From Devosia sp. 1566 (GTDB lineage: Bacteria > Pseudomonadota > Alphaproteobacteria > Rhizobiales > Devosiaceae), in the NCBI RefSeq assembly GCF_004005995.1, contig NZ_CP034767.1, positions 1,736,001-1,800,000 of the forward strand: a stretch of 64,000 bases of DNA. The letters are read 5' to 3'. Positions within the stretch are counted from its first letter, which is position 1. Each line of letters begins with the position of its first letter. This document shows, one piece after another, positions 1 through 64,000 of the stretch. Both the position numbers and the translations under genes were made by a program. The notes under the pieces are model-generated. The model ran no database searches, was not told the origin of the DNA, and saw only the letters and a program-made list of their open reading frames with translations.

Positions 1-446
1 GACAGCCCGTAAACGAGGAGCGCGACCGAAAGGCCCGCGCCAACGGCAAAAAGGGATACGACGGTTCCCTTGAGCGAGAGCACGACAATGGCGAACACGG
101 CGGCAGCACTCGCGCCCGAACTGATGCCGATGATGTCGGGGCTGGCCAGGGGATTGCGCAGCATGATCTGAAAGGCCGCGCCCGCCATGCCAAAGCTCAG
201 GCCGGACAAGATTGCCAGTACACCCCGGGGCAGGCGCAACTGTCCGACGGCAAAGCTGGCGCCGGCCACATCCTCGCCGAGCAGCACCCGCAGCACATCG
301 GCCGGTGGCGTGAAGGATTGGCCCAATGTGAGGGTCAGCGCGAAAAGAGCCCCGAGGAGCGCAAGCAACCCGGCCGTGACAGTCGCCTGGCGGGCCATGC
401 GGTTGCGCCGGCCGGCGGCGAAGCTGAACGGAGCGGCGGCGAGCAC
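1..446 (-). CDS. FecCD-family iron-siderophore ABC permease (partial, runs off the window)
   Basis: Second membrane subunit of the siderophore ABC importer. The reading frame starts at GTG 446 (or ATG 398, in frame) and is open to base 1, so the C-terminal half is missing. The visible N-terminus has a hydrophobic helix, then LPRGVLAILSG and GMAGAAFQIMLRNPLASPD, the FecCD signature (compare LRIPRTVLGLLSG and QGITRNPLADPGILG in the neighbour). It starts 2 bp after the stop of the upstream permease, so the two are translationally coupled. Family and role are clear. The substrate, a ferric hydroxamate or similar, is inferred only from the neighbouring receptor. Confidence 0.9.
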   Translation of the reverse strand, partial: MLAAAPFSFAAGRRNRMARQATVTAGLLALLGALFALTLTLGQSFTPPADVLRVLLGEDVAGASFAVGQLRLPRGVLAILSGLSFGMAGAAFQIMLRNPLASPDIIGISSGASAAAVFAIVVLSLKGTVVSLFAVGAGLSVALLVYGL

Positions 447-448
447 GG

Positions 449-1492
449 TTACAGCTCCCGGATACGTTGGCGGCGAACCACCCAGATGAAAAAGGGTGCG
501 CCGACCAGGGCCGTGATGATGCCGACATCGAGCTCGGCCGGACGGGCGACAATGCGTCCGACAATATCGGCCAGCACCAGCAGGCCTGCGCCACCGATGG
601 CCGAAAGCGGCAGCAGCCAGCGATAATCGGAGCCAAACAGCAGGCGGCACAAATGCGGCACCACAAGGCCGACAAAGCCGATCGGGCCGCAGGCCGCCGT
701 GGTCGCGCCGCAGAGCAGGATGGCCCCGAACGCCCCCACCGCCCGGATCAAGGCAACGTGCTCTCCCAGGCCTGCAGCCAGGTCATCGCCCAGAGCCAGC
801 GCGTTGAGCTTTTTGGCACAAAGCAGGCTGACAATGAGCCCGACAGCGAGGAAGGGGAGCACAACGAGGATGCGCTCGAAGTCAGCGCCGCCGACCCCGC
901 CGATCTGCCAGGAGCGGATGCCGCCGGCGATGTCGTTGCGCGGCAGCACCACGGCCGTCACCAGCGAGGAAAAGGCAATCGAGGTTGCGGCACCAGCCAG
1001 CACCAGCTTGAGCGGGGTCGCACCACCGCGGCCCAGCGAGCCGATGGTGTAGACCAAGAGGGCGGTGCCTCCCGCGCCACCGATTGCTGCCCAAACAAAG
1101 GCTTGGGTCGAGCTGATGTTAAACCAGGCAATGCCAAGAACCACCGCCAGCGCAGCCCCGGTATTGACCCCCAGAATACCTGGATCGGCCAGGGGATTGC
1201 GGGTGATGCCTTGCATTACGGTGCCAGCGAGGCCAAGGGCGGCGCCGCTCAGCAAGCCGAGCACGGTCCGGGGGATGCGCAGCGAAACCGAGGCCTGTCC
1301 GATCGTGTCTTCATGCCCGAGCAGGGCTGCGGTGATGTCCGCCCAGGAAACTTCGCGCGAGCCCACGGTGATCGAAAGTACGCAAAGCAGCGCCACGAGT
1401 GCAACACCGGCGGCCAGCCACAGGCTGCGTTGGCCACCCGATGGGCCAAACAGCTTGGGGGGAGCGGTCCTTGACGCGCCGGACACTGTCAT
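449..1492 (-). CDS. FecCD-family iron-siderophore ABC permease
   Basis: Inner-membrane permease of 347 aa, normal length for the BtuCD/FecCD family, with about nine or ten hydrophobic helices. The FecCD core is visible: LRIPRTVLGLLSGAALGLAG, GITRNPLADPGILGVNTGAA and the C-terminal GFVGLVVPHLCRLLFGSDYR motif that contacts the ATPase. Its ATG overlaps the stop of the binding-protein gene (ATGA), and the second permease follows 2 bp later, so binding protein, permease and permease form one operon. The ATPase gene presumably lies beyond base 1. Confidence 0.93.
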   Translation of the reverse strand: MTVSGASRTAPPKLFGPSGGQRSLWLAAGVALVALLCVLSITVGSREVSWADITAALLGHEDTIGQASVSLRIPRTVLGLLSGAALGLAGTVMQGITRNPLADPGILGVNTGAALAVVLGIAWFNISSTQAFVWAAIGGAGGTALLVYTIGSLGRGGATPLKLVLAGAATSIAFSSLVTAVVLPRNDIAGGIRSWQIGGVGGADFERILVVLPFLAVGLIVSLLCAKKLNALALGDDLAAGLGEHVALIRAVGAFGAILLCGATTAACGPIGFVGLVVPHLCRLLFGSDYRWLLPLSAIGGAGLLVLADIVGRIVARPAELDVGIITALVGAPFFIWVVRRQRIREL

Positions 1493-2487
1493 TGCAGCTT
1501 TTCCGCCGCATCCGACAGCAGCGCCAGGTAGTCGTCGAGAATAAAGGAGATCGAAAGCGGGGTCGGATTGGCCGCGGTTCCCGCGGGATCGGAGCCCAGA
1601 ACGACCAGTGCACCCCGCGCAGCCGCCGGCATCTTGGAGATCAAGGAATTGGCTTTAACGGCATCCACCAGCTGCTGATCGCCATAGGTGACGAGGATAT
1701 CGACGTCGTTGAACATGTCGATCTGCTCGGCACTCACCGAGCCCGAGTACTTCCCGGGAAGGGAGGCACTGGTGACGCTTTGGGGGGATTGCAGCCCCAA
1801 ATCCGCGAAGAATTTCACCCGCGTGTCGTTGGCCGTGTAGAAATTGATGGTGCTGAGGTCAAAGGCATTGAGATGGGTCACGAACATGGCCCGCTTGCCG
1901 AGCAGGTCCGGGTGAGCGGCGGCTGCCTCGGCGATCTCGGCCTCGATGCCGGTGACCAGCGCTTCGCCTTCGGCGCCCAGGCCGAGCGCCTGGCTGTTAA
2001 GGCGGATCATCTCGCGCCACTCGGTCGACCATGGCGCATCGGGATAGGCGACCACGGGAGCGATTTGGCTCAGCATGTCATAGTCCGGCTGGCTGAGCCC
2101 GGAATAGGCGGCCAGGATCACGTCGGGATCGGTTGCGGCCACAGCCTCGAAATCGATCCCGTCGCCCTCATCGAATAGCACCGGCGTTTGCGCCCCGAGT
2201 TCCTCGAGCTTGTTGGCCACCCAGGGCAGCACGCCATCAGCATTGTCATCGCCGAAATCGGCGCGGGCAAAGCCCACGGGCACAATGCCAAGCGCCAGCG
2301 GCACCTCGTGATTGGCCCAAGCGACCGTCGCAATGCGCACTGGCTTGGCGGGAATCACCGTGGTGCCCAGGGCATGCTCGATGGTGAGGGGAAAGCTGGC
2401 GCTTTCCTGCGCCATGACGCCGCCGGCAGCGCCAACAGCGCTCCAGGCCATAATGAGGATCGCAGCAAAACGAGGCAGCCGCAGCAT
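1489..2487 (-). CDS. Periplasmic iron-siderophore ABC transporter substrate-binding protein
   Basis: Class III (FepB/TroA-fold) binding protein that delivers ferric siderophore to the FecCD permeases. About 332 aa with an N-terminal signal peptide ending near GGVMAQE. Then come the typical beta strand TTVIPAKPVRIATVAW and the ALGIVPVGFA segment, and the second lobe contains VVLGSDPAG. Two ATGs are possible, at 2493 and 2487. AAGGA lies 8 nt before the second but only 2 nt before the first, so 2487 is preferred. It is first gene of the minus-strand operon and divergent from the TonB-dependent receptor. Confidence 0.9.
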   Translation of the reverse strand: MLRLPRFAAILIMAWSAVGAAGGVMAQESASFPLTIEHALGTTVIPAKPVRIATVAWANHEVPLALGIVPVGFARADFGDDNADGVLPWVANKLEELGAQTPVLFDEGDGIDFEAVAATDPDVILAAYSGLSQPDYDMLSQIAPVVAYPDAPWSTEWREMIRLNSQALGLGAEGEALVTGIEAEIAEAAAAHPDLLGKRAMFVTHLNAFDLSTINFYTANDTRVKFFADLGLQSPQSVTSASLPGKYSGSVSAEQIDMFNDVDILVTYGDQQLVDAVKANSLISKMPAAARGALVVLGSDPAGTAANPTPLSISFILDDYLALLSDAAEKLQ

Positions 2488-2713
2488 CGGCATAGTCCTT
2501 CAGGTATAAAGCGGACTGTCCATGTCAGGTTTGACGGTGCGGCGTCAACCGGCGAAATCGCACCACCAGCAAGATTTTGAAATTGCCGGTGAATTGCCAT
2601 GCATCTGTCGGCTTTGCTAAAACCGGAGCACAGCAGTCAGCTTACCAGCGAGCCACCGAAACCGGCCGGATCGCTGTTGAACCAGTATCATCCGGATTGA
2701 ATTGGGTACGACT
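2488..2713. promoter_or_regulatory. Divergent promoter region of the siderophore locus, with an AATTGCC direct repeat
   Basis: Intergenic region between the binding-protein gene and the TonB receptor, which must carry both promoters. It contains AATTGCC twice, at 2581-2587 and 2592-2598, an 11-bp period that places both copies on one face of the helix, as many activators bind. I see no convincing Fur, RirA or Irr palindrome and cannot place -10/-35 elements with confidence. That the repeat is regulatory is inference. Confidence 0.4.
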
Positions 2714-4867
2714 ATGGGCATTGAGGGATACGGCGAAACGAGCAAGCGCAAGCGGGGGCATTTGGGGATCCCCATGCTGCTGGGCTGCACGGCCCTGGCG
2801 GGCATGGTGCCCAGCCTCGTTTTTGCGCAGGATACCGCCGGCGCCGGCTCAACGCTGGTGCTGCCTGCCATTACCATCGAGGGGCAGGCCCAGAATAGCG
2901 ACGATGACCGCGCCTCGATCGTTGCGCGTACCACCACCAGCGGCTCCAAACTTGCGACCCCGATCCTCGACACCCCCGCCACGGTTTCGGTGATCACGGC
3001 CAAGGAAATCGAGCGCCGCGACGCCGAAACGGCCGAAGAGATCCTGCAATATACACCCGGCGTGGTCACCGACTTCTATGGTTCGGATGGTCGCTTCGAT
3101 TACTTCAAGATCCGCGGGCTCGATGCTTATGCCTATCGGGATGGCCTTGGCATCGGCCGGCCGTTCCTGGGCGTGCGCGAGGAGCCTTATGCCTTTGAGC
3201 GGGTGGAAGTGGTCAAGGGCGCCAACTCCACCGCATTCGGCCTCGGCGACCCCGGCGGTTCGGTGAACTATGTCAGCAAGACCCCCAGAAGCGAGAAGTT
3301 CGGCGAGGTCTTTGTGACTGGAGGTTCGTTCGGCCGGGGCGAGATCGGCGCTGATTTCGGCGACAATATCACCCCCGATGAGACGCTCTCCTATCGTCTC
3401 ACCGGCAAGGTGCGCCTGGCGGGGGACGAATATGACTATTCCAATGACGACGAGGCCTTTGCCATGGGCGGCGTCACCTGGCGCCCAAGCGACGCCACCA
3501 AGTTGACCGTCGTCTACGACCACCTCCGCAAGCGGAATTCGCCCAATAGCGGCGGCCATCCGGTGGGCACCGACTTTGACCGCGACGTGTTTTTTGGCGA
3601 ACCCGACTTCAACTACGCCACGCTTGACCGTGACACCGTGAGCCTGATGTTCGACCACGATTTCGGGTCGGGCCTCACTTTCAGCTCCAACGCGCGCTAT
3701 TCCAATTCCGCCAGTGACTATGGCTACGCCTATATCTCGGGCCCAACCACGGGCACCGTGGCGGCCCGCGACTTCGTGGCCAGCGAAGGCAGCCGCGAAC
3801 ACTTCATCATCGATGGGCGCCTGCAATACGAGGCTAGCCTCGGCGATGTCGATTCCCGCACACTGGTGGGCGTCGAGCACAATGACGACAACTCCACGAG
3901 CAAGGGCTTTTACGGCGCTGCTCCTGGCATTGATTGGACGGACCCGGTTTATACCGGTGCGCCCAAAGTGCTGCCGATCTATGCCGATGCGGCCTACAAC
4001 ACCAAGGGCAACGCGATCTATCTGCAGCAGGAATTGACCTTCTCCGATAGCCTGATCGCCACAGTCGGCGTCCGCAATGATTGGCTCGATCTGGAGCAAA
4101 CCGACAATCTCAGCGGCACCACCTTTGGCGGTGACTTCAGCGAGTTCACCAAGCGCGCCGGCCTGGTCTACAAGTTCACCCCGGAAGTATCGGGCTTTGT
4201 CAGCTATGCCGAGTCAGCGGTTCCGGCAGCGCCCTATGGCACGCCCGTCACCACCCTTGCGCCCGAGCGCGGCCAGCAATGGGAAGTGGGCGTCAAATAC
4301 CAGCCCGAGGCTTATCCGGCGCTGTTCACCGCTTCGCTCTTCAGCCTGTCCAAGGACAACATCACCGTCACCATACCGGGAACCCCGCCGACGCAGGAAA
4401 CCCTGGGCGAAGTGAGCGTCAATGGCATCGACCTCGAGGCCAAGGCCGAGCTGATGGAAAATCTGACGGTCACCGCCGCCTATAGCTACATGATGTCGGA
4501 GATCGTGGAGGATGGCGCCACGGGCAATGCCGGCAACGAGCTTTCCCGCGTGCCCAATCACCTCGCTTCGCTTTGGGTGGACTACACCATCCCCAGCATC
4601 GGCAGCCTGGGTGAGATCACTCTTGGCGCCGGCGCGCGCTATACCGGCGCCTATTACATCGACGACGCCAACACGACCAAGGCCGATGCGGCCATAATCT
4701 TCGATGCTGCCCTGAACTATGAGATCCAGGAAAACACCACCCTGCAGCTCAATGTCAGCAACATCTTCGACGAAAAGCATGCCGCCCAGAAATATGTCGG
4801 CGGCTTTGGTGCCACCTTCTACAATCCCGGCCGCACCATCAGCGCGACCCTAAAGCAAACCTGGTAA
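2714..4867 (+). CDS. TonB-dependent siderophore receptor
   Basis: Outer-membrane gated channel for a ferric siderophore, about 717 aa. A basic N-region (KRKRGH), a hydrophobic stretch and LVFAQ form the signal peptide. The plug domain is recognisable from VSVITAKEIERRDAETAEEI and LQYTPGVVTDFYG, followed by FKIRGLDAYAYRDG and VEVVKGANSTAFGLGDPGGS. The barrel ends in the typical region NVSNIFDEKHAA and a C-terminal aromatic residue (W). The layout fits the FhuA/FoxA-like siderophore receptors. ATG 2714 is chosen over an in-frame TTG at 2702; neither has a clear ribosome-binding site. It is divergent from the matching ABC importer. Confidence 0.93.
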   Translation: MGIEGYGETSKRKRGHLGIPMLLGCTALAGMVPSLVFAQDTAGAGSTLVLPAITIEGQAQNSDDDRASIVARTTTSGSKLATPILDTPATVSVITAKEIERRDAETAEEILQYTPGVVTDFYGSDGRFDYFKIRGLDAYAYRDGLGIGRPFLGVREEPYAFERVEVVKGANSTAFGLGDPGGSVNYVSKTPRSEKFGEVFVTGGSFGRGEIGADFGDNITPDETLSYRLTGKVRLAGDEYDYSNDDEAFAMGGVTWRPSDATKLTVVYDHLRKRNSPNSGGHPVGTDFDRDVFFGEPDFNYATLDRDTVSLMFDHDFGSGLTFSSNARYSNSASDYGYAYISGPTTGTVAARDFVASEGSREHFIIDGRLQYEASLGDVDSRTLVGVEHNDDNSTSKGFYGAAPGIDWTDPVYTGAPKVLPIYADAAYNTKGNAIYLQQELTFSDSLIATVGVRNDWLDLEQTDNLSGTTFGGDFSEFTKRAGLVYKFTPEVSGFVSYAESAVPAAPYGTPVTTLAPERGQQWEVGVKYQPEAYPALFTASLFSLSKDNITVTIPGTPPTQETLGEVSVNGIDLEAKAELMENLTVTAAYSYMMSEIVEDGATGNAGNELSRVPNHLASLWVDYTIPSIGSLGEITLGAGARYTGAYYIDDANTTKADAAIIFDAALNYEIQENTTLQLNVSNIFDEKHAAQKYVGGFGATFYNPGRTISATLKQTW

Positions 4868-4879
4868 GCTGTAACTCAC

Positions 4880-4905
4880 GCCCACCCGCTGTTTAGCGGG
4901 TGGGC
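4880..4905 (+). terminator. Probable transcription terminator after the TonB receptor
   Basis: A perfect 11-bp inverted repeat, GCCCACCCGCT and AGCGGGTGGGC, with a GTTT loop lies 12 bp after the receptor stop codon. A run of T is lacking (ACGGCCCGTTTCTTG follows), so it may be a weak or Rho-assisted terminator. Placement just after the stop of an isolated gene supports the call. Confidence 0.65.
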
Positions 4906-5172
4906 ACGGCCCGTTTCTTGATGCGGTGGCCTTCGCGGGAGCCCTACCAAACAAGAAACCGCTCTGAGCGGCTCGAAATTGTTCGGCTGGCAGGAGATAG
5001 AAAGTTAAGCAATCTCGGCTGCGGCCAAAATTGCTATAGTGTTGTCCACACACAACTTTTGCCCGCAGCAGAATACCTCCTTGACACTGCAGGGCGAACG
5101 CGACAGCCTTCCGGTAAAGGTCAGACCGCTTCCTGGGAGGCAGGCGGTCATGGCTAGGAGGATATAGCGGCG
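4906..5172. other. Non-coding stretch before the TRAP operon
   Basis: I see no convincing gene here. GTTTCTTG (4913-4920) and CAAGAAAC (4952-4959) form a loose inverted repeat, and CCGCTC/GAGCGG sits beside the second arm. The right part holds a candidate promoter and operator (5035-5056) and a good AGGAGG ribosome-binding site at 5156-5161 serving the decayed regulator that follows. Confidence 0.5.
5035..5056 (+). promoter_or_regulatory. Candidate -10 element and palindromic operator upstream of the GntR remnant and TRAP genes
   Basis: TATAGT at 5035-5040 could be a -10 box. It is followed directly by GTTGT-CCACAC-ACAAC (5041-5056), a 5-bp palindrome with a 6-bp spacer. A repressor bound there would block initiation. 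The half-site resembles the TTGT/ACAA arms used by many GntR-type repressors, which fits the regulator remnant just downstream. No good -35 box is visible 17 bp upstream, so the promoter part is tentative. Confidence 0.4.
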
Positions 5173-5481
5173 ATGCCAAGTCAGGCCGTCGAACCACGCC
5201 GGGTTTATCGGCAGATCGCAGACCAGCCACGCCAACGGATAGACGCCAGGGACTTCTTGGCGAGCGACCGGTTGCGGTATCGCTATGGTTGGCTTGACAT
5301 GTGGCGCGCCACCGTCTGCGGGGCGCTGCTTACGCCTGCAGCTGAAGTGCGGCGTTCGTGCAACCCAATCCCGACCATGATTCCAGGCCCGCAAGACCGA
5401 TGCAAAGGTGTCCGCTGCTATTGGAAACCCGATGCTCTGAGAGCTTTGCGGAAATTACCTCAGCGAAGGGGCAGGGGCTAG
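5173..5481 (+). pseudogene. Remnant of a GntR/FadR-type transcriptional regulator
   Basis: A 102-codon frame with a proper start (AGGAGG 11 nt before ATG). Its beginning, EPRRVYRQIADQPRQRID, matches the usual opening of FadR-subfamily GntR regulators (RRLYxQIADxLRxLI). Further on, RATVCGALLTPAAEVRR matches the recognition-helix region usually read as RPTVREALIALExEGRV. Between them about ten residues stand where roughly thirteen of the winged helix should be, and the critical LGVS is scrambled. After residue 60 nothing of the FCD ligand domain remains. FadR-type genes commonly sit beside TRAP/sugar-acid operons. I read it as a decayed regulator by internal deletion and truncation; a novel short protein is possible but less likely. 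Confidence 0.6.
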
Positions 5482-5542
5482 TCACGCGCCGGGAGGAGAC
5501 TTGGCGCAAGAAGTCAGAGCAAAAACAAAAAGGAGGTTCACT

Positions 5543-6517
5543 GTGTTGAAAAAATACGCCGTTCTACTGGGCACCATTGCTGCAGTCGCGCTGCCAATTG
5601 CGTCAGCTTCGGCCCAAACTGCGCTGAAATGGGCCCATGTCTACGAAACCTCCGAACCTTTTCACACGGAATCGGTGTGGGCGGCGGAAGAGATCGAGAA
5701 ACGCACCGATGGCCGCTACACCATCGATGTGTTTCCGGCCTCGCAGCTGGGCAAGGAAACCGACATCAATCAGGGGCTTACCCTTGGAACGGTTGATATC
5801 ATCATTTCCGGCTCAAGCTTTGCCGCCCGGGAGTTTTCGCCGATCGGGGTGACCTATTTCCCCTTCATCTTCCGCGATGCCAACCATCTGCTCGCCTATA
5901 CGCAAAGCGATAAGTACAAGGAACTGACGGCCGGTTACGAAGAGGCGTCAGGTCACCACATCGCGGCCACCACCTATTACGGCACGCGGCACACCACATC
6001 CAATCGGCCGATCGAGAAATGCGCGGACATGCAGGGGCTCAAGATCCGGGTCCCCGATGTGCCAGCTTACCTGGCCATGCCCCGTGCTTGCGGCGCCAAC
6101 ACGGCACCCATTGCCTTTGCCGAAGTCTATCTGGCCCTGCAGCAGGGAACGGTGGAAGCGCAGGAAAATCCCCTGACCACCATCGACGCCAAGAAGTTCT
6201 ACGAAGTGCAAAAGCACATCATCCTGACCGGGCACATCGTTGATCATCTCAATACGATCGTGTCGCAGTCGCGCTGGGCGCAGCTCTCCGACGAAGACAA
6301 GGCGATCTTCACCGAGGTCATGCAGGAAGCCGCAGAGCGGGCCACCAACATCGTCGTCGAGCGCGAAGCCGAGCTTGTGCAAACCTTTACCGAGCGTGGC
6401 CTGACGGTCACCGAGGTGGATCGCGCCGATTTCGAAGCCAATGTCATGCAGAAAGTGACTTTCGAGGAGTTCGGCTATCGCCAGGCCGATTGGGAGGCGA
6501 TCCGCGCCATCCAGTAG
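5543..6517 (+). CDS. dctP: TRAP transporter solute-binding protein, DctP family
   Basis: Periplasmic receptor of a tripartite ATP-independent transporter, about 324 aa. Signal peptide MLKKYAVLLG to ASASAQ is followed by the DctP pattern: FPASQLGKETDINQGLTLGT, a central RVPDVPAYLAMPRACG with the conserved arginine that binds a substrate carboxylate, then PIAFAEVYLALQQGTVEAQE. GTG 5543 or TTG 5546 is the start, since AGGAGG at 5531-5536 lies 6 or 9 nt upstream. It leads a TRAP operon followed by dctQ, dctM, a dehydrogenase and, convergent, a HAD phosphatase. The substrate is probably a sugar acid or similar carboxylate, inferred from the idonate-type dehydrogenase. Confidence 0.93.
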   Translation: MLKKYAVLLGTIAAVALPIASASAQTALKWAHVYETSEPFHTESVWAAEEIEKRTDGRYTIDVFPASQLGKETDINQGLTLGTVDIIISGSSFAAREFSPIGVTYFPFIFRDANHLLAYTQSDKYKELTAGYEEASGHHIAATTYYGTRHTTSNRPIEKCADMQGLKIRVPDVPAYLAMPRACGANTAPIAFAEVYLALQQGTVEAQENPLTTIDAKKFYEVQKHIILTGHIVDHLNTIVSQSRWAQLSDEDKAIFTEVMQEAAERATNIVVEREAELVQTFTERGLTVTEVDRADFEANVMQKVTFEEFGYRQADWEAIRAIQ

Positions 6518-6592
6518 TTCGCGAACAAGGCAGGCCCGGCAGCACAAACCGCGGCCTGCTTTTCCGCCCCCTTGCTTTCGGAGCTGCGGCGA

Positions 6593-7165
6593 ATGAGCCA
6601 AGAAACCCACACCCAGATTTCCGCCGAAGAACTCTCCAGCGCTTTCCAAGAAGACACTGCGCCGATCGATCTCAAACAATATGCCTGGGAAGATTGGATC
6701 ACCCTCGCCGTGTTCTGGGGCATGTCCCTTTGCGTTTTCCTGCAGTTCTTCACGCGCTATGTGATGAACAACAGTTTCGCCTGGACCGAAGAGATCGCGA
6801 TCAACTGCCTGGTTGTGGTGGTGTTTCTGGGCGCAGTGATGTGCACCCGAATGACCCGGCACATCCATGTGGATGTGATTTATCACTATCTGCCTGCGGG
6901 GGTTGGGCGTTGGCTGGCGCTTGCGGTCAACCTGATCACCATCGCCTTCTTTGCCTACATGACCTGGCTGTTCTGGCGCTATGTCGGCATCGTCCATGAC
7001 GAGCGCATGGTCACGATCGACCTGCCGCGCAATGTGGTGTTCTACGCCGTTCTGGCGGGTTTTGCCTTAATGACGGTGCGCGCCGTCCAGGTGTTCGTCG
7101 GCAATATCCGGCGAGGCTATTCGGTGCTGGAGCGGCCAACCGCCTTTGACGGGCTGGGGGAATAA
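6593..7165 (+). CDS. dctQ: TRAP transporter small permease, DctQ family
   Basis: Four-helix inner-membrane subunit of 190 aa pairing with DctM. Hydrophobic helices lie near residues 33-52, 69-85, 103-122 and 142-158. The family motif FTRYVMNNSFAWTEEIAINC is intact, followed by GAVMCTRMTRHIHVDVI. ATG 6593, preceded by GGAG, is preferred over an in-frame TTG at 6572. The gene ends 3 bp before dctM, which argues for one transcript. Confidence 0.93.
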   Translation: MSQETHTQISAEELSSAFQEDTAPIDLKQYAWEDWITLAVFWGMSLCVFLQFFTRYVMNNSFAWTEEIAINCLVVVVFLGAVMCTRMTRHIHVDVIYHYLPAGVGRWLALAVNLITIAFFAYMTWLFWRYVGIVHDERMVTIDLPRNVVFYAVLAGFALMTVRAVQVFVGNIRRGYSVLERPTAFDGLGE

Positions 7166-7168
7166 ACC

Positions 7169-8575
7169 ATGCTGCTCCTGATCGGCGCCTTTCTCGCCCT
7201 GATGCTTATCGGCGTGCCCGTCGCAGTATCGATGGCGGGCTCCTCTCTGCTTTACCTGCTGGTTTATGGGGTGGCGCCCGACATCATCGCCGCCCAGCGC
7301 ATGATCGCGGGCGTCGAGAGTTTCCCGCTGCTCGCCGTCCCGTTCTTCATTTTCGCCGGCAATCTCATGAACATAGCCGGCGTCACCGGGCGCATTTACA
7401 CCTTTGCCCTGGCCCTGGTGGGCTGGATGAAGGGTGGCCTCGCGCAGGTGAACATCATCGGCTCGGTGATCTTCTCGGGAATGTCCGGAGCGGCGCTCGC
7501 TGATGCTGCGGGCATCGGCACCATCGAGATCAAGGCCATGCGCGAGCACGGCTATCCGGTCGAGGCAGCGGTGGGGGTGACTGCGGCCTCGGCGACGCTG
7601 GGCCCGATCTTTCCGCCGTCACTCCCCTTCGTGATCTACGGCATGATGGCCAATGTTTCGATCGGGGCGCTGTTCATGGCCGGTATTCTGCCCGGCGTGG
7701 TCATGACCCTGCTAATGATGGTCACGGTCGCCATCTTTGCGTATCGCCGGGGCTGGGGCTCGGACACGCCGTTCCAGTGGCGCAAGCTGGGTGCGGCCTC
7801 GGTTGAGATATTGGTGGTCGCCGCCTTTCCCTTGTTCGTCTACCTGCTGACCTGGGCGGGACTATCCCTCAACCTGGCGGTAGGACTGGCCTTGCTGGTC
7901 CTCATTGTCTGCGACTGGTATTTCGATTTTTCGGCCGTGATGGCGCTGATGACCCCGGTTATCCTGATCGGGGGCATGACCATGGGCTGGTTCACCCCGA
8001 CCGAGGCCGCCATGGCGGCGGTGGTCTGGTCACTGTTTCTGGGGCTGGTGCGCTACCGGACGATGACGCTGGCAAGCCTGGCCAAGGCGAGCTTTGACAC
8101 TATCGAGACCACGGCATCGGTGCTGTTTATCGTAACGGCAGCGTCGATCTTTGCCTGGCTTTTGACCGTCAGCCAGGCAGCACAGGTGTTTTCGAGCTTC
8201 ATCACCTCGTTGACCGACAACAAATGGGTGTTCCTGATCCTGGTCAACATCCTGATGCTGGTGATCGGGTGCTTTCTCGACACGATCGCGGCGATCACCA
8301 TCCTTGTGCCAATCCTGCTGCCGATCACCCTGCTGTATGGCATCGACCCGGTGCATTTCGGCCTGATCATGACGCTGAACCTGATGATCGGGCTGCTGCA
8401 TCCGCCGCTCGGCATGGTGCTGTTCGTGCTCTCGCGCATCGCCAAACTTTCGGTGGAGCGCACGACCATGGCGATCCTGCCCTGGCTGGTTCCCCTCTTG
8501 GTGGCCTTGATCCTGATCACCTTCATCCCCGCGATCAGCCTTTGGCTGCCGACGCAAATGGGACTGATCCGATGA
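7169..8575 (+). CDS. dctM: TRAP transporter large permease, DctM family
   Basis: The sodium-coupled transport subunit, 468 aa with about twelve hydrophobic helices. Family landmarks are visible: LLAVPFFIFAGNLMNIAGVT, the GMSGAALADAAGIGTIEIKAM loop, the re-entrant ASATLGPIFPPSLPFVIYG and the C-terminal repeat counterpart GLLHPPLGMVLFVLSRIAKL. The length is slightly above the usual 425-430 aa because of an extra hydrophobic segment around residues 215-270. Its stop overlaps the start of the dehydrogenase gene (ATGA). Confidence 0.94.
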   Translation: MLLLIGAFLALMLIGVPVAVSMAGSSLLYLLVYGVAPDIIAAQRMIAGVESFPLLAVPFFIFAGNLMNIAGVTGRIYTFALALVGWMKGGLAQVNIIGSVIFSGMSGAALADAAGIGTIEIKAMREHGYPVEAAVGVTAASATLGPIFPPSLPFVIYGMMANVSIGALFMAGILPGVVMTLLMMVTVAIFAYRRGWGSDTPFQWRKLGAASVEILVVAAFPLFVYLLTWAGLSLNLAVGLALLVLIVCDWYFDFSAVMALMTPVILIGGMTMGWFTPTEAAMAAVVWSLFLGLVRYRTMTLASLAKASFDTIETTASVLFIVTAASIFAWLLTVSQAAQVFSSFITSLTDNKWVFLILVNILMLVIGCFLDTIAAITILVPILLPITLLYGIDPVHFGLIMTLNLMIGLLHPPLGMVLFVLSRIAKLSVERTTMAILPWLVPLLVALILITFIPAISLWLPTQMGLIR

Positions 8576-9621
8576 CCAATGAGCCCATTGCGGCGACACT
8601 GTTCGGTCCCGAAGATCTTCGCGTCATCGAGCACCCGCTCGGGGCACTGGCGCCCGGCATGGTCCGGGTGCGCTTTGGTGCCGGCGGGATCTGCGGCTCA
8701 GACCTGCATTATTTCCGCCACGCGCGCACTGGCGATTTCGTGGTCAATGCGCCGCTGATCCTTGGCCACGAAGTGGCGGGTGAGGTCGTCGAGATCAATG
8801 GGGCGGCGCCTGGGCTCAGCGTCGGCGACCGCGTAGCGGTTAATCCTTCCCGCTGGTGTGGCCATTGCGCCCGCTGCGAGGAGGGGCGGGCCAATCTATG
8901 CGAAAACATCTACTTCATGGGCTCGGCGTCAAAGACTCCCCACATGCAGGGCGGCTTTGCCAGCATCTTTGACGCAATGCCGGCGCAATGCGTGCGGGTT
9001 GGGGGAGACGTTTCCTTCCAGGCAGCAGCACTGGCCGAGCCGCTCGCAGTCAGTTTGCACGCCGTGGCGCGAGCCGGGGAGATCGGGGGCAAGAACGCGA
9101 TCATCTTCGGCGCCGGCCCTATCGGCCTGCTGGTGATGCTCGCGGCGCGCCTCAAGGGCTGCGGTCAGATGACGGTGGCTGACATCGCCCAGGCGCCGCT
9201 GGCTTTTGCCGACCGGCTTGGAGCGGACCGCGCCATCGATCTGTCCCCTGGAGAGGCAGAGTTGACCGGCCTGGCGGCCGAAAGTCCGTTCGACATTGCG
9301 TTTGAGGTTTCCGGCACTGCAGCCGGGCTTGCTGCCGCCATTGCCAGTGTTCGCCGCGGTGGCACGGTGGTGCAGATCGGAAATCTGCCGGGCGGCAAGA
9401 TCCCGGTGCCGGCCAATGCGGTGATGAGCAAGGAAATCGACCTCAAGGGCACTTTCCGCTTCGGCACCGAGTTCAACGAGGCCGTGGAGCTGATTTCCGC
9501 CGGGGAGATCGACGTGCTCAAGCTGGTGACGGCGGAACGATCCCTAGCCGCGGCAAATGATGCGTTTCAGCTTGCCGCCGACCGGTCGCGCAGCGTCAAG
9601 GTCATGCTCACGGCGGACTAG
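8572..9621 (+). CDS. Zinc-dependent alcohol/polyol dehydrogenase, L-idonate 5-dehydrogenase-like
   Basis: Medium-chain dehydrogenase of 349 aa. The catalytic zinc site is GGICGSDLHYF (Cys41) with GHE (His66, Glu67). The structural zinc site is Cys96, Cys99, Cys102 and Cys110. The nucleotide-binding motif is IIFGAGPIGLLV. Overall it resembles L-idonate 5-dehydrogenases, which oxidise C5 of L-idonate to 5-keto-gluconate; sorbitol or threonine dehydrogenase-like activity cannot be excluded. The start overlaps the dctM stop (ATGA), so it probably acts on the imported substrate. Its TAG stop shares a CTAG with the convergent HAD gene. Confidence 0.88.
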   Translation: MTNEPIAATLFGPEDLRVIEHPLGALAPGMVRVRFGAGGICGSDLHYFRHARTGDFVVNAPLILGHEVAGEVVEINGAAPGLSVGDRVAVNPSRWCGHCARCEEGRANLCENIYFMGSASKTPHMQGGFASIFDAMPAQCVRVGGDVSFQAAALAEPLAVSLHAVARAGEIGGKNAIIFGAGPIGLLVMLAARLKGCGQMTVADIAQAPLAFADRLGADRAIDLSPGEAELTGLAAESPFDIAFEVSGTAAGLAAAIASVRRGGTVVQIGNLPGGKIPVPANAVMSKEIDLKGTFRFGTEFNEAVELISAGEIDVLKLVTAERSLAAANDAFQLAADRSRSVKVMLTAD

Positions 9622-10295
9622 GCGGAGAGAACCTTTGCAGCCACCAGGGCGAGCAGCTTCTCGTCGGCGAAATCCCTGGCAGCCATACTCGCTCCTGCGG
9701 CAACGAGTTGCTCAAGTTCAAGCCCGGTGGCAATGCCAATCGTGGTGATGCCGGCGGCGGTGGCCGACATGATGCCGGTGCGCGAATCCTCGAAGGCCAC
9801 GCAGTTGGCCGGATCGGCGCCGAGGATGCGCAGGCCTTCGAGATAGGGCAGGGGGTGCGGCTTGCCATGAGCGAGCTCGTCGCCAATGACGACGTCCTTG
9901 AAGCGCTTGCGCACCCCGATGCTGTCGAGCAGCAATTCGGCGTTGGGACGGGGGGCGTTGGTCACCGCGATGGCGGGCAGGCCTTGCGCATCGGCCCAGT
10001 CGAGCAAGGCAAACAGGCCGTGCACGGACTCGACGCCCGCGGCAGCCAGGTCACGGAACAGCGCTTCCTTGCGCATCATGATGTCCCATTGGACTGCGGG
10101 CGTCTCGCCGGGGAAAAACCGCGCGCCGATGGCTTCGTTGGCCATGCCCTGCAATTCACGCCCGAAACGCTCTCTATCGAACTGATGCCCATAAGGAGCA
10201 AAGGCCTGGTTGAAGGCCTTGAGGTGCAGCGGATCGCTTTCAACCAAGGTGCCGTCGAGGTCGAAAAGCAGTCCGGAGCGAGGTTTAAGGGTCAT
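9618..10295 (-). CDS. HAD-superfamily phosphatase (beta-phosphoglucomutase-like)
   Basis: Haloacid-dehalogenase-like phosphatase of 225 aa. Motif I is FDLDGTLVESD (nucleophile Asp12, acid/base Asp14), motif II is AVTNAPR, the lysine is in HGKPHPLPYLEGL and motif III is CVAFEDSRTGIMSA. The helical cap between residues 20 and 80 is type C1. Likely a sugar phosphate is hydrolysed or isomerised. It may be the last gene of the minus-strand ABC/formamidase-like operon (76 bp after the ATPase stop), though its function could also serve the TRAP catabolic genes that it converges on. Confidence 0.88.
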   Translation of the reverse strand: MTLKPRSGLLFDLDGTLVESDPLHLKAFNQAFAPYGHQFDRERFGRELQGMANEAIGARFFPGETPAVQWDIMMRKEALFRDLAAAGVESVHGLFALLDWADAQGLPAIAVTNAPRPNAELLLDSIGVRKRFKDVVIGDELAHGKPHPLPYLEGLRILGADPANCVAFEDSRTGIMSATAAGITTIGIATGLELEQLVAAGASMAARDFADEKLLALVAAKVLSA

Positions 10296-10371
10296 TTTGA
10301 TCTTGCGGTTCCAGCGCGGGGGTTAATCGTCGGCGGCGCGAGCTGTCGGCCGTGAGCCTGCTGTGGGATGC

Positions 10372-11172
10372 CTAGCGATGCTCCATGGACATGACTTTAA
10401 GCGTTTCCTCGCGGATGTCGGCGAGGACGTCCCGCTTGAGGGCTGAGAATTCGGGGCTGGTGACGATGTCGTAGCGGCGGGGGCGCTCCAGATCGACCTT
10501 GAGTTCCCGCTTGAGCCGGCCGGGCCGCGACGCCAGAACAACCACCCGGTCAGCCAGGAAGATGGCTTCCTCCACGTCATGGGTGACGAACAGCACGGTG
10601 ACCTTGTGGTCTTCCCATACTTTGAGCAGCAACTCCTGCATCATGCCGCGGGTCTGGGCATCGAGGGCTCCGAACGGCTCGTCCATCAGGAGCAGGGAGG
10701 GCTTGTAAACGAGGGCGCGCGCAATGGCGACACGCTGGCGCATGCCGCCCGAGAGCTGGCGCGGATAGGCCTGCTCGAAGCCGGCGAGCCCCACTTCGGC
10801 GATGAACTGGCGCACCAGTTCAGCTTTTTCGGCCTTGCCCATGCGGCTCTTTTCGAGCGCAAAGAGGATGTTGCCCTCAACGGTCATCCACTCGAAGAGG
10901 CTATAGCCCTGGAACACGAAGCCACGGTCCCGGCCGGGGCCGGTCACCGATTTGCCGTCGATAAGGACATCGCCAAAGGTCGGCTCGGTCAGGCCGCCAA
11001 CCATGTTGAGGAGCGTAGACTTGCCACAGCCCGAGGTGCCGACGATGGAAACGAATTCGTTGGGCGCGACGGTCAGATCGATGCGGTCGATGGCCAGGAA
11101 CTCGTCACCGCCCTCGCCAAAAATCTTGCCGACCGCATCAACGACGATCTTGGGAGTGGATACGGCGCTCAT
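10372..11172 (-). CDS. ABC transporter ATP-binding protein, nitrate/sulfonate/taurine (TauB/SsuB) type
   Basis: Cytoplasmic ATPase of 266 aa. Walker A is GTSGCGKSTLLNM, the Q-loop is GFVFQGYSLFEWMTV, the signature is QLSGGMRQRVAIARAL, Walker B is LLLMDEPFGALDAQTR and the H-switch is VLFVTHDVEEA. The EPFGALDAQTR pattern and the downstream RPGRLKRE segment are typical of the TauB/SsuB/NrtD group. The start overlaps the permease stop (ATGA). It energises the importer whose permease and binding protein lie upstream. Confidence 0.93.
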   Translation of the reverse strand: MSAVSTPKIVVDAVGKIFGEGGDEFLAIDRIDLTVAPNEFVSIVGTSGCGKSTLLNMVGGLTEPTFGDVLIDGKSVTGPGRDRGFVFQGYSLFEWMTVEGNILFALEKSRMGKAEKAELVRQFIAEVGLAGFEQAYPRQLSGGMRQRVAIARALVYKPSLLLMDEPFGALDAQTRGMMQELLLKVWEDHKVTVLFVTHDVEEAIFLADRVVVLASRPGRLKRELKVDLERPRRYDIVTSPEFSALKRDVLADIREETLKVMSMEHR

Positions 11173-12026
11173 CGATTACCCGTCCAGCGGAATAGGGAGC
11201 GGCCCGTGCGTTTGAAGGCGTAGTCCGTCAGCAAGCCGAGCAGGCCGATAAACAGCGTGCCGAAGATGATGGTGTCGGTGGCAAGATAGCGCTGGGCGTC
11301 CATGATGCGGCGGCCAAGGCCGGTTTGGGCGGCAACCAATTCTGCAACCACGAGATAGGTCCAGGTCCAGCCAATGGTGATGCGGCACGTGTCCCAGATG
11401 GCGGGCAGGGCGGCGGGCAGGATGATGCGCCACAGGATCTCGGTATTGGAAAAGCCCAAGGTCTGGCCGGCACGAATGAGGTTGATGTCGATGGTCTTGA
11501 CATTGTCCATCACCATCAGGGCCATCTGGAAAAAGGTCCCGAGGAAAAGGATCAGGATCTTCTGCTCGTCCCCGATGCCGGCCCATAGGATGGTCAGCGG
11601 GATCAGCGCCACGACGGGCATGTAGCGAATGGTCGAGATCAGCGGCTCAAGGGCGCCTTCGAACAGGCGAAAATTGCCCATGAGGATGCCAATCGGAATG
11701 GCCAGCAGCGCCGCACTCAGCCAGCCCACAAGGATGCGGTAGACGCTGACACTGGCGTCCTGAAGGAGAATGCCCGTGCTGATCTGCCGCCAGGCTTCCT
11801 CGAGGATGGCGTAGGGGCTGGGAAGAAAGAGGGGTTTGACGAGGCCCAGCGCCGTGACCGCCCACCACACCAACACCAGCGCAACCGGAACCACAAAGCC
11901 CGCGCCGTTGAAAACGCTGTCTGGAATGGATTGGCGCAGCCGCAACAGGCCGGCGCGGCTGCGGCTCTTGCGGCGATCGGTCCGGCCGGCAGCGGCGGCT
12001 TGGGCGATGCTCGAACTCTTGGGCAT
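11169..12026 (-). CDS. ABC transporter permease, nitrate/sulfonate/taurine type
   Basis: Inner-membrane permease of 285 aa with a basic N-terminal tail (residues 12-30) and six hydrophobic helices. The BPD_transp_1 coupling loop reads AGQTLGFSNTEILWRIILPA, with the EAA-like glycine at the usual place. The following segment ALPAIWDTCRITIGWTWTYL matches TauC/SsuC. It lies between the binding protein and the ATPase on the minus strand, the standard order of this transporter class. Confidence 0.92.
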   Translation of the reverse strand: MPKSSSIAQAAAAGRTDRRKSRSRAGLLRLRQSIPDSVFNGAGFVVPVALVLVWWAVTALGLVKPLFLPSPYAILEEAWRQISTGILLQDASVSVYRILVGWLSAALLAIPIGILMGNFRLFEGALEPLISTIRYMPVVALIPLTILWAGIGDEQKILILFLGTFFQMALMVMDNVKTIDINLIRAGQTLGFSNTEILWRIILPAALPAIWDTCRITIGWTWTYLVVAELVAAQTGLGRRIMDAQRYLATDTIIFGTLFIGLLGLLTDYAFKRTGRSLFRWTGNR

Positions 12027-12080
12027 GCTGGTTCTTGTGATCCGGAGTGAAAGCCGGCGCTTGGGGGCGCCGGCCAGGGA

Positions 12081-13046
12081 TTAGCGGCTGGCGGCCGCGT
12101 TGACCGCCGCAAGGTCGAGGAAGTCTTCCCCGGTCGGCACGGTCTTGACGTCGTTCGGATTGGCCTGCTGCATGATACCGCCGATCTCTTCGACGGTGGC
12201 CTGGAACTCGCCGCCAAGGGCTGCGGCATTTTCAGCGAGGTCATAGAGGTGCACGCCGGCAAAGGCGGTGTTGAATTCCTCGATGGGGCTGCCGACGGCG
12301 TCGGCAATGATCTTGCCGCCTTCTTCCGGGTTGTCGCGCATGAAGGTCACCGCCTGGTCCCAGGCCTTGATGATGCCGACCAGGGCGTCTTGGTTTCCGG
12401 CAATGAAGCTTGCTTCGGCGGCCAGGACGTCACTGATCAGGCCCGGCTTTTCGCCAGCCGTATAGAGCACCTTGAAGTCCGGACCCTGCGCCAGGGCAGC
12501 GGAGATATAGGGCTCATAGGTGACGGCAATGTCCACGCGGCCAGCGATCAGCGCCAGGCCCGCATCAGCGGCCGCCAACGGGACAGCCTCCACATCGGCA
12601 ATGGTAAGGCCGTTAGAGTTAAGCGCGTAGTTGATCAGCAGATCGCTGGTGGAGCCGATCTCATAGGCGACCTTCTTGCCCTTGAGTTCGGCGATCGAGG
12701 CAATGTTGTTGCCCGCCAACACGGCATCCGCCGTCGTCGAGCCGTCCATGATCATGAAACCCTTGAGATCCACGCCGTTGTTGATGTTGAGGATCACGGT
12801 ATTGGTGGCAGCCGAGATGACCTGGATATTGCCGCTGGCTAGTGCTGCCGCCATGTCCTGGTCCCAAGTGAAGTTGATAAGGTCAACTTCGACGCCGTTC
12901 TCTTCAAAAAAGCCCTTTTGGTCGGCAATCCAGAGCGGGCCATAGCCAAGCCAGGGCTGCACGCCGATCTTGATGGCCTCAGCCTGAGCGGGAAGGGCGA
13001 GCGCGGTCAGCGCCAGGCTCGCGAAGGCAATCGATGCAATTTTCAT
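12081..13046 (-). CDS. ABC transporter substrate-binding protein, TauA/NMT1-like
   Basis: Periplasmic receptor of 321 aa. Signal peptide MKIASIAFAS to LPAQAEA precedes IKIGVQPWLGYGPLWIADQK, the classical opening of TauA/SsuA/NrtA-like proteins. Then come GFFEENGVEVDLINF and AVTYEPYISAAL. ATG 13046 is chosen because AAAGGAAA lies 7 nt upstream and the signal peptide begins there. It follows the formamidase-like gene by 60 bp on the same strand, so substrate import and hydrolysis may be linked. The ligand is unknown. Confidence 0.9.
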   Translation of the reverse strand: MKIASIAFASLALTALALPAQAEAIKIGVQPWLGYGPLWIADQKGFFEENGVEVDLINFTWDQDMAAALASGNIQVISAATNTVILNINNGVDLKGFMIMDGSTTADAVLAGNNIASIAELKGKKVAYEIGSTSDLLINYALNSNGLTIADVEAVPLAAADAGLALIAGRVDIAVTYEPYISAALAQGPDFKVLYTAGEKPGLISDVLAAEASFIAGNQDALVGIIKAWDQAVTFMRDNPEEGGKIIADAVGSPIEEFNTAFAGVHLYDLAENAAALGGEFQATVEEIGGIMQQANPNDVKTVPTGEDFLDLAAVNAAASR

Positions 13047-13106
13047 GGGCAATTTCCTTTGGTGACACGCCGGTGAGCAATTCGCCGCATACATGAACGG
13101 ATTAGA

Positions 13107-15065
13107 TCAGCTTGCAAAGTGCAAGAGCAGGTTCGTGGTGATCCTGCCCACATCGTTTTGATCATCGGGGCCGGGCAGGGCGCCAAGGAAACATACGGAA
13201 CTGGCGGAAAAGACGGCCCCGCCAGATGGATGGGGCAGATAGGTCATCTCGGCGAGCCGACGAGCTTCTCGCTCCGGCGAGCCACCTTCATACCACCGGC
13301 CGGGATCGTCGACATAGTCCTCGGAAAAGCCCGAAGCGGTGGCGAGAACCACGATCCCGTCCGGGGTGCCGAGGAGCCAGTTGGTGTTGTCGACCTCGTA
13401 GCCAGCGGCTCCGCCGAGAACCATGCCGGTATCGCCGAAGTTCTCTCCGATCACGCCATCGAACAGCCAGGCGAACGCCTCGTCATGGCTGGCCGGCGCG
13501 CGCGTAAAGGGCAGGGCCTTGCTGAACCCCATCAGGGCGATGCCAACGCCGGTCAGGCTGAACTCGCCCCGGCCCCGGTCGCGCAAATAACCGCCCGGCT
13601 CGTTGGTGAGGGCGAGCGGCATCTCGGCGAGCGGGCCGTCCCAGGTGCGGCCCGGCTGGGTGGGGCCACGGCGCAGCTCCATCAAATTGTCCTTGAAGGC
13701 GACTGCGGCGGCAAAGCCATTGCCCCCCATATAGGCCAGGCGCCCGCCACCGGCCACATAGGTGCGATAGGCTTCTTCCATGGCGACCGAGAGATATTCG
13801 GGGTGGCTGCCGGTGACAACGCCCTTGTAGCGCGCCAGCAGGCCAGCGCCGTCCCGATGCAGATCGTGATCGGTGGTAAGGTCGAAGGCGATGCCGTTGC
13901 GGGCGGCAAAGCGCAGGAAGTGCAGATCGACGGGCAGCAGGTGTGGCGCGCCGCAAAGCGGGTAGACGTAATCGTCGCGCAGGGTGGCCTTTGGCCGCCG
14001 GGTGGATGCAAGGGAAACACCACTCGCGTCCGAGTGATAGTCGTAGAGTGAACGTAGATTGTTGGCGCGGGCGAACGCATGACCACGATCGGTGCCGATC
14101 CATTCGTAGAGATGCGGCGGCAGGAATTCATCGGCATAGGCGAGATAGGTGGCGGTGGGTGCCACAAAGAGCAGCCGAGATTGGGCCTGTTGAGCAGAAA
14201 CAAAGAACGGCAGCCGCTCGATCTCGCCGCCTGCAGTCACCAGTTCAACCGCGTAGACGCCCGATCGTGCATCGGCGGGAATGTCGATGGCGAAGTTTGC
14301 GGACCACTCAAGGCCAGCCATGTCCGTGTCGTGAAAATGGATGGCGTCGTAATGGCTGGGTGTCAGCCGCGGATCAAGGCTCGAGCCGTCCCAACGGGCG
14401 GAGCGGACGCAAAAGGTTGGGTTGTTATGCAGCGTCAACTGCAGGTCGCCCGCGGGAAGTGGCTCTGCGGTGAATAGCGTCGGAAACGTCCAGTTGGCCC
14501 GGTCACTCTCGGTGGTGACGGCGATGTTGGCGAGGCGGCAGTTGAGGGTCGGGAGTGCTTCGCCTGAATCCGAGCAGAAGATCAGCCTTTGAGGTGTCTG
14601 AGCTGCAAGCTCGCAGGACAGCGTGAAAGGGCTGAAGCGATGGAGCGCGGTGATCGCGAGGGTCCCAGCGGCGAACTCGACCTTCAGCCATTGGTTGGTG
14701 GGCAGGGTGCCGATCTGGGTTTCAACGCCTGGAGCCTGGTAGATCAGCCGGTCATTGTCCTCGATGAGAAGCGCGAAGCTGCCGGTGTCGAGCAGCACGC
14801 GCCGACCGGAATTACGGGTGAGCAGGAGCTCGAACGACAGCGCGGTGACTGCGGCCGGGGCCTCGATGCTCAGCCAGGAGCCTTGCGAGAAGCTGCAATG
14901 CTTGACCTCCTGCAAACGCTTGACCGGCCAGTCCAGCTCCGGCAGATCGTCGCGATCAAGAGCACGGATACGGACCGCTTCGACCGGGCTGCGGCTCGAA
15001 CAGGAAACCAGGCGCTGCCGAGCGGCATCGCCGGTCCAGGGTTCGACATAGCCAGTCACGGCCAT
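13107..15065 (-). CDS. N,N-dimethylformamidase large-subunit-like protein
   Basis: About 652 aa. The start TGYVEPWTGDAARQRLVSC resembles the opening of the dimethylformamidase large (beta) subunit. Residues of about 80-200 form a beta-rich, concanavalin-like insert. The C-terminal 400 residues carry the family blocks FVAPTATYLAYADE, NLRSLYDYHSDASG, FDLTTDHDLHRDG, VVTGSHPEYLS and GGRLAYMGGNGF. Dimethylformamidase is an iron enzyme with tyrosine and glutamate ligands, and tyrosine/histidine/glutamate-rich blocks are present, but I cannot assign ligands. No small-subunit gene is next to it. ATG 15065 is preferred to 15092 by family alignment; neither has a strong ribosome-binding site. The actual amide substrate is unknown. 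Confidence 0.8.
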   Translation of the reverse strand: MAVTGYVEPWTGDAARQRLVSCSSRSPVEAVRIRALDRDDLPELDWPVKRLQEVKHCSFSQGSWLSIEAPAAVTALSFELLLTRNSGRRVLLDTGSFALLIEDNDRLIYQAPGVETQIGTLPTNQWLKVEFAAGTLAITALHRFSPFTLSCELAAQTPQRLIFCSDSGEALPTLNCRLANIAVTTESDRANWTFPTLFTAEPLPAGDLQLTLHNNPTFCVRSARWDGSSLDPRLTPSHYDAIHFHDTDMAGLEWSANFAIDIPADARSGVYAVELVTAGGEIERLPFFVSAQQAQSRLLFVAPTATYLAYADEFLPPHLYEWIGTDRGHAFARANNLRSLYDYHSDASGVSLASTRRPKATLRDDYVYPLCGAPHLLPVDLHFLRFAARNGIAFDLTTDHDLHRDGAGLLARYKGVVTGSHPEYLSVAMEEAYRTYVAGGGRLAYMGGNGFAAAVAFKDNLMELRRGPTQPGRTWDGPLAEMPLALTNEPGGYLRDRGRGEFSLTGVGIALMGFSKALPFTRAPASHDEAFAWLFDGVIGENFGDTGMVLGGAAGYEVDNTNWLLGTPDGIVVLATASGFSEDYVDDPGRWYEGGSPEREARRLAEMTYLPHPSGGAVFSASSVCFLGALPGPDDQNDVGRITTNLLLHFAS

Positions 15066-15359
15066 GGCCGCGTGATCAATAGTGCGCCGCATAGGTTGAA
15101 GTCTCGCAGAGGAGCTTGGCTTCTAGAGCACCCAAGACGCGACGCAAAGTCCTGTCTTGCCATCCGTCTGACCCAGGAAGCTTGGTGAAGCCGGAAACAA
15201 GCTTGGGCCCAGCAGGCTCGCGGCAGGGCGGAGCCGATGAGACAGCCATCCAACAGGGCGGGGGCGGTGTATGAATAATTTCAGCACAAAGAGGACTTGC
15301 TAAGAATATTTTCAGCGCTAGGCTTGGTGCCTCCCTCCAGCCTCCTCAAGGACCCGCAA
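15066..15359. promoter_or_regulatory. Divergent intergenic region between the formamidase-like and nucleoside hydrolase genes
   Basis: No gene is visible in this stretch of about 290 bp. It must hold the promoters of the minus-strand formamidase/ABC operon and of the nucleoside hydrolase. TTGCTA (15297-15302) and TAGGCT (15319-15324), 16 bp apart, are a weak candidate promoter for the latter. ATTTCAGC and ATTTTCAGC recur near 15280 and 15307. The TGTAA/TTACA palindromes seen near the RpiR gene are absent here. Confidence 0.35.
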
Positions 15360-16316
15360 GTGACCTCGACCTGCCGCATGATCCTCGACGTTGATACCGG
15401 CATCGACGATGCCATGGCCGTGGTGTTTGCGCTCAATCATCCCGGCATTCAGCTGGAAGCGCTGACCACAACCTACGGCAATATCGATGTGGCTTCCGCC
15501 ACGCGCAACACGCTGCAGCTGCTGGAAGCGGCGGGACGGACCGATATTCCGGTGGCGGCGGGGTGTTCGCGGGCGCTGACGCGGCCGTTTCACAAGCGCG
15601 GCAGCCGCATCCATGGCTCCAATGGGTTGGGCGAAGTGGAACTGCCGCTGCCCACAAGCCAAGCGCGGCCGATCTGGGGGCCAGACCTGATCATTGAGCT
15701 GGTACGGGCCAATCCGGGCGAGTTGACGCTGGTGCCGGTGGGGCCGATGACCAATGTGGCGCAGGCCTTGATGAAGGCGCCTGACATTGCCGAAAAGCTC
15801 AAAGGTCTGGTGCTGATGGGCGGCACGATCTGGCATCCGGGCGTGCCCGGCATCGCCTCGCCGGTGGCCGACGCCAATTTTTTCAATGATCCGGAAGCAG
15901 CGCGGATCGTGTTGCAATCGGGCGCGCCGATCACATTGGTGGGCATGGATGTGACCATGAAAACCAAGCTGACGGCACCGATGATGGACGAAATCGCCGC
16001 GCGCGGCGGCAAGGCGGCCGGGATCACCATGCAGGCGGCGCGGTTCTATCTCGCAGCTTATCAGGCGCAGTATCCGGACATAACTTATTGCGCGCTGCAT
16101 GACCCGCTGGCAGTGGCGGTGGCGCAGGACCCATCGGTGGTGACCATCGAGCCGATGCAGATCGATGTGGAATGCGTCGGGGAGCTGACACGCGGCCAAG
16201 TTATTCCCGATCGCCGCCGCACCGGCACGACGGTGCCCAGTGCCGGAGTGGCCGTGGCGGTGGACAGCGAGCGCTTCGAGGCGCTGTTCTTGGAAACGAT
16301 GGTCGCCGGGGCCTAG
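15360..16316 (+). CDS. Inosine-uridine-preferring nucleoside hydrolase family protein
   Basis: Ribohydrolase of 318 aa that splits the N-glycosidic bond of a nucleoside. The calcium-binding signature LDVDTGIDDAMAV is intact, as are ALTTTYGNIDV, the TLVPVGPMTNVAQAL segment, ADANFFNDPEAA and the late acidic residue in YCALHDPLAVA. GTG 15360 is chosen because AAGGA lies 8 nt upstream and the protein then starts close to the conserved strand; the frame is open back to TTG 15297. It shares a CTAG with the convergent RpiR gene. It probably supplies bases for the deaminase and amidase encoded nearby, which is inference. Confidence 0.92.
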   Translation: MTSTCRMILDVDTGIDDAMAVVFALNHPGIQLEALTTTYGNIDVASATRNTLQLLEAAGRTDIPVAAGCSRALTRPFHKRGSRIHGSNGLGEVELPLPTSQARPIWGPDLIIELVRANPGELTLVPVGPMTNVAQALMKAPDIAEKLKGLVLMGGTIWHPGVPGIASPVADANFFNDPEAARIVLQSGAPITLVGMDVTMKTKLTAPMMDEIAARGGKAAGITMQAARFYLAAYQAQYPDITYCALHDPLAVAVAQDPSVVTIEPMQIDVECVGELTRGQVIPDRRRTGTTVPSAGVAVAVDSERFEALFLETMVAGA

Positions 16317-17218
16317 CGGCTGCGTTCGGGGGCGATGAGCCAGGGATAGGCGAAGTCGGCGAATTTTTCGGCGGCTTGCGTGGCGCCGGGGGAACGGGAG
16401 GCGACCCCGGCTGCGACGGCTTCGAGCAGGGCCAGGATCGCGGTATCGGAAGTGGAGCTGAAGGAGCGGGTGGCGCGCACATAAAGCGTCAGCGTGCCAA
16501 GGCTCGCCAGGGGCGAAGTCTGCTGATCGGTGATGGCGAGAATGGGGATGCCGCGGCGCTGCACGGTGCGGGTGATTTCCACGGTGTCGCGCATATAGCG
16601 CGGGAAGGCGATCGAGACCACGAGGTCCTTTTTGGTGAAACGCGAAAGATTGCGGGCCGCCGAAAGCGTGCCCCCGCCATTATCGATCATGCGCACCGGC
16701 CGGTCGGCGAGTTCCAGGCGATGGGCAAAGACATTGCCGAGGGCGGCGGCATTGTCGAAGGCGAGGATGAAAATGTTCTCGGCCCCGAGGATCATCTCCA
16801 CGGCCTGCTCGGCGCTGGCAGTATCGAGATTGCGCATCGTCTGGGTGAGGTTGTCGATGTCCTGCTCGATGGAGGCAGCGATCACATCGCGCAGACTCGA
16901 CTTTTCCGAGAGCTTGGTGCGCAGGCGCTCCACTGGGGCAAACACCGATTCAAAACCCTGCACCACTTCGGCGCGAAACTGCGCATAGCCCTCAAAGCCC
17001 AAGGAACGGGCAAACCGGTTGGCGGTAGCGACGGAAACGCCCGAGGCGGTGACCGTGTCGTTGATGCTCATCTGCGCCACCTGCATAGGCTCGGACAGCA
17101 CGAAATCGGCGAAGGAACGCAAGGCTGGCGACAAACCTGGATAAGCCCTGGCGATGCGCTGGGCGACTTCGGAATCGGCAGGCAAATAGCCAAATGATGA
17201 AGTTTTAGGCAGGTTCAA
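16313..17218 (-). CDS. RpiR/MurR-family transcriptional regulator (HTH plus SIS domain)
   Basis: About 301 aa. The N-terminal HTH_6 domain contains SINDTVTASGVSVATANRFA and RSLGFEGYAQFR. The C-terminal SIS sugar-phosphate-binding domain runs from about residue 120, with FILAFDNAAALGNVFAHRLE and DLVVSIAFPRYMRDTVE. A TTG at about 17218 with GGAGG 6 nt upstream is the likely start. A longer frame reaches ATG 17323, but it would run through the two palindromes at 17239-17287. It is divergent from the large ABC/catabolic operon and convergent with the nucleoside hydrolase, so it is probably the local regulator, sensing a phosphorylated sugar such as a ribose derivative. Confidence 0.9.
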   Translation of the reverse strand: MNLPKTSSFGYLPADSEVAQRIARAYPGLSPALRSFADFVLSEPMQVAQMSINDTVTASGVSVATANRFARSLGFEGYAQFRAEVVQGFESVFAPVERLRTKLSEKSSLRDVIAASIEQDIDNLTQTMRNLDTASAEQAVEMILGAENIFILAFDNAAALGNVFAHRLELADRPVRMIDNGGGTLSAARNLSRFTKKDLVVSIAFPRYMRDTVEITRTVQRRGIPILAITDQQTSPLASLGTLTLYVRATRSFSSTSDTAILALLEAVAAGVASRSPGATQAAEKFADFAYPWLIAPERSR

Positions 17219-17238
17219 TTTTTGCCTCCGAATGCTAT

Positions 17239-17254
17239 TGTAATCAAAATTACA
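17239..17254. promoter_or_regulatory. Palindromic operator, candidate RpiR-family site 1
   Basis: TGTAAT-CAAA-ATTACA, a perfect 6-bp inverted repeat with a 4-bp spacer, just upstream of the RpiR-family start. The RpiR-family regulator HexR is known to bind TGTAAT/ATTACA-type palindromes, so this is a good candidate for autoregulation. Binding by this particular protein is inference. Confidence 0.65.
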
Positions 17255-17266
17255 TATGCTAGCGTA

Positions 17267-17287
17267 GCTGTAACAACGGATTACAGC
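17267..17287. promoter_or_regulatory. Palindromic operator, candidate RpiR-family site 2
   Basis: GCTGTAA-CAACGGA-TTACAGC, a perfect 7-bp inverted repeat with a 7-bp spacer, 12 bp from site 1 and sharing its TGTAA/TTACA arms. Together the two sites fill the divergent region between the regulator and the binding-protein operon, where one protein could control both directions. Confidence 0.6.
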
Positions 17288-17351
17288 CAGCGCTTTTGCG
17301 GCCGTAAACGCCAAGCTTCGCATGTGTGGACAGCAGCAAGGAGCCGTGCCG

Positions 17352-18386
17352 ATGGGGTTTTCGCGCTATTTACAACCGAGTCGGCGGCAGGTGTTGCTGG
17401 CCGGGATTGCCGGTCTGGGATTGAGCCTGCTGCCGCGAGGGGCCTGGGCGCAGGGAACGGGTAAGACCGCAATCACCCAAGCCTTCGGCTGGATCTCCAA
17501 TGTGGAATATGCCGGCTTCTGGACGGCGCTTGAGCAGGGCTATTTCGCCGAGGAAGGGATCGAGGCGGACTTCCTGGCTGGCGGCCCCAACGCCCCCGAT
17601 GTGCTGGTCTCGCTCGCAGCTGACAGCGCCCAGATCAGCAATGCCAACTGGCTGCCGGTGCTCGATGCTATCGAAAAGGGCAATGACTTCGTGGTGCTCG
17701 GCGCCATGTGGCAAAAGAGCCCCGCGGCCCTGATATCGCTGGCAGCCAAGCCCGTGCGCGAGGCCAAGGATCTGGTGGGGGCGCGGATCCTCGCGCAGAA
17801 CCCCACAGACAAGCTGATCATCGACGCCATTCTGGGCAATGCCGGACTGCCGCTGGACTATGAGATCATGCCGACCGGGTTTTCGCCCGAGCCGCTCCTG
17901 TCGGGCGATGGCGATGTGTATTTCGCCTTTGCGACCAATCAGCCGATCACGCTGGAAAATCTGGGCCTGGTGCAGGGCACCGATTTTTTCGTGACGCTGA
18001 TGGATGACCTTGGCTACCAGGTCAAGCAGGCGCTGATGGTGACCAAGAAGTCGTTTCTGGCCGAGAACCGGCCGGCGATGGTGGGCTATATCAGGGCGCT
18101 GATCCGCGGCTGGGATTATGCCTTTGCCAATCCCCAATATGCGCCAGAGATCGTAGTGGACAAATATGGCGCCGATCTGGGGCTCGACCTCGCCCAGCAG
18201 CAGCGCCAGATGGAGCTGCAGATCCCGCTGATCAAGCCGGACGGCGAGGGCAAGCTGTTCTGGTTCGACCCCGCGGTGATCGAGGGGGCGATGACGGATG
18301 CAGCAGTGGCGGCGGGCCGCAAAGTGCCGCCCCTTGCCGAGCTGGTGGATATGAGCGTGCTCGAAGAAGCGCACGCCACGCTCTGA
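17352..18386 (+). CDS. NMT1/THI5-like ABC substrate-binding protein 1
   Basis: Periplasmic binding protein of 344 aa. The leader has a twin-arginine-like motif SRRQVLLAG followed by a hydrophobic stretch and GAWAQ, so Tat export is possible. The mature protein begins with AFGWISNVEYAGFWTALEQG and YFAEEGIEADFLAGGPNAPD, like pyrimidine-precursor and nitrate-type receptors, but lacks the CCCFGFCG motif of yeast THI5. ATG 17352 has AAGGAG 8 nt upstream. It is first gene of the operon and about half identical to the next gene. The ligand is unknown; a nucleobase or pyrimidine-like compound is inferred from the enzymes downstream. Confidence 0.88.
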   Translation: MGFSRYLQPSRRQVLLAGIAGLGLSLLPRGAWAQGTGKTAITQAFGWISNVEYAGFWTALEQGYFAEEGIEADFLAGGPNAPDVLVSLAADSAQISNANWLPVLDAIEKGNDFVVLGAMWQKSPAALISLAAKPVREAKDLVGARILAQNPTDKLIIDAILGNAGLPLDYEIMPTGFSPEPLLSGDGDVYFAFATNQPITLENLGLVQGTDFFVTLMDDLGYQVKQALMVTKKSFLAENRPAMVGYIRALIRGWDYAFANPQYAPEIVVDKYGADLGLDLAQQQRQMELQIPLIKPDGEGKLFWFDPAVIEGAMTDAAVAAGRKVPPLAELVDMSVLEEAHATL

Positions 18387-18482
18387 GTTTCTGAGAGCCT
18401 CCCCATCTCTTGGTTCCATCCCGCGCCGTGGCGGGGTGGCTGGTTCAACGCGCCCATGCGCAGCCCTTTGGAGTGTGCCGAT

Positions 18483-19502
18483 ATGCTGAGACGCCAACTG
18501 CTTGCATCCGCTGCCGGGGGTCTGTTGGCCTCGGCCTTGTTGCCGCGCTTTGCCATGGCGCAGGCGAGCACGCCGTTGCGCGTGCAACTCGGCTGGATCG
18601 CCAATGTGGAATATGGCGACCACTGGATTGCGCTGGAAAATGGGTTGTTCAGCCAGGCGGGGCTGGATGTGACGGTGAGCCCGGGCGGGCCCAATGCACC
18701 CGATCCGTTGACCCTGATTGCGGCGGGCAATGCCGAGATCGGTTACACCAGCTGGCTGCCATTTCTGGATGCGGTGGGGCGCGGCAATGATTTCGTGCTG
18801 ATCACAGCGCGCCAGCAGACTTCGCCCTTGGGGATCATTTCGCTGGCGGCCAAGCCGATTTTAACGGCCCAAGACATTGTGGGTTCGCGGATCTTGGCGC
18901 AGGGCCCGGCGGAAGAAACCGCCATCCAGGCGACGTTGGGCTTGGCGGGGCTCGACCCGGAGAGCTGGACCATGGTGCCCGCCGGGTTTTCGCCCGAGCC
19001 GCTGGTGGCAGGGGATGGCGAGGGTTACACCGCCTTTGCGGTGAACCAGACCATTACGCTCGAAAACATGGGCCTGGTGCCAGAGAAGGACTTCTTTTTC
19101 CGCTCCTTTGATCAACTGGGCTTTCCCTCCTATGCGGGGCTGGGCTTTGTGTCGCGGGCGTTTCTCGAGGCCAACCGGCCGGCGATCGTGGCCTATCTCG
19201 CTGCATTGATGCAGGCGTTCCAGGTCAATGAGGCGGATCTGACGCTGGCGCCCAAGCTGGCGGTGGAGAAATACGGCGCCGATTTCGGGCTCGAATTGGC
19301 CCAGCAGACCCGACAGAACGAGCTGCAGCTTCCCTTTATGCGACCGGGCGGCGATCCGGCTTATCCGGTCTACGGGCTCGACAAGGCCAAGATGGCGGGC
19401 CCGATGTATGACGCGGCACGCGCAACCGGGCGCACCGAACTCCCCCCCATTGACGATATCGTCGACACCAGCCTCGCCCAGGAAGCGCTGGCTTCGCTCT
19501 GA
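18483..19502 (+). CDS. NMT1/THI5-like ABC substrate-binding protein 2 (tandem paralogue)
   Basis: Periplasmic receptor of 339 aa, clearly a duplicate of its neighbour: LGWIANVEYGDHWIALENG, GGPNAPDPLTLIAAGNAEIG, GFSPEPLVAGDGEGY and NQTITLENMGLV align without gaps to the first copy. The leader MLRRQLLASAAGG to FAMAQ also begins with a paired arginine. The pocket-lining stretch differs (SWLPFLDAVGRGNDFVLIT versus NWLPVLDAIEKGNDFVVLG), suggesting a second ligand. ATG 18483 is preceded by TTTGGAG. Both receptors probably feed the one permease/ATPase set downstream. Confidence 0.88.
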   Translation: MLRRQLLASAAGGLLASALLPRFAMAQASTPLRVQLGWIANVEYGDHWIALENGLFSQAGLDVTVSPGGPNAPDPLTLIAAGNAEIGYTSWLPFLDAVGRGNDFVLITARQQTSPLGIISLAAKPILTAQDIVGSRILAQGPAEETAIQATLGLAGLDPESWTMVPAGFSPEPLVAGDGEGYTAFAVNQTITLENMGLVPEKDFFFRSFDQLGFPSYAGLGFVSRAFLEANRPAIVAYLAALMQAFQVNEADLTLAPKLAVEKYGADFGLELAQQTRQNELQLPFMRPGGDPAYPVYGLDKAKMAGPMYDAARATGRTELPPIDDIVDTSLAQEALASL

Positions 19503-19528
19503 CCTGTTTATCCCAAGGAGATCACCCC

Positions 19529-20937
19529 ATGACCCCAGACAACTTCACCACCAAGGGCGAGCCGCAGCTGGTGGATGTGGTGGTGACCGGCGCCGAGATC
19601 GTGACCCTCGATGCCGAAAATCGGGTGATCAGCGATGGCACGATCGCGGTGGATGGGGGGCGGATCGTCTTTTTGGGTGAGGGGGAAGGGGGGCGAGCCT
19701 ATCGGGGGCGCACCACCATCGATGCACGAGGGCGGATCGCCATGCCCGGGCTGATCGATGCGCATTTCCATACCGGGCAGCAATTGCTGCGAGGAAAGCT
19801 GCAGGCGATTGCCAGGAAGCGTCCACTCAAGCTGCCGGTGTGGAAGAACTACCTGATCCCGTTCGAGAGCTGCCTCGAGCCCGAGGATGTGTATTTGTCG
19901 GGGCTCGTCGCCTACACCAACATGATCCAGGTCGGCACGACCTGTTTCGCGGAAGCGGGCGGACCGCATCCCGACGAGATGGGACGGGCGGCCATGGATG
20001 TGGGCATCCGGGGTTTCGTGTCGCTGTCGACGGTGAACCAAAGTGAAAACATCGGCGCGGAAGTGCCGGCCAATATGTTGATGACGCATGACCAGGCGCT
20101 GGAGCGCAATGTGGCGCTGGTGGAGCGCTGGCAGAGCAATGAGCGGGTGAAGGCCTGGCTGAGCCTGCGGCAGGTGATCGTGTGCTCGCCCGAGTTGATC
20201 CGCGATATCTCGCAGGCTTCGCGGGACCTGGCGGTGAAGATCCATACCCATTTGTGTGAGGGCAGCTATGAGATCGACTATACGCTCGAAAAATTCGGGC
20301 TGCGGCCGACCGAGTGGCTCGAGACCATGCAGGTGCTGGACCACAACCTGCATTGCGCCCATTCGGTGCTGCTCTCGCCCAAGGAAGTTGATCTTTACGA
20401 AAAGTACCAGCTCTCGGCCTGTCATTGCGGCTTCAACAATTATTCCATCGGCCATCCCCGGCTGATCGAAATGTGGAAGCGCGGCATCGCCATCGGGCTG
20501 GGCACGGACGGGCCGGGTTCGGCGGGGACGCTCGATCTGTTCCAGGTGGCGCATGTGGCGCGCGTGGGTCAGCAGGCGGTCAATTCAGCCGTGTTCCACC
20601 AGCGCGAGCCGATTTCCTCCGAAGAACTGCTGCGGATCGCGACGCATGGCGGGGCGCGGGCGCTGGGGATCTTCGATGAGGTGGGGAGCCTCGAAGTGGG
20701 CAAAAAGGCCGACCTCCTGCTTTGCGACACCTCGCATATGGATCATGCGCCGATCTATGACCCGCTGTTTGTTGCGGCTTCGATCCTGGTCGGCCGGGAC
20801 GTGGAAACGGTTGTTGTGGATGGCAAGGTGGTGATGCAGGACCGCGCCATGCTGGGGATCGACCAGGAAGCGATCCGCGCCAAGCTCAAGGAGCGCCTGC
20901 CAGTGATTTCGGAACGGTTCGAGCGGCTGGTGGCGTG

Positions 20938-20938
<1 letters not shown>
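19529..20938 (+). CDS. Amidohydrolase-superfamily deaminase/chlorohydrolase-like metalloenzyme
   Basis: Cytoplasmic metal-dependent hydrolase of 469 aa in the TrzN/AtzA/guanine-deaminase/S-adenosylhomocysteine-deaminase group. The first metal ligands are His79 and His81 in MPGLIDAHFHTG. Later ligands are in KIHTHLCEGSYEID and LHCAHSVLLSPKEVD, and the final aspartate is in IGLGTDGPGSAG. The C-terminal strand ADLLLCDTS follows the usual GKKADLL pattern. AAGGAG precedes ATG 19529 by 7 nt. Its stop overlaps the ATPase start (TGATG). It probably removes an amino or similar group from an imported ring compound; the substrate is not determinable here. Confidence 0.9.
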
Positions 20939-21728
<790 letters not shown>

Positions 21729-21729
<1 letters not shown>

Positions 21730-22487
21730 TGCGCATCTCGATGGAAAAGCTGCAGTCGATCGTGCTGGGCGCCGTCGGCATCCTGCTGTTCCTGAGCCTC
21801 TGGGAAGTAATCGGGGTTAACCGGTTGGCAGGGCTGACTTGGCCGCCGCTGAGTACGGTCCTCGTGTTCATGTTTGATCCCTCGCGCCAAGCGCTGTTTT
21901 TGCGCGCCATGGCGGCGAGCTTTTCCATGGTGGCGGCGGGCTATGCGCTAGGGACGCTGATCGGCGTTCTGACCGCAGGGCTCGTGCATGTGGTGCCGGT
22001 GTTGCGGCCGGGTCTCGACCGGCTCGCCGGGGTGATCCACGCCATTCCCGCCATTGCGCTGGCGCCCTTGTTTATCGTGCTGCTCGACCGGGAACTGACC
22101 GGGATGGCGATCGCAACGCTCAATGTGTTCTTTGTGCTTTATGTCGCGACCACATCGGGACTGGCCAATTCCACGGTGACGCACCGGGACCTCTTCCAGG
22201 TGCTGGGCTCCTCGCCATTGACGCGCCTATTGCGCCTCGATTTGCCTGCCGCACTACCGGCTATGGTGAGTGGGCTGAAATTTGCCATTCCTGCCGCTTT
22301 CATCGGCGCGATCCTCGGCGAATGGTTTGGCTCCTCGCGCGGGCTGGGGCTGCTCATGGTCAGCGCGATGCAGAACTTCCAGATCCCGCTCCTGTGGAGC
22401 GCGGTATTTATTGCCTCGGCGGCTTCGCTTCTGGCTTTTGGAGCGATGAGCCTGCTCGAGCGCTTTGTTTATGGGCGATACGCATGA
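21729..22487 (+). CDS. ABC transporter permease (SsuC-like), subunit 1
   Basis: Inner-membrane permease of 252 aa with six hydrophobic helices. The cytoplasmic coupling loop is QVLGSSPLTRLLRLDLPAAL, followed by GLKFAIPAAFIGAILGEWFG. It overlaps both neighbours by a few bases. Most transporters of this class use one permease gene as a homodimer; here two different permeases follow each other, so a heterodimer is likely. Confidence 0.92.
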
Positions 22488-23257
22488 GCACATCAGCGAA
22501 ACGAAGCTTTGGCTCTACCCTGCGTATCGGCCTCTCGCGCTACTGGGGCGTCCTGGCGGTGTTGTTGGCTTGGCAGGCCTGGGTGTCGATCTCGGGCGTC
22601 AACGCCATTGTCATGCCCCAGCCCATCAATGTGCTGACAGATCTGGTCACCAATCCGATGGTGTACATCACCAATGGCGGGCAAACCCTGATACTTGCCG
22701 CCCTGGGGCTGGTGCTGGGCATGTTCCTGGGCACGATTGTTGCGGTGCTGGCCTGGACCTCGCGGCTGCTGAACGGGATCCTCGTGCCATTGGGGCTGAT
22801 CTTTTCTTCGGTGCCCGTAGTGGCGCTGATCCCGGTGCTGGCGCGCCTCCTCGGCTATGACCTCAAAACCGTGCTCGCCATTGTGGTGATCATCTCGTTT
22901 TTCCCGGCCTTTGTGTTCACCTCGGCCGGGCTCAAGGCACTGCCGCCCGGGAGCGATGATCTGTTCAAGGTCCTCGGGGCTTCGCGTCTGACGCGGTTTT
23001 TCCACCTGGTGCTGCCTTCGGCCGTGCCCAACTGGATGATCGCGCTGCGCCTGGCCGCGCCGCCCTCAGTGCTGTCGGCCATGGTGGCCGAATTCCTGAT
23101 GGGCTCGAGCGGGCTTGGCTACCTGTTCCGCTCGGCGGCCAGTGATTTCCAGACGGAGCGGGCCTTTGGCACCAGTGTCGTGGCCACCGTGATTTCGGTG
23201 CTGTGCTTTACCGCGGCCCTTGGGGCAGAGCGGCGCGTCAACAACAGATGGAAGTGA
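22484..23257 (+). CDS. ABC transporter permease (SsuC-like), subunit 2
   Basis: Inner-membrane permease of 257 aa with six helices. Its coupling loop KVLGASRLTRFFHLVLPSAV and the segment IALRLAAPPSVLSAMVAEFL match the same family as subunit 1 but the proteins are well diverged. ATG 22484 overlaps the upstream stop (ATGA). AVPNWMIAL shows the usual pattern after the coupling helix. Likely partner of the preceding permease. Confidence 0.92.
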   Translation: MSTSAKRSFGSTLRIGLSRYWGVLAVLLAWQAWVSISGVNAIVMPQPINVLTDLVTNPMVYITNGGQTLILAALGLVLGMFLGTIVAVLAWTSRLLNGILVPLGLIFSSVPVVALIPVLARLLGYDLKTVLAIVVIISFFPAFVFTSAGLKALPPGSDDLFKVLGASRLTRFFHLVLPSAVPNWMIALRLAAPPSVLSAMVAEFLMGSSGLGYLFRSAASDFQTERAFGTSVVATVISVLCFTAALGAERRVNNRWK

Positions 23258-23262
23258 GCGCA

Positions 23263-23565
23263 ATGAACGAAGATCTCGAACATCTCATCCCCGCCATCGC
23301 CACGGTGCAGGTGGACAATGAGCGGGTCAGGGCCACCCGCTACCACTTTGCGCCGGGATCGGAGACCGGCTGGCACAAGCATGGCCATGACTATGTTGTC
23401 GTGCCCACACTGGCTGGAACGCTGACCATCGTGGAACTCGATGGCAGCCGGCGCGAGGTCGCCTACCAGGTGGGGGAAAGCTATGGGCGAGTGCTGGGGG
23501 CCGAGCACAACGTGGTCAACCTTTCCGACAGCCCCGTCGAATTTGTTGAAATCGAACTGAAATAG
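23263..23565 (+). CDS. Small single-domain cupin
   Basis: Protein of 100 aa forming one cupin barrel. Motif 1 is HFAPGSETGWHKHGHDYVVV, with the metal-binding histidines and a tyrosine where glutamate often stands. Motif 2 is weak (GAEHNVVNLSDSP), with one histidine. It could be a metal-dependent isomerase or dioxygenase, or a ligand-binding accessory protein. It sits 6 bp after the permease and 11 bp before the RarA-C-like gene, so it belongs to the operon. Confidence 0.85.
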   Translation: MNEDLEHLIPAIATVQVDNERVRATRYHFAPGSETGWHKHGHDYVVVPTLAGTLTIVELDGSRREVAYQVGESYGRVLGAEHNVVNLSDSPVEFVEIELK

Positions 23566-23576
23566 GTTGTTTGCCG

Positions 23577-24158
23577 ATGTCCAAAGTCACCTTGCCTCCT
23601 GATCCCTGGCAGAACGTCAAGACCCAGCACGGCATCCCTGCCGATGAGGTGATCTCGGGCCTGCAGAAATGCCTCCGGCGCGGCATGGCTGAGACGGCAC
23701 TCCTGCTGGCCTATGAGATGTATGTGACCAGCCCCGAGATGGAGGAAATGCTGTGGTCGCGCTTGTGCGTGATCGCAGTGGAGGATGTGGGGGCGGGCAA
23801 TCTGAACCTGCCGGTGCTGGTGGATACGCTTTATCGCACCCATCAGCGCTATCCGCGTCCGATCGGCGACAGGTTTCTATTTGCCGCCCATGCCATCCGG
23901 CTGATCGCCGAAAGCCCCAAGGACCGCACCACCGACGACATGGTCAATTTCGCGCGGCTGGAAAACGTCGTGCGCAACAAGGCGCCCGAAGTGCCCGACT
24001 TCGCCATCGACATGCATACCAAGCGCGGCTGGGAAATGGGCCGCGGCTACGAGCATTTCATGACTGAAGCGTCGCGCGTCGAGAACCGGATCGAAACCGG
24101 CGACACCTCTTATCGCGACCGCATCATGGCAGCCATTGCGGCGGGCGAGTTGTCCTGA
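23577..24158 (+). CDS. Stand-alone protein resembling the C-terminal domain of RarA/MgsA
   Basis: Helical protein of 193 aa. SGLQKCLRRGMAETALLLAY followed by LWSRLCVIAVEDVGAGN resembles the RarA/WRNIP1 C-terminal tetramerisation domain (DPDAALYWLARM, RRLVIxASEDIGxAD), and the end GWEMGRGYEHFM matches its GxGYKYPHDF-type tail. No AAA+ ATPase part is present, so it is not a recombination ATPase. Its place inside a transport/catabolism operon suggests an enzyme or scaffold role in base metabolism that has not, to my knowledge, been assigned. ATG 23577 is preferred over TTG 23571. Confidence 0.65.
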   Translation: MSKVTLPPDPWQNVKTQHGIPADEVISGLQKCLRRGMAETALLLAYEMYVTSPEMEEMLWSRLCVIAVEDVGAGNLNLPVLVDTLYRTHQRYPRPIGDRFLFAAHAIRLIAESPKDRTTDDMVNFARLENVVRNKAPEVPDFAIDMHTKRGWEMGRGYEHFMTEASRVENRIETGDTSYRDRIMAAIAAGELS

Positions 24159-24167
24159 GGGCGCGAC

Positions 24168-24743
24168 ATGAAAACGGTTTACCTGGCCGGCCCCGAGGTG
24201 TTTTTTCCGGACGGGGCAGCAATCACCGCGGCCAAACGCGAGCTGACCCGCAGCTATGGCTTTGTGCCCCAAATCTGGAACGAGGAGCGGGACTGGCCCA
24301 GCGACAAGTTCGAGATCGGTGTGTTCATCGCTCGGGGCAATGAAGCGGTGATGAGCGGCAGCGACTTCATTATCGCCAACATGACCCCGTTCCGGGGCAT
24401 CAGCGCCGATGTGGGCACGGCCTATGAAATCGGCTTCATGTGCGCGCAAGGCAAGCCCGCCTTTGGCTACACCAATGATGGCAGGTTTTATGGGCAGCGC
24501 GCCGCCGAAGATTTCTACGGCGGCAAGGTGGCGCCGGATGCCAAGGGCGTGACCCGCGGGCCGGACGGGCAGATGGTGGAAGACCATGCCATGTCCGACA
24601 ATCTGATGCTGGATGGGGGCATGCATTTGCGCGGCGGGCTAGTGGCGCGGCCGCCGGCAGGCACGGTGCTGCCCTTTGGCAATCTCAGCGTGTTTGAGGC
24701 GTGCCTGGCGGCCGCCAAGCGCTTTTTCGGGACGGCTAGCTGA
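24168..24743 (+). CDS. Nucleoside 2-deoxyribosyltransferase-family protein
   Basis: Protein of 191 aa. The fold opening VYLAGPEVFFPDG, the central NMTPFRGISADVGTAYEIGF with the conserved Asp and Glu, and the late MSDNLMLDGGMHLRGG are typical of the PF05014 family. Members exchange the base of deoxynucleosides or hydrolyse N-glycosidic bonds of nucleotides. The combination with a nucleoside hydrolase, deaminase and amidase is the main reason to call this region a nucleoside-type module. ATG 24168 lies 9 bp after the previous stop, and its stop overlaps the amidase start (TGATG). Confidence 0.88.
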   Translation: MKTVYLAGPEVFFPDGAAITAAKRELTRSYGFVPQIWNEERDWPSDKFEIGVFIARGNEAVMSGSDFIIANMTPFRGISADVGTAYEIGFMCAQGKPAFGYTNDGRFYGQRAAEDFYGGKVAPDAKGVTRGPDGQMVEDHAMSDNLMLDGGMHLRGGLVARPPAGTVLPFGNLSVFEACLAAAKRFFGTAS

Positions 24744-26143
24744 TGGCGCCTGATGCCACGGCGCTGAGCGCGGAGCTGGCCACAGGTCGGGTATCGGCGG
24801 TGGAGTTGGTGGAGCAGAGCATTGCCGCCATCAAGGCTGGCGATGGCGTGCTCAATGCCGTGGTGGTGCGCGACTTCGAGCGGGCGCGGGCCGCGGCTGA
24901 GCAGGCCGACCGGTGCCTCGCAGCGGGCGAGCGGCTGCCGCTGCTGGGCGTGCCGATCACCATCAAGGAAAGCTTTGATGTGGAGGGGCTGCCCACCAGC
25001 TGGGGGCTGGAGGCTTTTCGCGGCGCGGTGGCGCGCGAGGACGCGGTAGCGGTGGCCCGGCTGCGCGCCGCCGGCGCGGTGATCCTCGGAAAAACCAACG
25101 TGTCCCAGGGCTTGGATGGCTGGAATGCCGATAACCCGGTTTATGGCCGGACGGGCAATCCGGTGCGGGCAGGGTTGTCGCCGGGCGGTTCGTCTTCGGG
25201 GGCAGCGGCGGCGGTGTCGGCGGGTTATGTGCCGCTCGATATCGGCTCTGATCTGGGGGGCTCCATCCGCGGGCCGGCGCAGTTTTGCGGCATCTGGGGC
25301 CATGTGGCGAGCATGGGGCTGATCCCCTTGCGCGGGCATGCGCTGGCTGGGCGCAAGGCGCGGTTCGACCTTTCCTGTCCGGGGCCACTGGCGCGGAGCG
25401 CGCGGGATCTTGAGTTGGGGCTCACGGTCATGGCGGGGCCCGATGCCGATGAGGCAGTGGGATATACGCTGACGCTGCCGCCGCCAAGGGTGGAGAAACT
25501 AAGCGAGTTGCGGGTCCTGGTGCTGGAGGAGCATCCGATGGTGCCCACCGACCCCGAAGTGCGGGCAGGGGTGGCGCTGGCGGCGGAACTGCTCGGGCGG
25601 GCAGGGGCGAAGGTGCGGCGCGCCGAGGGCGTGATGCCCGATGTGGAGGAGGCGACGCAGATTTATCTGCGGCTGCTTGGGGGCGCGGTGGCGCTGGGGC
25701 AGACGGCGGAACAGTTGGCGGCGGCACGCGAAGAACTCCGGGGGCTTGATCCTGGGAGTATGGCGGCGTGGCGCATCGGCGGCATGGTGGCGAGCCATGC
25801 CGAATGGATCGAGGCCAATGAAGCGCGGGTAAAGCTGCGCTGGGCCTGGCAGGAGGTATTTCGCGATTGGGATGCGCTGATCTGCCCGCCCATGTCTGTG
25901 GCGGCGCTTGGGGAAGCGGAAGCCGCGGCGCCGAGCGTGTTGGTGGATGGCGTTGCCATGGAGCGGGGCGACAGCGTGGCCTGGACGGCGCTGGGAAATG
26001 GCGCGGCGCTGCCGGCCACGGTGATGCCGATAGGGCGCATGCGCGACGGCCGGTCCACCGGCATCCAGATCATCGGGCCTTATTTGGAAGATCGCACCAC
26101 GATCGCCATCGCAGGACTGCTGGACGTCGCGCATTGTCGGTAA
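24743..26143 (+). CDS. Amidase-signature-family hydrolase (AtzE/GatA-like)
   Basis: Amidase of 466 aa with the Ser-cisSer-Lys triad: Lys75 in GVPITIKESFD, the cis serine in SPGGSSSGAAAA (around 150) and the nucleophile Ser174 in GSDLGGSIRGPAQ. A final block MPIGRMRDGRSTGIQIIGP is the usual C-terminal motif. It cleaves an amide or carbamoyl bond, perhaps on a ring-opened product. It is not the tRNA amidotransferase subunit, since no gatB/gatC is adjacent. Last gene of the operon that begins at 17352. Confidence 0.9.
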   Translation: MAPDATALSAELATGRVSAVELVEQSIAAIKAGDGVLNAVVVRDFERARAAAEQADRCLAAGERLPLLGVPITIKESFDVEGLPTSWGLEAFRGAVAREDAVAVARLRAAGAVILGKTNVSQGLDGWNADNPVYGRTGNPVRAGLSPGGSSSGAAAAVSAGYVPLDIGSDLGGSIRGPAQFCGIWGHVASMGLIPLRGHALAGRKARFDLSCPGPLARSARDLELGLTVMAGPDADEAVGYTLTLPPPRVEKLSELRVLVLEEHPMVPTDPEVRAGVALAAELLGRAGAKVRRAEGVMPDVEEATQIYLRLLGGAVALGQTAEQLAAAREELRGLDPGSMAAWRIGGMVASHAEWIEANEARVKLRWAWQEVFRDWDALICPPMSVAALGEAEAAAPSVLVDGVAMERGDSVAWTALGNGAALPATVMPIGRMRDGRSTGIQIIGPYLEDRTTIAIAGLLDVAHCR

Positions 26144-26257
26144 AAACCGCGTTTGTGAAAGGTTGATGCAAGATAGGAGCAGTATGGTGCTCGAGCTTCA
26201 AGCAAGGCATTGATTCGCCGGTGCGATGAAGGCAGGATCCTAGACAAGGTGGAACAA

Positions 26258-27109
26258 GTGCGACACGACTTCACAAGCCGCTTGAAGCGCAAGGCATTGC
26301 TGAGCGCCCTTGTTCTATCGCCAACAGTCGCCCAGGCGGCCGACTTCGATTCTTTCGGTCCGGCCGCAACCGAGCTCGTGGCGATCGAAACGAGCAAACC
26401 TGACCTGATTTTCGAGTTCGGCCTGGGTGTCGGCACTGCCCCAATCTATCCGGGCTCGACCGAGTACGGCATGACGGTCAACCCAATCATTCGCGTTGAG
26501 CGTCTCAATATTCCCGGGCTCATTGATATCGGCGGAGAAAAGTCCGCCGGCGGTTTGCGGTTCGGTCCATCCTTTGCAGTGCAAGGGGAACGGATCAGTT
26601 CAGACCACGAGCAGCTCCTGGGACTGGACGACGTCGATACGACCTACGAGGTCGGCGGCCGAGTTGGCTACGAGTTCATTTTCAGCGACGTGCTCAGTAC
26701 AGAGCTATATGGGCAGGCACGCTACGCCTTTGGCGGTGCGGAAGGGCTCGTCGGGGAAGTGGGACTGGACGCGACGGCTCGCCTGACACCGCAGCTTGAG
26801 GTTGTGGGCGGCGTATACGCGAGCATGGCGGGCGAGGATTATGTGGACACCTATTTCGGCGTGACGGCGCCAGAGGCCATAGCGAGTGGCGGGCGTTTGG
26901 ACGCGTATGATCCTGGAGCGGGTGTAACGGCGGTTGGCGTCAAGTTGGCCGCGCGGTACGAATTGTTTTCGGATACTTTTTTCAATGCGAGTGCCGAATA
27001 TAGCAGGCTGGTGGCCGATGCTGCCGACTCTCCAGTCGTGCAACTGGGTACCGAAAACCAGTTCGTTGTTGGCGTTGGCCTGTCCAGACGATTTTCGTTC
27101 AACTATTAG
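26258..27109 (+). CDS. MipA/OmpV-family outer-membrane protein
   Basis: Outer-membrane beta-barrel of about 283 aa. A basic signal peptide (SRLKRKALLS to VAQA) is followed by FGLGVGTAPIYPGSTEYGMT and VNPIIRVERLNIPG, the MipA signature. Alternating strands lead to a C-terminal SRRFSFNY with a terminal aromatic residue, as for BAM substrates. GTG 26258 is preferred: AAGGTGGA lies 5 nt upstream, and the frame is open back to 26210. Family members are proposed murein-scaffold or porin-like proteins. It is isolated and unrelated to the operon upstream. Confidence 0.87.
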   Translation: MRHDFTSRLKRKALLSALVLSPTVAQAADFDSFGPAATELVAIETSKPDLIFEFGLGVGTAPIYPGSTEYGMTVNPIIRVERLNIPGLIDIGGEKSAGGLRFGPSFAVQGERISSDHEQLLGLDDVDTTYEVGGRVGYEFIFSDVLSTELYGQARYAFGGAEGLVGEVGLDATARLTPQLEVVGGVYASMAGEDYVDTYFGVTAPEAIASGGRLDAYDPGAGVTAVGVKLAARYELFSDTFFNASAEYSRLVADAADSPVVQLGTENQFVVGVGLSRRFSFNY

Positions 27110-27377
27110 GTGCCAGACCAAGATTGGGGAATCCGTCGCCCTCGCACCTGCGCAGCAGGCACTAGGTCCATCAGACCTGCCTATCCGGGCGCGTGCCGCC
27201 ATAAGGGCAGGGTGCTCGCTACCGCCCGATCAAGCCCACGTCAGGAAAGCCTGATTGGGCTCCGACCAGCGGAGTAAGGCGTGCCAACATAAGACATGTT
27301 GCGGCGTACGTTCTGGTCATCTGCCCGCGGTCGCTCTAGTCTCGGAAAGACGGAGGCGGAACGGAGCGGGGCTGATT
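27110..27377. other. Intergenic stretch before the PCMT-like gene
   Basis: No gene found. AACAT at 27286-27290 and ATGTT at 27296-27300 form a short palindrome about 80 bp before the methyltransferase start. No terminator for the MipA gene is obvious. Confidence 0.35.
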
Positions 27378-28274
27378 TTGAGCACCACTGACCTGGAGAT
27401 CGTTCGGCGTGGCTACGCCCGGCAAGTAACAGCGCTTCTGGGCGCCCGCAACGAGAGGCTCGAAGCGGCTTTTGCCGCTGTGCCACGAGAGCGTTTTCTG
27501 GGGAGCGACCCCTGGTATATCGTCAAACGGGCTCAGGGCTTTGTTCGCCTGCCAGCCAACGACCCGGTCTATGTGTATCAGGATGTGCTGATTGCCCTCG
27601 ACGAAGAGCGAGGCATCAATAACGGTAGCCCGTCTTTGCATGCCAGCATGCTCGACGCCTTGGCTCCCAAGCTTGGCGACACCGTCGCCCATATCGGTGC
27701 TGGAACAGGCTATTACAGCGCGATCCTTGCTGAACTGGTGGGAGCAACGGGCCGCGTTGTTGCCGTGGAATTTGATCACAACCTCGCCCAGCAAGCGCAC
27801 AGCCACCTCGCTGATCGGCCCAATGTCGAGGTCATCACCGGTGATGGGGGCGATTGGCCTCGGGAGGACGTTGAAGGCGTTTATGTCAACTTCGCGGTGG
27901 AGCGGCCTGCCGAGCCATGGATCGACCGCCTCAAGATGGGCGGACGCCTGGTATTCCCGCTCGGGGTCGCAAGCCCGGCCAAGCCAAATGGCGCCAGGTT
28001 TGCTCAAGGTGTGGCGCTACGGGTCGAAAAGGCAAGCGGGTTGCATCCTGCAAGCATTATCAGCCCGGTCAGCTTTATCTTCGCGGAAGGCGCGGCCGGC
28101 ACGCCAGACCCCGGTCTCGTCCAGGCATTCAAGGACGGTGGCGTGGAGCTCGTACGAAGCCTGGCCTGGCACCAGGAAGTGGACCCGGCCAGGTGCTGGC
28201 ACGTTGGGGCTGGGTGGGCGCTTTGTTATGGAGGCGTTGCGCAGGGCTTAGGGCCAGAAGGCAGTGCGAGATGA
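27378..28274 (+). CDS. PCMT-like (protein-L-isoaspartate O-methyltransferase family) methyltransferase
   Basis: About 298 aa. The N-terminal helices contain VPRERFLGSDPW, as in isoaspartyl methyltransferases. The substrate loop, normally GQTISQPYIVA, reads NNGSPSLHASMLDAL. The SAM motif is VAHIGAGTGYYSAILAELVG, followed by VVAVEFDHNLA. The altered substrate loop argues against true isoaspartyl repair; related proteins of unknown target are common. TTG 27378 is the likely start (GGAGCGGGG just upstream); the frame is open to 27255. No clear operon partner. Confidence 0.75.
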   Translation: MSTTDLEIVRRGYARQVTALLGARNERLEAAFAAVPRERFLGSDPWYIVKRAQGFVRLPANDPVYVYQDVLIALDEERGINNGSPSLHASMLDALAPKLGDTVAHIGAGTGYYSAILAELVGATGRVVAVEFDHNLAQQAHSHLADRPNVEVITGDGGDWPREDVEGVYVNFAVERPAEPWIDRLKMGGRLVFPLGVASPAKPNGARFAQGVALRVEKASGLHPASIISPVSFIFAEGAAGTPDPGLVQAFKDGGVELVRSLAWHQEVDPARCWHVGAGWALCYGGVAQGLGPEGSAR

Positions 28275-28336
28275 CGGGCGTCTGCCAGCCGACACTGCTG
28301 GCCGTCTATAACGCATGCATCTTGCTGCGCTTCAGA

Positions 28337-28380
28337 CACATCGCAGTTCCATAATATATCTTATGCGAACTGCGGATGTG
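28337..28380. repeat. Long imperfect hairpin in the gap before mazG
   Basis: CACATC-GCAGTT...AACTGC-G-GATGTG pair with one bulged G, and inside them CATAA (28350-28354) pairs with TTATG (28361-28365) around a six-base loop. That gives 17 pairs within 44 bases, AT-rich at the tip in an otherwise GC-rich region. It may be a terminator for the PCMT-like gene (no T-run), an operator, or part of a small RNA. Confidence 0.5.
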
Positions 28381-28511
28381 CAGAAAACCGTGGCTGCTGA
28401 CGGCTTGGCGAACCCGCCTCACCCGCTCTAATTGGCTGTTGCCGTGCTGGGCTACTGGCAAGCCCTAGGCATTGCTAAGCTGTCGGCGCTGATTCCAATC
28501 AAGGTTCCTCC

Positions 28512-29321
28512 ATGCAACCCTCGCGCGAAATTTCACGGCTGATCGAGATCATGGCGGCGCTGCGTGATCCGGTGACGGGTTGCCCGTGGGACCTGGAGCA
28601 GACCTTTGCCACCATCCGGCACTACACGATCGAGGAAGCCTATGAGGTCGCCGACGCTGTTGAGCGCGAGGACTTTGCTGATCTGCGCGAAGAACTGGGT
28701 GATCTGCTGCTGCAGCCGATCTACCAGGCGCAGCTGGCCAAGGAAGCTGGGCACTTCGATATTGGCGATGTGATCTATGCCATCACCAGCAAGCTGATCC
28801 GCCGGCATCCGCATGTGTTTGGGGATCTCGATGCCAATGATGCGGAAGCGGCCCAAAGCCGCTGGGAAGCCATCAAGGTCGAGGAACGCGCCGCCAAGGC
28901 GGCTCGCAAGGGCGAGCAGACGCCTTCAGTGCTCGATGATGTCCCCTCGACGCTGCCAGCGCTTGCCCGGGCCGAGAAGCTGACCAAGCGTGCGGCTCAG
29001 GTTGGCTTTGACTGGCCCCACTATGCAGCGGTCAAGGAGAAGCTGCTGGAAGAGCTGGCTGAAGTCGACAGCGCGCGTGAAATGCAGGACCAAGCCGCGG
29101 TGCAGGAGGAAATCGGCGACCTGCTGTTCGCCGCCGCCAATCTGGCCCGTCAAGCCGGCGTTGATCCAGAAGCCGCGCTAAGGGATGCCAACAGCAAGTT
29201 TAGCCGGCGCTTTCACTATGTGGAGGCGCGGTGCCGCGAGGACGGCGTTGCTGTCGAGGACGCCGGGCTTGATCGCCTCGACAGCTACTGGAATGAGATC
29301 CGTGCGGCGGACAAAGCCTAG
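28512..29321 (+). CDS. mazG: Nucleoside triphosphate pyrophosphohydrolase MazG
   Basis: Hydrolyses NTPs and dNTPs to monophosphate and pyrophosphate, 269 aa with two MazG domains. The N-terminal domain shows GCPWDLEQTFATI and the metal-binding EEAYEVADAVE with LREELGDLLLQPIYQ. The C-terminal domain shows EELAEVDSAREMQDQAAVQE and EIGDLLFAAANLAR. Full length for the family. The stop shares CTAG with convergent hflX. Confidence 0.95.
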   Translation: MQPSREISRLIEIMAALRDPVTGCPWDLEQTFATIRHYTIEEAYEVADAVEREDFADLREELGDLLLQPIYQAQLAKEAGHFDIGDVIYAITSKLIRRHPHVFGDLDANDAEAAQSRWEAIKVEERAAKAARKGEQTPSVLDDVPSTLPALARAEKLTKRAAQVGFDWPHYAAVKEKLLEELAEVDSAREMQDQAAVQEEIGDLLFAAANLARQAGVDPEAALRDANSKFSRRFHYVEARCREDGVAVEDAGLDRLDSYWNEIRAADKA

Positions 29322-30697
29322 GCTTCGACGCTTCCGATCCGGCCATTGAAGCGCTCGAGGAAGGCCGCCTTCTGGCGCGGTTCGACGCGCACCACATAGC
29401 CCGAGCCTTGCTCATTGGGTTCGTCGCGCGAGATGATCTCGGAATGGGCATGCAGCCAGCCGATATCGCTGCCGGCGCTGTGGGGCACATGCACATGATA
29501 GGTGCGGCTCTTGTCGGCGAGCGCCGTCTCGACCGCGAGCTTTAGCTCGTCGAGTCCCTGCCCGGTTTTGGCGGAAACCTGTACCACTGCCGCGACCTTG
29601 CCGGCCGGGCTGACCGAGGCGAGCAGCGGATCATCGCCGTCAGCGACGGGTGCCAGCAGATCGATCTTGTTCCACACTTCGATGACGGGCGTGGTTTCGG
29701 GCGAAACGCCCAAGTCACCCAGGACCTTGAGCACATCGAGCGCCTGCGCCAGATGGTCATTATTGGCGATGTCGCGCACGTGGAGAATGACGTCGGCATC
29801 CACCACTTCTTCAAGGGTGGCGCGGAAAGCAGCAACGAGGTCGGTGGGTAGATCGGCAACGAAGCCCACAGTATCGCTGATCATCACCTCGCGCCCATGC
29901 GGCAGCTGCAGCTTGCGCACAGTGGTGTCGAGGGTAGCAAAGAGGAGGTTCTCGGCAAACACCCCTGCCCCGGTCAGAGCATTGAACAGGCTCGACTTAC
30001 CGGCATTGGTATAACCCACCAGCGCCACGATGGGGAACGGGGTGTCGTCGCGCTGCCGCCGCTGCTGGGCGCGCGTCTTCTTGACCTTTTCCAGCCTATC
30101 CTCGAGCAGCACGATGCGGTCGGTCAGCTGCCGCCGATCGCTTTCGATCTGAGTTTCGCCCGGGCCGCCCATGAAGCCCAGGCCGCCGCTGCCGCGCTGA
30201 CGCTCAAGGTGGGTCCAGGAGCGCACCAGACGGCTCTTCTGGTAGTTGAGGTGGGCCAGTTCCACCTGCAGCACGCCTTCGCGGGTTGCCGCGCGCTCGC
30301 CGAAAATTTCCAGAATCAGCGCGGTGCGGTCGAGCACCTTGGCGCCGGTTTCTTTTTCGAGATTGCGCTGCTGGATTGGCGTCAGCGCCGCATCCACCAG
30401 CAACAAGTCGATATCGTCGTTCTTGACGCGCTGCGCCAACGTTTCCACGTGACCGCCGCCAAGAAAAGTGGCCGGCTTGATCTCGCGAACCTTGAGCACT
30501 TCGGAGAACACGATGTCGAGCCGAATCGCTCCAGCGAGCCCCTCGAACTCGGACTTGCGCGATTCGATGGTATGGGCGGAGGAACTGCCGCGCACATCGG
30601 GGCAAATCAGGCCGGCGCGCGTGGGTACCTCGCGCCGGTCGATAAAGGCCTGGGGTCCGCCTGGCAGGTCGTCGTCTAGCTCGTCGTGATCGGTCAT
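29318..30697 (-). CDS. hflX: Ribosome-associated GTPase HflX
   Basis: GTPase of 459 aa that splits stalled 70S ribosomes. The N-terminal HflX domain contains TFLGGGHVETLAQ, and the linker GFMGGPGETQIESDRR is a family hallmark. G-motifs: GYTNAGKSSLFNAL (G1), DTVGFVADLP (G3) and VWNKIDLL (G4). It follows hfq by 3 bp on the minus strand, the usual hfq-hflX arrangement. Confidence 0.96.
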   Translation of the reverse strand: MTDHDELDDDLPGGPQAFIDRREVPTRAGLICPDVRGSSSAHTIESRKSEFEGLAGAIRLDIVFSEVLKVREIKPATFLGGGHVETLAQRVKNDDIDLLLVDAALTPIQQRNLEKETGAKVLDRTALILEIFGERAATREGVLQVELAHLNYQKSRLVRSWTHLERQRGSGGLGFMGGPGETQIESDRRQLTDRIVLLEDRLEKVKKTRAQQRRQRDDTPFPIVALVGYTNAGKSSLFNALTGAGVFAENLLFATLDTTVRKLQLPHGREVMISDTVGFVADLPTDLVAAFRATLEEVVDADVILHVRDIANNDHLAQALDVLKVLGDLGVSPETTPVIEVWNKIDLLAPVADGDDPLLASVSPAGKVAAVVQVSAKTGQGLDELKLAVETALADKSRTYHVHVPHSAGSDIGWLHAHSEIISRDEPNEQGSGYVVRVEPRQKAAFLERFNGRIGSVEA

Positions 30698-30700
30698 GGA

Positions 30701-30952
30701 TTAGTCGCTGTCTTGGTTCTGCTCCGGATCGAAAAGCTGGATTGGGGCTCCGGGCATAATCGTCGATATCGCGTGCTTGTAAACGAGCTGCGACTGCGCA
30801 TCGCGCCGCAGCAGCAAGCAAAAATTGTCAAACCAGGTGATCACTCCCTGCAGTTTGACGCCGTTCACCAGGAATATGGTGACCGGTACCTTCTGCTTGC
30901 GCACGTGATTGAGGAAGGAATCTTGCAGATTCTGCTGCTTTTCACTGGGCAT
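30701..30952 (-). CDS. hfq: RNA chaperone Hfq
   Basis: Hexameric Sm-like RNA-binding protein of 83 aa. The Sm1 motif has the conserved [20 protein letters not shown], with NGVKLQGVI; Sm2 reads [12 protein letters not shown] with the KHA RNA-binding lysine and histidine. It lies between ntrX and hflX, as in many Alphaproteobacteria. About 180 bp upstream before ntrX could carry its own promoter. Confidence 0.97.
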
Positions 30953-31133
30953 TCAGGCCTCTTTTATGCGGCAGTCTTGTTGCGCGACGCCTCTGATTGA
31001 GCGTCTGTCTGGTCCCCGGAAGCACCGCGTTGTTCCGGTTTATGGGGTAGTCTTTTGGTCTGGCACTATGGCACGCCTGCTTTTTGCTGCCTACCCGCGG
31101 CGGCTGCATGGCTCGGCTTCGTTTTCCTCGGTC

Positions 31134-32513
31134 TTAGAGTCCCAGCGACTTGATCTTGCGATGCAAAGCACTGCGCTCCATACCGACGAACTCCGCAGTC
31201 TTGGAGATGTTCCCGCCGAAACGCTCGATTTGCGCCAGCAGATACTGCCGCTCGAACACTTCGCGCGCATCGCGCAGCGGCAGGCTCATCAGATGGGCCG
31301 ACGAGTCGGTGTCCCCTACGGTTGGCAGCACCTCGCCGATATCAGACGGCAGCATGGCTGCGCTGATTGTGCCGTCTTCGGGCTGCTGGTCCTTCATCAG
31401 AATCAGGAGCCGTTCGATCGAGTTGCGCAACTGGCGGGCATTGCCGGGCCATTCCTGTGCCTGGAGCACCGCCATGGCGTCGTCGCCGACGGCCAGGCGC
31501 TGAAGATTGTGCATGCGGCAGACCTGCTCAATGAACACGTTGACCAGCGGCGGCACGTCTTCGCGCCGCTCCTTAAGGGGCGTGATTGGCAGGGGCACGA
31601 TGGAAAGCCGATGGAACAGGTCGCTGCGGAATTCTCCCGACTCGATCTGCGCGGCAACGTTCTGCGAGCTCGAGGCGATGATGCGAACATCGATCGGCAC
31701 CGCCTGGGTTCCGCCGACACGATTAAAGCGGTTCTCGACCAGCGTACGGAGCAAGGCTGCCTGGGTGGCTTGCGGCAGCGTGGTGACCTCAGAGAGGTAC
31801 AGCGTGCCGCCATGAGCTTTCTCGAGCGCTCCGACCTCAACCTTGAGCACGCCGGACTTGTCGCGGGTTTCGCGCCCGAACAGCACCACCGGCACTTCTT
31901 CCGGGGCGTAGAGCGAGGCGTTGATCTCGACAAACGGCGAATCGGCGCGGGGGCTGCGTTGATGCAGCAGGCGCGCGACGAGCCCCTTGCCAACGCCTGA
32001 GGGGCCGGAAATGAAGATGCGCGAATTAGTCGGCGCCGATTTCTCGATCAGGCCGCGGACCTGCTGGAGCGCGGGGGAGCTGCCCACCATTTCGCTCTTG
32101 GTGGCCGATCGCTCCTTGAGCTCGGCAACCTCGTTGCGCAGGCGCGTCGCTTCCATCGCTCGCTGGGTGATATGGAGCAGCCGGTCGATCTTGAACGGCT
32201 TTTCGATATAGTCATAGGCGCCGCGGCGAATGGCCGAAACGGCGGTTTCGACATTGCCGTGGCCCGAAATCATCACCACCGGCATTTCGGGGTGCTGGGA
32301 CTGGAAGACATCGAGCAATTGCAAGCCGTCGAGCCGCGAGCCCTGCATCCAGATGTCGAGGAAAACGAGGCTGGGCCGCCGGCGGGCGATCTCGTTGAGA
32401 CCGCTATCGGCGTCATGAGCCTGGCGAGCTTCAAAGCCCTCGTCCTCAAGGATGCCCGCAATGAGTTCGCGGATGTCGTCTTCGTCGTCGATGATCAGAA
32501 TGTCGAGTGCCAT
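31134..32513 (-). CDS. ntrX: Nitrogen-regulation response regulator NtrX (unusual ATPase core)
   Basis: 459 aa: receiver domain with phospho-acceptor Asp53 (LVFLDIWMQG), AAA+ domain and a Fis-type helix-turn-helix (NISKTAEFVGMERSALHRKI). Walker A is GPSGVGKGLVARLL. The sigma-54-contacting GAFTGA loop is absent; the stretch reads FGRETRDKSGVLKVEVGALE. Walker B reads GGTLYLSEVTTL, with Ser241 where Asp is standard. Absence of GAFTGA is known in alphaproteobacterial NtrX; loss of the Walker B aspartate is less expected. It probably acts as a DNA-binding regulator without sigma-54 activation. Start ATG 32513 overlaps the ntrY stop (TAATG). Confidence 0.94.
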   Translation of the reverse strand: MALDILIIDDEDDIRELIAGILEDEGFEARQAHDADSGLNEIARRRPSLVFLDIWMQGSRLDGLQLLDVFQSQHPEMPVVMISGHGNVETAVSAIRRGAYDYIEKPFKIDRLLHITQRAMEATRLRNEVAELKERSATKSEMVGSSPALQQVRGLIEKSAPTNSRIFISGPSGVGKGLVARLLHQRSPRADSPFVEINASLYAPEEVPVVLFGRETRDKSGVLKVEVGALEKAHGGTLYLSEVTTLPQATQAALLRTLVENRFNRVGGTQAVPIDVRIIASSSQNVAAQIESGEFRSDLFHRLSIVPLPITPLKERREDVPPLVNVFIEQVCRMHNLQRLAVGDDAMAVLQAQEWPGNARQLRNSIERLLILMKDQQPEDGTISAAMLPSDIGEVLPTVGDTDSSAHLMSLPLRDAREVFERQYLLAQIERFGGNISKTAEFVGMERSALHRKIKSLGL

Positions 32514-34912
32514 TAGGTGTGAACAGCCGCTTGCATGAGCGGTTCCTCCTGTTGGGATGGCCATTGTTCCTGCCGCGAGGAACCGGCGTTATCCGAAAAG
32601 CTGTGGGGCGAGCGGAGGGGCAGCGTGAAGGTCACGCAAGCCCCTACCCGGCCGCTGGGATCTGGTTCGGCGTCGACCAGCTCGACGATACCGCCATGCT
32701 GTTCGACAATCTTGGCAACGATGGCGAGGCCCAGCCCCGTGCCCTTTTCGCGCGTTGTCATATAGGGCTCGAGGAGCCGCTGCCGGTTGTCCTTAGGCCA
32801 GCCCTTGCCGTTGTCAGAAACGGTGACCCGGGCGAAATTGCCTTCAAGTTGCGCCGCGACCGTGATGGTGGGCTCCCAATCGGGACCAGTCGGCACCGAC
32901 TCGAAAGCTTCCACCGCGTTCTTGATGAGGTTGGTGAGCGTTTGGGAGATCAGGCGACTGTCAAAGAAGGCAATGATGGCCTTTTCGGGCAGATGCGTGA
33001 TGATGTTGAGATCGGGCAAGCGGACGCTTTCCAGGAACACGGCCTGGCGCACGGTATCTGACAGATCGGCCGGTTCGGGCGCCGCTTCTGGCATGCGCGC
33101 GAAGGCCGAGAACTCGTCGACCATCCGACCGATATCGCCAACCTGCCGCACGATGGTGTTGATGCACTTGTCGAACACATCGCGATCATCTTCGAGCTTG
33201 GCGCCATAGCGGCGGCGCAGGCGCTCGGCGGAAAGCTGAATGGGGGTCAGGGGGTTCTTGATCTCGTGGGCAACGCGGCGCGCCACATCGGCCCAGGCGC
33301 TGGTGCGCTGAGCCGATTCGAGATCGGTGATATCGTCAAAGGTCAGCACATAGCCCTTGGATTCGGCGATGGAGCCTTCGCGGGTGAGCTGGACCTGATA
33401 GGTGCGCCGGTCCGTTTCGTTGCCGAGCTGAATTTGATCACGAACCTGGCCGCGACGCGCCGAACGGGCTCGCTCCAGGATGGGTGCGAGCTGGCTCATC
33501 ACATCCTCGATGCGCTTGCCCATCAGGCTGATTTCATCGGTGTCGAGCATCTCGCAGGCGCGGGCGTTCACGAGAGTTACCGCGCCAAATGAGTCGAGGC
33601 CGATGATGCCGGCGGAGACGCCCTCCACCACTGCTTCCGTGAACTGCCGACGCTTCTCGTTCATCTCGTTGGCCGTCAGCAGCGCTTCGCGCTGAGAGCG
33701 CAGCTGCTGGGTCATGCGGTTAAAGCCAGTGGAGAGATCACGCAGATCGCCCCTGCCCTCCTGCACGGGCACCTGAACGTCCAACTCGCCGCGGCTGACG
33801 CGGGAGGAGGCGATCATCAGGTTACGGATTGGGTCGACGAACCGGTTGGCGAGCGCAATGCCGGTCCAGAGGGCGGCGAGGAGCAGCACCACCGCAAGAC
33901 CGATATACATGATGGTAAAGGTGATCTGCAGCACCAGCCGGTTGGAGGCGTATTCCCGGTACTCGGTGATGTTCTCGTCGGTGAGCCGCATATATTCGAG
34001 CACCTCGGCGTCAACCGGCCGGGCGACGAACAGGAAAGTATCGTCGTAACCGCGCAGCTTGACGATGGAGCCGACCAGATTGGTCTTGCCCGGGGCAATT
34101 GAAGTCGGAGCCCCCTCCCCCACGCCTTGGGTGATTCCCTCGGGCAGCTTGGGATAAGCGCCTTGGACCGCAATCTGGGCGCGCATCAGCGTTTCACCGT
34201 CGCCGGTGATCAGGGAGGTGAAAGGGAGCGAGCGGGTAATGGCTAAGGCAGTCAGGATGCGTCGGAAGCGGTCTTCGTCCTCCTCGAACGTGCCATGGGC
34301 CTGCTCGAGTTCAGCCGCCACCCAAATGATGTCGTCCCGCAGCACCTGAGCATGCTCGAGCATGTAGGAGCGGGCTACGAGCCGCGAGCTTTCTACCATG
34401 GCCCGGGTTCGCTCGGAGAACCACTGGTCGAGCCCCTGGTTGAGCGCCAGCGAAGCCACGACGGCAACGATCACTGCGGGAACCGCTGCCACAAAGGCGA
34501 ACATGCCAACCATCTGGATCTGCATGCCGGCGCCTGCCTGACGGCGCAGGCGCGCCTGCACCAGCAAGGTCGCCTCGGTCACCACCAGCGCAATCACCAG
34601 CAGCACGAGGATGCCAGTGACGATCCAGATTGCGGTCCACACCTCCGGGGATGGCTCGATCCGCGTGATGCCAGACAGAATCAGGAAGGACAGCGAGGAC
34701 ATCAGCACCGATGCCACTACGACCACAAAGCCCAGAACGCGGAGCGGTCCATTGCCAGCGGCGGCAAACAGCGAGCGCGACTTTGCTGCAGCCTTCGCTG
34801 GCCGCCCCGCCTTGTATCGGATGATCCTGCTTGTCGCTTCGGTCAAATCGTGGTCCGGGCCCGTTGCTGCCGTGGGGAGGCGGAGCCTGACCCAATTCGC
34901 TCCTTCCTTCAA
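32513..34912 (-). CDS. ntrY: Nitrogen-regulation sensor histidine kinase NtrY
   Basis: Membrane sensor kinase of 799 aa. Three N-terminal hydrophobic helices (about 58-80, 92-113, 134-156), a periplasmic region to about 330, a fourth helix, a HAMP domain with the typical FVDPIRNLMIASSRVSRGEL, a PAS domain from about 415, the H-box [20 protein letters not shown] (His549) and an HATPase domain ending in GTGLGLAIVAKIVEQHGG. It phosphorylates NtrX. The start, TTG 34912, is uncertain, as no ATG lies between it and the first helix. Confidence 0.95.
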   Translation of the reverse strand: MKEGANWVRLRLPTAATGPDHDLTEATSRIIRYKAGRPAKAAAKSRSLFAAAGNGPLRVLGFVVVVASVLMSSLSFLILSGITRIEPSPEVWTAIWIVTGILVLLVIALVVTEATLLVQARLRRQAGAGMQIQMVGMFAFVAAVPAVIVAVVASLALNQGLDQWFSERTRAMVESSRLVARSYMLEHAQVLRDDIIWVAAELEQAHGTFEEDEDRFRRILTALAITRSLPFTSLITGDGETLMRAQIAVQGAYPKLPEGITQGVGEGAPTSIAPGKTNLVGSIVKLRGYDDTFLFVARPVDAEVLEYMRLTDENITEYREYASNRLVLQITFTIMYIGLAVVLLLAALWTGIALANRFVDPIRNLMIASSRVSRGELDVQVPVQEGRGDLRDLSTGFNRMTQQLRSQREALLTANEMNEKRRQFTEAVVEGVSAGIIGLDSFGAVTLVNARACEMLDTDEISLMGKRIEDVMSQLAPILERARSARRGQVRDQIQLGNETDRRTYQVQLTREGSIAESKGYVLTFDDITDLESAQRTSAWADVARRVAHEIKNPLTPIQLSAERLRRRYGAKLEDDRDVFDKCINTIVRQVGDIGRMVDEFSAFARMPEAAPEPADLSDTVRQAVFLESVRLPDLNIITHLPEKAIIAFFDSRLISQTLTNLIKNAVEAFESVPTGPDWEPTITVAAQLEGNFARVTVSDNGKGWPKDNRQRLLEPYMTTREKGTGLGLAIVAKIVEQHGGIVELVDAEPDPSGRVGACVTFTLPLRSPHSFSDNAGSSRQEQWPSQQEEPLMQAAVHT

Positions 34913-35000
34913 GATAATTGTTGCCGAAATGTGACACCCGCGCCGCGGCGCGGCCGTGCTTCCGCTGCGTGGAGCGGTTTTGGTCTCTAATCGACCCGGA

Positions 35001-36449
35001 TCAGCCGTTGCGTCGGCTGTGTTTTACAATTTCGATGCTGTGAGTGCGGATCTTCTTGCGTAGCGTGTTGCGGTTCAGGCCCAGCAGGTCCGCGGCCTTG
35101 ATCTGATTGCCGCCGCAGGCGTTGAGCGCCATGGCGATTAGCGGGGCTTCCACCTTGTCGATCACCCGCTGATAGAGCCCGGCCGGAGGCAGATTGGGCT
35201 CGTACTCGCGCAGCAGTTGCCCCACATGGGTTTCCACCGCCATGGAGACGTCGACAGGACCGCTGGGGGCTGACGAGGGGGAGCGATCAATGATGTTCAG
35301 TTCGTTCTGGACGATCTCGGCGGAAATATTCTCGTCGACATAAAGGGCGGAAAGCCGGCGAACCAGGTTTTCCAGCTCGCGCACATTGCCGGGCCAGGCA
35401 TAGTTCTGCATGAGCCGAATGGCTTCGGGCGTGATGGTCTTGGGCGGCTCGCCTTCCCGTTGGGCCGAGCGCAGGAAGTGGGCTGCGAGGTCACCGACAT
35501 CCTCCACCCGCTCGCGCAGCGGCGGCAGCCGAAGCGGCACGACATTGAGGCGATAAAACAAATCCTCGCGGAACAGTCCTTGCCGGATCATCTGGCTGAG
35601 GTCGCGGTGAGTGGCGGCGACGATGCGCACATTGGTCTTGATGGCGCTGCGACCACCGACCATCGTGTACTCTCCCTCCTGCAGCACGCGCAGAAGCCGG
35701 GTTTGCGCGTCCATCGGCATGTCGCCGATTTCATCGAGAAAGAGCGTGCCCCCTTCGGCCTGCTCGAAGCGGCCAGAAGAGCGCGCATTGGCACCGGTGA
35801 ACGCCCCTTTTTCATGGCCGAACAATTCGGCCTCAATCAGGTCGCGGGGAATGGCGGCCATGTTGATGGCTACAAACGGGCCATTGCGGCGCTTGCCGAA
35901 GTCGTGGAGCGCGCGCGCCACCAGTTCCTTGCCGGTGCCGCTTTCGCCGTTGATCATGACGGTAAGGTCAGTCTGCATCAGCCGGGCAAGAGCGCGATAG
36001 ATGTCCTGCATCGCGGTGGAGCGGCCCACCAGCGGCATGGTTTCGCCTGGATCTTCCGCCTTGCGTTCGGCGGGTGTGGGCTTTTTGGCATCGGCCAGTC
36101 CGCGTGCGACAACCGACAGGACTTCGGTGATGTCGAACGGCTTGGGTAGGTATTCGTAGGCACCAACCTCGGAGGCGCGAATTGCCGTCATGAAGGTGTT
36201 CTGGGCCGACATCACGATCATGGGCAGGTCCGGCCGGATCTTCTTGATCTTGGGCATGACCTCAAAGGCATTGCCGTCGGGCATGGCCACATCAGTGATG
36301 AGGATGTCCCCTTCCCCGCGGCTGACCCAGTTCCACATGGTGGATATATTGCCCGTGGGACGAACCTCGTAGCCCGCACGGGTCAAGGCCTGGTTGAGCA
36401 CCATGCGAATGGCGGCATCATCATCGGCAAGCAGAACAACGTGACTCAT
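35001..36449 (-). CDS. ntrC: Nitrogen-regulation response regulator NtrC (sigma-54 activator)
   Basis: 482 aa. Receiver with Asp53 ([10 protein letters not shown]), AAA+ domain with Walker [15 protein letters not shown], intact [12 protein letters not shown] loop and Walker [14 protein letters not shown], and Fis-type DNA-binding end [20 protein letters not shown]. All sigma-54 activator features are complete, in contrast with NtrX next door. ATG 36449 overlaps the ntrB stop (ATGA). It controls nitrogen assimilation genes. Confidence 0.97.
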
Positions 36450-37567
36450 GGAGCCGAAACCTCTTCGGATGGCGCTTGAGAAACGCCACTGGCGACCGGA
36501 AGGAGAATGCGGAAGCGCGTGCGGCCGGGGCGGCTCTCGCAATCGATGACACCACCATGATCACCGACGATCTTGGCAACAAGGGCAAGGCCAAGGCCCG
36601 AGCCATTGGTCTTGGTGGTCACGAATGGATCAAACAGGAACGGCAGAATATCGGGAGGGACTCCCGGGCCATTGTCTTCGATCACGATCTCGAGTGGCAG
36701 CGAGATACGTTCGGAAACGCCGGTGACGCTGATGCGAATGCCGGGGCGAAACGCCGTTGTGAGCCTTATCTCGGGTTTTTGCGTGCGCTCCAGTGCCTCG
36801 GAGGCATTCTTGACCAGGTTGATGAACACCTGGATCAGCTGGTCGCGATTGCCGAGCACTGGAGGCAGGGACGGATCGTATTCCTCAGAAAAGGCAATGC
36901 CGCGGGCAACACCATTGCGCGCGAGCAGCTTCACCCGATCAAGGATGACGTGAATGTTGATAGCGTCTCGTTCCATCGGCCGCTCGTCGCCAAAGACCTC
37001 GACGCGGTCGATCAGGTTGACGATGCGGTCGGTTTCCTCACGGATGAGTCGGGCGAGCGGAATTTCCTCGCTGGCAACGGATTGTTCCAGAAGCTGCGCG
37101 GCACCTCGGATCCCTGAAAGCGGGTTCTTGATCTCATGGGCGAGCATGGAGGCCAGGCCGGTGACCGAACGGGCGGCACCGCGCGAAACCATCTGCCGGT
37201 CGATCTTGTCGGCCATGGTGCGCTCCTGGATGAGGATCGCGATGCGGCCATCGGTGTCGGAAATCGGGCTGGCAAACACGTCGGCAATGCGCTCGTCACC
37301 GAAGCGCGATGAACCCACCCGCACGCGATATTCCGTCATCGGTGCCCGCCGGGTAGCAACGGTATCAACGAGCCCGATAATGGGCGAGCCGAAGGCAATG
37401 AGATCATCAAGCTTTTGGCGGCTGAGAACGCTGAGCGAAGCGCCGAAAAACGCCTCGGCGGCGTAATTGACGAAGGTGATCTGGCGGTCTTCCGCGCAGA
37501 CGATGATGGGCTGTGGCAACGCCTGCAGCACGGCGGTGGACGGGAACTCATCAAGCGTCGCGTTCAA
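36446..37567 (-). CDS. ntrB: Nitrogen-regulation sensor histidine kinase NtrB
   Basis: Cytosolic kinase/phosphatase of 373 aa that controls NtrC in response to PII. An N-terminal PAS domain ([20 protein letters not shown]) is followed by the H-box [20 protein letters not shown] (His144) and an HATPase with [13 protein letters not shown] and [18 protein letters not shown]. The start is TTG 37567 with GGAGGG 7 nt upstream; it overlaps the dus stop by 4 bp (TTGA). Confidence 0.96.
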
Positions 37568-38571
37568 GCGGCAACCCTCCAGTCGGCGGCATAAAGGCGA
37601 GAGATCATGCTGAGCACCTCAGGCGGCGACTCACAGTTAAGCAGCGCGGTGCGAGTGGCTTTGTCGAAGGAAAGACCCGCCGCTTCCGCATACCAGTCGA
37701 GGTGCTTGCGGGCGGCGCGAAGGCCAACAGCGGTGCCATATTCAAGCAGGATCGCTTCGTAATGCTCGGCGACGAGTTCGGCCAGCGCAGTGCCGATCGG
37801 TGCCGGAGCGGGCGCTTCGCCAGCAAGCTCGGCGCCGATTTGACCCACCGCCCAGGGGCGGCCTTGGGCCCCCCGGCCCAGCATCACCGCTGCAGCGCCC
37901 GACAGGGCCAGCGCCTCGCGCGCCGTGGCGAGATCGATGATGTCGCCATTGACCACAACGGGCACTGAGACAGCCTCAACCACGGCGCGCACGCGGTCCC
38001 AGCGGGCCTGGCCCTTGTAGAATTGCTGGCGAGTGCGCCCATGCACCGTGATCATCTGCGCTCCCGCCTCGACCGCCCGTCGGGCGATTTCGGGCGCGTT
38101 GAGCGTGTCGTCGTCCCAGCCCAAACGCATTTTCACCGTGACAGGAAGCGGAGTGGCGGTCACAACAGCATCCACCAGGGCAATGGCCTGATCGGGCACC
38201 CGCATCAGGGCTGAACCGGAATACCCGTTGGTCACCCGCTTGGCGGGACAGCCGAAATTGATGTCGATGATATCAGCGCCAGCCTCATAGGCCGCGCGCG
38301 CCCCAGCGGCCATCCACTCTGCTTCGCAGCCGGCCAACTGTACCATATGCGGCAGGGAGCCGGCGGGCTTGCCGAGCTTGCGCACCATGTCCTGGTGTCC
38401 GGTGGTGAGCGCGGCGCTGGCGATCATCTCCGACACTACCATGCCGGCACCGAAGCGCTCGGCCAGGGAGCGGAACGGGCGGTCGGTTATGCCCGCCATT
38501 GGGGCCAGCAAGGCATTGTTCGGAAGCTGATGCTTTCCGATGCTCAACGCGCAGGCAAACTTACTCACCAA
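37564..38571 (-). CDS. dusB: tRNA-dihydrouridine synthase, NifR3/DusB type
   Basis: FMN enzyme of about 335 aa that reduces uridine in the tRNA D-loop. APMAGITDRPFRSLAERFGA is the FMN-binding opening, and the catalytic cysteine lies in DIINFGCPAKRVTNGYSGSA. MITVHGRTRQQFYKG and MLGRGAQGRPW complete the signature. The start is TTG 38571 or 38547 (before SIGKHQL); neither has a strong ribosome-binding site. First gene of the nifR3-ntrBC-ntrYX block, as in many Rhizobiales. Confidence 0.93.
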   Translation of the reverse strand: MVSKFACALSIGKHQLPNNALLAPMAGITDRPFRSLAERFGAGMVVSEMIASAALTTGHQDMVRKLGKPAGSLPHMVQLAGCEAEWMAAGARAAYEAGADIIDINFGCPAKRVTNGYSGSALMRVPDQAIALVDAVVTATPLPVTVKMRLGWDDDTLNAPEIARRAVEAGAQMITVHGRTRQQFYKGQARWDRVRAVVEAVSVPVVVNGDIIDLATAREALALSGAAAVMLGRGAQGRPWAVGQIGAELAGEAPAPAPIGTALAELVAEHYEAILLEYGTAVGLRAARKHLDWYAEAAGLSFDKATRTALLNCESPPEVLSMISRLYAADWRVAA

Positions 38572-38742
38572 CTGCCCCGGATTTATTCACTTCGTGGGAT
38601 TTGCCTGCACAATAATCAATTCCACCGAGCACGCAACAGTCAAACGCTGCGCTGAGGGAGAGGCCTGCCTGCACTTGCCGCATGGCTGCAGCGCGGTTAG
38701 ACCAGCGCGATGTGACGGTTTGTTGTTTCAGGTTCCCTGCTT

Positions 38743-39936
38743 ATGCGTTCTCGATCCATTGCCGTCATCGTTGTTGCTGCGGGGCGCGGCGAACGAGCCG
38801 CTGCAGGCGGCGTTTCCGAGCCCAAACAGTATCGCATGCTGGCGGGCGAGGCGGTGCTGTCGCGCACCCTCAAGGCATTTCTGGGGCTGCCCGAAGTTCA
38901 ATATGTGCTGCCGGTTATCCATGCCGAGCATGCCGATCGCTTTGCGGCTCTAGAATTGCAGCATGAGAATCTATTGCCCCCGGTGTCTGGCGGCGCTACC
39001 CGGCAGGCTTCGGTGCTGGAGGGGCTAAAAAGCCTCGCCAAGCTGCGGCCGGACTACGTCTTGATCCAGGACGCTGCTCGCCCGCTGGTGGAAGGTGACG
39101 TGGTCGCCGGGGTGATCGATGCGCTTGCCGAACTGGAAGGCGCCCTGCCCGCCGTAGGAGTAACCGACACCATCAAGCGCTCGCCGGATGGCGCCCTGGT
39201 CACGGCGACCGAGGATCGCTCGACCTTGTTTGCGGCGCAGACCCCACAGGGTTTCCGCTTTCCCCAGTTGTTCTCGGCGCATATGCGCGCTTCGACGGTG
39301 CGGCGCACCTTCACCGACGATGCCGAGATCGCCGAATGGGCCGGCCTACGGGTAGGGCTGGTGCCGGGCACGCATCGCAATATCAAGATTACCCACCCAA
39401 ATGATTTCCAGCTAGCCGAGCGCCTGCTGGCAGGAGCTGAGATGATCACAGAAACCCGTGTTGGCACCGGCTTTGACGTGCACCCCTTCGAGCCGGGCGA
39501 CGCTGTCTGGCTGGGCGGCGTGCGTATTCCACACACCGCCAAGCTCAAGGGTCACTCTGACGCGGACGTGGCGCTGCATGCCCTCACCGACGCTCTGCTG
39601 GGTGCCATAGGCGAAGGGGATATCGGCATTCATTTTCCGCCCAGCGACGACCGATGGAAAGGCGTGGGTTCTGTCGTGTTCCTGCGGCACGCCGGTGACC
39701 TCGTGAACAAAGCGGGCGGCCGGATCGTTAATGTCGACGTCACGATAGTTTGCGAGCGGCCGCGGATTGCCGAACATGTGCCCGCCATGCAAGCTGTGAT
39801 CGGCGAGGCGCTTGGAATTGCGACTACGAGAATCGCGATCAAGGCGACGACGAACGAGCGGCTCGGTTTTATCGGGCGGGAGGAAGGAATGGTCGCCATG
39901 GCCAGCGCCAGCATTGAACTGCCGAGGCTCGATTGA
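38743..39936 (+). CDS. ispDF: Bifunctional IspD/IspF isoprenoid biosynthesis enzyme
   Basis: 397 aa fusion of two MEP-pathway enzymes. Residues 1 to about 230 are IspD (CDP-ME synthase): VVAAGRGERAAAGG, KQYRMLAG, LIQDAARPLV. Residues from about 236 are IspF (MECDP synthase): TRVGTGFDVHPFEPGD with the zinc Asp and His, GHSDADVALHALTDALLGA and KATTNERLGFIGREEG. The fusion is typical of Alphaproteobacteria. Divergent from dusB; the stop overlaps pncC (TGATG). Confidence 0.97.
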   Translation: MRSRSIAVIVVAAGRGERAAAGGVSEPKQYRMLAGEAVLSRTLKAFLGLPEVQYVLPVIHAEHADRFAALELQHENLLPPVSGGATRQASVLEGLKSLAKLRPDYVLIQDAARPLVEGDVVAGVIDALAELEGALPAVGVTDTIKRSPDGALVTATEDRSTLFAAQTPQGFRFPQLFSAHMRASTVRRTFTDDAEIAEWAGLRVGLVPGTHRNIKITHPNDFQLAERLLAGAEMITETRVGTGFDVHPFEPGDAVWLGGVRIPHTAKLKGHSDADVALHALTDALLGAIGEGDIGIHFPPSDDRWKGVGSVVFLRHAGDLVNKAGGRIVNVDVTIVCERPRIAEHVPAMQAVIGEALGIATTRIAIKATTNERLGFIGREEGMVAMASASIELPRLD

Positions 39937-40439
39937 TGACCCTCACACCAGAGCCTGGTCGGGCGGAGCGCGTCATCGCGCTGCTGGCTGCTGCCGGCAA
40001 GACCATCGTCACGGCCGAAAGCTGTACCGGGGGGATGATCGGGGCGGCCATCACCGATGTTCCCGGCTCATCATCGGCCTTTTACGGCGGCTATATCACC
40101 TACGCGAACGCGGCCAAGTCGCGCATGATCCAGGTGCAGCCCCGCTTGATCCGGGATTATGGCGCCGTGTCCAACCAGGTTGCCCGCGCCATGGCGGACG
40201 GCGCGCGCAACACGGCGCGGGCTGACTACGCCCTGTCAGTCACTGGTATTGCCGGTCCGGACGGGGGCAGCGAGAAAAAACCGGTGGGCCTGGTTTATGT
40301 AGCGATGTCGTCAGAACTCGCGACCGTCGTGATCGAGCACCGCTTCGGCGATCTGGGTCGCGACGGTATCCGCCGCGCCAGCGTCGATGCAGCGCTCGAT
40401 TTGGCGCTTCAGGTGCTAGCGGATGTTCAAAGCCCGTAG
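39936..40439 (+). CDS. pncC: Nicotinamide-nucleotide amidohydrolase PncC (CinA C-terminal family)
   Basis: Deamidates nicotinamide mononucleotide in the NAD salvage cycle; 167 aa, a stand-alone CinA C-terminal domain. The signature TVTAESCTGGMIGAAITDVP-type block is present as VTAESCTGGMIGAAITDV, with GSSSAFYGGYITYANAAK and VTGIAGPDGGSEKKPVGLVY. ATG 39936 overlaps the ispDF stop. The 3' end overlaps the convergent RatA-like gene by 13 bp. Confidence 0.93.
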   Translation: MTLTPEPGRAERVIALLAAAGKTIVTAESCTGGMIGAAITDVPGSSSAFYGGYITYANAAKSRMIQVQPRLIRDYGAVSNQVARAMADGARNTARADYALSVTGIAGPDGGSEKKPVGLVYVAMSSELATVVIEHRFGDLGRDGIRRASVDAALDLALQVLADVQSP

Positions 40440-40867
40440 CGCCGGTCCGCTTCCTCGCCAAAGGCGCGCATGATCTCTTCCTGCTTGGCCGCAAAGGCCG
40501 GCTCGGCTACCGCCGCAATGAAGGGATTGGAGATCTTGAAATCGATCTCGAAACGCACACGGGTGCCCTCCCCTTCCGGCTCGAAGCGCCAGCGACTGTC
40601 GAGATGGCTAAAGGGACCGTCCACCGCCTTGGCATCGATTACCAATGCTTCAGGATCCAGCTTCACCCGGCTCGTATAGGCCTGTGTGATGGGACCAAAG
40701 GACAGGGTCATGCGGGCGAGCCGGGTACTCTCGGGTGCGGCCGGGTCGGGCTGCACCACCATGTTACGGCAATTGGGCACGAAACGCGGGTAGTCTTCCA
40801 GATCGGCGACGATTTCGAACATGCGTTGGGGCAGATGCGGCACATGCCGCTCAAAAGTACGTTTCAT
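40427..40867 (-). CDS. RatA/COQ10-family START-domain protein
   Basis: 146 aa. The family opening RHVPHLPQRMFEIVADLEDY with FVPNCRNMVV and the late FEIDFKISNPFIAAVAEPAF are typical of the COQ10/RatA group, which binds ubiquinone or, in E. coli, acts on ribosome assembly. Ubiquinone chaperoning is the likely role in this lineage. ATG 40867 overlaps the lipA stop (TGATG), the usual lipA-coq10 pairing in Rhizobiales. Confidence 0.92.
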   Translation of the reverse strand: MKRTFERHVPHLPQRMFEIVADLEDYPRFVPNCRNMVVQPDPAAPESTRLARMTLSFGPITQAYTSRVKLDPEALVIDAKAVDGPFSHLDSRWRFEPEGEGTRVRFEIDFKISNPFIAAVAEPAFAAKQEEIMRAFGEEADRRYGL

Positions 40868-41820
40868 CAATAACCAAGCTTCTGGAGCCGTGCAGTGCGA
40901 AGGCGTGCGAAATCTTCGCCCGCATGGTGGGACGAGCGCGTAAGCGGGCTAGAGGACACGAGGGAGAAGCCCTTAGCCGTCGCCACGGTCGCGTAGGACT
41001 TGAACTCCTCGGGGGTTACGAACCGCTGCAGCGGATAGTGCTTCTTGGTGGGCTGCAGATACTGGCCAATGGTGAGGAAGTCCACATCGGCTGAGCGCAG
41101 ATCGTCCATCAGCTGGAGCACTTCGTTGCGCTCTTCGCCCAGCCCAACCATGATGCCTGATTTGGTGAACATGGTGGGATCGAGCTCCTTGACCTTTTGC
41201 AGCAGGCGGATGGAGTGGAAGTAACGGGCGCCTGGCCGCACCTTCAGATATTTGGACGGCACCGTTTCTAGATTATGGTTGAACACATCGGGCTTGGCGG
41301 CGACCACGATCTCCAATGCGCCATCCTTGCGCAGGAAATCGGGGGTCAAAATCTCGATCGTGGTGCCAGGGTTGCTGGCGCGGATCGCCAGGATCACTTC
41401 GGCGAAGTGCCGGGCACCGCCGTCAGCCAGGTCATCGCGATCCACCGAAGTGATCACGACGTGTTCGAGCCCGAGCTTCTGCACGGCCTTGGCGACATTC
41501 TCCGGCTCATTGGGATCAAGCGGCCCCGGCAGGCCCGTGCGCACATTGCAAAAGGCGCAGGCGCGGGTGCAGATCTCGCCCATGATCATCATGGTCGCGT
41601 GCTTCTTACTCCAGCACTCGCCGATATTGGGGCAGCCCGCTTCCTCGCACACCGTGACGAGATTGTTCTCGCGCACGATCTGCTGGGTTTCCTTGTAGAC
41701 CGGCGAGCCCGGCGCACGGACGCGAATCCAGTCGGGCTTGCGCAGGACGGCGTTGTCGGGCCGGTGCTCCTTTTCAGGATGACGGGGCCGGAGGAGCGAA
41801 TTGTCGATGAGCGTAACCAA
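40867..41820 (-). CDS. lipA: Lipoyl synthase LipA
   Basis: Radical-SAM enzyme of 317 aa inserting two sulfurs into octanoyl-lipoyl domains. The auxiliary cluster cysteines are Cys58, Cys63, Cys69 ([13 protein letters not shown]), the radical-SAM cluster is Cys84, Cys88, Cys91 ([13 protein letters not shown]), and the C-terminal serine is in TRSSHHAGE. The start is TTG 41820 with AGGA 8 nt upstream. It sits near the pyruvate dehydrogenase genes, whose E2 and E1-beta carry the lipoyl domains it modifies. Confidence 0.97.
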
Positions 41821-41909
41821 GATAAGGTCCTGACTGGCACGGTGTGCCTGCTATATCGCTCCCTTACGGGGCCGGTTCAACCCAGCCTCTCGTTGCATGA
41901 CGGAGAAGT

Positions 41910-42956
41910 TCAAACCCTCTCCATCACCTCGGCGATTTCGACCCACTCCCCATCGCGAAATGCCGAAAGGATCGTCGCCTGGACGAGGGCTAGGGAATAA
42001 AGGTTGTCCTCGCCCGAACTGAAGCGAGCCGGGACCGACCCGGTCTCGATCACCTTGGCGACCGCGGCTAGGGTTCCCCTGCGGTCGGGGTATTCCACCG
42101 GCGCCAGTTCAACCTGCTTGGGCTGAGCATCACGCTCGCGGGTTTGCAGCCGATCCGGACCCGCCTTGCCCATGAAGTGATCCCGCGAGGTCCACCAGAT
42201 TTCGCCTTCCGAGCAGTCGATGGTCCATTCCCCGGCCCAGGGCGTGGCCGGACCATTGCTCATCCAGGAGCCCCGATAAGAGACAATCACGCCCTTCTCG
42301 AACTCTATTGTCGCAACGCCTGTCGGGTGATGCCCAAAGGGGCTGCCCGCCGGGTTCCAGGTGCGGCAGGACACGCGCTTGGGATTGTCGTTGAGCACCA
42401 TGCGCATCAGGTCAAAATGGTGGATCGACATATCAGCAAGCAGCGGATCGGGCATGTCCCAATAGCGGTAGCCCTGGGACGGCGCATGCCGGCGGAAGTC
42501 GATGGAAACCAGATTGATTGGCCCGAACTTTTGCGCGCCGATCATTTCCGCGGCGGCGATCGGAGCTGGCTGGAAGCGGTAGTTCTGGCTGACCATCAAG
42601 ATACGGTTGCGCGCTTTGGCGAGCGCCACCAACTCCTTGGCCTGCGCGATAGTTGAGGCAAAGGGCTTTTCGACGATGACGTTGAAATCGAGTTCAAGCG
42701 CCTGCTTGACCACCGGATAGTGTGCTTCGGTGCGCAAGGTGGCGATCACCAGATCCGCTTCAACGCTGCGGGCAGCTTCTTCGAGGCTCAGAAAGCATTT
42801 GTTCTGGGGGACACCCAGTTCAGCCTGGACGCGCGCAATCGCCTCGGGATTGGCATCCACATAGGCCACCATCTCGACCGTGGGGACCTGGGGAATAACT
42901 TCCTTGGTCCAGTCAAAGCCCCAGAACCCGAGGCCGACCTGAATGGCTTTGACCAT
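41910..42956 (-). CDS. Gfo/Idh/MocA-family oxidoreductase
   Basis: NAD(P)-dependent sugar or inositol dehydrogenase-like protein, 348 aa. The Rossmann opening is IQVGLGFWGFDW, and the catalytic lysine is in the conserved VIVEKPFAST. DMSIHHFDLMRMVL carries the HxxD pattern of the second domain. The substrate is unknown. It is inserted between lpd and lipA on the same strand, with short gaps (48 and 89 bp), though its role is probably unrelated. Confidence 0.9.
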   Translation of the reverse strand: MVKAIQVGLGFWGFDWTKEVIPQVPTVEMVAYVDANPEAIARVQAELGVPQNKCFLSLEEAARSVEADLVIATLRTEAHYPVVKQALELDFNVIVEKPFASTIAQAKELVALAKARNRILMVSQNYRFQPAPIAAAEMIGAQKFGPINLVSIDFRRHAPSQGYRYWDMPDPLLADMSIHHFDLMRMVLNDNPKRVSCRTWNPAGSPFGHHPTGVATIEFEKGVIVSYRGSWMSNGPATPWAGEWTIDCSEGEIWWTSRDHFMGKAGPDRLQTRERDAQPKQVELAPVEYPDRRGTLAAVAKVIETGSVPARFSSGEDNLYSLALVQATILSAFRDGEWVEIAEVMERV

Positions 42957-43004
42957 CTGGCTTGTTCCCTGTGTTTGTCCGCAGCGCGCTCGGTGCCGGC
43001 GCGA

Positions 43005-44444
43005 CTAGACGTTCAACGCCCGCCCATAGGCATCCAGCACGCTTTCCTTCATCGTCTCGCTCAGCGTAGGGTGCGGGAAGATGGTGTGGATCAGCTCTTC
43101 CTCGGTGGTTTCGAGGTTCATGGCGATCACAAAGCCCTGGATCAATTCGGTCACTTCAGCCCCGATCATGTGGGCACCGAGCAACTCGCCGGTCTTGGCG
43201 TCGAAGATGGTTTTGACGAGGCCATCGGGTTCGCCCAGCGCAATGGCCTTGCCATTGCCCACGAATGGGAAGCGCCCAACCTTGATCTCGCGGCCGCTTT
43301 CCTTGGCCTTGGCTTCGGTAAGACCCACGCTGGCCACCTGCGGCTCGCAATAGGTGCAACCCGGGACCTTTAGCTTTTCCAACGGATGCGCATGCATACC
43401 GGCGATCTTTTCCACGGTGATCACCGCTTCATGCTCGGCTTTGTGCGCCAGCATGGGCGGACCGGCGACATCGCCGATGGCCCAGATACCGTCCACATTG
43501 GTCTTGCCGAAGCTATCGATCACGATGGCGCCGCGCTCGGTTTTCACACCAACGGTCTCAAGCCCGATATTCTCGATATTGCACTGCACACCGATGGCCG
43601 AGATCAGCTTTTCGCCACGGATCTCCTGCTTTTCGCCGCCCTTGAGCTCGACATGAGCAACAATGCCGTCCGCTGTCTTGTCGACCTTGGCCACCTTGGC
43701 TTCGGTCAGGATCTTGATGCCGCGCTTTTCCAGGCGCTTGCGCGCAAGGCCCGAGATCTCGACATCTTCCACCGGCAGGATCTGCGGCAGCAACTCGATA
43801 ATCGTCACTTCCGCCCCCATGGAGCGGTAGAAGGATGCAAACTCGACGCCAATCGCGCCCGAGCCCATCACCACCAGCGACTTGGGCATGCTCGCAGGTT
43901 TCATGGCTTCGAAATAGGTCCAGATGCGTTCCCCATCTGGCTCGATGCCGGGAAGCACGCGCGGACGGGCACCGGTAGCGATAATGATGTTCTTGGCCTT
44001 GTAGGTCCCCTCGCCCAGCGCATTCTTGGGCACCGGGCCCTGCGGCTGCACGATCGCCTTCTTGGTCGGCGCGACACGCACTTCGCCCGGCTTGGTGATG
44101 ACGGCTTCGCCCCAGATGATGTCGACCTTGTTCTTCTTCATCAGGAACTGCACGCCGTTGTTCATCTGCGCCGCAATTGCGCGCGAACGCTTGACGATGG
44201 CATCCATGTCAAAGCCGTAGTCATTGGCCTTGAGCCCGTAATTGCTGGCATGCTCCATATGGCCATAGACCTCGGCCGTGCGCAGCAGAGCCTTGGTGGG
44301 GATGCAGCCCCAGTTGGAACAGATGCCGGCCATGTGCTCGCGCTCGACAATGGCAACTTTCATGCCCAGCTGTGCCCCGCGAATGGCGGCCACATAGCCA
44401 CCAGGGCCGGCGCCGATCACGAGTAGGTCGTATTGGTCAGCCAT
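43005..44444 (-). CDS. lpdA: Dihydrolipoyl dehydrogenase (pyruvate dehydrogenase E3)
   Basis: Flavoprotein of 479 aa that reoxidises dihydrolipoamide. FAD motif VIGAGPGGYVAAIRG, redox disulfide Cys42/Cys47 in GICSNWGCIPTKALL (a CxxxxC variant typical of PDH-type E3 in this class), NAD motif VMGSGAIGVEFASF, second FAD block IWAIGDVAGPPMLAH and the active-site His-Glu pair near HTIFPHPTLSE. Last step enzyme of the pdh operon. Confidence 0.96.
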   Translation of the reverse strand: MADQYDLLVIGAGPGGYVAAIRGAQLGMKVAIVEREHMAGICSNWGCIPTKALLRTAEVYGHMEHASNYGLKANDYGFDMDAIVKRSRAIAAQMNNGVQFLMKKNKVDIIWGEAVITKPGEVRVAPTKKAIVQPQGPVPKNALGEGTYKAKNIIIATGARPRVLPGIEPDGERIWTYFEAMKPASMPKSLVVMGSGAIGVEFASFYRSMGAEVTIIELLPQILPVEDVEISGLARKRLEKRGIKILTEAKVAKVDKTADGIVAHVELKGGEKQEIRGEKLISAIGVQCNIENIGLETVGVKTERGAIVIDSFGKTNVDGIWAIGDVAGPPMLAHKAEHEAVITVEKIAGMHAHPLEKLKVPGCTYCEPQVASVGLTEAKAKESGREIKVGRFPFVGNGKAIALGEPDGLVKTIFDAKTGELLGAHMIGAEVTELIQGFVIAMNLETTEEELIHTIFPHPTLSETMKESVLDAYGRALNV

Positions 44445-44474
44445 TTTGGCCTCCGAATGGTCGATAGAAGCGGC

Positions 44475-45125
44475 TCAAAGAGCCAGCATGGATGCGACGA
44501 CAGGCGCAAGGCCCTCGCCGATTGCGCGGGTATTGGCCGCGTCCAGATGAATGCCGTCCAGCGGATCAGGCGTGGCAACGGTGCTGGCGTCAAAAAAGCC
44601 GGTGTTCAATTCCTGCGCCCGACGCTGGTAGTGCGCTGCGAACTCGCCCGATTCACGCACCGCATGCTCGACGCCGCCAAAGCTCCGGATCATGTCGGCA
44701 TTGTCGGTGGCGCAGGCGAGCGGGGGCGCCACCAGCAAGATTTGTGGTACTGGCTCGTTGAGCATGGCGAAGTGACCACGCGTGAGCTGCACCAGGCGAC
44801 GCATGCCAAAGGATGCGGTCAGCGCGCTGCCGCACACTGCCGGCTTCAGATCATTGGTGCCCAGCATGATAATCACGAGATCAAGCGGAGCATGGCTCGC
44901 GAGCAGCGTCGGCAGGATGCGGGCGCCATTGCGATCGGCGTCAGCGGTCCAGTCGTCAAAGGCCGTGGTGCGACCACCGAGGCCCTCGGCGATCACCCGC
45001 ACCTGACCGCCTAGGCCAGCCTCAAGGACGCTGGGCCAGCGGTTCTCAAAGGCATGGCGCGGGCCGCCAATGAGCGGGTTGGCGCCATAGGTCAGGCTAT
45101 CGCCATAAGCCAGGATGGTTTTCAT
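44475..45125 (-). CDS. SGNH/GDSL-family hydrolase (arylesterase-like)
   Basis: Esterase of about 216 aa. Block I YGDSLTYG has the nucleophile serine; block II reads GLGGRTTAFDD; block III GTNDLK has the oxyanion asparagine; block V DGIHLD has the catalytic Asp-His. No signal peptide, so cytoplasmic. An esterase gene between pdhC and lpd is common in Rhizobiales; its role there is unclear. ATG 45125 or GTG 45134 could be the start; the latter overlaps the pdhC stop. Confidence 0.9.
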   Translation of the reverse strand: MKTILAYGDSLTYGANPLIGGPRHAFENRWPSVLEAGLGGQVRVIAEGLGGRTTAFDDWTADADRNGARILPTLLASHAPLDLVIIMLGTNDLKPAVCGSALTASFGMRRLVQLTRGHFAMLNEPVPQILLVAPPLACATDNADMIRSFGGVEHAVRESGEFAAHYQRRAQELNTGFFDASTVATPDPLDGIHLDAANTRAIGEGLAPVVASMLAL

Positions 45126-45130
45126 CGCGC

Positions 45131-46522
45131 TCACGCCAGCATCATCACGGGAGTTTCGATCAGGCCCTTGAACACGCCCAGGAGTTCTGCGCCCAGGGCA
45201 CCGTCGACGGCGCGGTGATCGCAGGAGAGCGTAACCGTCATGAACTGGCCGGTCTTGACCTGACCCTTTTCGGCATAAACGCGCTCTTCGCCGGCACCAA
45301 CCGCCAGGATCGTGCCATGGGGAGGGTTGATCACCGCCGCGAAGTGCTTGATGCCGTACATGCCCATATTGGACACCGAAGTGGCGCCGCCCTGATACTC
45401 ATGCGGGGCCAGCTTCTTGTTGCGGGCTCGCGTCGCGAGATCCTTGACCTCCTCGGAGATCTGACGGAGCGACTTGGTGTCGGCTGACTTAACGACTGGC
45501 GTGAACAGCCCGCCGGGCACCGCCACGGCGACCGCAACGTCGGAGCGCTTGTGATAGAGAATGGAGTCGCCCGCCCAGGTGGCGTTTGCCGCTGGCACGC
45601 GCTGCAGGGCCAAGGCCCAAGCCTTCATCACGAAGTCATTGACAGAAAGCTTGAACTCGGGCTTGCCGTCCTTTGATTTTGGCGCACCGGCATTGATCTG
45701 CTCGCGCGCTTCCATCAGCGCGTCGATCCGGCAATCAAGCGTCAGGTAGAAGTGCGGAATGGTCTGCTTGGACTCGGTGAGGCGCTGGGCCACCACCTTG
45801 CGCATGCCGTCGTTCGGCACGATCTCGTAGCTGCCTTCCTCGTACATGGCCATGACCTGGCTCTTGCTGAGGCCTGCGGGAGCGGCGGCGCCAGCGGTCG
45901 ATGCCGGTGCTGCAGCGGCGGCCGGAGCCGTCTTGGGCTGAGTTTTGCCGGAGCGAAGCGCTTCGATATCGGCCTTGATCACGCGGCCCTTGGGGCCGGA
46001 GCCCGCAACGGTCGCGAGATCAATGCCCCTTTCACGCGCCAGGCGCCGGGCAAGCGGCGACGCGAACACCTTACCATTGCCGTTGTTGGCCGAGGGTGCC
46101 GCTGTTGCTGGCGCCGGCGCCTGCGGCTGAGCGTCCACCGGTGCCGTCGAAGTCGTCGAGGTGCCCTTGTCATACATCAGCGTGCCGGCATCGCCCTTGG
46201 CCGGCCCCTCGGCAGCAGGTGGTGCTTCCGCTTTCGGCGGTGCAGCAGGAGCGGGAGCGGATGTAGCATCGGCGCTTTCGCCTTCCTGCAGCAGCACGGC
46301 GATAACGGCATTGACCTTCACGCCGTCGGTGCCTTCGGCCACAAGGATCTTGCCGATCTTGCCCTCGTCCACGGCCTCCACTTCCATGGTGGCCTTGTCG
46401 GTCTCGATTTCGGCGATCACGTCACCGGAGGAAACGGTGTCGCCTTCCTTGACGTGCCATTTGGCAAGCTTGCCCTCTTCCATCGTGGGAGAGAGCGCCG
46501 GCATGGTGATATCGATCGGCAT
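45131..46522 (-). CDS. pdhC: Pyruvate dehydrogenase E2, dihydrolipoyl acetyltransferase
   Basis: 463 aa. One N-terminal lipoyl domain with the modified lysine in [14 protein letters not shown], an Ala/Pro-rich linker, the E3-binding domain [20 protein letters not shown], a second linker and the catalytic domain with the active-site [16 protein letters not shown]. It forms the core of the pyruvate dehydrogenase complex. Followed closely by the SGNH gene and preceded by pdhB at 11 bp. Confidence 0.97.
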
Positions 46523-46533
46523 CGGAACTCTCC

Positions 46534-47931
46534 TTAGGAGCGGTAGGTCACGGCATTAACAGCCGCGATCACTTCATCGACATTGGGCAGCGCCAGCTTC
46601 TCGAGATTGGCGGCATAAGGCATCGGCACGTCCTTGCCCGTCACGCGCACCACCGGCGCATCAAGGTAGTCGAATGCCTGCTCCATGACGCGGGCCGAAA
46701 GTTCGGCACCAATGCCGCCCTGCGGCCAGCCTTCTTCCACCGTCACCAGGCGACCGGTCTTCTTGACCGATTCAATAACTGTATCGCTATCCATCGGGCG
46801 CAGCGTACGCAGGTCGATCAGTTCCACATCAACGCCAGCGGCGACCAGCTTCTCGGTTGCCTGCGTGGCGTAGCGCATGCCCATGGAGAAGGACACGATC
46901 GTTACATCAGCACCCTTGCGGGCGATGCGGGCCTTGCCGATGGGCAGCAGGAAATCGTCCATCTTGGGCACAAGGCCGCTCGAGCCGTAGAGAATCTCGT
47001 TCTCGAGGAAGATCACGGGATTGGGCGAGCGGATCGCGGACTTGAGCAGACCTTTGGCATCGGCGGCACTATAGGGCGCCACGACGGTCAGGCCCGGAAC
47101 ATGGCTGTACCATGCCGAAAAGTCCTGGCTGTGCTGGGCGCCCACGCGCGCTGCCGGACCATTGGGGCCGCGGAACACCATGGGCGCATTAACCTGGCCG
47201 CCCGACATATAAAGCTGCTTGGCGGCGGAGTTGATGATCTGGTCAATCGCCTGCATGGCGAAGTTGAAGGTCATGAACTCGACAATCGGCTTGAGGCCGG
47301 CGAAAGCGGCGCCGACTGCCAGCCCAGCAAACCCGTGCTCGGTGATCGGCGTGTCAACGACGCGCTCGGGACCGAACTCTTCGAGCAGGTTCTGGGTGAT
47401 TTTGTAGGCACCCTGGTACTGGGCGACTTCCTCGCCAATGATGAAGACGTCCTTGTCGCGCCGCAACTCCTCGGCCATGGCCTCGTTGAGTGCCTGGCGG
47501 ACCGTCATCTCAACCATCTCAACGCCTTCAGGCAGGTCGGGATCGCTCTGAGCGGCAAACTTGGGTGCTTCGGCAGCGCCTGGTGCTTTGGCTTCAGCCG
47601 GAACCGAGGTGGTCTCGGCAACGGGTGACTGGCCCTGAGGATCGGACGATGAAGCCTGGGCAGCGTTTTCCTTGGCTTCGCCAAGTTCTTCGTCTTCGCC
47701 CAGGACCAGGGCAATGGGCGTGTTGACCTTAACGCCTTCAGTGCCTTCCTCGATCATCAGCGACTGAACGGTGCCGCTATCAACAGCTTCCACTTCCATG
47801 GTCGCCTTGTCGGTCTCGATTTCGGCCAGAACGTCGCCGGGCGAGACTTTGTCGCCGACCTTCACGAGCCACTTGGAAAGCTTGCCTTCTTCCATGGTCG
47901 GAGAAAGTGCAGGCATGAGAATTTGAGGCAT
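46534..47931 (-). CDS. pdhB: Pyruvate dehydrogenase E1 component, beta subunit with lipoyl domain
   Basis: 465 aa, about 140 aa longer than ordinary E1-beta because of an N-terminal lipoyl domain ([20 protein letters not shown]) and an acidic/Ala-Pro linker; the fusion is typical of Alphaproteobacteria. The E1-beta part starts near [20 protein letters not shown] and shows [40 protein letters not shown] and [17 protein letters not shown]. Pairs with PdhA. Confidence 0.97.
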
Positions 47932-48282
47932 TTAGCTCTCCAGCGAAAGCGCAGCGGGCCCAATGGCCGGCAGGCTGGCAAGGGAAAAAGACAGGGCAGC
48001 TATTCCGGTGGGGACAGCGCGTGTGTTCGCCGCCCAACTACTCAGCATCAAGCCCAGAACAACAAAGACCAAAAAGGCAATCACGGCACGCTTATACACC
48101 CGATGCGGCAGGGCTCGAGCCCCGCCACGCACTTCGAGCGCACTGAACTTCCACCATCCGAAGGGGAACAGTGACGCCAGCCCGGGCTGGGCGGCGAGCC
48201 GCACCATTGCCATTGCCTGCACCACTGCAACGATCAGTGTCAGCAGCGCAAACAAGGCAACAACGCCCAGAAGGATGCTCAT
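47932..48282 (-). CDS. Small membrane protein of unknown function between pdhA and pdhB
   Basis: Hypothetical protein of 116 aa. A hydrophobic N-terminal helix (residues 2-25, ILLGVVALFALLTLIVAVVQ), a cytoplasmic or periplasmic loop with FPFGWWKFSALEVRGG and a basic patch PHRVYKRAV, then a second helix AVIAFLVFVVLGLMLSSWAA and a weakly hydrophobic tail. It starts 7 bp after pdhA and its stop is directly followed by the pdhB ATG, so it is co-translated with the complex. I do not recognise the family. The frame reads further upstream into pdhA but ATG 48282 gives a sensible protein. Confidence 0.72.
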   Translation of the reverse strand: MSILLGVVALFALLTLIVAVVQAMAMVRLAAQPGLASLFPFGWWKFSALEVRGGARALPHRVYKRAVIAFLVFVVLGLMLSSWAANTRAVPTGIAALSFSLASLPAIGPAALSLES

Positions 48283-48289
48283 CCGAGCC

Positions 48290-49309
48290 TCAGGCCGAAA
48301 CGGTGACGTCGGTCCAGAGCTCGGCGGCATCCGGCTCGGGATCATTGGTCGCAAAATCGGCGGCCTCGCTGACGATGGCGCGAATTTCGCTCTCCAGTGT
48401 CTTGAGCGTTTCTTCCGTTGCCAAGCCGCCTTCCAGCAGGCGAGCACGGACCTGCTCGATGGGATCACGCTCCTGGCGGTACTTGGTGACCTCGTCCTTG
48501 CTGCGGTACTTCGCGGGATCCGACATCGAGTGGCCGCGATAGCGGTAGGTCAGCATTTCGAGGATGTAGGGCCCCTTCCCCGAGCGGGCATGCTCGATGG
48601 CGCGCTTGGCTGCATCGTAAACCAGCCGCACATCCATGCCATCCACCTGCTCGCCGGGGATGTCGAAGCTCAGGCCGCGCTTGGAAAGGTTCGTGGTGGC
48701 GGCAGCCCGTTCAAGCGAGGTGCCCATTGCGTATTTGTTGTTCTCGATGATGAACACCACCGGCAGGTTCCAGAGCTTGGCCATATTGAAGCTCTCATAG
48801 ACCTGACCCTGATTGGCGGCGCCGTCGCCGAAATAGGCAAGGCTCACCGAATTATCGCCCCGGTACTTGGCAGCAAATGCCAGGCCAGCACCCAGTGACA
48901 CCTGGGCGCCCACAATCCCGTTGCCACCGTAAAAGCGGTGCTCGTTGGAGAACATGTGCATCGAGCCGCCCTTGCCCTTAGACAAGCCCCCGCGGCGCCC
49001 GGTGAGCTCGGCCATGACACCCTTAGGGTCCAGCCCCATGACCAGCATGTGGCCGTGATCACGATAGCCGGTGATCTGCGCGTCCTTGCCCTTTTCGCTG
49101 GCCATGGTTACGCCGGTGACGACCGCTTCTTGGCCGATGTAAAGGTGGCAGAAGCCGCCGATCAGGCCCATGCCATACATCTGGCCGGCCTTTTCCTCGA
49201 AACGCCGGATCAACAGCATCTCGCGAAAGGCCTCGAGCTCCTGTTCTGCGCTGAACTGGGGAACATTGGATTGCGTCGTTGCCATGCCGGCTACACCCTT
49301 ACGCGCCAT
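48290..49309 (-). CDS. pdhA: Pyruvate dehydrogenase E1 component, alpha subunit
   Basis: 339 aa thiamine-diphosphate enzyme. FREMLLIRRFEEKAGQMYGM and GGFCHLYIGQEAVVTGVTMA open the family; the TPP/magnesium motif is YFGDGAANQGQVYESFNMAK ending in ENN; the phospho-loop-equivalent stretch is RYRGHSMSDPAKYRSKDE. ATG 49309 (GGAG 8 nt upstream) is preferred to ATG 49285 by family alignment. First gene of the pdhA-orf-pdhB-pdhC-SGNH-lpd operon. Confidence 0.97.
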   Translation of the reverse strand: MARKGVAGMATTQSNVPQFSAEQELEAFREMLLIRRFEEKAGQMYGMGLIGGFCHLYIGQEAVVTGVTMASEKGKDAQITGYRDHGHMLVMGLDPKGVMAELTGRRGGLSKGKGGSMHMFSNEHRFYGGNGIVGAQVSLGAGLAFAAKYRGDNSVSLAYFGDGAANQGQVYESFNMAKLWNLPVVFIIENNKYAMGTSLERAAATTNLSKRGLSFDIPGEQVDGMDVRLVYDAAKRAIEHARSGKGPYILEMLTYRYRGHSMSDPAKYRSKDEVTKYRQERDPIEQVRARLLEGGLATEETLKTLESEIRAIVSEAADFATNDPEPDAAELWTDVTVSA

Positions 49310-49423
49310 ATCAAGCGCTCCGCTATGAGGGGAAAAACACGCTTGGCCAAGTTGGCCACAGAACCGCAAGTTAACGCAAGCGGCCACGCTACGGCAAGCC
49401 CGCCAGGCTGCCGCCGGCACAGG

Positions 49424-49822
49424 CTACAAGGTTGTTTCTGCGTTCAAAATTCCGTTTAACCTATCCTCGGTTATTTCGTCGAATGAACCGGATAGTGGTT
49501 TACCTGTGCGCGGATCCACCATCACGATGATGTCCGCTTCGTTCGCCATGTTCAGCATTGCACGGGCGCGCTCAGTGACCAGGTCTGGGTCCAGGCGGCG
49601 CGTGTCCATAAGGGTCGCGCGGTGCTTATAGGCGTCGATTTCAGCCTGCAAAGCGGAGGATGTGTTCTTCAGGACGTCGATGTCGGCCAAGATCTGTGCG
49701 CGGCTTTCGATGCCGAACTGCCCTCCAATGGCAGAAAAGCCCAGATAGCCCTGGAACGCGAGCAACGCTGCGGTCAGGCCAAGTGGGCGCCAGAATGGGG
49801 GTCGCTTGAGACGAGTCGGCAT
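49424..49822 (-). CDS. ftsB: Septum formation initiator / FtsB-like cell division protein
   Basis: Bitopic membrane protein of 132 aa: one N-terminal helix (LGLTAALLAFQGYLGFSA), then a coiled-coil region of about 50-80 residues (LADIDVLKNTSSALQAEIDA) and a DPDLVTERARAMLNMA segment typical of FtsB/DivIC. Works with FtsL and FtsQ at the septum. Lies 114 bp upstream of pdhA, a conserved neighbourhood, although enolase, the usual gene before it, is not here. Confidence 0.9.
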   Translation of the reverse strand: MPTRLKRPPFWRPLGLTAALLAFQGYLGFSAIGGQFGIESRAQILADIDVLKNTSSALQAEIDAYKHRATLMDTRRLDPDLVTERARAMLNMANEADIIVMVDPRTGKPLSGSFDEITEDRLNGILNAETTL

Positions 49823-49915
49823 AAGGGCCAGCTGCTGTTGAACGGCACGATCATGCGCCAGCAGGGCTTAATGACAGGTTGCGATGCCGGTGCAATTCCA
49901 AGGTGCGATGGGCCA

Positions 49916-49942
49916 GCGAGGGGAGCACCTCGCCCCCTCGCT
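49916..49942 (-). terminator. Hairpin after maeB, possible terminator
   Basis: AGCGAGGG (49916-49923) and CCCTCGCT (49935-49942) form an 8-bp stem with an 11-base loop, 48 bp after the maeB stop on the minus strand. There is no T-run, so termination is only a possibility. Confidence 0.4.
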
Positions 49943-49989
49943 AACCGTCGGCCTACAATCTTCCCCGCTGACTTGTTTCGACGGCGGAA

Positions 49990-52284
49990 CTACTGATCCG
50001 ATTCCGTCATCCCAATCGCCTCGGTCGCCGCGATCGCGGCCATATTCACGATACCGCGGCTGGTGGTCGAAGGCGCCAGAATATGGGCGGGTGCCTTGGG
50101 CCCCATCAGGATGGGTCCAACGGAAAGCGCATTGTTCATTTCCTTGAGCAGCGTCATCGACAGATTGGCGGCGTCGAGATTGGGGAAGATCAACAGGTTG
50201 GCTTCCCCACGCAGGATCGTGTCGGGGATATAGCGTTCGCGCAACTCCTCATTGAGCGCCAGATCCCCCTGCATTTCGCCTTCAACGATCATCTCGGGCG
50301 CGACGGCCTTGAGCTTCTGGTAAGCCGCCCGCATTTTGAAGGCGCTGTCGCCGTCACGCGAGCCGAAGTTTGAATAGCTGAGCAGCGCTACTCGCGCTTC
50401 GATATTAAAGCGCTTGAGGTGATTGCGAGCCTGGAGAGCAATCCCTACGATCTCGTCAGGTGTTGGGTCCATGTTGACATAGGTGTCAGCCAGGAAGAAT
50501 GCGCCGCGTGGCATGATCAGCATGGAGAGAGCCGAAACATCGCTCACCCCGTCCTGCAGGCCAATTACCGAACGGATGTCGCGGACATGCTTGATAAACC
50601 GACCCTGCAAACCACAGATCAGTGCGTCCGCCTCGCCCCGCTGGACTGCCAGTGCCCCGATCACCGTGGTGTTGGTGCGCACCACCTGACGGGCGGTGTC
50701 CGGCGTCACCCCGTCGCGACCCACCAGCGAATGGAAGAGCGAAACATAGTCGCGATAGCGCGGATCGTCTTCGGGGTTGATCACCTCGAAATCGTCCCCG
50801 GGTCGAAGATTGAGGCCGAAGCGCTCGATGCGTGCTTCGATCACGGCCGGGCGCCCGATCAGAATGGGGCGCGCGATCCGGTCTTCCAGCAGCACCTGGG
50901 TAGCCCGCAAAACGCGTTCGTCCTCGCCGTCGGCAAAAGCAATGCGTTTGTTCTGGCCCTGGGCCCGATCAATGATCGGCTTCATTACGAGGCCGGAGCG
51001 GAACACAAAGCGATTGAGGCTATCGCGATAGGCTCCAAAGTCTTCGATAGGCCGCTTGGCCACGCCCGAATCCATTGCGGCGCGCGCGACAGCCGGGGCA
51101 ATGCGCAGGATCAGGCGCTGATCGAATGGGTTGGGAATAATGTGCTCAGGACCATACACGGCCGGCGCACCCGAAGGCGATACTTCGAGCCCCGGCTCAT
51201 GGGCGAGCTTGGCAATGGCACGCACCGCCGCAAGCTTCATTTCCTCGTTGATGGTTGTCGCGCCCACGTCCAGCGCACCCCGGAAGATGAACGGGAAGCA
51301 CAGCACGTTGTTGACTTGGTTGGGGTAGTCCGACCGGCCGGTGCAGACCATAGCATCGGGACGCGTAGCTTTTGCCACCTCGGGCATGATCTCGGGATTG
51401 GGATTAGCCAGCGCCAGGATCAAGGGCTTGGGCGCCATCTTCTCGAGCATCTCTGGGCGAAGCGCCCCAGCGGCGGAGAGCCCCAGGAACACGTCGGCGC
51501 CGTCGATGACTTCAGCCAGGCTTGTGGCGTCGCTGACGCGCCGGAATTGACCGCGCCACTTGTCGTTGACGTCGTTGCGCTTGTGGGTGACGAGGCCGTC
51601 CTTGTCCGCAACCCAGATGTTCTCGTGCTTGGCGCCGAGCGCCACCAGCACATTGAGGCAGGCAATGGCCGCGGCCCCTGCCCCCGAGGTGCAGATCTTG
51701 ACGTCCTCGATGCGCTTGCCAGCCAGTTCAAGGCCGTTGAGCACCGCAGCACCCACAATGATGGCAGTGCCGTGCTGGTCGTCGTGGAACACCGGAATGG
51801 GCATGCGCTCGCGCAGGGTTTCCTCGATCTCAAAGCAATCGGGCGCGCGGATGTCTTCGAGGTTGATGCCACCAAAGGTGGGCCACAGCGGCGCCACGGC
51901 CTCGATGAACTTGCCCGGATTGATCTCGTCGATCTCGAGGTCAAAGACGTCGATGCCGGCGAACTTTTTGAACAGGACCGCCTTGCCTTCCATCACCGGC
52001 TTGGAAGCGAGTGCGCCGATATTGCCCAGGCCCAGCACTGCTGTGCCGTTGGAAATCACCGCCACGAGGTTCTGCCGGGAGGTATAGCGCGAGACCGCGT
52101 CGGGGTTCTGCGCGATTTCCTCGCAAGGCGCCGCAACGCCAGGAGAATAAGCGAGTGCCAGATCGCGCTGGTTGCCTAGGGGCTTGGTGGGCTGAATCTC
52201 AAGCTTGCCCGGCTTGGGATATTCGTGGAAGTGAAGTGCCGCTTCGCGCAAGGCGCGACGCTGCTCGTTGATGTCCGTCGACAA
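49990..52284 (-). CDS. maeB: NADP-dependent malic enzyme (MaeB) with phosphotransacetylase-like domain
   Basis: 764 aa. The malic domain is residues 1 to about 430: [20 protein letters not shown], the Tyr of [36 protein letters not shown] and [20 protein letters not shown]. The C-terminal 330 residues are a PTA-like domain that is usually regulatory (acetyl-CoA) rather than catalytic. TTG 52284 with GGAGGA 8 nt upstream is the start; the open frame continues to 52593 but only over unrelated sequence. Converts malate to pyruvate, upstream of the pdh complex genes. Confidence 0.95.
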
Positions 52285-52393
52285 TCCCGTCTCCTCCGAG
52301 GTGGATTCCCGGCCATCGGGGCCGGCTGGCGCGTTCGTGCCACCATTCAGCGCACTTGAAAAGGGCGAATGACCCCGATTACGCTTAAGCACC

Positions 52394-53995
52394 CTATGCG
52401 GCGTCGGCAACGAGGCCGGGTGTCCTGCTTGGCGGGATGGTCGCCTGGTGCAGGGCGAGGGCGAGTTCCTTGAATGCTTCGGCGCGCAGGGCTGGCGAAA
52501 AGATGAAACCCTGCGCCTGCAGCACGCCGTGGGCGCGAAGGTAGAGGGCCTGGGCCTCCGTCTCGACGCCCTCGGCCACAATCTCGCACTCAAGGTCGCG
52601 AGCCATGGCGATCAAGCCGTCCAGTACGGGCACATTGGTGGTTCCCGGTTTGATCATGTCGATAAAGACGCGGTCGATCTTGATGACATCGACGCCCAGC
52701 GTCTGCAGATAAGCCAGATTGGAGTGTCCGGTGCCGGCGTCGTCCATGGCCAGGCGAGCGCCAAGGGCATGCAGCCCGGCAATAACGCTATGGGCCTGCT
52801 GGGAATTGCCGAGCGGTTTGCGCTCAGTGATTTCGAACACCAATTGCCGGAAATCGACGGCTGATCCCCCAAAAATCGCTTGGACATCTTCAACGATGGA
52901 GCCGTCGCGGAAATGTCCTTCAAACAGATTGATGGAGATCTTGAGCTCGGGCATGAGGGTGCAAAGCTCCCCGAGGTCGTATTTGACCTGCTGCATCAGC
53001 GACAAGGTCATGGGAATGGCCAAGCCCGAGGATTCGGCATAATCGATGAAGGCGCCAGGGGAAACGATCTCTCCGCTGCGCTTTTGCCAGCGGCACAGCA
53101 CCTCGCAGCCGACCAGTTCGCCGGTCCGCAAATTGATCACCGGCTGGTAACATGGCCGCATTTCGCCTCGCGCGATTGCCCGCTCAAGCTCGAAGCCCGA
53201 TACGCGCGAATGCCGCACCGAGTGGATGGCGAGGATCAAAAAGGCCGCGCTCATCAGGCAGGCAATGACGGTAAAGCTGACATCCAGATCGGCATAACCC
53301 GCCCGCACGGTCGCGAACGGCACTGCCGACTCAACCTTGATCGGCAATTGGCCGGCAAACCCCTGGCTGAAGATGAACTGGTCAGCGGATGCGCGCCCCT
53401 CGAACGGCTTGGGATCACCGATGGTCGCAACGGGGTTACCATCAGCCAGCAGGACCCGGATCATGCCGCCGGCAGGAATGGCCCGTTCGAGCCCTTCAGT
53501 CGTGGCTCCGATCAACGGCACAAAGACCGAGACGATGCGCTCGGACCCGGAAGAACGGCTGATCTGGAGGGCCGGCAGGGCAATATCGCCCATGCTCACC
53601 ACGCGTATGGTTTCGCCCTCCTCGCCTGTCGGTAGGGCTGCGGACAAGGGCGAATAGCGGACGGTCCGACCGAAGGCCGCGCAGTACTGAACCGCGTCGC
53701 TGTTCTCGACCAGCACCTGCTTAAGGCTGAAGCTTGCTTCAATGGCGCGCTCGATGCTGGCCAGGAAAGTCGGGGTGCAGGTCGAGCGGTTTTCCGCAGA
53801 AATGCGATCGAGACTAGCGAGTGCGTCGGCTACCCCGGTCTCGATGGAGCGGGTCACCGCCGCAACGGAACGGCCCGCTATGTCGGTCTCTTTCACCCGG
53901 ACATAGGCATCCAGCAGATGGTCCACCGCTGCGATGGGCACAAAGGCCAGCATCGCACCAAGCAACATGAGTATATGGGGGTATTTCGTTCTCAA
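52394..53995 (-). CDS. EAL-domain cyclic-di-GMP phosphodiesterase with CSS-like periplasmic sensor
   Basis: 533 aa. Helix 1 (residues 8-30), a periplasmic region of about 210 aa with two cysteines (Cys73, Cys105) as in CSS-motif sensors, helix 2 (240-260) and an EAL domain. The EAL triplet reads EVL (Glu298), and the DDFGTG loop reads DDAGTG, but the metal and catalytic residues are otherwise present: NLFEGHF, FEITERK, IKIDRVFID, AEGVETEAQ and AQGFIFSPA. Active phosphodiesterase is likely. CSS proteins are redox-regulated through the disulfide. No GGDEF domain. Confidence 0.92.
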   Translation of the reverse strand: MRTKYPHILMLLGAMLAFVPIAAVDHLLDAYVRVKETDIAGRSVAAVTRSIETGVADALASLDRISAENRSTCTPTFLASIERAIEASFSLKQVLVENSDAVQYCAAFGRTVRYSPLSAALPTGEEGETIRVVSMGDIALPALQISRSSGSERIVSVFVPLIGATTEGLERAIPAGGMIRVLLADGNPVATIGDPKPFEGRASADQFIFSQGFAGQLPIKVESAVPFATVRAGYADLDVSFTVIACLMSAAFLILAIHSVRHSRVSGFELERAIARGEMRPCYQPVINLRTGELVGCEVLCRWQKRSGEIVSPGAFIDYAESSGLAIPMTLSLMQQVKYDLGELCTLMPELKISINLFEGHFRDGSIVEDVQAIFGGSAVDFRQLVFEITERKPLGNSQQAHSVIAGLHALGARLAMDDAGTGHSNLAYLQTLGVDVIKIDRVFIDMIKPGTTNVPVLDGLIAMARDLECEIVAEGVETEAQALYLRAHGVLQAQGFIFSPALRAEAFKELALALHQATIPPSRTPGLVADAA

Positions 53996-54070
53996 GGCGC
54001 GCCCGGCCCAAACTGGAGAGCCTTGAATATCAAGCCGCGCTTAATGGCTACTTAAGTCCAGCGCCGATAG

Positions 54071-54094
54071 CCGGGCAGTCTTGCGACTGCCCGG
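54071..54094 (-). terminator. Probable terminator after aspS
   Basis: CCGGGCAGTC-TTGC-GACTGCCCGG, a perfect 10-bp stem with a 4-base loop, 10 bp beyond the aspS stop on the minus strand. No T-run follows, so it may be Rho-assisted or simply protect the 3' end. Confidence 0.6.
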
Positions 54095-54104
54095 GGGAAT
54101 GTCT

Positions 54105-55883
54105 TTATTTTTCCTGCACGTTGAGACGGATGCCGAGCTCGCGCAGCTGCTTGGCCGAAGCTGGGCTTGGCGCGCTCATCAGCAGATCTTCAGCCTGCTG
54201 GTTCATCGGGAACGCGGTGATCTCGCGCAGGTTCTGCGCGCCGCAGATCAGCATCACGATCCGGTCTACGCCAGCGGCCATGCCACCGTGAGGCGGCGCA
54301 CCATACTGGAAGGCGCGATACAGCCCGCCAAAGCGATCTTCCACGTCCTGGCGCGAAAGTCCCACCAGCTCGAAGGCCTTGACCATAGTCTCCGGTTCCT
54401 GGTTCCGGATGGAGCCGGACGCGATTTCGTAGCCGTTGCAGACCGCATCATACTGGTAGGCCTTGAGCGACAGCGGATCGGGCCCGTTAAGCCCTTCAAG
54501 CCCCCCCTGCGGCATGGAGAAGGGGTTGTGGGCGAAGTCGAGTTTCTTTTCTTCCTCGCTCCATTCATAGAACGGAAAGTCCACAATCCAGCACAGGGCA
54601 AACTGCTCAGTGTCAAGGAGGTTAAGCTCGGTGCCGACCCGCGTGCGCGCTTCGCCAGCAAAGCGATACATCTTCTCTGGGCGACCCAGCACAAAGAACA
54701 CAGCGTCGCCGTCCGCGAGGCCCAACTGGGTCCGGATAGCCGCTGTGCGTTCCTCGCCGATATTCTTGGCCACCGGGCCCGAGCCCTGACCGTCCTTGAA
54801 GAAGATGTAGCCCAAACCGGGCTGACCCTGGCTTTGCGCCCAGGCGTTCATGCGATCGCAAAACGCGCGCGAGCCGCCGGTCGGCGCCGGGATGGCCCAG
54901 ACCTCAACCTGGGGATCGGCTTCGATCTGGCCGGCAAAGACCTTGAAGCCCGATCCGGCGAAGTGCTCGGTGACGGACTGCATCTCAATGGGGTTGCGCA
55001 GATCGGGCTTGTCGGAGCCGTATTTGCGCAGCGCCACATCATAAGGGATGCGGGGGAATTTCTCAGTCACGCGCTTGCCGTCAGCAAACTCGGTGAAGAT
55101 GCCGCGCAGCACGGGCTCCATCGTGTCCCAGACATCTTCCTGGGTCACAAAGCTCATCTCGAGGTCGAGCTGATAAAACTCGCCAGGCAAGCGATCCGCG
55201 CGCGGATCCTCGTCGCGGAAGCAAGGCGCGATCTGGAAGTAGCGATCAAAGCCGGCCACCATCAGCAGCTGCTTGTACTGCTGGGGCGCCTGGGGCAAGG
55301 CGAAGAACTTGCCGGGGTGAATGCGGCTGGGCACCAGGAAATCGCGCGCGCCCTCGGGCGAGGAGGCGGTCAGGATGGGGGTCGAGAACTCGGTGAAGCC
55401 GATCCCCTCCATGGTGCGGCGCATATAGGAGATCACCTTGGTGCGCTTGACGATATTGGCGTGCAAGGTTTCACGGCGCAGATCGATGAAGCGATAGCGC
55501 AGCCGAACATCTTCTGGGTAGTCGGGTTCGCCGAAGACCGGCAGCGGCAGTTCGCGCGCGGCGGAAAGCACTTCAATCTCGCGAATGAACACCTCGATAT
55601 CGCCCGTGGGCAGATTCGGGTTCACGGCTGCGCCGTCGCGCAACTTAACTTCCCCGTCAATGCGGATCACCCACTCTGCGCGGACCTTCTCCGCGTCGGC
55701 AAAGGCCGGAGAATCAGGATCGATGACACATTGGGTGAGCCCGTAATGGTCGCGCAGATCGATAAACAGCAAGCCGCCGTGATCACGCACCCGATGCACC
55801 CACCCGCTCAGGCGCACCGTGTCGCCGGCCTGTTGCGCAGTCAGGGCACCGCAATTGTGCGAACGATAGCGATGTGTGGTCAT
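54105..55883 (-). CDS. aspS: Aspartyl-tRNA synthetase
   Basis: Class II synthetase of 592 aa. N-terminal OB-fold anticodon-binding domain ([20 protein letters not shown]), motif 2 region [18 protein letters not shown], the bacterial insertion domain in the middle and motif 3 [20 protein letters not shown]. Start ATG 55883 ([12 protein letters not shown]) fits the family; the frame extends upstream without homology. Divergent from rnd. Confidence 0.96.
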
Positions 55884-56071
55884 AGCAAACTCTGAAAAAC
55901 TGGCCGGAAATTGGGGGGGAAAAGCGCATGGGCGCGGTTCGATGTCAAGAAGCACCGCCCGCCGTTCCGCGGATGGCTTCGCGGGGAGAACTCTGCGGTC
56001 GCATTCAGGTATGGAGTGGGCTAGGCTCACCTGCTAGAAACAATCGTGACTATTTCAAGACGGACCTCGGT

Positions 56072-57244
56072 ATGAACCTTGTAGTTTCCACAGGCGTGCT
56101 GGCCGCTTTTTGCGAGCGGGCCGCCAAGTTCGATTTCGTCACTGTTGACACCGAGTTCCTGCGAGAGACTACTTACTGGCCGAAGCTGTGCCTTATTCAG
56201 GCCGCTACGGACGATGAAGCGGTTTTGATCGATCCACTGGCGGCTGACCTTGATCTGTCTCCTTTTTTCGAGCTGTTGGCCAACCCCGACGTTATCAAGG
56301 TCTTCCATGCTGCCCGGCAAGACATTGAGATTTTCGTCAAGCTGACCGGCAAGGTCCCCAACAACATTTTCGACACGCAGATTGCGGCCAGCGTCTGCGG
56401 CTTTGGCGACTCTGTGTCCTATGACAACCTGGTGCGCTCGATCACCAATATCGAATTGGACAAGTCTTCCCGCTTCACCGACTGGGCAGCGCGTCCCCTG
56501 AGCGAGAAACAACAGGTATACGCGCTGGCCGATGTGACACATCTGCGTGACGTTTATCGCGAGCTGCGCAAGCAGGTTGATGCCACTGGCCGCTGGGACT
56601 GGGTCGAGGACGAACTCGGGGTGCTGCGCAGCATCGACACCTATGTCGTTCAGCCTGAGCACGCCTGGGAACGGCTCAAGATGAAGATCAACCGGCCGCG
56701 CGACCTCGCTGCGTTGCAGCGCCTGGCGGCGTGGCGGGAACGCCGGGCGCAGGATAGCGACCAGCCACGCAGCCGTGTTCTCAAGGACGATATGCTGTTT
56801 GATCTGGCCATGCAGCGTCCACTGACGCCAGACGCGTTTGAAAAGCTGCGCACGGTCCCACGCGGGTTTGGCCGGAGCGCGACCGCAGCTGAATTGATGG
56901 CGTTGCTCAAGGAAGTGGAAGCTCTGCCCAAGGCAGAGCTGCCTGCTGTGGCCGAACGCTACCGGGGCCCCTCTCCTAAAGGCGCTGTGGGCGATCTGAT
57001 CCGGGTGCTGCTGAAATCAGTGGCCGACGAGCACGGCGTCGCCGCGCGGATCATCGCCACCTCAGACGAGATCGACGCCCTGGTGTTGGACGACGATGCC
57101 GATGTGCCGGCCCTCAAGGGTTGGCGGCGCAAACTGTTTGGTGAAAAGGCGCTCGACATCAAGCATGGGCGGATCGGCCTCGTGGCGACCAACAAGGGCG
57201 TGCGGGAAATCGTGGTGCGGCCGCGCGCTGCTGCCGCCGAATAG
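56072..57244 (+). CDS. rnd: Ribonuclease D
   Basis: 3'-5' exoribonuclease of 390 aa for tRNA maturation. DEDD catalytic residues: FVTVDTEFLRE (ExoI), VFHAARQDIEIFVKL (ExoII) and YALADVTHLRDVYREL (ExoIII, DEDDy). HRDC domains follow from about residue 205. ATG 56072 is chosen because the family starts here (NLVVSTGVLAAF). Its stop abuts the stop of ppx with no gap. Confidence 0.95.
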   Translation: MNLVVSTGVLAAFCERAAKFDFVTVDTEFLRETTYWPKLCLIQAATDDEAVLIDPLAADLDLSPFFELLANPDVIKVFHAARQDIEIFVKLTGKVPNNIFDTQIAASVCGFGDSVSYDNLVRSITNIELDKSSRFTDWAARPLSEKQQVYALADVTHLRDVYRELRKQVDATGRWDWVEDELGVLRSIDTYVVQPEHAWERLKMKINRPRDLAALQRLAAWRERRAQDSDQPRSRVLKDDMLFDLAMQRPLTPDAFEKLRTVPRGFGRSATAAELMALLKEVEALPKAELPAVAERYRGPSPKGAVGDLIRVLLKSVADEHGVAARIIATSDEIDALVLDDDADVPALKGWRRKLFGEKALDIKHGRIGLVATNKGVREIVVRPRAAAAE

Positions 57245-58783
57245 CTATTGGACGCGCACGCGTGAGGTCTTGAACTCGGTCAGGCCGACAAACTGCTCAA
57301 AGCGGTTGCGCAGGTGTTCGGCATCCAGAAAGGCGAGGTCGCGCGGCAACACCAGCTGCAATTCATTGCCGTCAGCAGCCAGGCCGATGCGCTGCAGGAT
57401 GCCCGGCATCGCCGCAGTAATCGGGTAAGCCACCCGGAACAAGGCTCCAATCAATCGGGCCCGTGCGGTGCCTTCGGGCGATGCCAAGCCAAGCAGTGGC
57501 TGCGTGATGCCCTTGGTCTTGAGCCCGTTATATCGAACCGCGATAACCATGGCGAGGAACGCCCGCCCAGGATGGTCCACACCAGTCAAGCCCCCAAAGG
57601 CCACTGCATCTATGCTTTGCGAGCCCCGGTAGTCCGGATGAGCCCGCCAGCCGATATCGGCAAGAAGGCACGAGACGATCCGTAACCGCTTGTCAGTCTC
57701 GGTTTCTACGGTGCCGCTTACCGCGAAGAACTGGTCCGTGAACTCCATCAGGTCATTGGCATGGGACGGGGACCGCGACCGCAGCACGGATAGCTCTTCG
57801 GCGCCTTGAATCAGCGGATCAAGCGCACGCTCACGATTGTCGAGCATACCAAATAGATAGCCCTCGCGCACACCCAGCGCCGAAAACACGACTTCGTTGA
57901 ACTCACCGGCCTTTAGGACCTCACTGATCACGGCTGCGCCAAAGGGCACAAGCTCACGGCGGGAGGAACTGGCATTCTCGGCACCCGGATAGTGCTTGAG
58001 CGAGCCGTGCTCGACAATATCGGTGCACAGCTTGATCATGTCGTCCGCCGGCACCTTGTAGTGCTGCACCATCTGCAGGGGATAGTCGCGTTGGACCTGA
58101 TGCAGCTTGGCCAGCGTTCGCCAGGTGCCACCAATGGCAGCAAAGCTCCCGCCGGGCTTCTGCTGGGCAAGCGCGGATTTCCTCAGGCGATCACGGACAA
58201 GAGCTGCCGCCTTGGTGGGCGAGCCGTCGCTGTCGTCCTGCAGGCGGATCACGCCAAGCTCGAACGACTCGCCTTCCCGGTCGGAGCCATCGATGATGCG
58301 CGACAGCTCAAGGCTGCCGCCCCCCAGATCGCCTACAATGCCGTCAAAATCTGGAATGCCTGCGACCACACCAAGGCCGGCGAAATGGGCTTCCTGCTCA
58401 CCCGTCAGCACTTGCACAGGACTGTCGATGATGGCTTCAACGGCGGTGACGAATGCCTCCCGGTTCGCCGCATCGCGCACGGCAGATGTTGCGAGCACAT
58501 AGACCTTGCCAACTCGCATCATGCGCGTGACCAGGGCAAAGCGTTTGATTGCCTCCAACGCCTGGGCGACATTGGCGTCAGCCAGGCGCCCCGACTTGGC
58601 AATGCCACGGCCGAGAGCGCAGGAGGCCTTTTCATTGTAGAGCGGCGTCAAGGCGCGGGCGTGACGTTCATAAACAACGAGTCGTACGGAGTTGGACCCG
58701 ATGTCGAGCACTGCTACTGGCCGAGCGCCCTTGATCCTCCCCTGAGCGGTGGGATCGGCATCTACGCCCCAAAACTGGTTCAA
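57245..58783 (-). CDS. ppx: Exopolyphosphatase Ppx/GppA family
   Basis: 512 aa. Sugar-kinase/Hsp70-like fold with phosphate loop 1 [28 protein letters not shown] and loop 2 [15 protein letters not shown]. The C-terminal HD-like half from about residue 320 is as in long Ppx proteins. It hydrolyses polyphosphate or (p)ppGpp-related substrates. The start is TTG 58783, overlapping the ppk stop (TTGA), so ppk and ppx are translated together. Confidence 0.94.
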
Positions 58784-60951
58784 TCAAAATCCTCGTCGCC
58801 ATCTTCCCGCCCCGCCGTGCCGCGACCCGACAACGATGGATTGGTCATGAAATAGTCGTGCGCGTTGAACGGTTCCTCGCCTTCTGCAAGGCGGATGCGG
58901 TGCGAACTGCCATCCGGCAGCACTTCCCAGCTCTGCTGGTTGTCGCGCATATAGGCAACGAGGATCCGGTCGACGATCTGCTTATGCACCGTCTGGTTGA
59001 GGATCGGCACCATGACTTCGACCCGGCCATCGAGGTTGCGCTGCATCAGGTCCGCCGAAGAAATATAGACCTTGGCGCGCGAGGACGGGATCGCTTCACC
59101 ATTGCCAAAGCAGTAGATGCGGCTGTGCTCGAGAAAGCGGCCAACCACCGATTTTACCCGGATATTTTCCGAAAAACCGGGGATGCCCGGCCGTAAGCAA
59201 CAAATCCCGCGAACGACCAGATCGATCTTCACCCCGGCCTGGCTTGCGTCATAGAGCGCGTCGATGATCTCGGGGTCCACCAGCGAGTTCATCTTGAGCA
59301 GAATGCTCGCGGGCTGCCCCGCCTGCGCGAATTCCACTTCCCGATTGATGTTGTCGAGCAAGGTTTGCCGCAAATTGACGGGCGAAACCGCGATGGTTTC
59401 CAGTTCCGTCGGCCTTGCGTAACCGGTGATGAAGTTGAACACCCGGGCCACGTCGCGCGTCACGGCAGGATCGATCGTGAAATAGCTGAGGTCGGTGTAA
59501 ACCTTGGCGGTGATCGGATGGTAGTTGCCGGTGCCGATATGGCAGTAGCTGACGAGCTTGCCCTTTTCACGGCGCACCACCTGGCTCATTTTGGCGTGAG
59601 TCTTGAGCTCGATAAAGCCGAACACCACCTGGGCCCCTGCCCGCTCCAGGTCGCGCGCCCAGCGGATATTAGCTTCTTCATCAAAGCGTGCCTTCAGTTC
59701 CACAAGGCACGTCACCGACTTGCCCGCTTCCGCCGCCATCACCAATGCCTTGATGATCGGACTATCGGCAGAGGTCCGGTAAAGAGTCTGCTTGATGGCG
59801 ACCACTTCGGGGTCTCGCGCCGCCTGCATCAAGAACTGCGCAACCACATCGAAGCTCTCGAATGGGTGGTGGACCAAGATGTCCTTGGCGCGGATCGCGG
59901 CGAAGCTGTCGCCGTTGTAGTCGCGGATACGTTCGGGAAAGCGCGCGAGATAAGGGGTGAATTTGAGGTCGGGGCGGTTGATGTCACAAATCTTGCGAGC
60001 ATCGGCGAGCCCGAGAAACCCCTGAACTTCAAAGATTTCGCTGTCCTTGACGCCGAGTTGCTCGCTGATCTGGCGCTTGAGCGCGCGGGGCATGGTTCGC
60101 TCTATTTCCAGCCGGATCACCAGACCGCGGCGGCGTTGGCGTAGCGCCGACTCGAATTCAACCACCAGATCGGCCGCTTCGTCGTCGATTTCGATCTCAC
60201 TGTCCCGCACCAGCCTGAAGGCGCCGGAGCCGACAACTTCATGGCCAGGGAACATCTTGTGAAAGAACAGCTTGACCAACGTGTCGATCGTCACGACCTC
60301 GCTGCGCCCATCCGATACCAGCCCCGTAGGCAGGTTGATGAAGCGATCAAGATTGCTGGGAATGCGCACCAGGGCTGTCAGCGGCACTTCGCTGTTGGGC
60401 CGCCGCAGCTCAAAGGCGAGCGCGAGCCCCAAATTGGGAATGAACGGGAACGGGTGGGCCGGATCGACCGCGATCGGGGTCAGAACCGGGAAGATTTCTT
60501 CGCGGAACAGCTTGGCGAGATAATTGACCTGTTCGCTGCTCAGGTCATTGGTTTCATGGATTACCACGTTCTGCTCGAACAACTCTTCGCGCAAGCTTTG
60601 CCAATGATCCTGCTGTTCGAGCTGAAGGTGCTGGGCCAACGTGGAAATCTCGTCCAGCTGTTCGCTCGGCGACAAACCGTCAGCGCTTTGTTTGACGAGG
60701 CCAGCCCGCAACTGGCCCTTGAGACCTGCAACGCGGACCATGAAGAATTCATCGAGGTTGTTGGCTGAAATTGAGACGAAGCGCAGCCGTTCCAGCAGCG
60801 GATGGGCGGTGTTAGCGGCCTCTTCAAGCACGCGCATATTGAACTGGAGCCAGCTGACTTCGCGGTTGACGAACCGGGCCGGGCTTTTGCGCAGAGCTTC
60901 GGCTTCGGGCACGGCGGCGTCTGCTTCCCCAATCTGACCGATTTCATTCAT
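58780..60951 (-). CDS. ppk: Polyphosphate kinase 1
   Basis: About 723 aa. N-terminal domain [20 protein letters not shown], then [20 protein letters not shown]. Catalytic core: [36 protein letters not shown] and [20 protein letters not shown] with the phosphorylated histidine, plus [17 protein letters not shown]. It makes polyphosphate from ATP and is paired with ppx. ATG 60951 gives the usual length; its start overlaps the hdaA stop by 8 bp. Confidence 0.96.
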
Positions 60952-61687
60952 CTTCCGGCCCACCCCAGTCCAATTCATCGCTCCCGGCGCCTTGTGCCAC
61001 CAACCGGCGATCGAGAGCCTCGGCAGCAACGCTGCGGGTGATGGCTGTACCCTTGGCGAGAGCCAGGCGATCCATCAACTCCACTAGACTAACGGCCTCG
61101 GCAGCCGATCTTTCCATGCGCGCCACGATAAAGGAAATCACCTTTGGCTCGACCACGATCTGTCGGTCACCAAACAGTTTCACCAACATCTGTGACAGCT
61201 GGATGTCATCGGTCAACTCCAGCGTAAATGCCGCAGCACGCCGCGCTCGGGAGCGGACATCGTCGGTTGCCAGCGGCCAGTGGGCGACTCCCTCGCGTGC
61301 CGTCAGCAAAAGCGGGCGGCTGTCGCGTAAGGACTGGTTGAGGAGGTGAAACAAGGCGGCCTCAGGATAGCCGCGGCTGTCGACATCCTCGACTATCACC
61401 GGCTGCCGGCCGCCATCGCTGGCGAGACGCGCCAGGTCATCAGCTCCGGCAAACACCGCCCCGCTCCTTTCGGCAAAGATGCGCGCCAGGTGTGACTTGC
61501 CCGACTTGGCTGGACCGACCAGCAGCGTCACTGGGTCGGCCCAATCGGGAAAGCTCATGATCCGGCCATGCGCCAGTTCGTTGCCGTCCCCTACCAGGAA
61601 GTCCTCTAGGCCATGGGATGGCGTATGCCCCAGATCCAGTGTCAGCTGCGCACCGGTATCGGGGATTTCGTCGTCCTCAGACAACAT
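60944..61687 (-). CDS. hdaA: HdaA-like regulatory ATPase, DnaA homologue
   Basis: About 247 aa. DnaA-like AAA+ protein without the DNA-binding domain: [18 protein letters not shown] (a beta-clamp-binding-like QLTLDL start), Walker [17 protein letters not shown], Walker B region VIVEDVD and the lid [20 protein letters not shown]. It stimulates hydrolysis of DnaA-ATP after replication starts. Several ATGs (61687, 61693, 61699) are possible; the gene overlaps the perM stop. Order perM-hdaA-ppk-ppx is common in Rhizobiales. Confidence 0.9.
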
Positions 61688-62768
61688 CGGCATCGCCATC
61701 GATGCTGCCTGCTTCGCCCTGGTAGAGAGCGCTTTCACGATATTTCCGCACGCCATAGCGCACCAGCACGCTACCGATCGCGGCCATCGGCACGGCCAGC
61801 AGCAGGCCAACAAAGCCGAACAAAGCACCCAGGGCGAGCAGCGCGAACATCATCCAGACCGGGTTGATGTTGATCGTAGAGCCGACAAGCTTGGGATAGA
61901 GAATGTTGCCTTCAACAAACTGGCCGACCATGTAGATCATGAAGATGATAACGATGAACCACCAGTCAGGCCAGAATTGGACGATGGCGATGCCCATCGA
62001 GAGCACAAAGCCAATGGCGAAGCCCACAAACGGAACGAAGCTGAACAGGCCACCGATCAGCCCGATCGCGAGGCCGAAGTTCAGCCCCACAAGGCTGAGT
62101 GCGGTCGCGTAAAAGGCGGCCAGGATGAGCACTACGCTGCCCTGCCCGCGAATGGCGCCACCCATGGCGCTGTCGATGTCGCGCAGGATGCCCTGGATTT
62201 CGCCCTTGTGGTCGCGCGGCAGCAGGCTTTCCAGCCCGCGCACCATGCCTTCCCAGTCGAGCAGCAGATAAAAGCACACGACCGGAGTGAAGATGATGAT
62301 ACCCACGGCGCTGATCAGTGTCGCGCCGCTTGAAAGCACTTCCCCGGTGAGGACACCCACAAGGCCCACCATGCGACCCATCAGGTCCGTCATGGTGGCT
62401 TCCACCTGCGCCGCGCGCTCAGGTCCAAGCCATGCATTGAGCTCAGGCGCCCATTTACGCGCCAATGCTTCCAACTCAGCCGCATAGCCCGGCAGGCGCT
62501 GCACCAGCCCGCCAACCTGCTGCGCGACGAGCGGCACCAGCATGAATATCAGGCCCAGAAGTATGGCCACGACTGTAGCCAGCACCAGCGCCGTCGCCCA
62601 AGCGCGGTTGAAGTGCCATTTCTGCAGTTGGTTTACGATTGGGTTGAGCAGATAGGCCAGCGCAGCCCCGACAACGAAGGGCAGCAGGATGCCCCGGAAC
62701 AACCAGAGCAACAGGATCAGCACGACGAATGATCCGATCCAGATCAGCACTTGATTTCGCAGTGTCAT
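61677..62768 (-). CDS. AI-2E family transporter (PerM-like)
   Basis: Integral membrane protein of about 363 aa with eight hydrophobic helices. [20 protein letters not shown] and [15 protein letters not shown], plus [20 protein letters not shown], are the family marks. Substrate unknown; members have been linked to autoinducer or sodium/proton exchange. ATG 62768 (TLRNQVLIW) is the likely start; ATG 62843 is in frame. Divergent from purM. Confidence 0.9.
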
Positions 62769-62902
62769 TGACTGGACCGGCCCTTGCGTCGGTTGGGTGG
62801 AGAAGCTATCAGGCCCTCTACCGGCCCCCTCCGGAAATGGCAACTGCCCTGGTCTCTAGCCTGCGGCATTGCGCACGGTTTCCCCAATTGGCACTGAGGC
62901 CC

Positions 62903-63979
62903 ATGTCCGACCCCCAAAACCTGCCACCAAACGGTCTTTCATACAAGCAGGCCGGCGTCGACATCGATGCGGGCAACGCCCTTGTCGATGCGATCAAGCC
63001 CGCCGTACGCTCCACGCGGCGGGCGGGCGCCGATGGCGAGATCGGTGGGTTTGGGGGCCTGTTCGACCTCAAGGCCGCTGGCTTCACCGACCCCGTCCTG
63101 GTGGCGGCCAATGATGGCGTCGGCACCAAGCTGCGGATCGCCATTGAAGCTGGCAAGCACGACAGCATCGGCATCGATCTTGTTGCGATGTGCGTCAACG
63201 ACATCGTCGTTCAGGGCGCCGAGCCGTTGTTCTTTCTGGATTACTTCGCCACCGGCGCGCTTGATGTTGAGCAGGGAACCGCGATCGTTGAGGGGATCGC
63301 CGAGGGTTGCCGCCAAGCCGGCTGTGCCCTGATCGGCGGGGAAACCGCGGAAATGCCGGGCATGTACCACGGCAAGGACTATGATCTGGCCGGCTTTGCC
63401 GTGGGCGCTGCCGAACGCGGGACCCTGCTGCCGCGAGCCGATCTCGCGCCAGGCGATACGCTCGTTGCGATAGCCTCCTCGGGCGTGCACTCGAACGGTT
63501 ATTCGCTGGTGCGCAAGATCGTGGAGCTCTCGGGCAATGACTGGTTCATGGATGCGCCATTTGCGCCCGGCCAGTCTCTGGCCGACGCCCTGCTCACCCC
63601 TACCCGCATCTATGTGAAGCCCATCCTCGCGGCGCTGAAAGCCGGGATCGGCATCAAGGCCCTGGCCCATATCACTGGCGGCGGCTTTATCGACAATATC
63701 CCCCGCGTCTTGCCCGATCATCTGGCGGCGCATGTGAATCTCGGAGCCATTACCGTGCCCAAGGTTTTTGGCTGGCTGGCCCATACGGGCGGTCTCGCTG
63801 AAGCCGAAATGCTGCGCACCTTCAACTGCGGCGTTGGCATGCTGATCGCGGTTGGCACAGACGAGGCCGCCAACCTGGTGGAGCACCTCAACGATGCTGG
63901 GGAAACGGCAGCAATCGTTGGCGAACTCGTGCAACGCACCGGCGAGGCGGTGACCTTCGAGGGCAGGCTCTCGCTGTGA
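62903..63979 (+). CDS. purM: Phosphoribosylformylglycinamidine cyclo-ligase PurM
   Basis: AIR synthetase of 358 aa in de novo purine synthesis. [52 protein letters not shown] and [20 protein letters not shown] are all canonical. ATG 62903 starts at the family boundary ([11 protein letters not shown]), with GAGG close upstream. The downstream gene purN overlaps by 4 bp (GTGA). Confidence 0.97.
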
Positions 63980-64000
63980 GCCGCACGCGCACTGCCATTT
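63976..64000 (+). CDS. purN: Start of phosphoribosylglycinamide formyltransferase PurN (partial, cut by window end)
   Basis: GTG 63976 overlaps the purM stop (GTGA), and eight codons are visible, reading SRTRTAI after the start, which matches the usual PurN opening SRKRVAV. purM-purN is a standard pair. Too short to be certain. Confidence 0.6.

Follow-up and report, generated by a model that had tools for sequence, protein, structure and literature searches.

What pathway could bring together a nucleoside hydrolase, an importer with two NMT1-like receptors, an amidohydrolase, an amidase and a protein resembling the C-terminal domain of RarA? These are encoded among twelve genes at about 15327-26143 in the 64,000-nucleotide stretch of Devosia sp. 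1566 DNA that we analyzed (the window). Pfam families were called above curated cut-offs, and genes in relatives by a codon-score caller. A Pfam scan recovered the families listed in an earlier, sequence-only reading (Table 1), all above the cut-off except the RarA-C-like protein (RarC), whose label is backed by a sequence profile. We argue that the region is probably a nucleoside uptake and catabolism module. Gene content, gene order, conservation, intact catalytic motifs and recurrent association were observed directly, and from these we infer the reactions, ligands and regulation.

The ten genes from NMT1 receptor a to the amidase all lie on the + strand, with intergenic gaps of -4 to +69 nt. 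The description of a tightly overlapping operon was exact from the amidohydrolase onwards, where successive gaps are -4, -1, -4, +5, +11, +9 and -1 nt, but the two receptor genes are more loosely spaced, with 69 nt between them and 26 nt between receptor b and the amidohydrolase. The nucleoside hydrolase (NH, + strand) and RpiR (- strand) genes are convergent and overlap by 4 nt, while RpiR is divergent from the operon. NH stands outside the operon, an arrangement that we counted against a nucleoside module. Scans for sigma-70 promoters (0 sites versus 2.4 expected by shuffling) and terminators (12 versus 9.1 expected) were uninformative.

Table 1. Features of the twelve-gene region, in window coordinates
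Feature	Position	Strand	Basis and remarks
Nucleoside hydrolase NH (IU_nuc_hydro)	15327..16316	+	Pfam; start 15327 or 15378
RpiR-family regulator (HTH_6 + SIS)	16313..17122	-	Pfam; start uncertain, longest ORF to 17323
Inverted repeat TGTAAT-4-ATTACA, candidate RpiR operator	17239..17254	.	Genome pattern scan
NMT1-like substrate-binding protein a	17352..18386	+	Pfam NMT1, 104.8 bits; longest ORF from 17322
NMT1-like substrate-binding protein b	18483..19502	+	Pfam NMT1, 78.0 bits; longest ORF from 18456
Amidohydrolase AHase21 (COG0402 / adenosine-MTA deaminase and AtzA type)	19529..20938	+	Pfam Amidohydro_1
ABC importer ATPase	20935..21729	+	Pfam ABC_tran
ABC importer permease 1	21729..22487	+	Pfam BPD_transp_1
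ABC importer permease 2	22484..23257	+	Pfam BPD_transp_1; start from coding score
Small cupin	23263..23565	+	Pfam Cupin_2
RarC (stand-alone RarA/MgsA C-terminal relative, no AAA+ motor)	23577..24158	+	Sequence profile, fold comparison
NDT, nucleoside 2-deoxyribosyltransferase-family protein	24168..24743	+	Pfam Nuc_deoxyrib_tr, 88.7 bits
Amidase-signature hydrolase	24743..26143	+	Pfam Amidase; NCBIfam PRK06170

All twelve genes were found in identical order in four other genomes, i.e., G006 (locus L014) and those carrying L036, L037 (Devosia riboflavina) and L039 (Pelagibacterium xiamenense), with protein identities to the window of 58 to 85%. Three further loci (L116, L131 and L132) were repeats of full-set loci already counted, leaving five full-set genomes including the window. 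The sequence-only reading had taken these genes as a single candidate module, and examination of gene neighborhoods upheld this: with its full order kept in four other genomes, the set is not a chance gathering. Riboflavin catabolism, a candidate prompted by the full set in D. riboflavina, was rejected on gene content by comparison with RcaE monooxygenase cleavage and the lumichrome clusters, as described in the available parts of two reports (PMC12934955, PMC12746152).

Among 75 genomes of the genus, RarC was present in 23, NDT in 11 and AHase21 in 4; all four of the last also carried RarC and NDT, and 10 of the 11 NDT genomes had RarC (P = 1.2e-5, assuming that genomes are independent). Sub-sets recurred in other arrangements, with NDT-NH beside an importer, or NDT-amidase-NH by itself. 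At L118, NH and NDT form an overlapping pair behind RpiR, opposite a run of NMT1, AHase, ABC, permease and PfkB kinase genes; at L162 there is a separate NDT-amidase-NH cluster (56%, 59% and 34% identity, respectively, to the window proteins); and at L167 an adenine-deaminase-like gene lies immediately upstream of NDT. The stretches read at L026, L027, L170 and L171 had an NMT1 receptor, AHase21 and ABC genes without NDT, RarC or NH, and among the NDT loci examined, L165, L166, L168 and L169 had no nucleoside-type neighbors. Searching viral contigs for NDT gave three pattern stretches and no relative.

The catalytic motifs of both glycosidic enzymes were intact. NH scored 299.6 bits against the IU_nuc_hydro model (cut-off 34.2), and D21, D23, D27, D28, N184 and D259 were invariant in all 37 family rows, with the Asp-rich DxDxxxDD metal motif complete. 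NDT scored 88.7 bits against PF05014 (cut-off 28.8), and none of the 22 rows aligned departs from D81, G83, T84, E87, N145, L146 or M147; E87, the Glu of the GTxxE motif, is what we take to be the catalytic residue. NDT shares the active-site motif of nucleoside 2-deoxyribosyltransferases (PF05014). At about 190 aa it is longer than its solved relatives (156-161 aa), and it may act as a hydrolase. The amidase scored 518.9 bits against PRK06170 (cut-off 503) and carries the family's signature motifs (IKE at 74, GGSSS at 148 and GSDLGGS at 168), which presumably supply a Ser-cisSer-Lys catalytic triad. In the cupin, H43, H45 and H87 (numbering from 23248) were invariant in seven of seven rows. 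At the level of sequence, the gene context and the unbroken motifs of NH and NDT give good support to a nucleoside pathway.

AHase21 retained the metal-site residues H79, H81, H239, H241, H278 and D327 in all 19 rows aligned, as in COG0402-type enzymes, and E244 in all eight AHase21 rows. The structures nearest to its predicted model (pLDDT 90.2) were 4f0s and 4dzh, i.e., the modeled protein is nearest to adenosine-type deaminases, with isocytosine deaminase and AtzA falling within 4 Z units of 4f0s. E113, kept in 18 of the 19 rows, aligns with a Glu of 4f0r, whereas AtzA has Gln at this position and 3hpa, which we take to be an 8-oxoguanine-deaminase-like amidohydrolase, has Trp. A Glu of this type presumably contacts the ribose hydroxyls, as in TM0936; a literature search on this role found no paper. 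The 5'-deoxyadenosine, MTA and adenosine-type deaminases (COG0402) share the metal ligands and E113 with AHase21 and provided the best NCBIfam score and the nearest structures, but they are only about 25% identical to it, and its score against the 5'-deoxyadenosine deaminase equivalog PRK07228 (246.6 bits) is far below the cut-off of 522.

Ligands known for receptors of the NMT1 type are thiamin pyrimidines, sulfonates and compounds like them. Among solved structures, receptor a came closest to ThiY (3ix1, E = 1.4e-9), a pyrimidine-binding protein, with THI13-type pyrimidine proteins also close. Such relatives would suit a pathway of base salvage, in which ThiY-like receptors would bind a free pyrimidine or purine, the amidohydrolase would deaminate it and the amidase would open or trim the product, NH and NDT serving other substrates; the isocytosine deaminase Vcz and 3hpa also align to AHase21 nearly as well as the adenosine-type deaminases. 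Against this, E113 is conserved, NDT and RarC are the sole genes outside transport and regulation that the smallest version of the module retains, and the 64 kb window gave no match to any Rfam family, including the TPP riboswitch, at gathering score. We consider base salvage unlikely. Thiamin salvage was rejected on the same Rfam result: the ThiXYZ formylaminopyrimidine importer has an NMT1-family receptor in common with the window, which differs in lacking a TPP riboswitch at that score and any thiamin-synthesis family among the genes scanned.

Breakdown of a pollutant, whether triazine-like or another nitrogen heterocycle, is scarcely credible, since AtzA (atrazine chlorohydrolase), although the top solved relative of AHase21 by sequence (144.3 bits, level with 4f0r; TrzN was also among the matches), is no closer by identity (27%, within a range of 24-27%) than the deaminases and is a poorer structural match, and the companion genes across loci are nucleoside genes, with no triazine companions seen. 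The proposed full pathway of glycosidic cleavage, ring deamination or dehalogenation, and amide cleavage was partly supported, dehalogenation being very unlikely.

In the nucleoside module that we favor, the ABC importer would receive its ligand, a (deoxy)nucleoside or a nucleobase-like compound, from the two receptors. Once in the cytoplasm, the nucleoside or base would lose an amino group to the amidohydrolase. The N-glycosidic bond would be cut by the NDT-family enzyme and NH, for deoxyribo- and ribonucleosides, and the amidase would cut an amide of the acylated or ring-opened base, the least certain step. RarC would most likely work on, or sense, the sugar product. Nucleoside salvage by NH and ribokinase with BMP-family ABC importers is of a known kind, and in the neighborhoods of relatives NH, deaminase-like genes, a ribokinase-like kinase and an importer do occur together; the window differs in having an NMT1-type importer, NDT, amidase, cupin and RarC, and no kinase in the operon. 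If this is correct, the nucleoside pathway would have an importer of the NMT1 type as its foundation.

RpiR, which was kept beside NMT1-ABC genes at L014, L036, L037, L039-L041, L047-L050 and others, probably controls the operon, perhaps from the inverted repeat TGTAAT-4-ATTACA, responding to a pentose or pentose phosphate. The sequence at this candidate operator is TGTAATCAAAATTACA. The site is the sole occurrence of TGTAATN{2,6}ATTACA in the 4.17 Mb genome, and a weaker copy lies at 17269-17285. Seven of the 27 other loci scanned have a looser form within the same gap or close to it, i.e., L039 (copy L116), L040 (copy L117), L041, L026 and probably L058; the gaps of the full-set loci L014, L036 and L037 had none, nor was an operator-like repeat found upstream of NH. 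Because the gap and its surroundings lack a site in 20 of the 28 loci scanned, we regard the repeat as a candidate only.

RarC is a protein of 193 aa whose sole domain match, MgsA_C, scored 26.5 bits, just below the curated cut-off of 27. The RarA-C-like label is nevertheless right, because a profile of 14 family members found RarA C-terminal structures (E = 2.4e-11 and weaker). Sequence and fold thus agree on the RarA C-terminal (MgsA_C) fold, but RarC has no AAA+ domain ahead of it and is not a RarA/MgsA ATPase; a full-length RarA is encoded elsewhere in the genome. RarA and clamp-loader domains headed the VIA list for residues 12-138 of the RarC model, and the lack of an enzyme fold in that model-based list is not evidence against one. 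In an alignment of 45 sequences (44 of the best 80 of 208 loci, plus the window), 29 residues were invariant, 21 of them charged or polar. By our alignment the genome's own RarA (WRNIP1 family) retains 13 of the 29, and R35, W60, R117, D120 and T148 are among those that differ. Three of 59 phage records were taken into the RarC/RarA alignment. In a literature search on the gene set or stand-alone MgsA_C proteins, PMC9870897 was, in the part available, not relevant.

Neighborhoods were counted for the best 80 of 208 RarC relatives. A nucleoside-set gene lay within 8 kb in 54 of these 80 loci versus 0 of 20 control stretches, by HMMs built from those same RarC loci and with controls from one genus only; with near-copies removed, the count was 46 of 69. 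Loci among the 80 carried NH, Bmp importer, cytidine-deaminase-like, adenine-deaminase-like and ribokinase-like genes. Twenty-two of the 80 fell in no neighborhood class, several being short contigs; other evidence places nucleoside or importer genes at L042, L043, L080 and L094, but the Kaistia and Mesorhizobium loci L070, L073 and L078 have an unrelated context in common. These unclassed loci, together with the fold shared with RarA, would fit a RarC that is a passenger, scaffold or regulator of unrelated function in such operons. We find this improbable, given the 29 invariant residues, only 13 of which are kept in the genome's RarA, the importer gene found on the same strand within 600 bp in 36 of the 80 loci, and the at least five changes on a RarC tree labeled by importer type only (79 loci and the window; L084, a 45-aa ORF, was left out). 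Since RarC often directly follows the last permease gene, it could instead be an accessory subunit of the importer that neither acts on the imported compound nor senses it, but this is very unlikely, as it accompanies such unrelated types as NMT1-ABC, Bmp-ABC, RbsB-like ABC (L043), SBP_bac_1-type ABC (L034) and Lac-family PTS. Finer tree labels (A, B, C, D, N) gave 8 changes, and the importer-type count of 5 was used instead; L107 had been labeled B despite the PTS gene next to its RarC, and two further B loci, L068 and L086, resemble A.

In a deep RarC clade (Bacillota/Latescibacterota/Gemmatimonadota/Chloroflexota), the neighbors are sugar PTS, PhyH, UxuA or uninformative, and RarC is therefore proposed to act on, or sense, the sugar half. 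Tentatively, as a reading that is quite possible but falls short of probable, RarC would be an undescribed family of enzymes or cytosolic sensors of nucleoside and sugar catabolism, sharing the RarA C-terminal fold, acting on the sugar moiety of nucleosides or glycosides that the cell takes up, and repeatedly recruited to positions next to importers of unrelated types across five phyla (Pseudomonadota, Chloroflexota, Actinomycetota, Bacillota and Fusobacteriota); it would also hint that the conserved RarA C-terminal pocket binds a small ligand. This would give the family a genomic function, and its activity could explain the conserved C-terminal residues of RarA. Being small, well conserved and often beside genes that hint at its substrates, RarC is directly testable for activity. 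Its members are currently annotated as 'hypothetical protein' or 'AAA-ATPase'.

The genes form a coherent module, probably for nucleosides, in a combination that is new; its novelty rests on RarC, a 193-residue stand-alone relative of the RarA C-terminal domain and its one unexplained, widely conserved component. The window covers positions 1736001-1800000 of a complete 4.17 Mb chromosome, and all of the gene families named in the sequence-only reading are present in the module. That reading had also described everything except the nucleoside hydrolase (NH) and the RpiR regulator as one tightly overlapping operon. Ten plus-strand genes, starting with the first NMT1 receptor and ending with the amidase, do run together, but the tight overlap holds only from the amidohydrolase (AHase21) onwards: looser gaps of 69 and 26 nt flank the second receptor, followed by spacings of -4, -1, -4, +5, +11, +9 and -1 nt. 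NH lies on the far side of RpiR and is convergent with it.

The twelve genes are a real recurring set rather than chance neighbours: the same genes in the same order recur in four other loci, in genome G006 (L014), a Rhizobiales bacterium (L036), Devosia riboflavina (L037) and Pelagibacterium xiamenense (L039), with proteins 58 to 85% identical to those of the window. All four have an extra short-chain dehydrogenase gene (cluster c18; Pfam for L037) between amidohydrolase and ATPase, which the window lacks. NH and amidase were not seen in the stretch read from Faunimonas (L040, again as L117), where a gluconolactonase-like gene (label from Pfam of another cluster member) lies between cupin and RarC. 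A smaller version, with RpiR facing NMT1-ABC-permease-permease-RarC-NDT (NDT being the deoxyribosyltransferase-family protein), occurs in Devosia, Martelella, Pleomorphomonas, Rhizobium and three Rhodobacterales. Agrobacterium plasmid pAt15955 carries RpiR, one NMT1 receptor, amidohydrolase (69% identical to the window's), ATPase and two permeases without the remaining module genes, as does Microvirga (amidohydrolase 63% identical). At the G421 locus (L118), which lacks RarC, an overlapping NH and NDT pair behind RpiR faces NMT1-amidohydrolase-ABC-permease-permease-PfkB kinase. Genome G326 has RpiR, two NMT1, ABC, RarC and NDT at one locus (L161) and NDT-amidase-NH at another (L162; identity to the window 56%, 59% and 34%, respectively), and in G237 (L167) an adenine-deaminase-like gene directly precedes NDT. 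Such reshuffling is stronger evidence than one operon alone could be that NDT, NH, amidase, deaminase and importer belong together. At L165, L166, L168 and L169, NDT had no nucleoside-type neighbours of this kind.

Among 75 genomes of the genus, RarC was found in 23 (E 1e-20), NDT in 11 (E 1e-3) and the amidohydrolase in four (E 1e-120), all of which also carry RarC and NDT. RarC accompanied NDT in 10 of the 11 NDT genomes (P = 1.2e-5 assuming independent genomes, which they are not); in the eleventh, G435, a RarC-like stretch still adjoins NDT by tblastn. Two of the 11 have broken NDT copies (a stop in G435; a stop and a truncation in G014); the loci concerned are L123, L129 and L059, the last being Devosia soli. 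Some relatives therefore seem to be losing the module. With the window's own genome included in each count, the amidohydrolase was present in 4 and NDT in 31 (E 1e-35) of 397 genomes of the order, and the amidohydrolase in 3 of 385 of the class. Despite this patchy distribution within the genus, composition is unremarkable: G+C is 63.5% in the module versus 61.7% in the window minus the module and the DMFA2 module, and thus shows no sign of recent import.

Features with coordinates, and the gene contexts of RarC
Feature	Position	Content
Second importer module	window 9618-15092, minus	PF20254 N,N-dimethylformamidase-beta-like protein, NMT1 receptor, permease, ATPase, HAD hydrolase; back to back with NH
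Candidate inverted repeat TGTAATCAAAATTACA	window 17239-17254	between RpiR and first receptor
NMT1 receptors	window 17352-18386; 18483-19502	translations start SRRQVLL / LRRQLLA, twin-arginine-like signal starts
AHase3 group amidohydrolases (examples)	L053:3123-4472; L110:8604-9929	in RarC loci
Phage RarC-like proteins	L156:6938-7657; L157:6986-7606	Arthrobacter, Microbacterium phages
Context A		Devosia and kin: cytidine-deaminase-like, creatininase-like, adenine-deaminase-like, LacI, GATase1_like, RarC, ribokinase-like; beside Bmp importer, NH, amidohydrolase
Context B		Bmp importer near RarC, no GATase1_like; mostly Chloroflexota, plus one actinobacterium and two Alphaproteobacteria
Context C		Bacillota, also Fusobacteriota and Enterococcus plasmids: RarC before PTS IIC gene, mostly facing SIS/RpiR gene
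Context D		window's own type

In L014, L036, L037 and L039, the nucleoside module had no DMFA2 or NMT1_c match next to it. The genome has no second repeat of the kind found at 17239-17254. Looser repeats occur in or near the RpiR-receptor gap at L026, L039/L116, L040/L117, L041 and probably L058; none was present there in 20 of the 28 loci scanned, including the full-set loci L014, L036 and L037.

RarC is not RarA, because it has no ATPase domain and a full RarA is encoded elsewhere in the genome. Up to E 1, a profile of 14 RarC sequences matched six distinct sequences among RarA C-terminal structures, and the predicted model (pLDDT 95.0) has the same fold as that domain over residues 12-138. 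When aligned, the genome's own RarA keeps 13 of the 29 invariant RarC-family positions. D145 and H147 are also kept in Enterococcus RarA (2r9g), leaving R35, W60, R117, D120 and T148 as the clearest RarC marks.

Contexts were read from the best 80 of 208 RarC loci. A nucleoside-set gene (NH, Bmp, NDT, adenine-deaminase-like, cytidine-deaminase-like or AHase21) lay within 8 kb of RarC in 54 of the 80, compared with 0 of 20 control stretches, the HMMs having been built from the same RarC loci and the controls taken at fixed positions in same-genus genomes, with phyla not matched; with near-copies removed, the count was 46 of 69. In the 15 context B loci, NH was in reach in 12 and AHase3 in 11; L101 has a PNP_UDP_1 gene, while in L107, counted among the 15, RarC adjoins a PTS gene (Lac-family IIA, IIB and IIC are present).

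An 11-row RarC clade (Bacillota, Latescibacterota, Gemmatimonadota and two Chloroflexota) speaks against a purely nucleoside role for RarC: four of its loci have PTS genes, L100 and L103 have PhyH genes (the latter also a lactone-oxidase-like gene), L104 has a UxuA-like gene near RarC, and L102, L115 and two Erysipelotrichaceae have no telling neighbours. A different conserved neighbourhood is shared by L070, L073 and L078, with ferritin-like and rRNA-methylase-like genes in L073. Importer type (NMT1, Bmp or PTS) changes at least five times on a quick RarC tree (79 loci plus the window; 61 labelled rows); an RbsB-like importer occurs at L043, together with a molybdenum hydroxylase subunit, and an SBP_bac_1-type ABC importer in Subdoligranulum L034. 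Since what the importers and the RpiR/LacI regulators share is a sugar moiety, we propose that this sugar part is what RarC acts on or senses.

The context A island is conserved in Devosia (L053, L061, L071, L072, L076 and others). GATase1_like lies directly 5' of RarC in 17 of the best 80 loci; the L076 protein had no NCBIfam match. In the AHase3 group, T, C or A replaces AHase21 E244 in 8 of 10 aligned sequences, with metal-site residues kept; judging from these residues, the AHase3 reaction may differ from ordinary deamination.

Matches were also found in 59 phage records. The three aligned, from Arthrobacter phage Kitkat, Microbacterium phage ClearAsMud and a faecal phage contig, keep all five RarC marks and are therefore RarC-like. 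The Arthrobacter and Microbacterium phage proteins are annotated as ATPase or AAA-ATPase, but their length leaves no room for an AAA+ domain. In ClearAsMud, the RarC-like gene is preceded by a UDP-glucose dehydrogenase gene and, before that, a glycosyltransferase gene.
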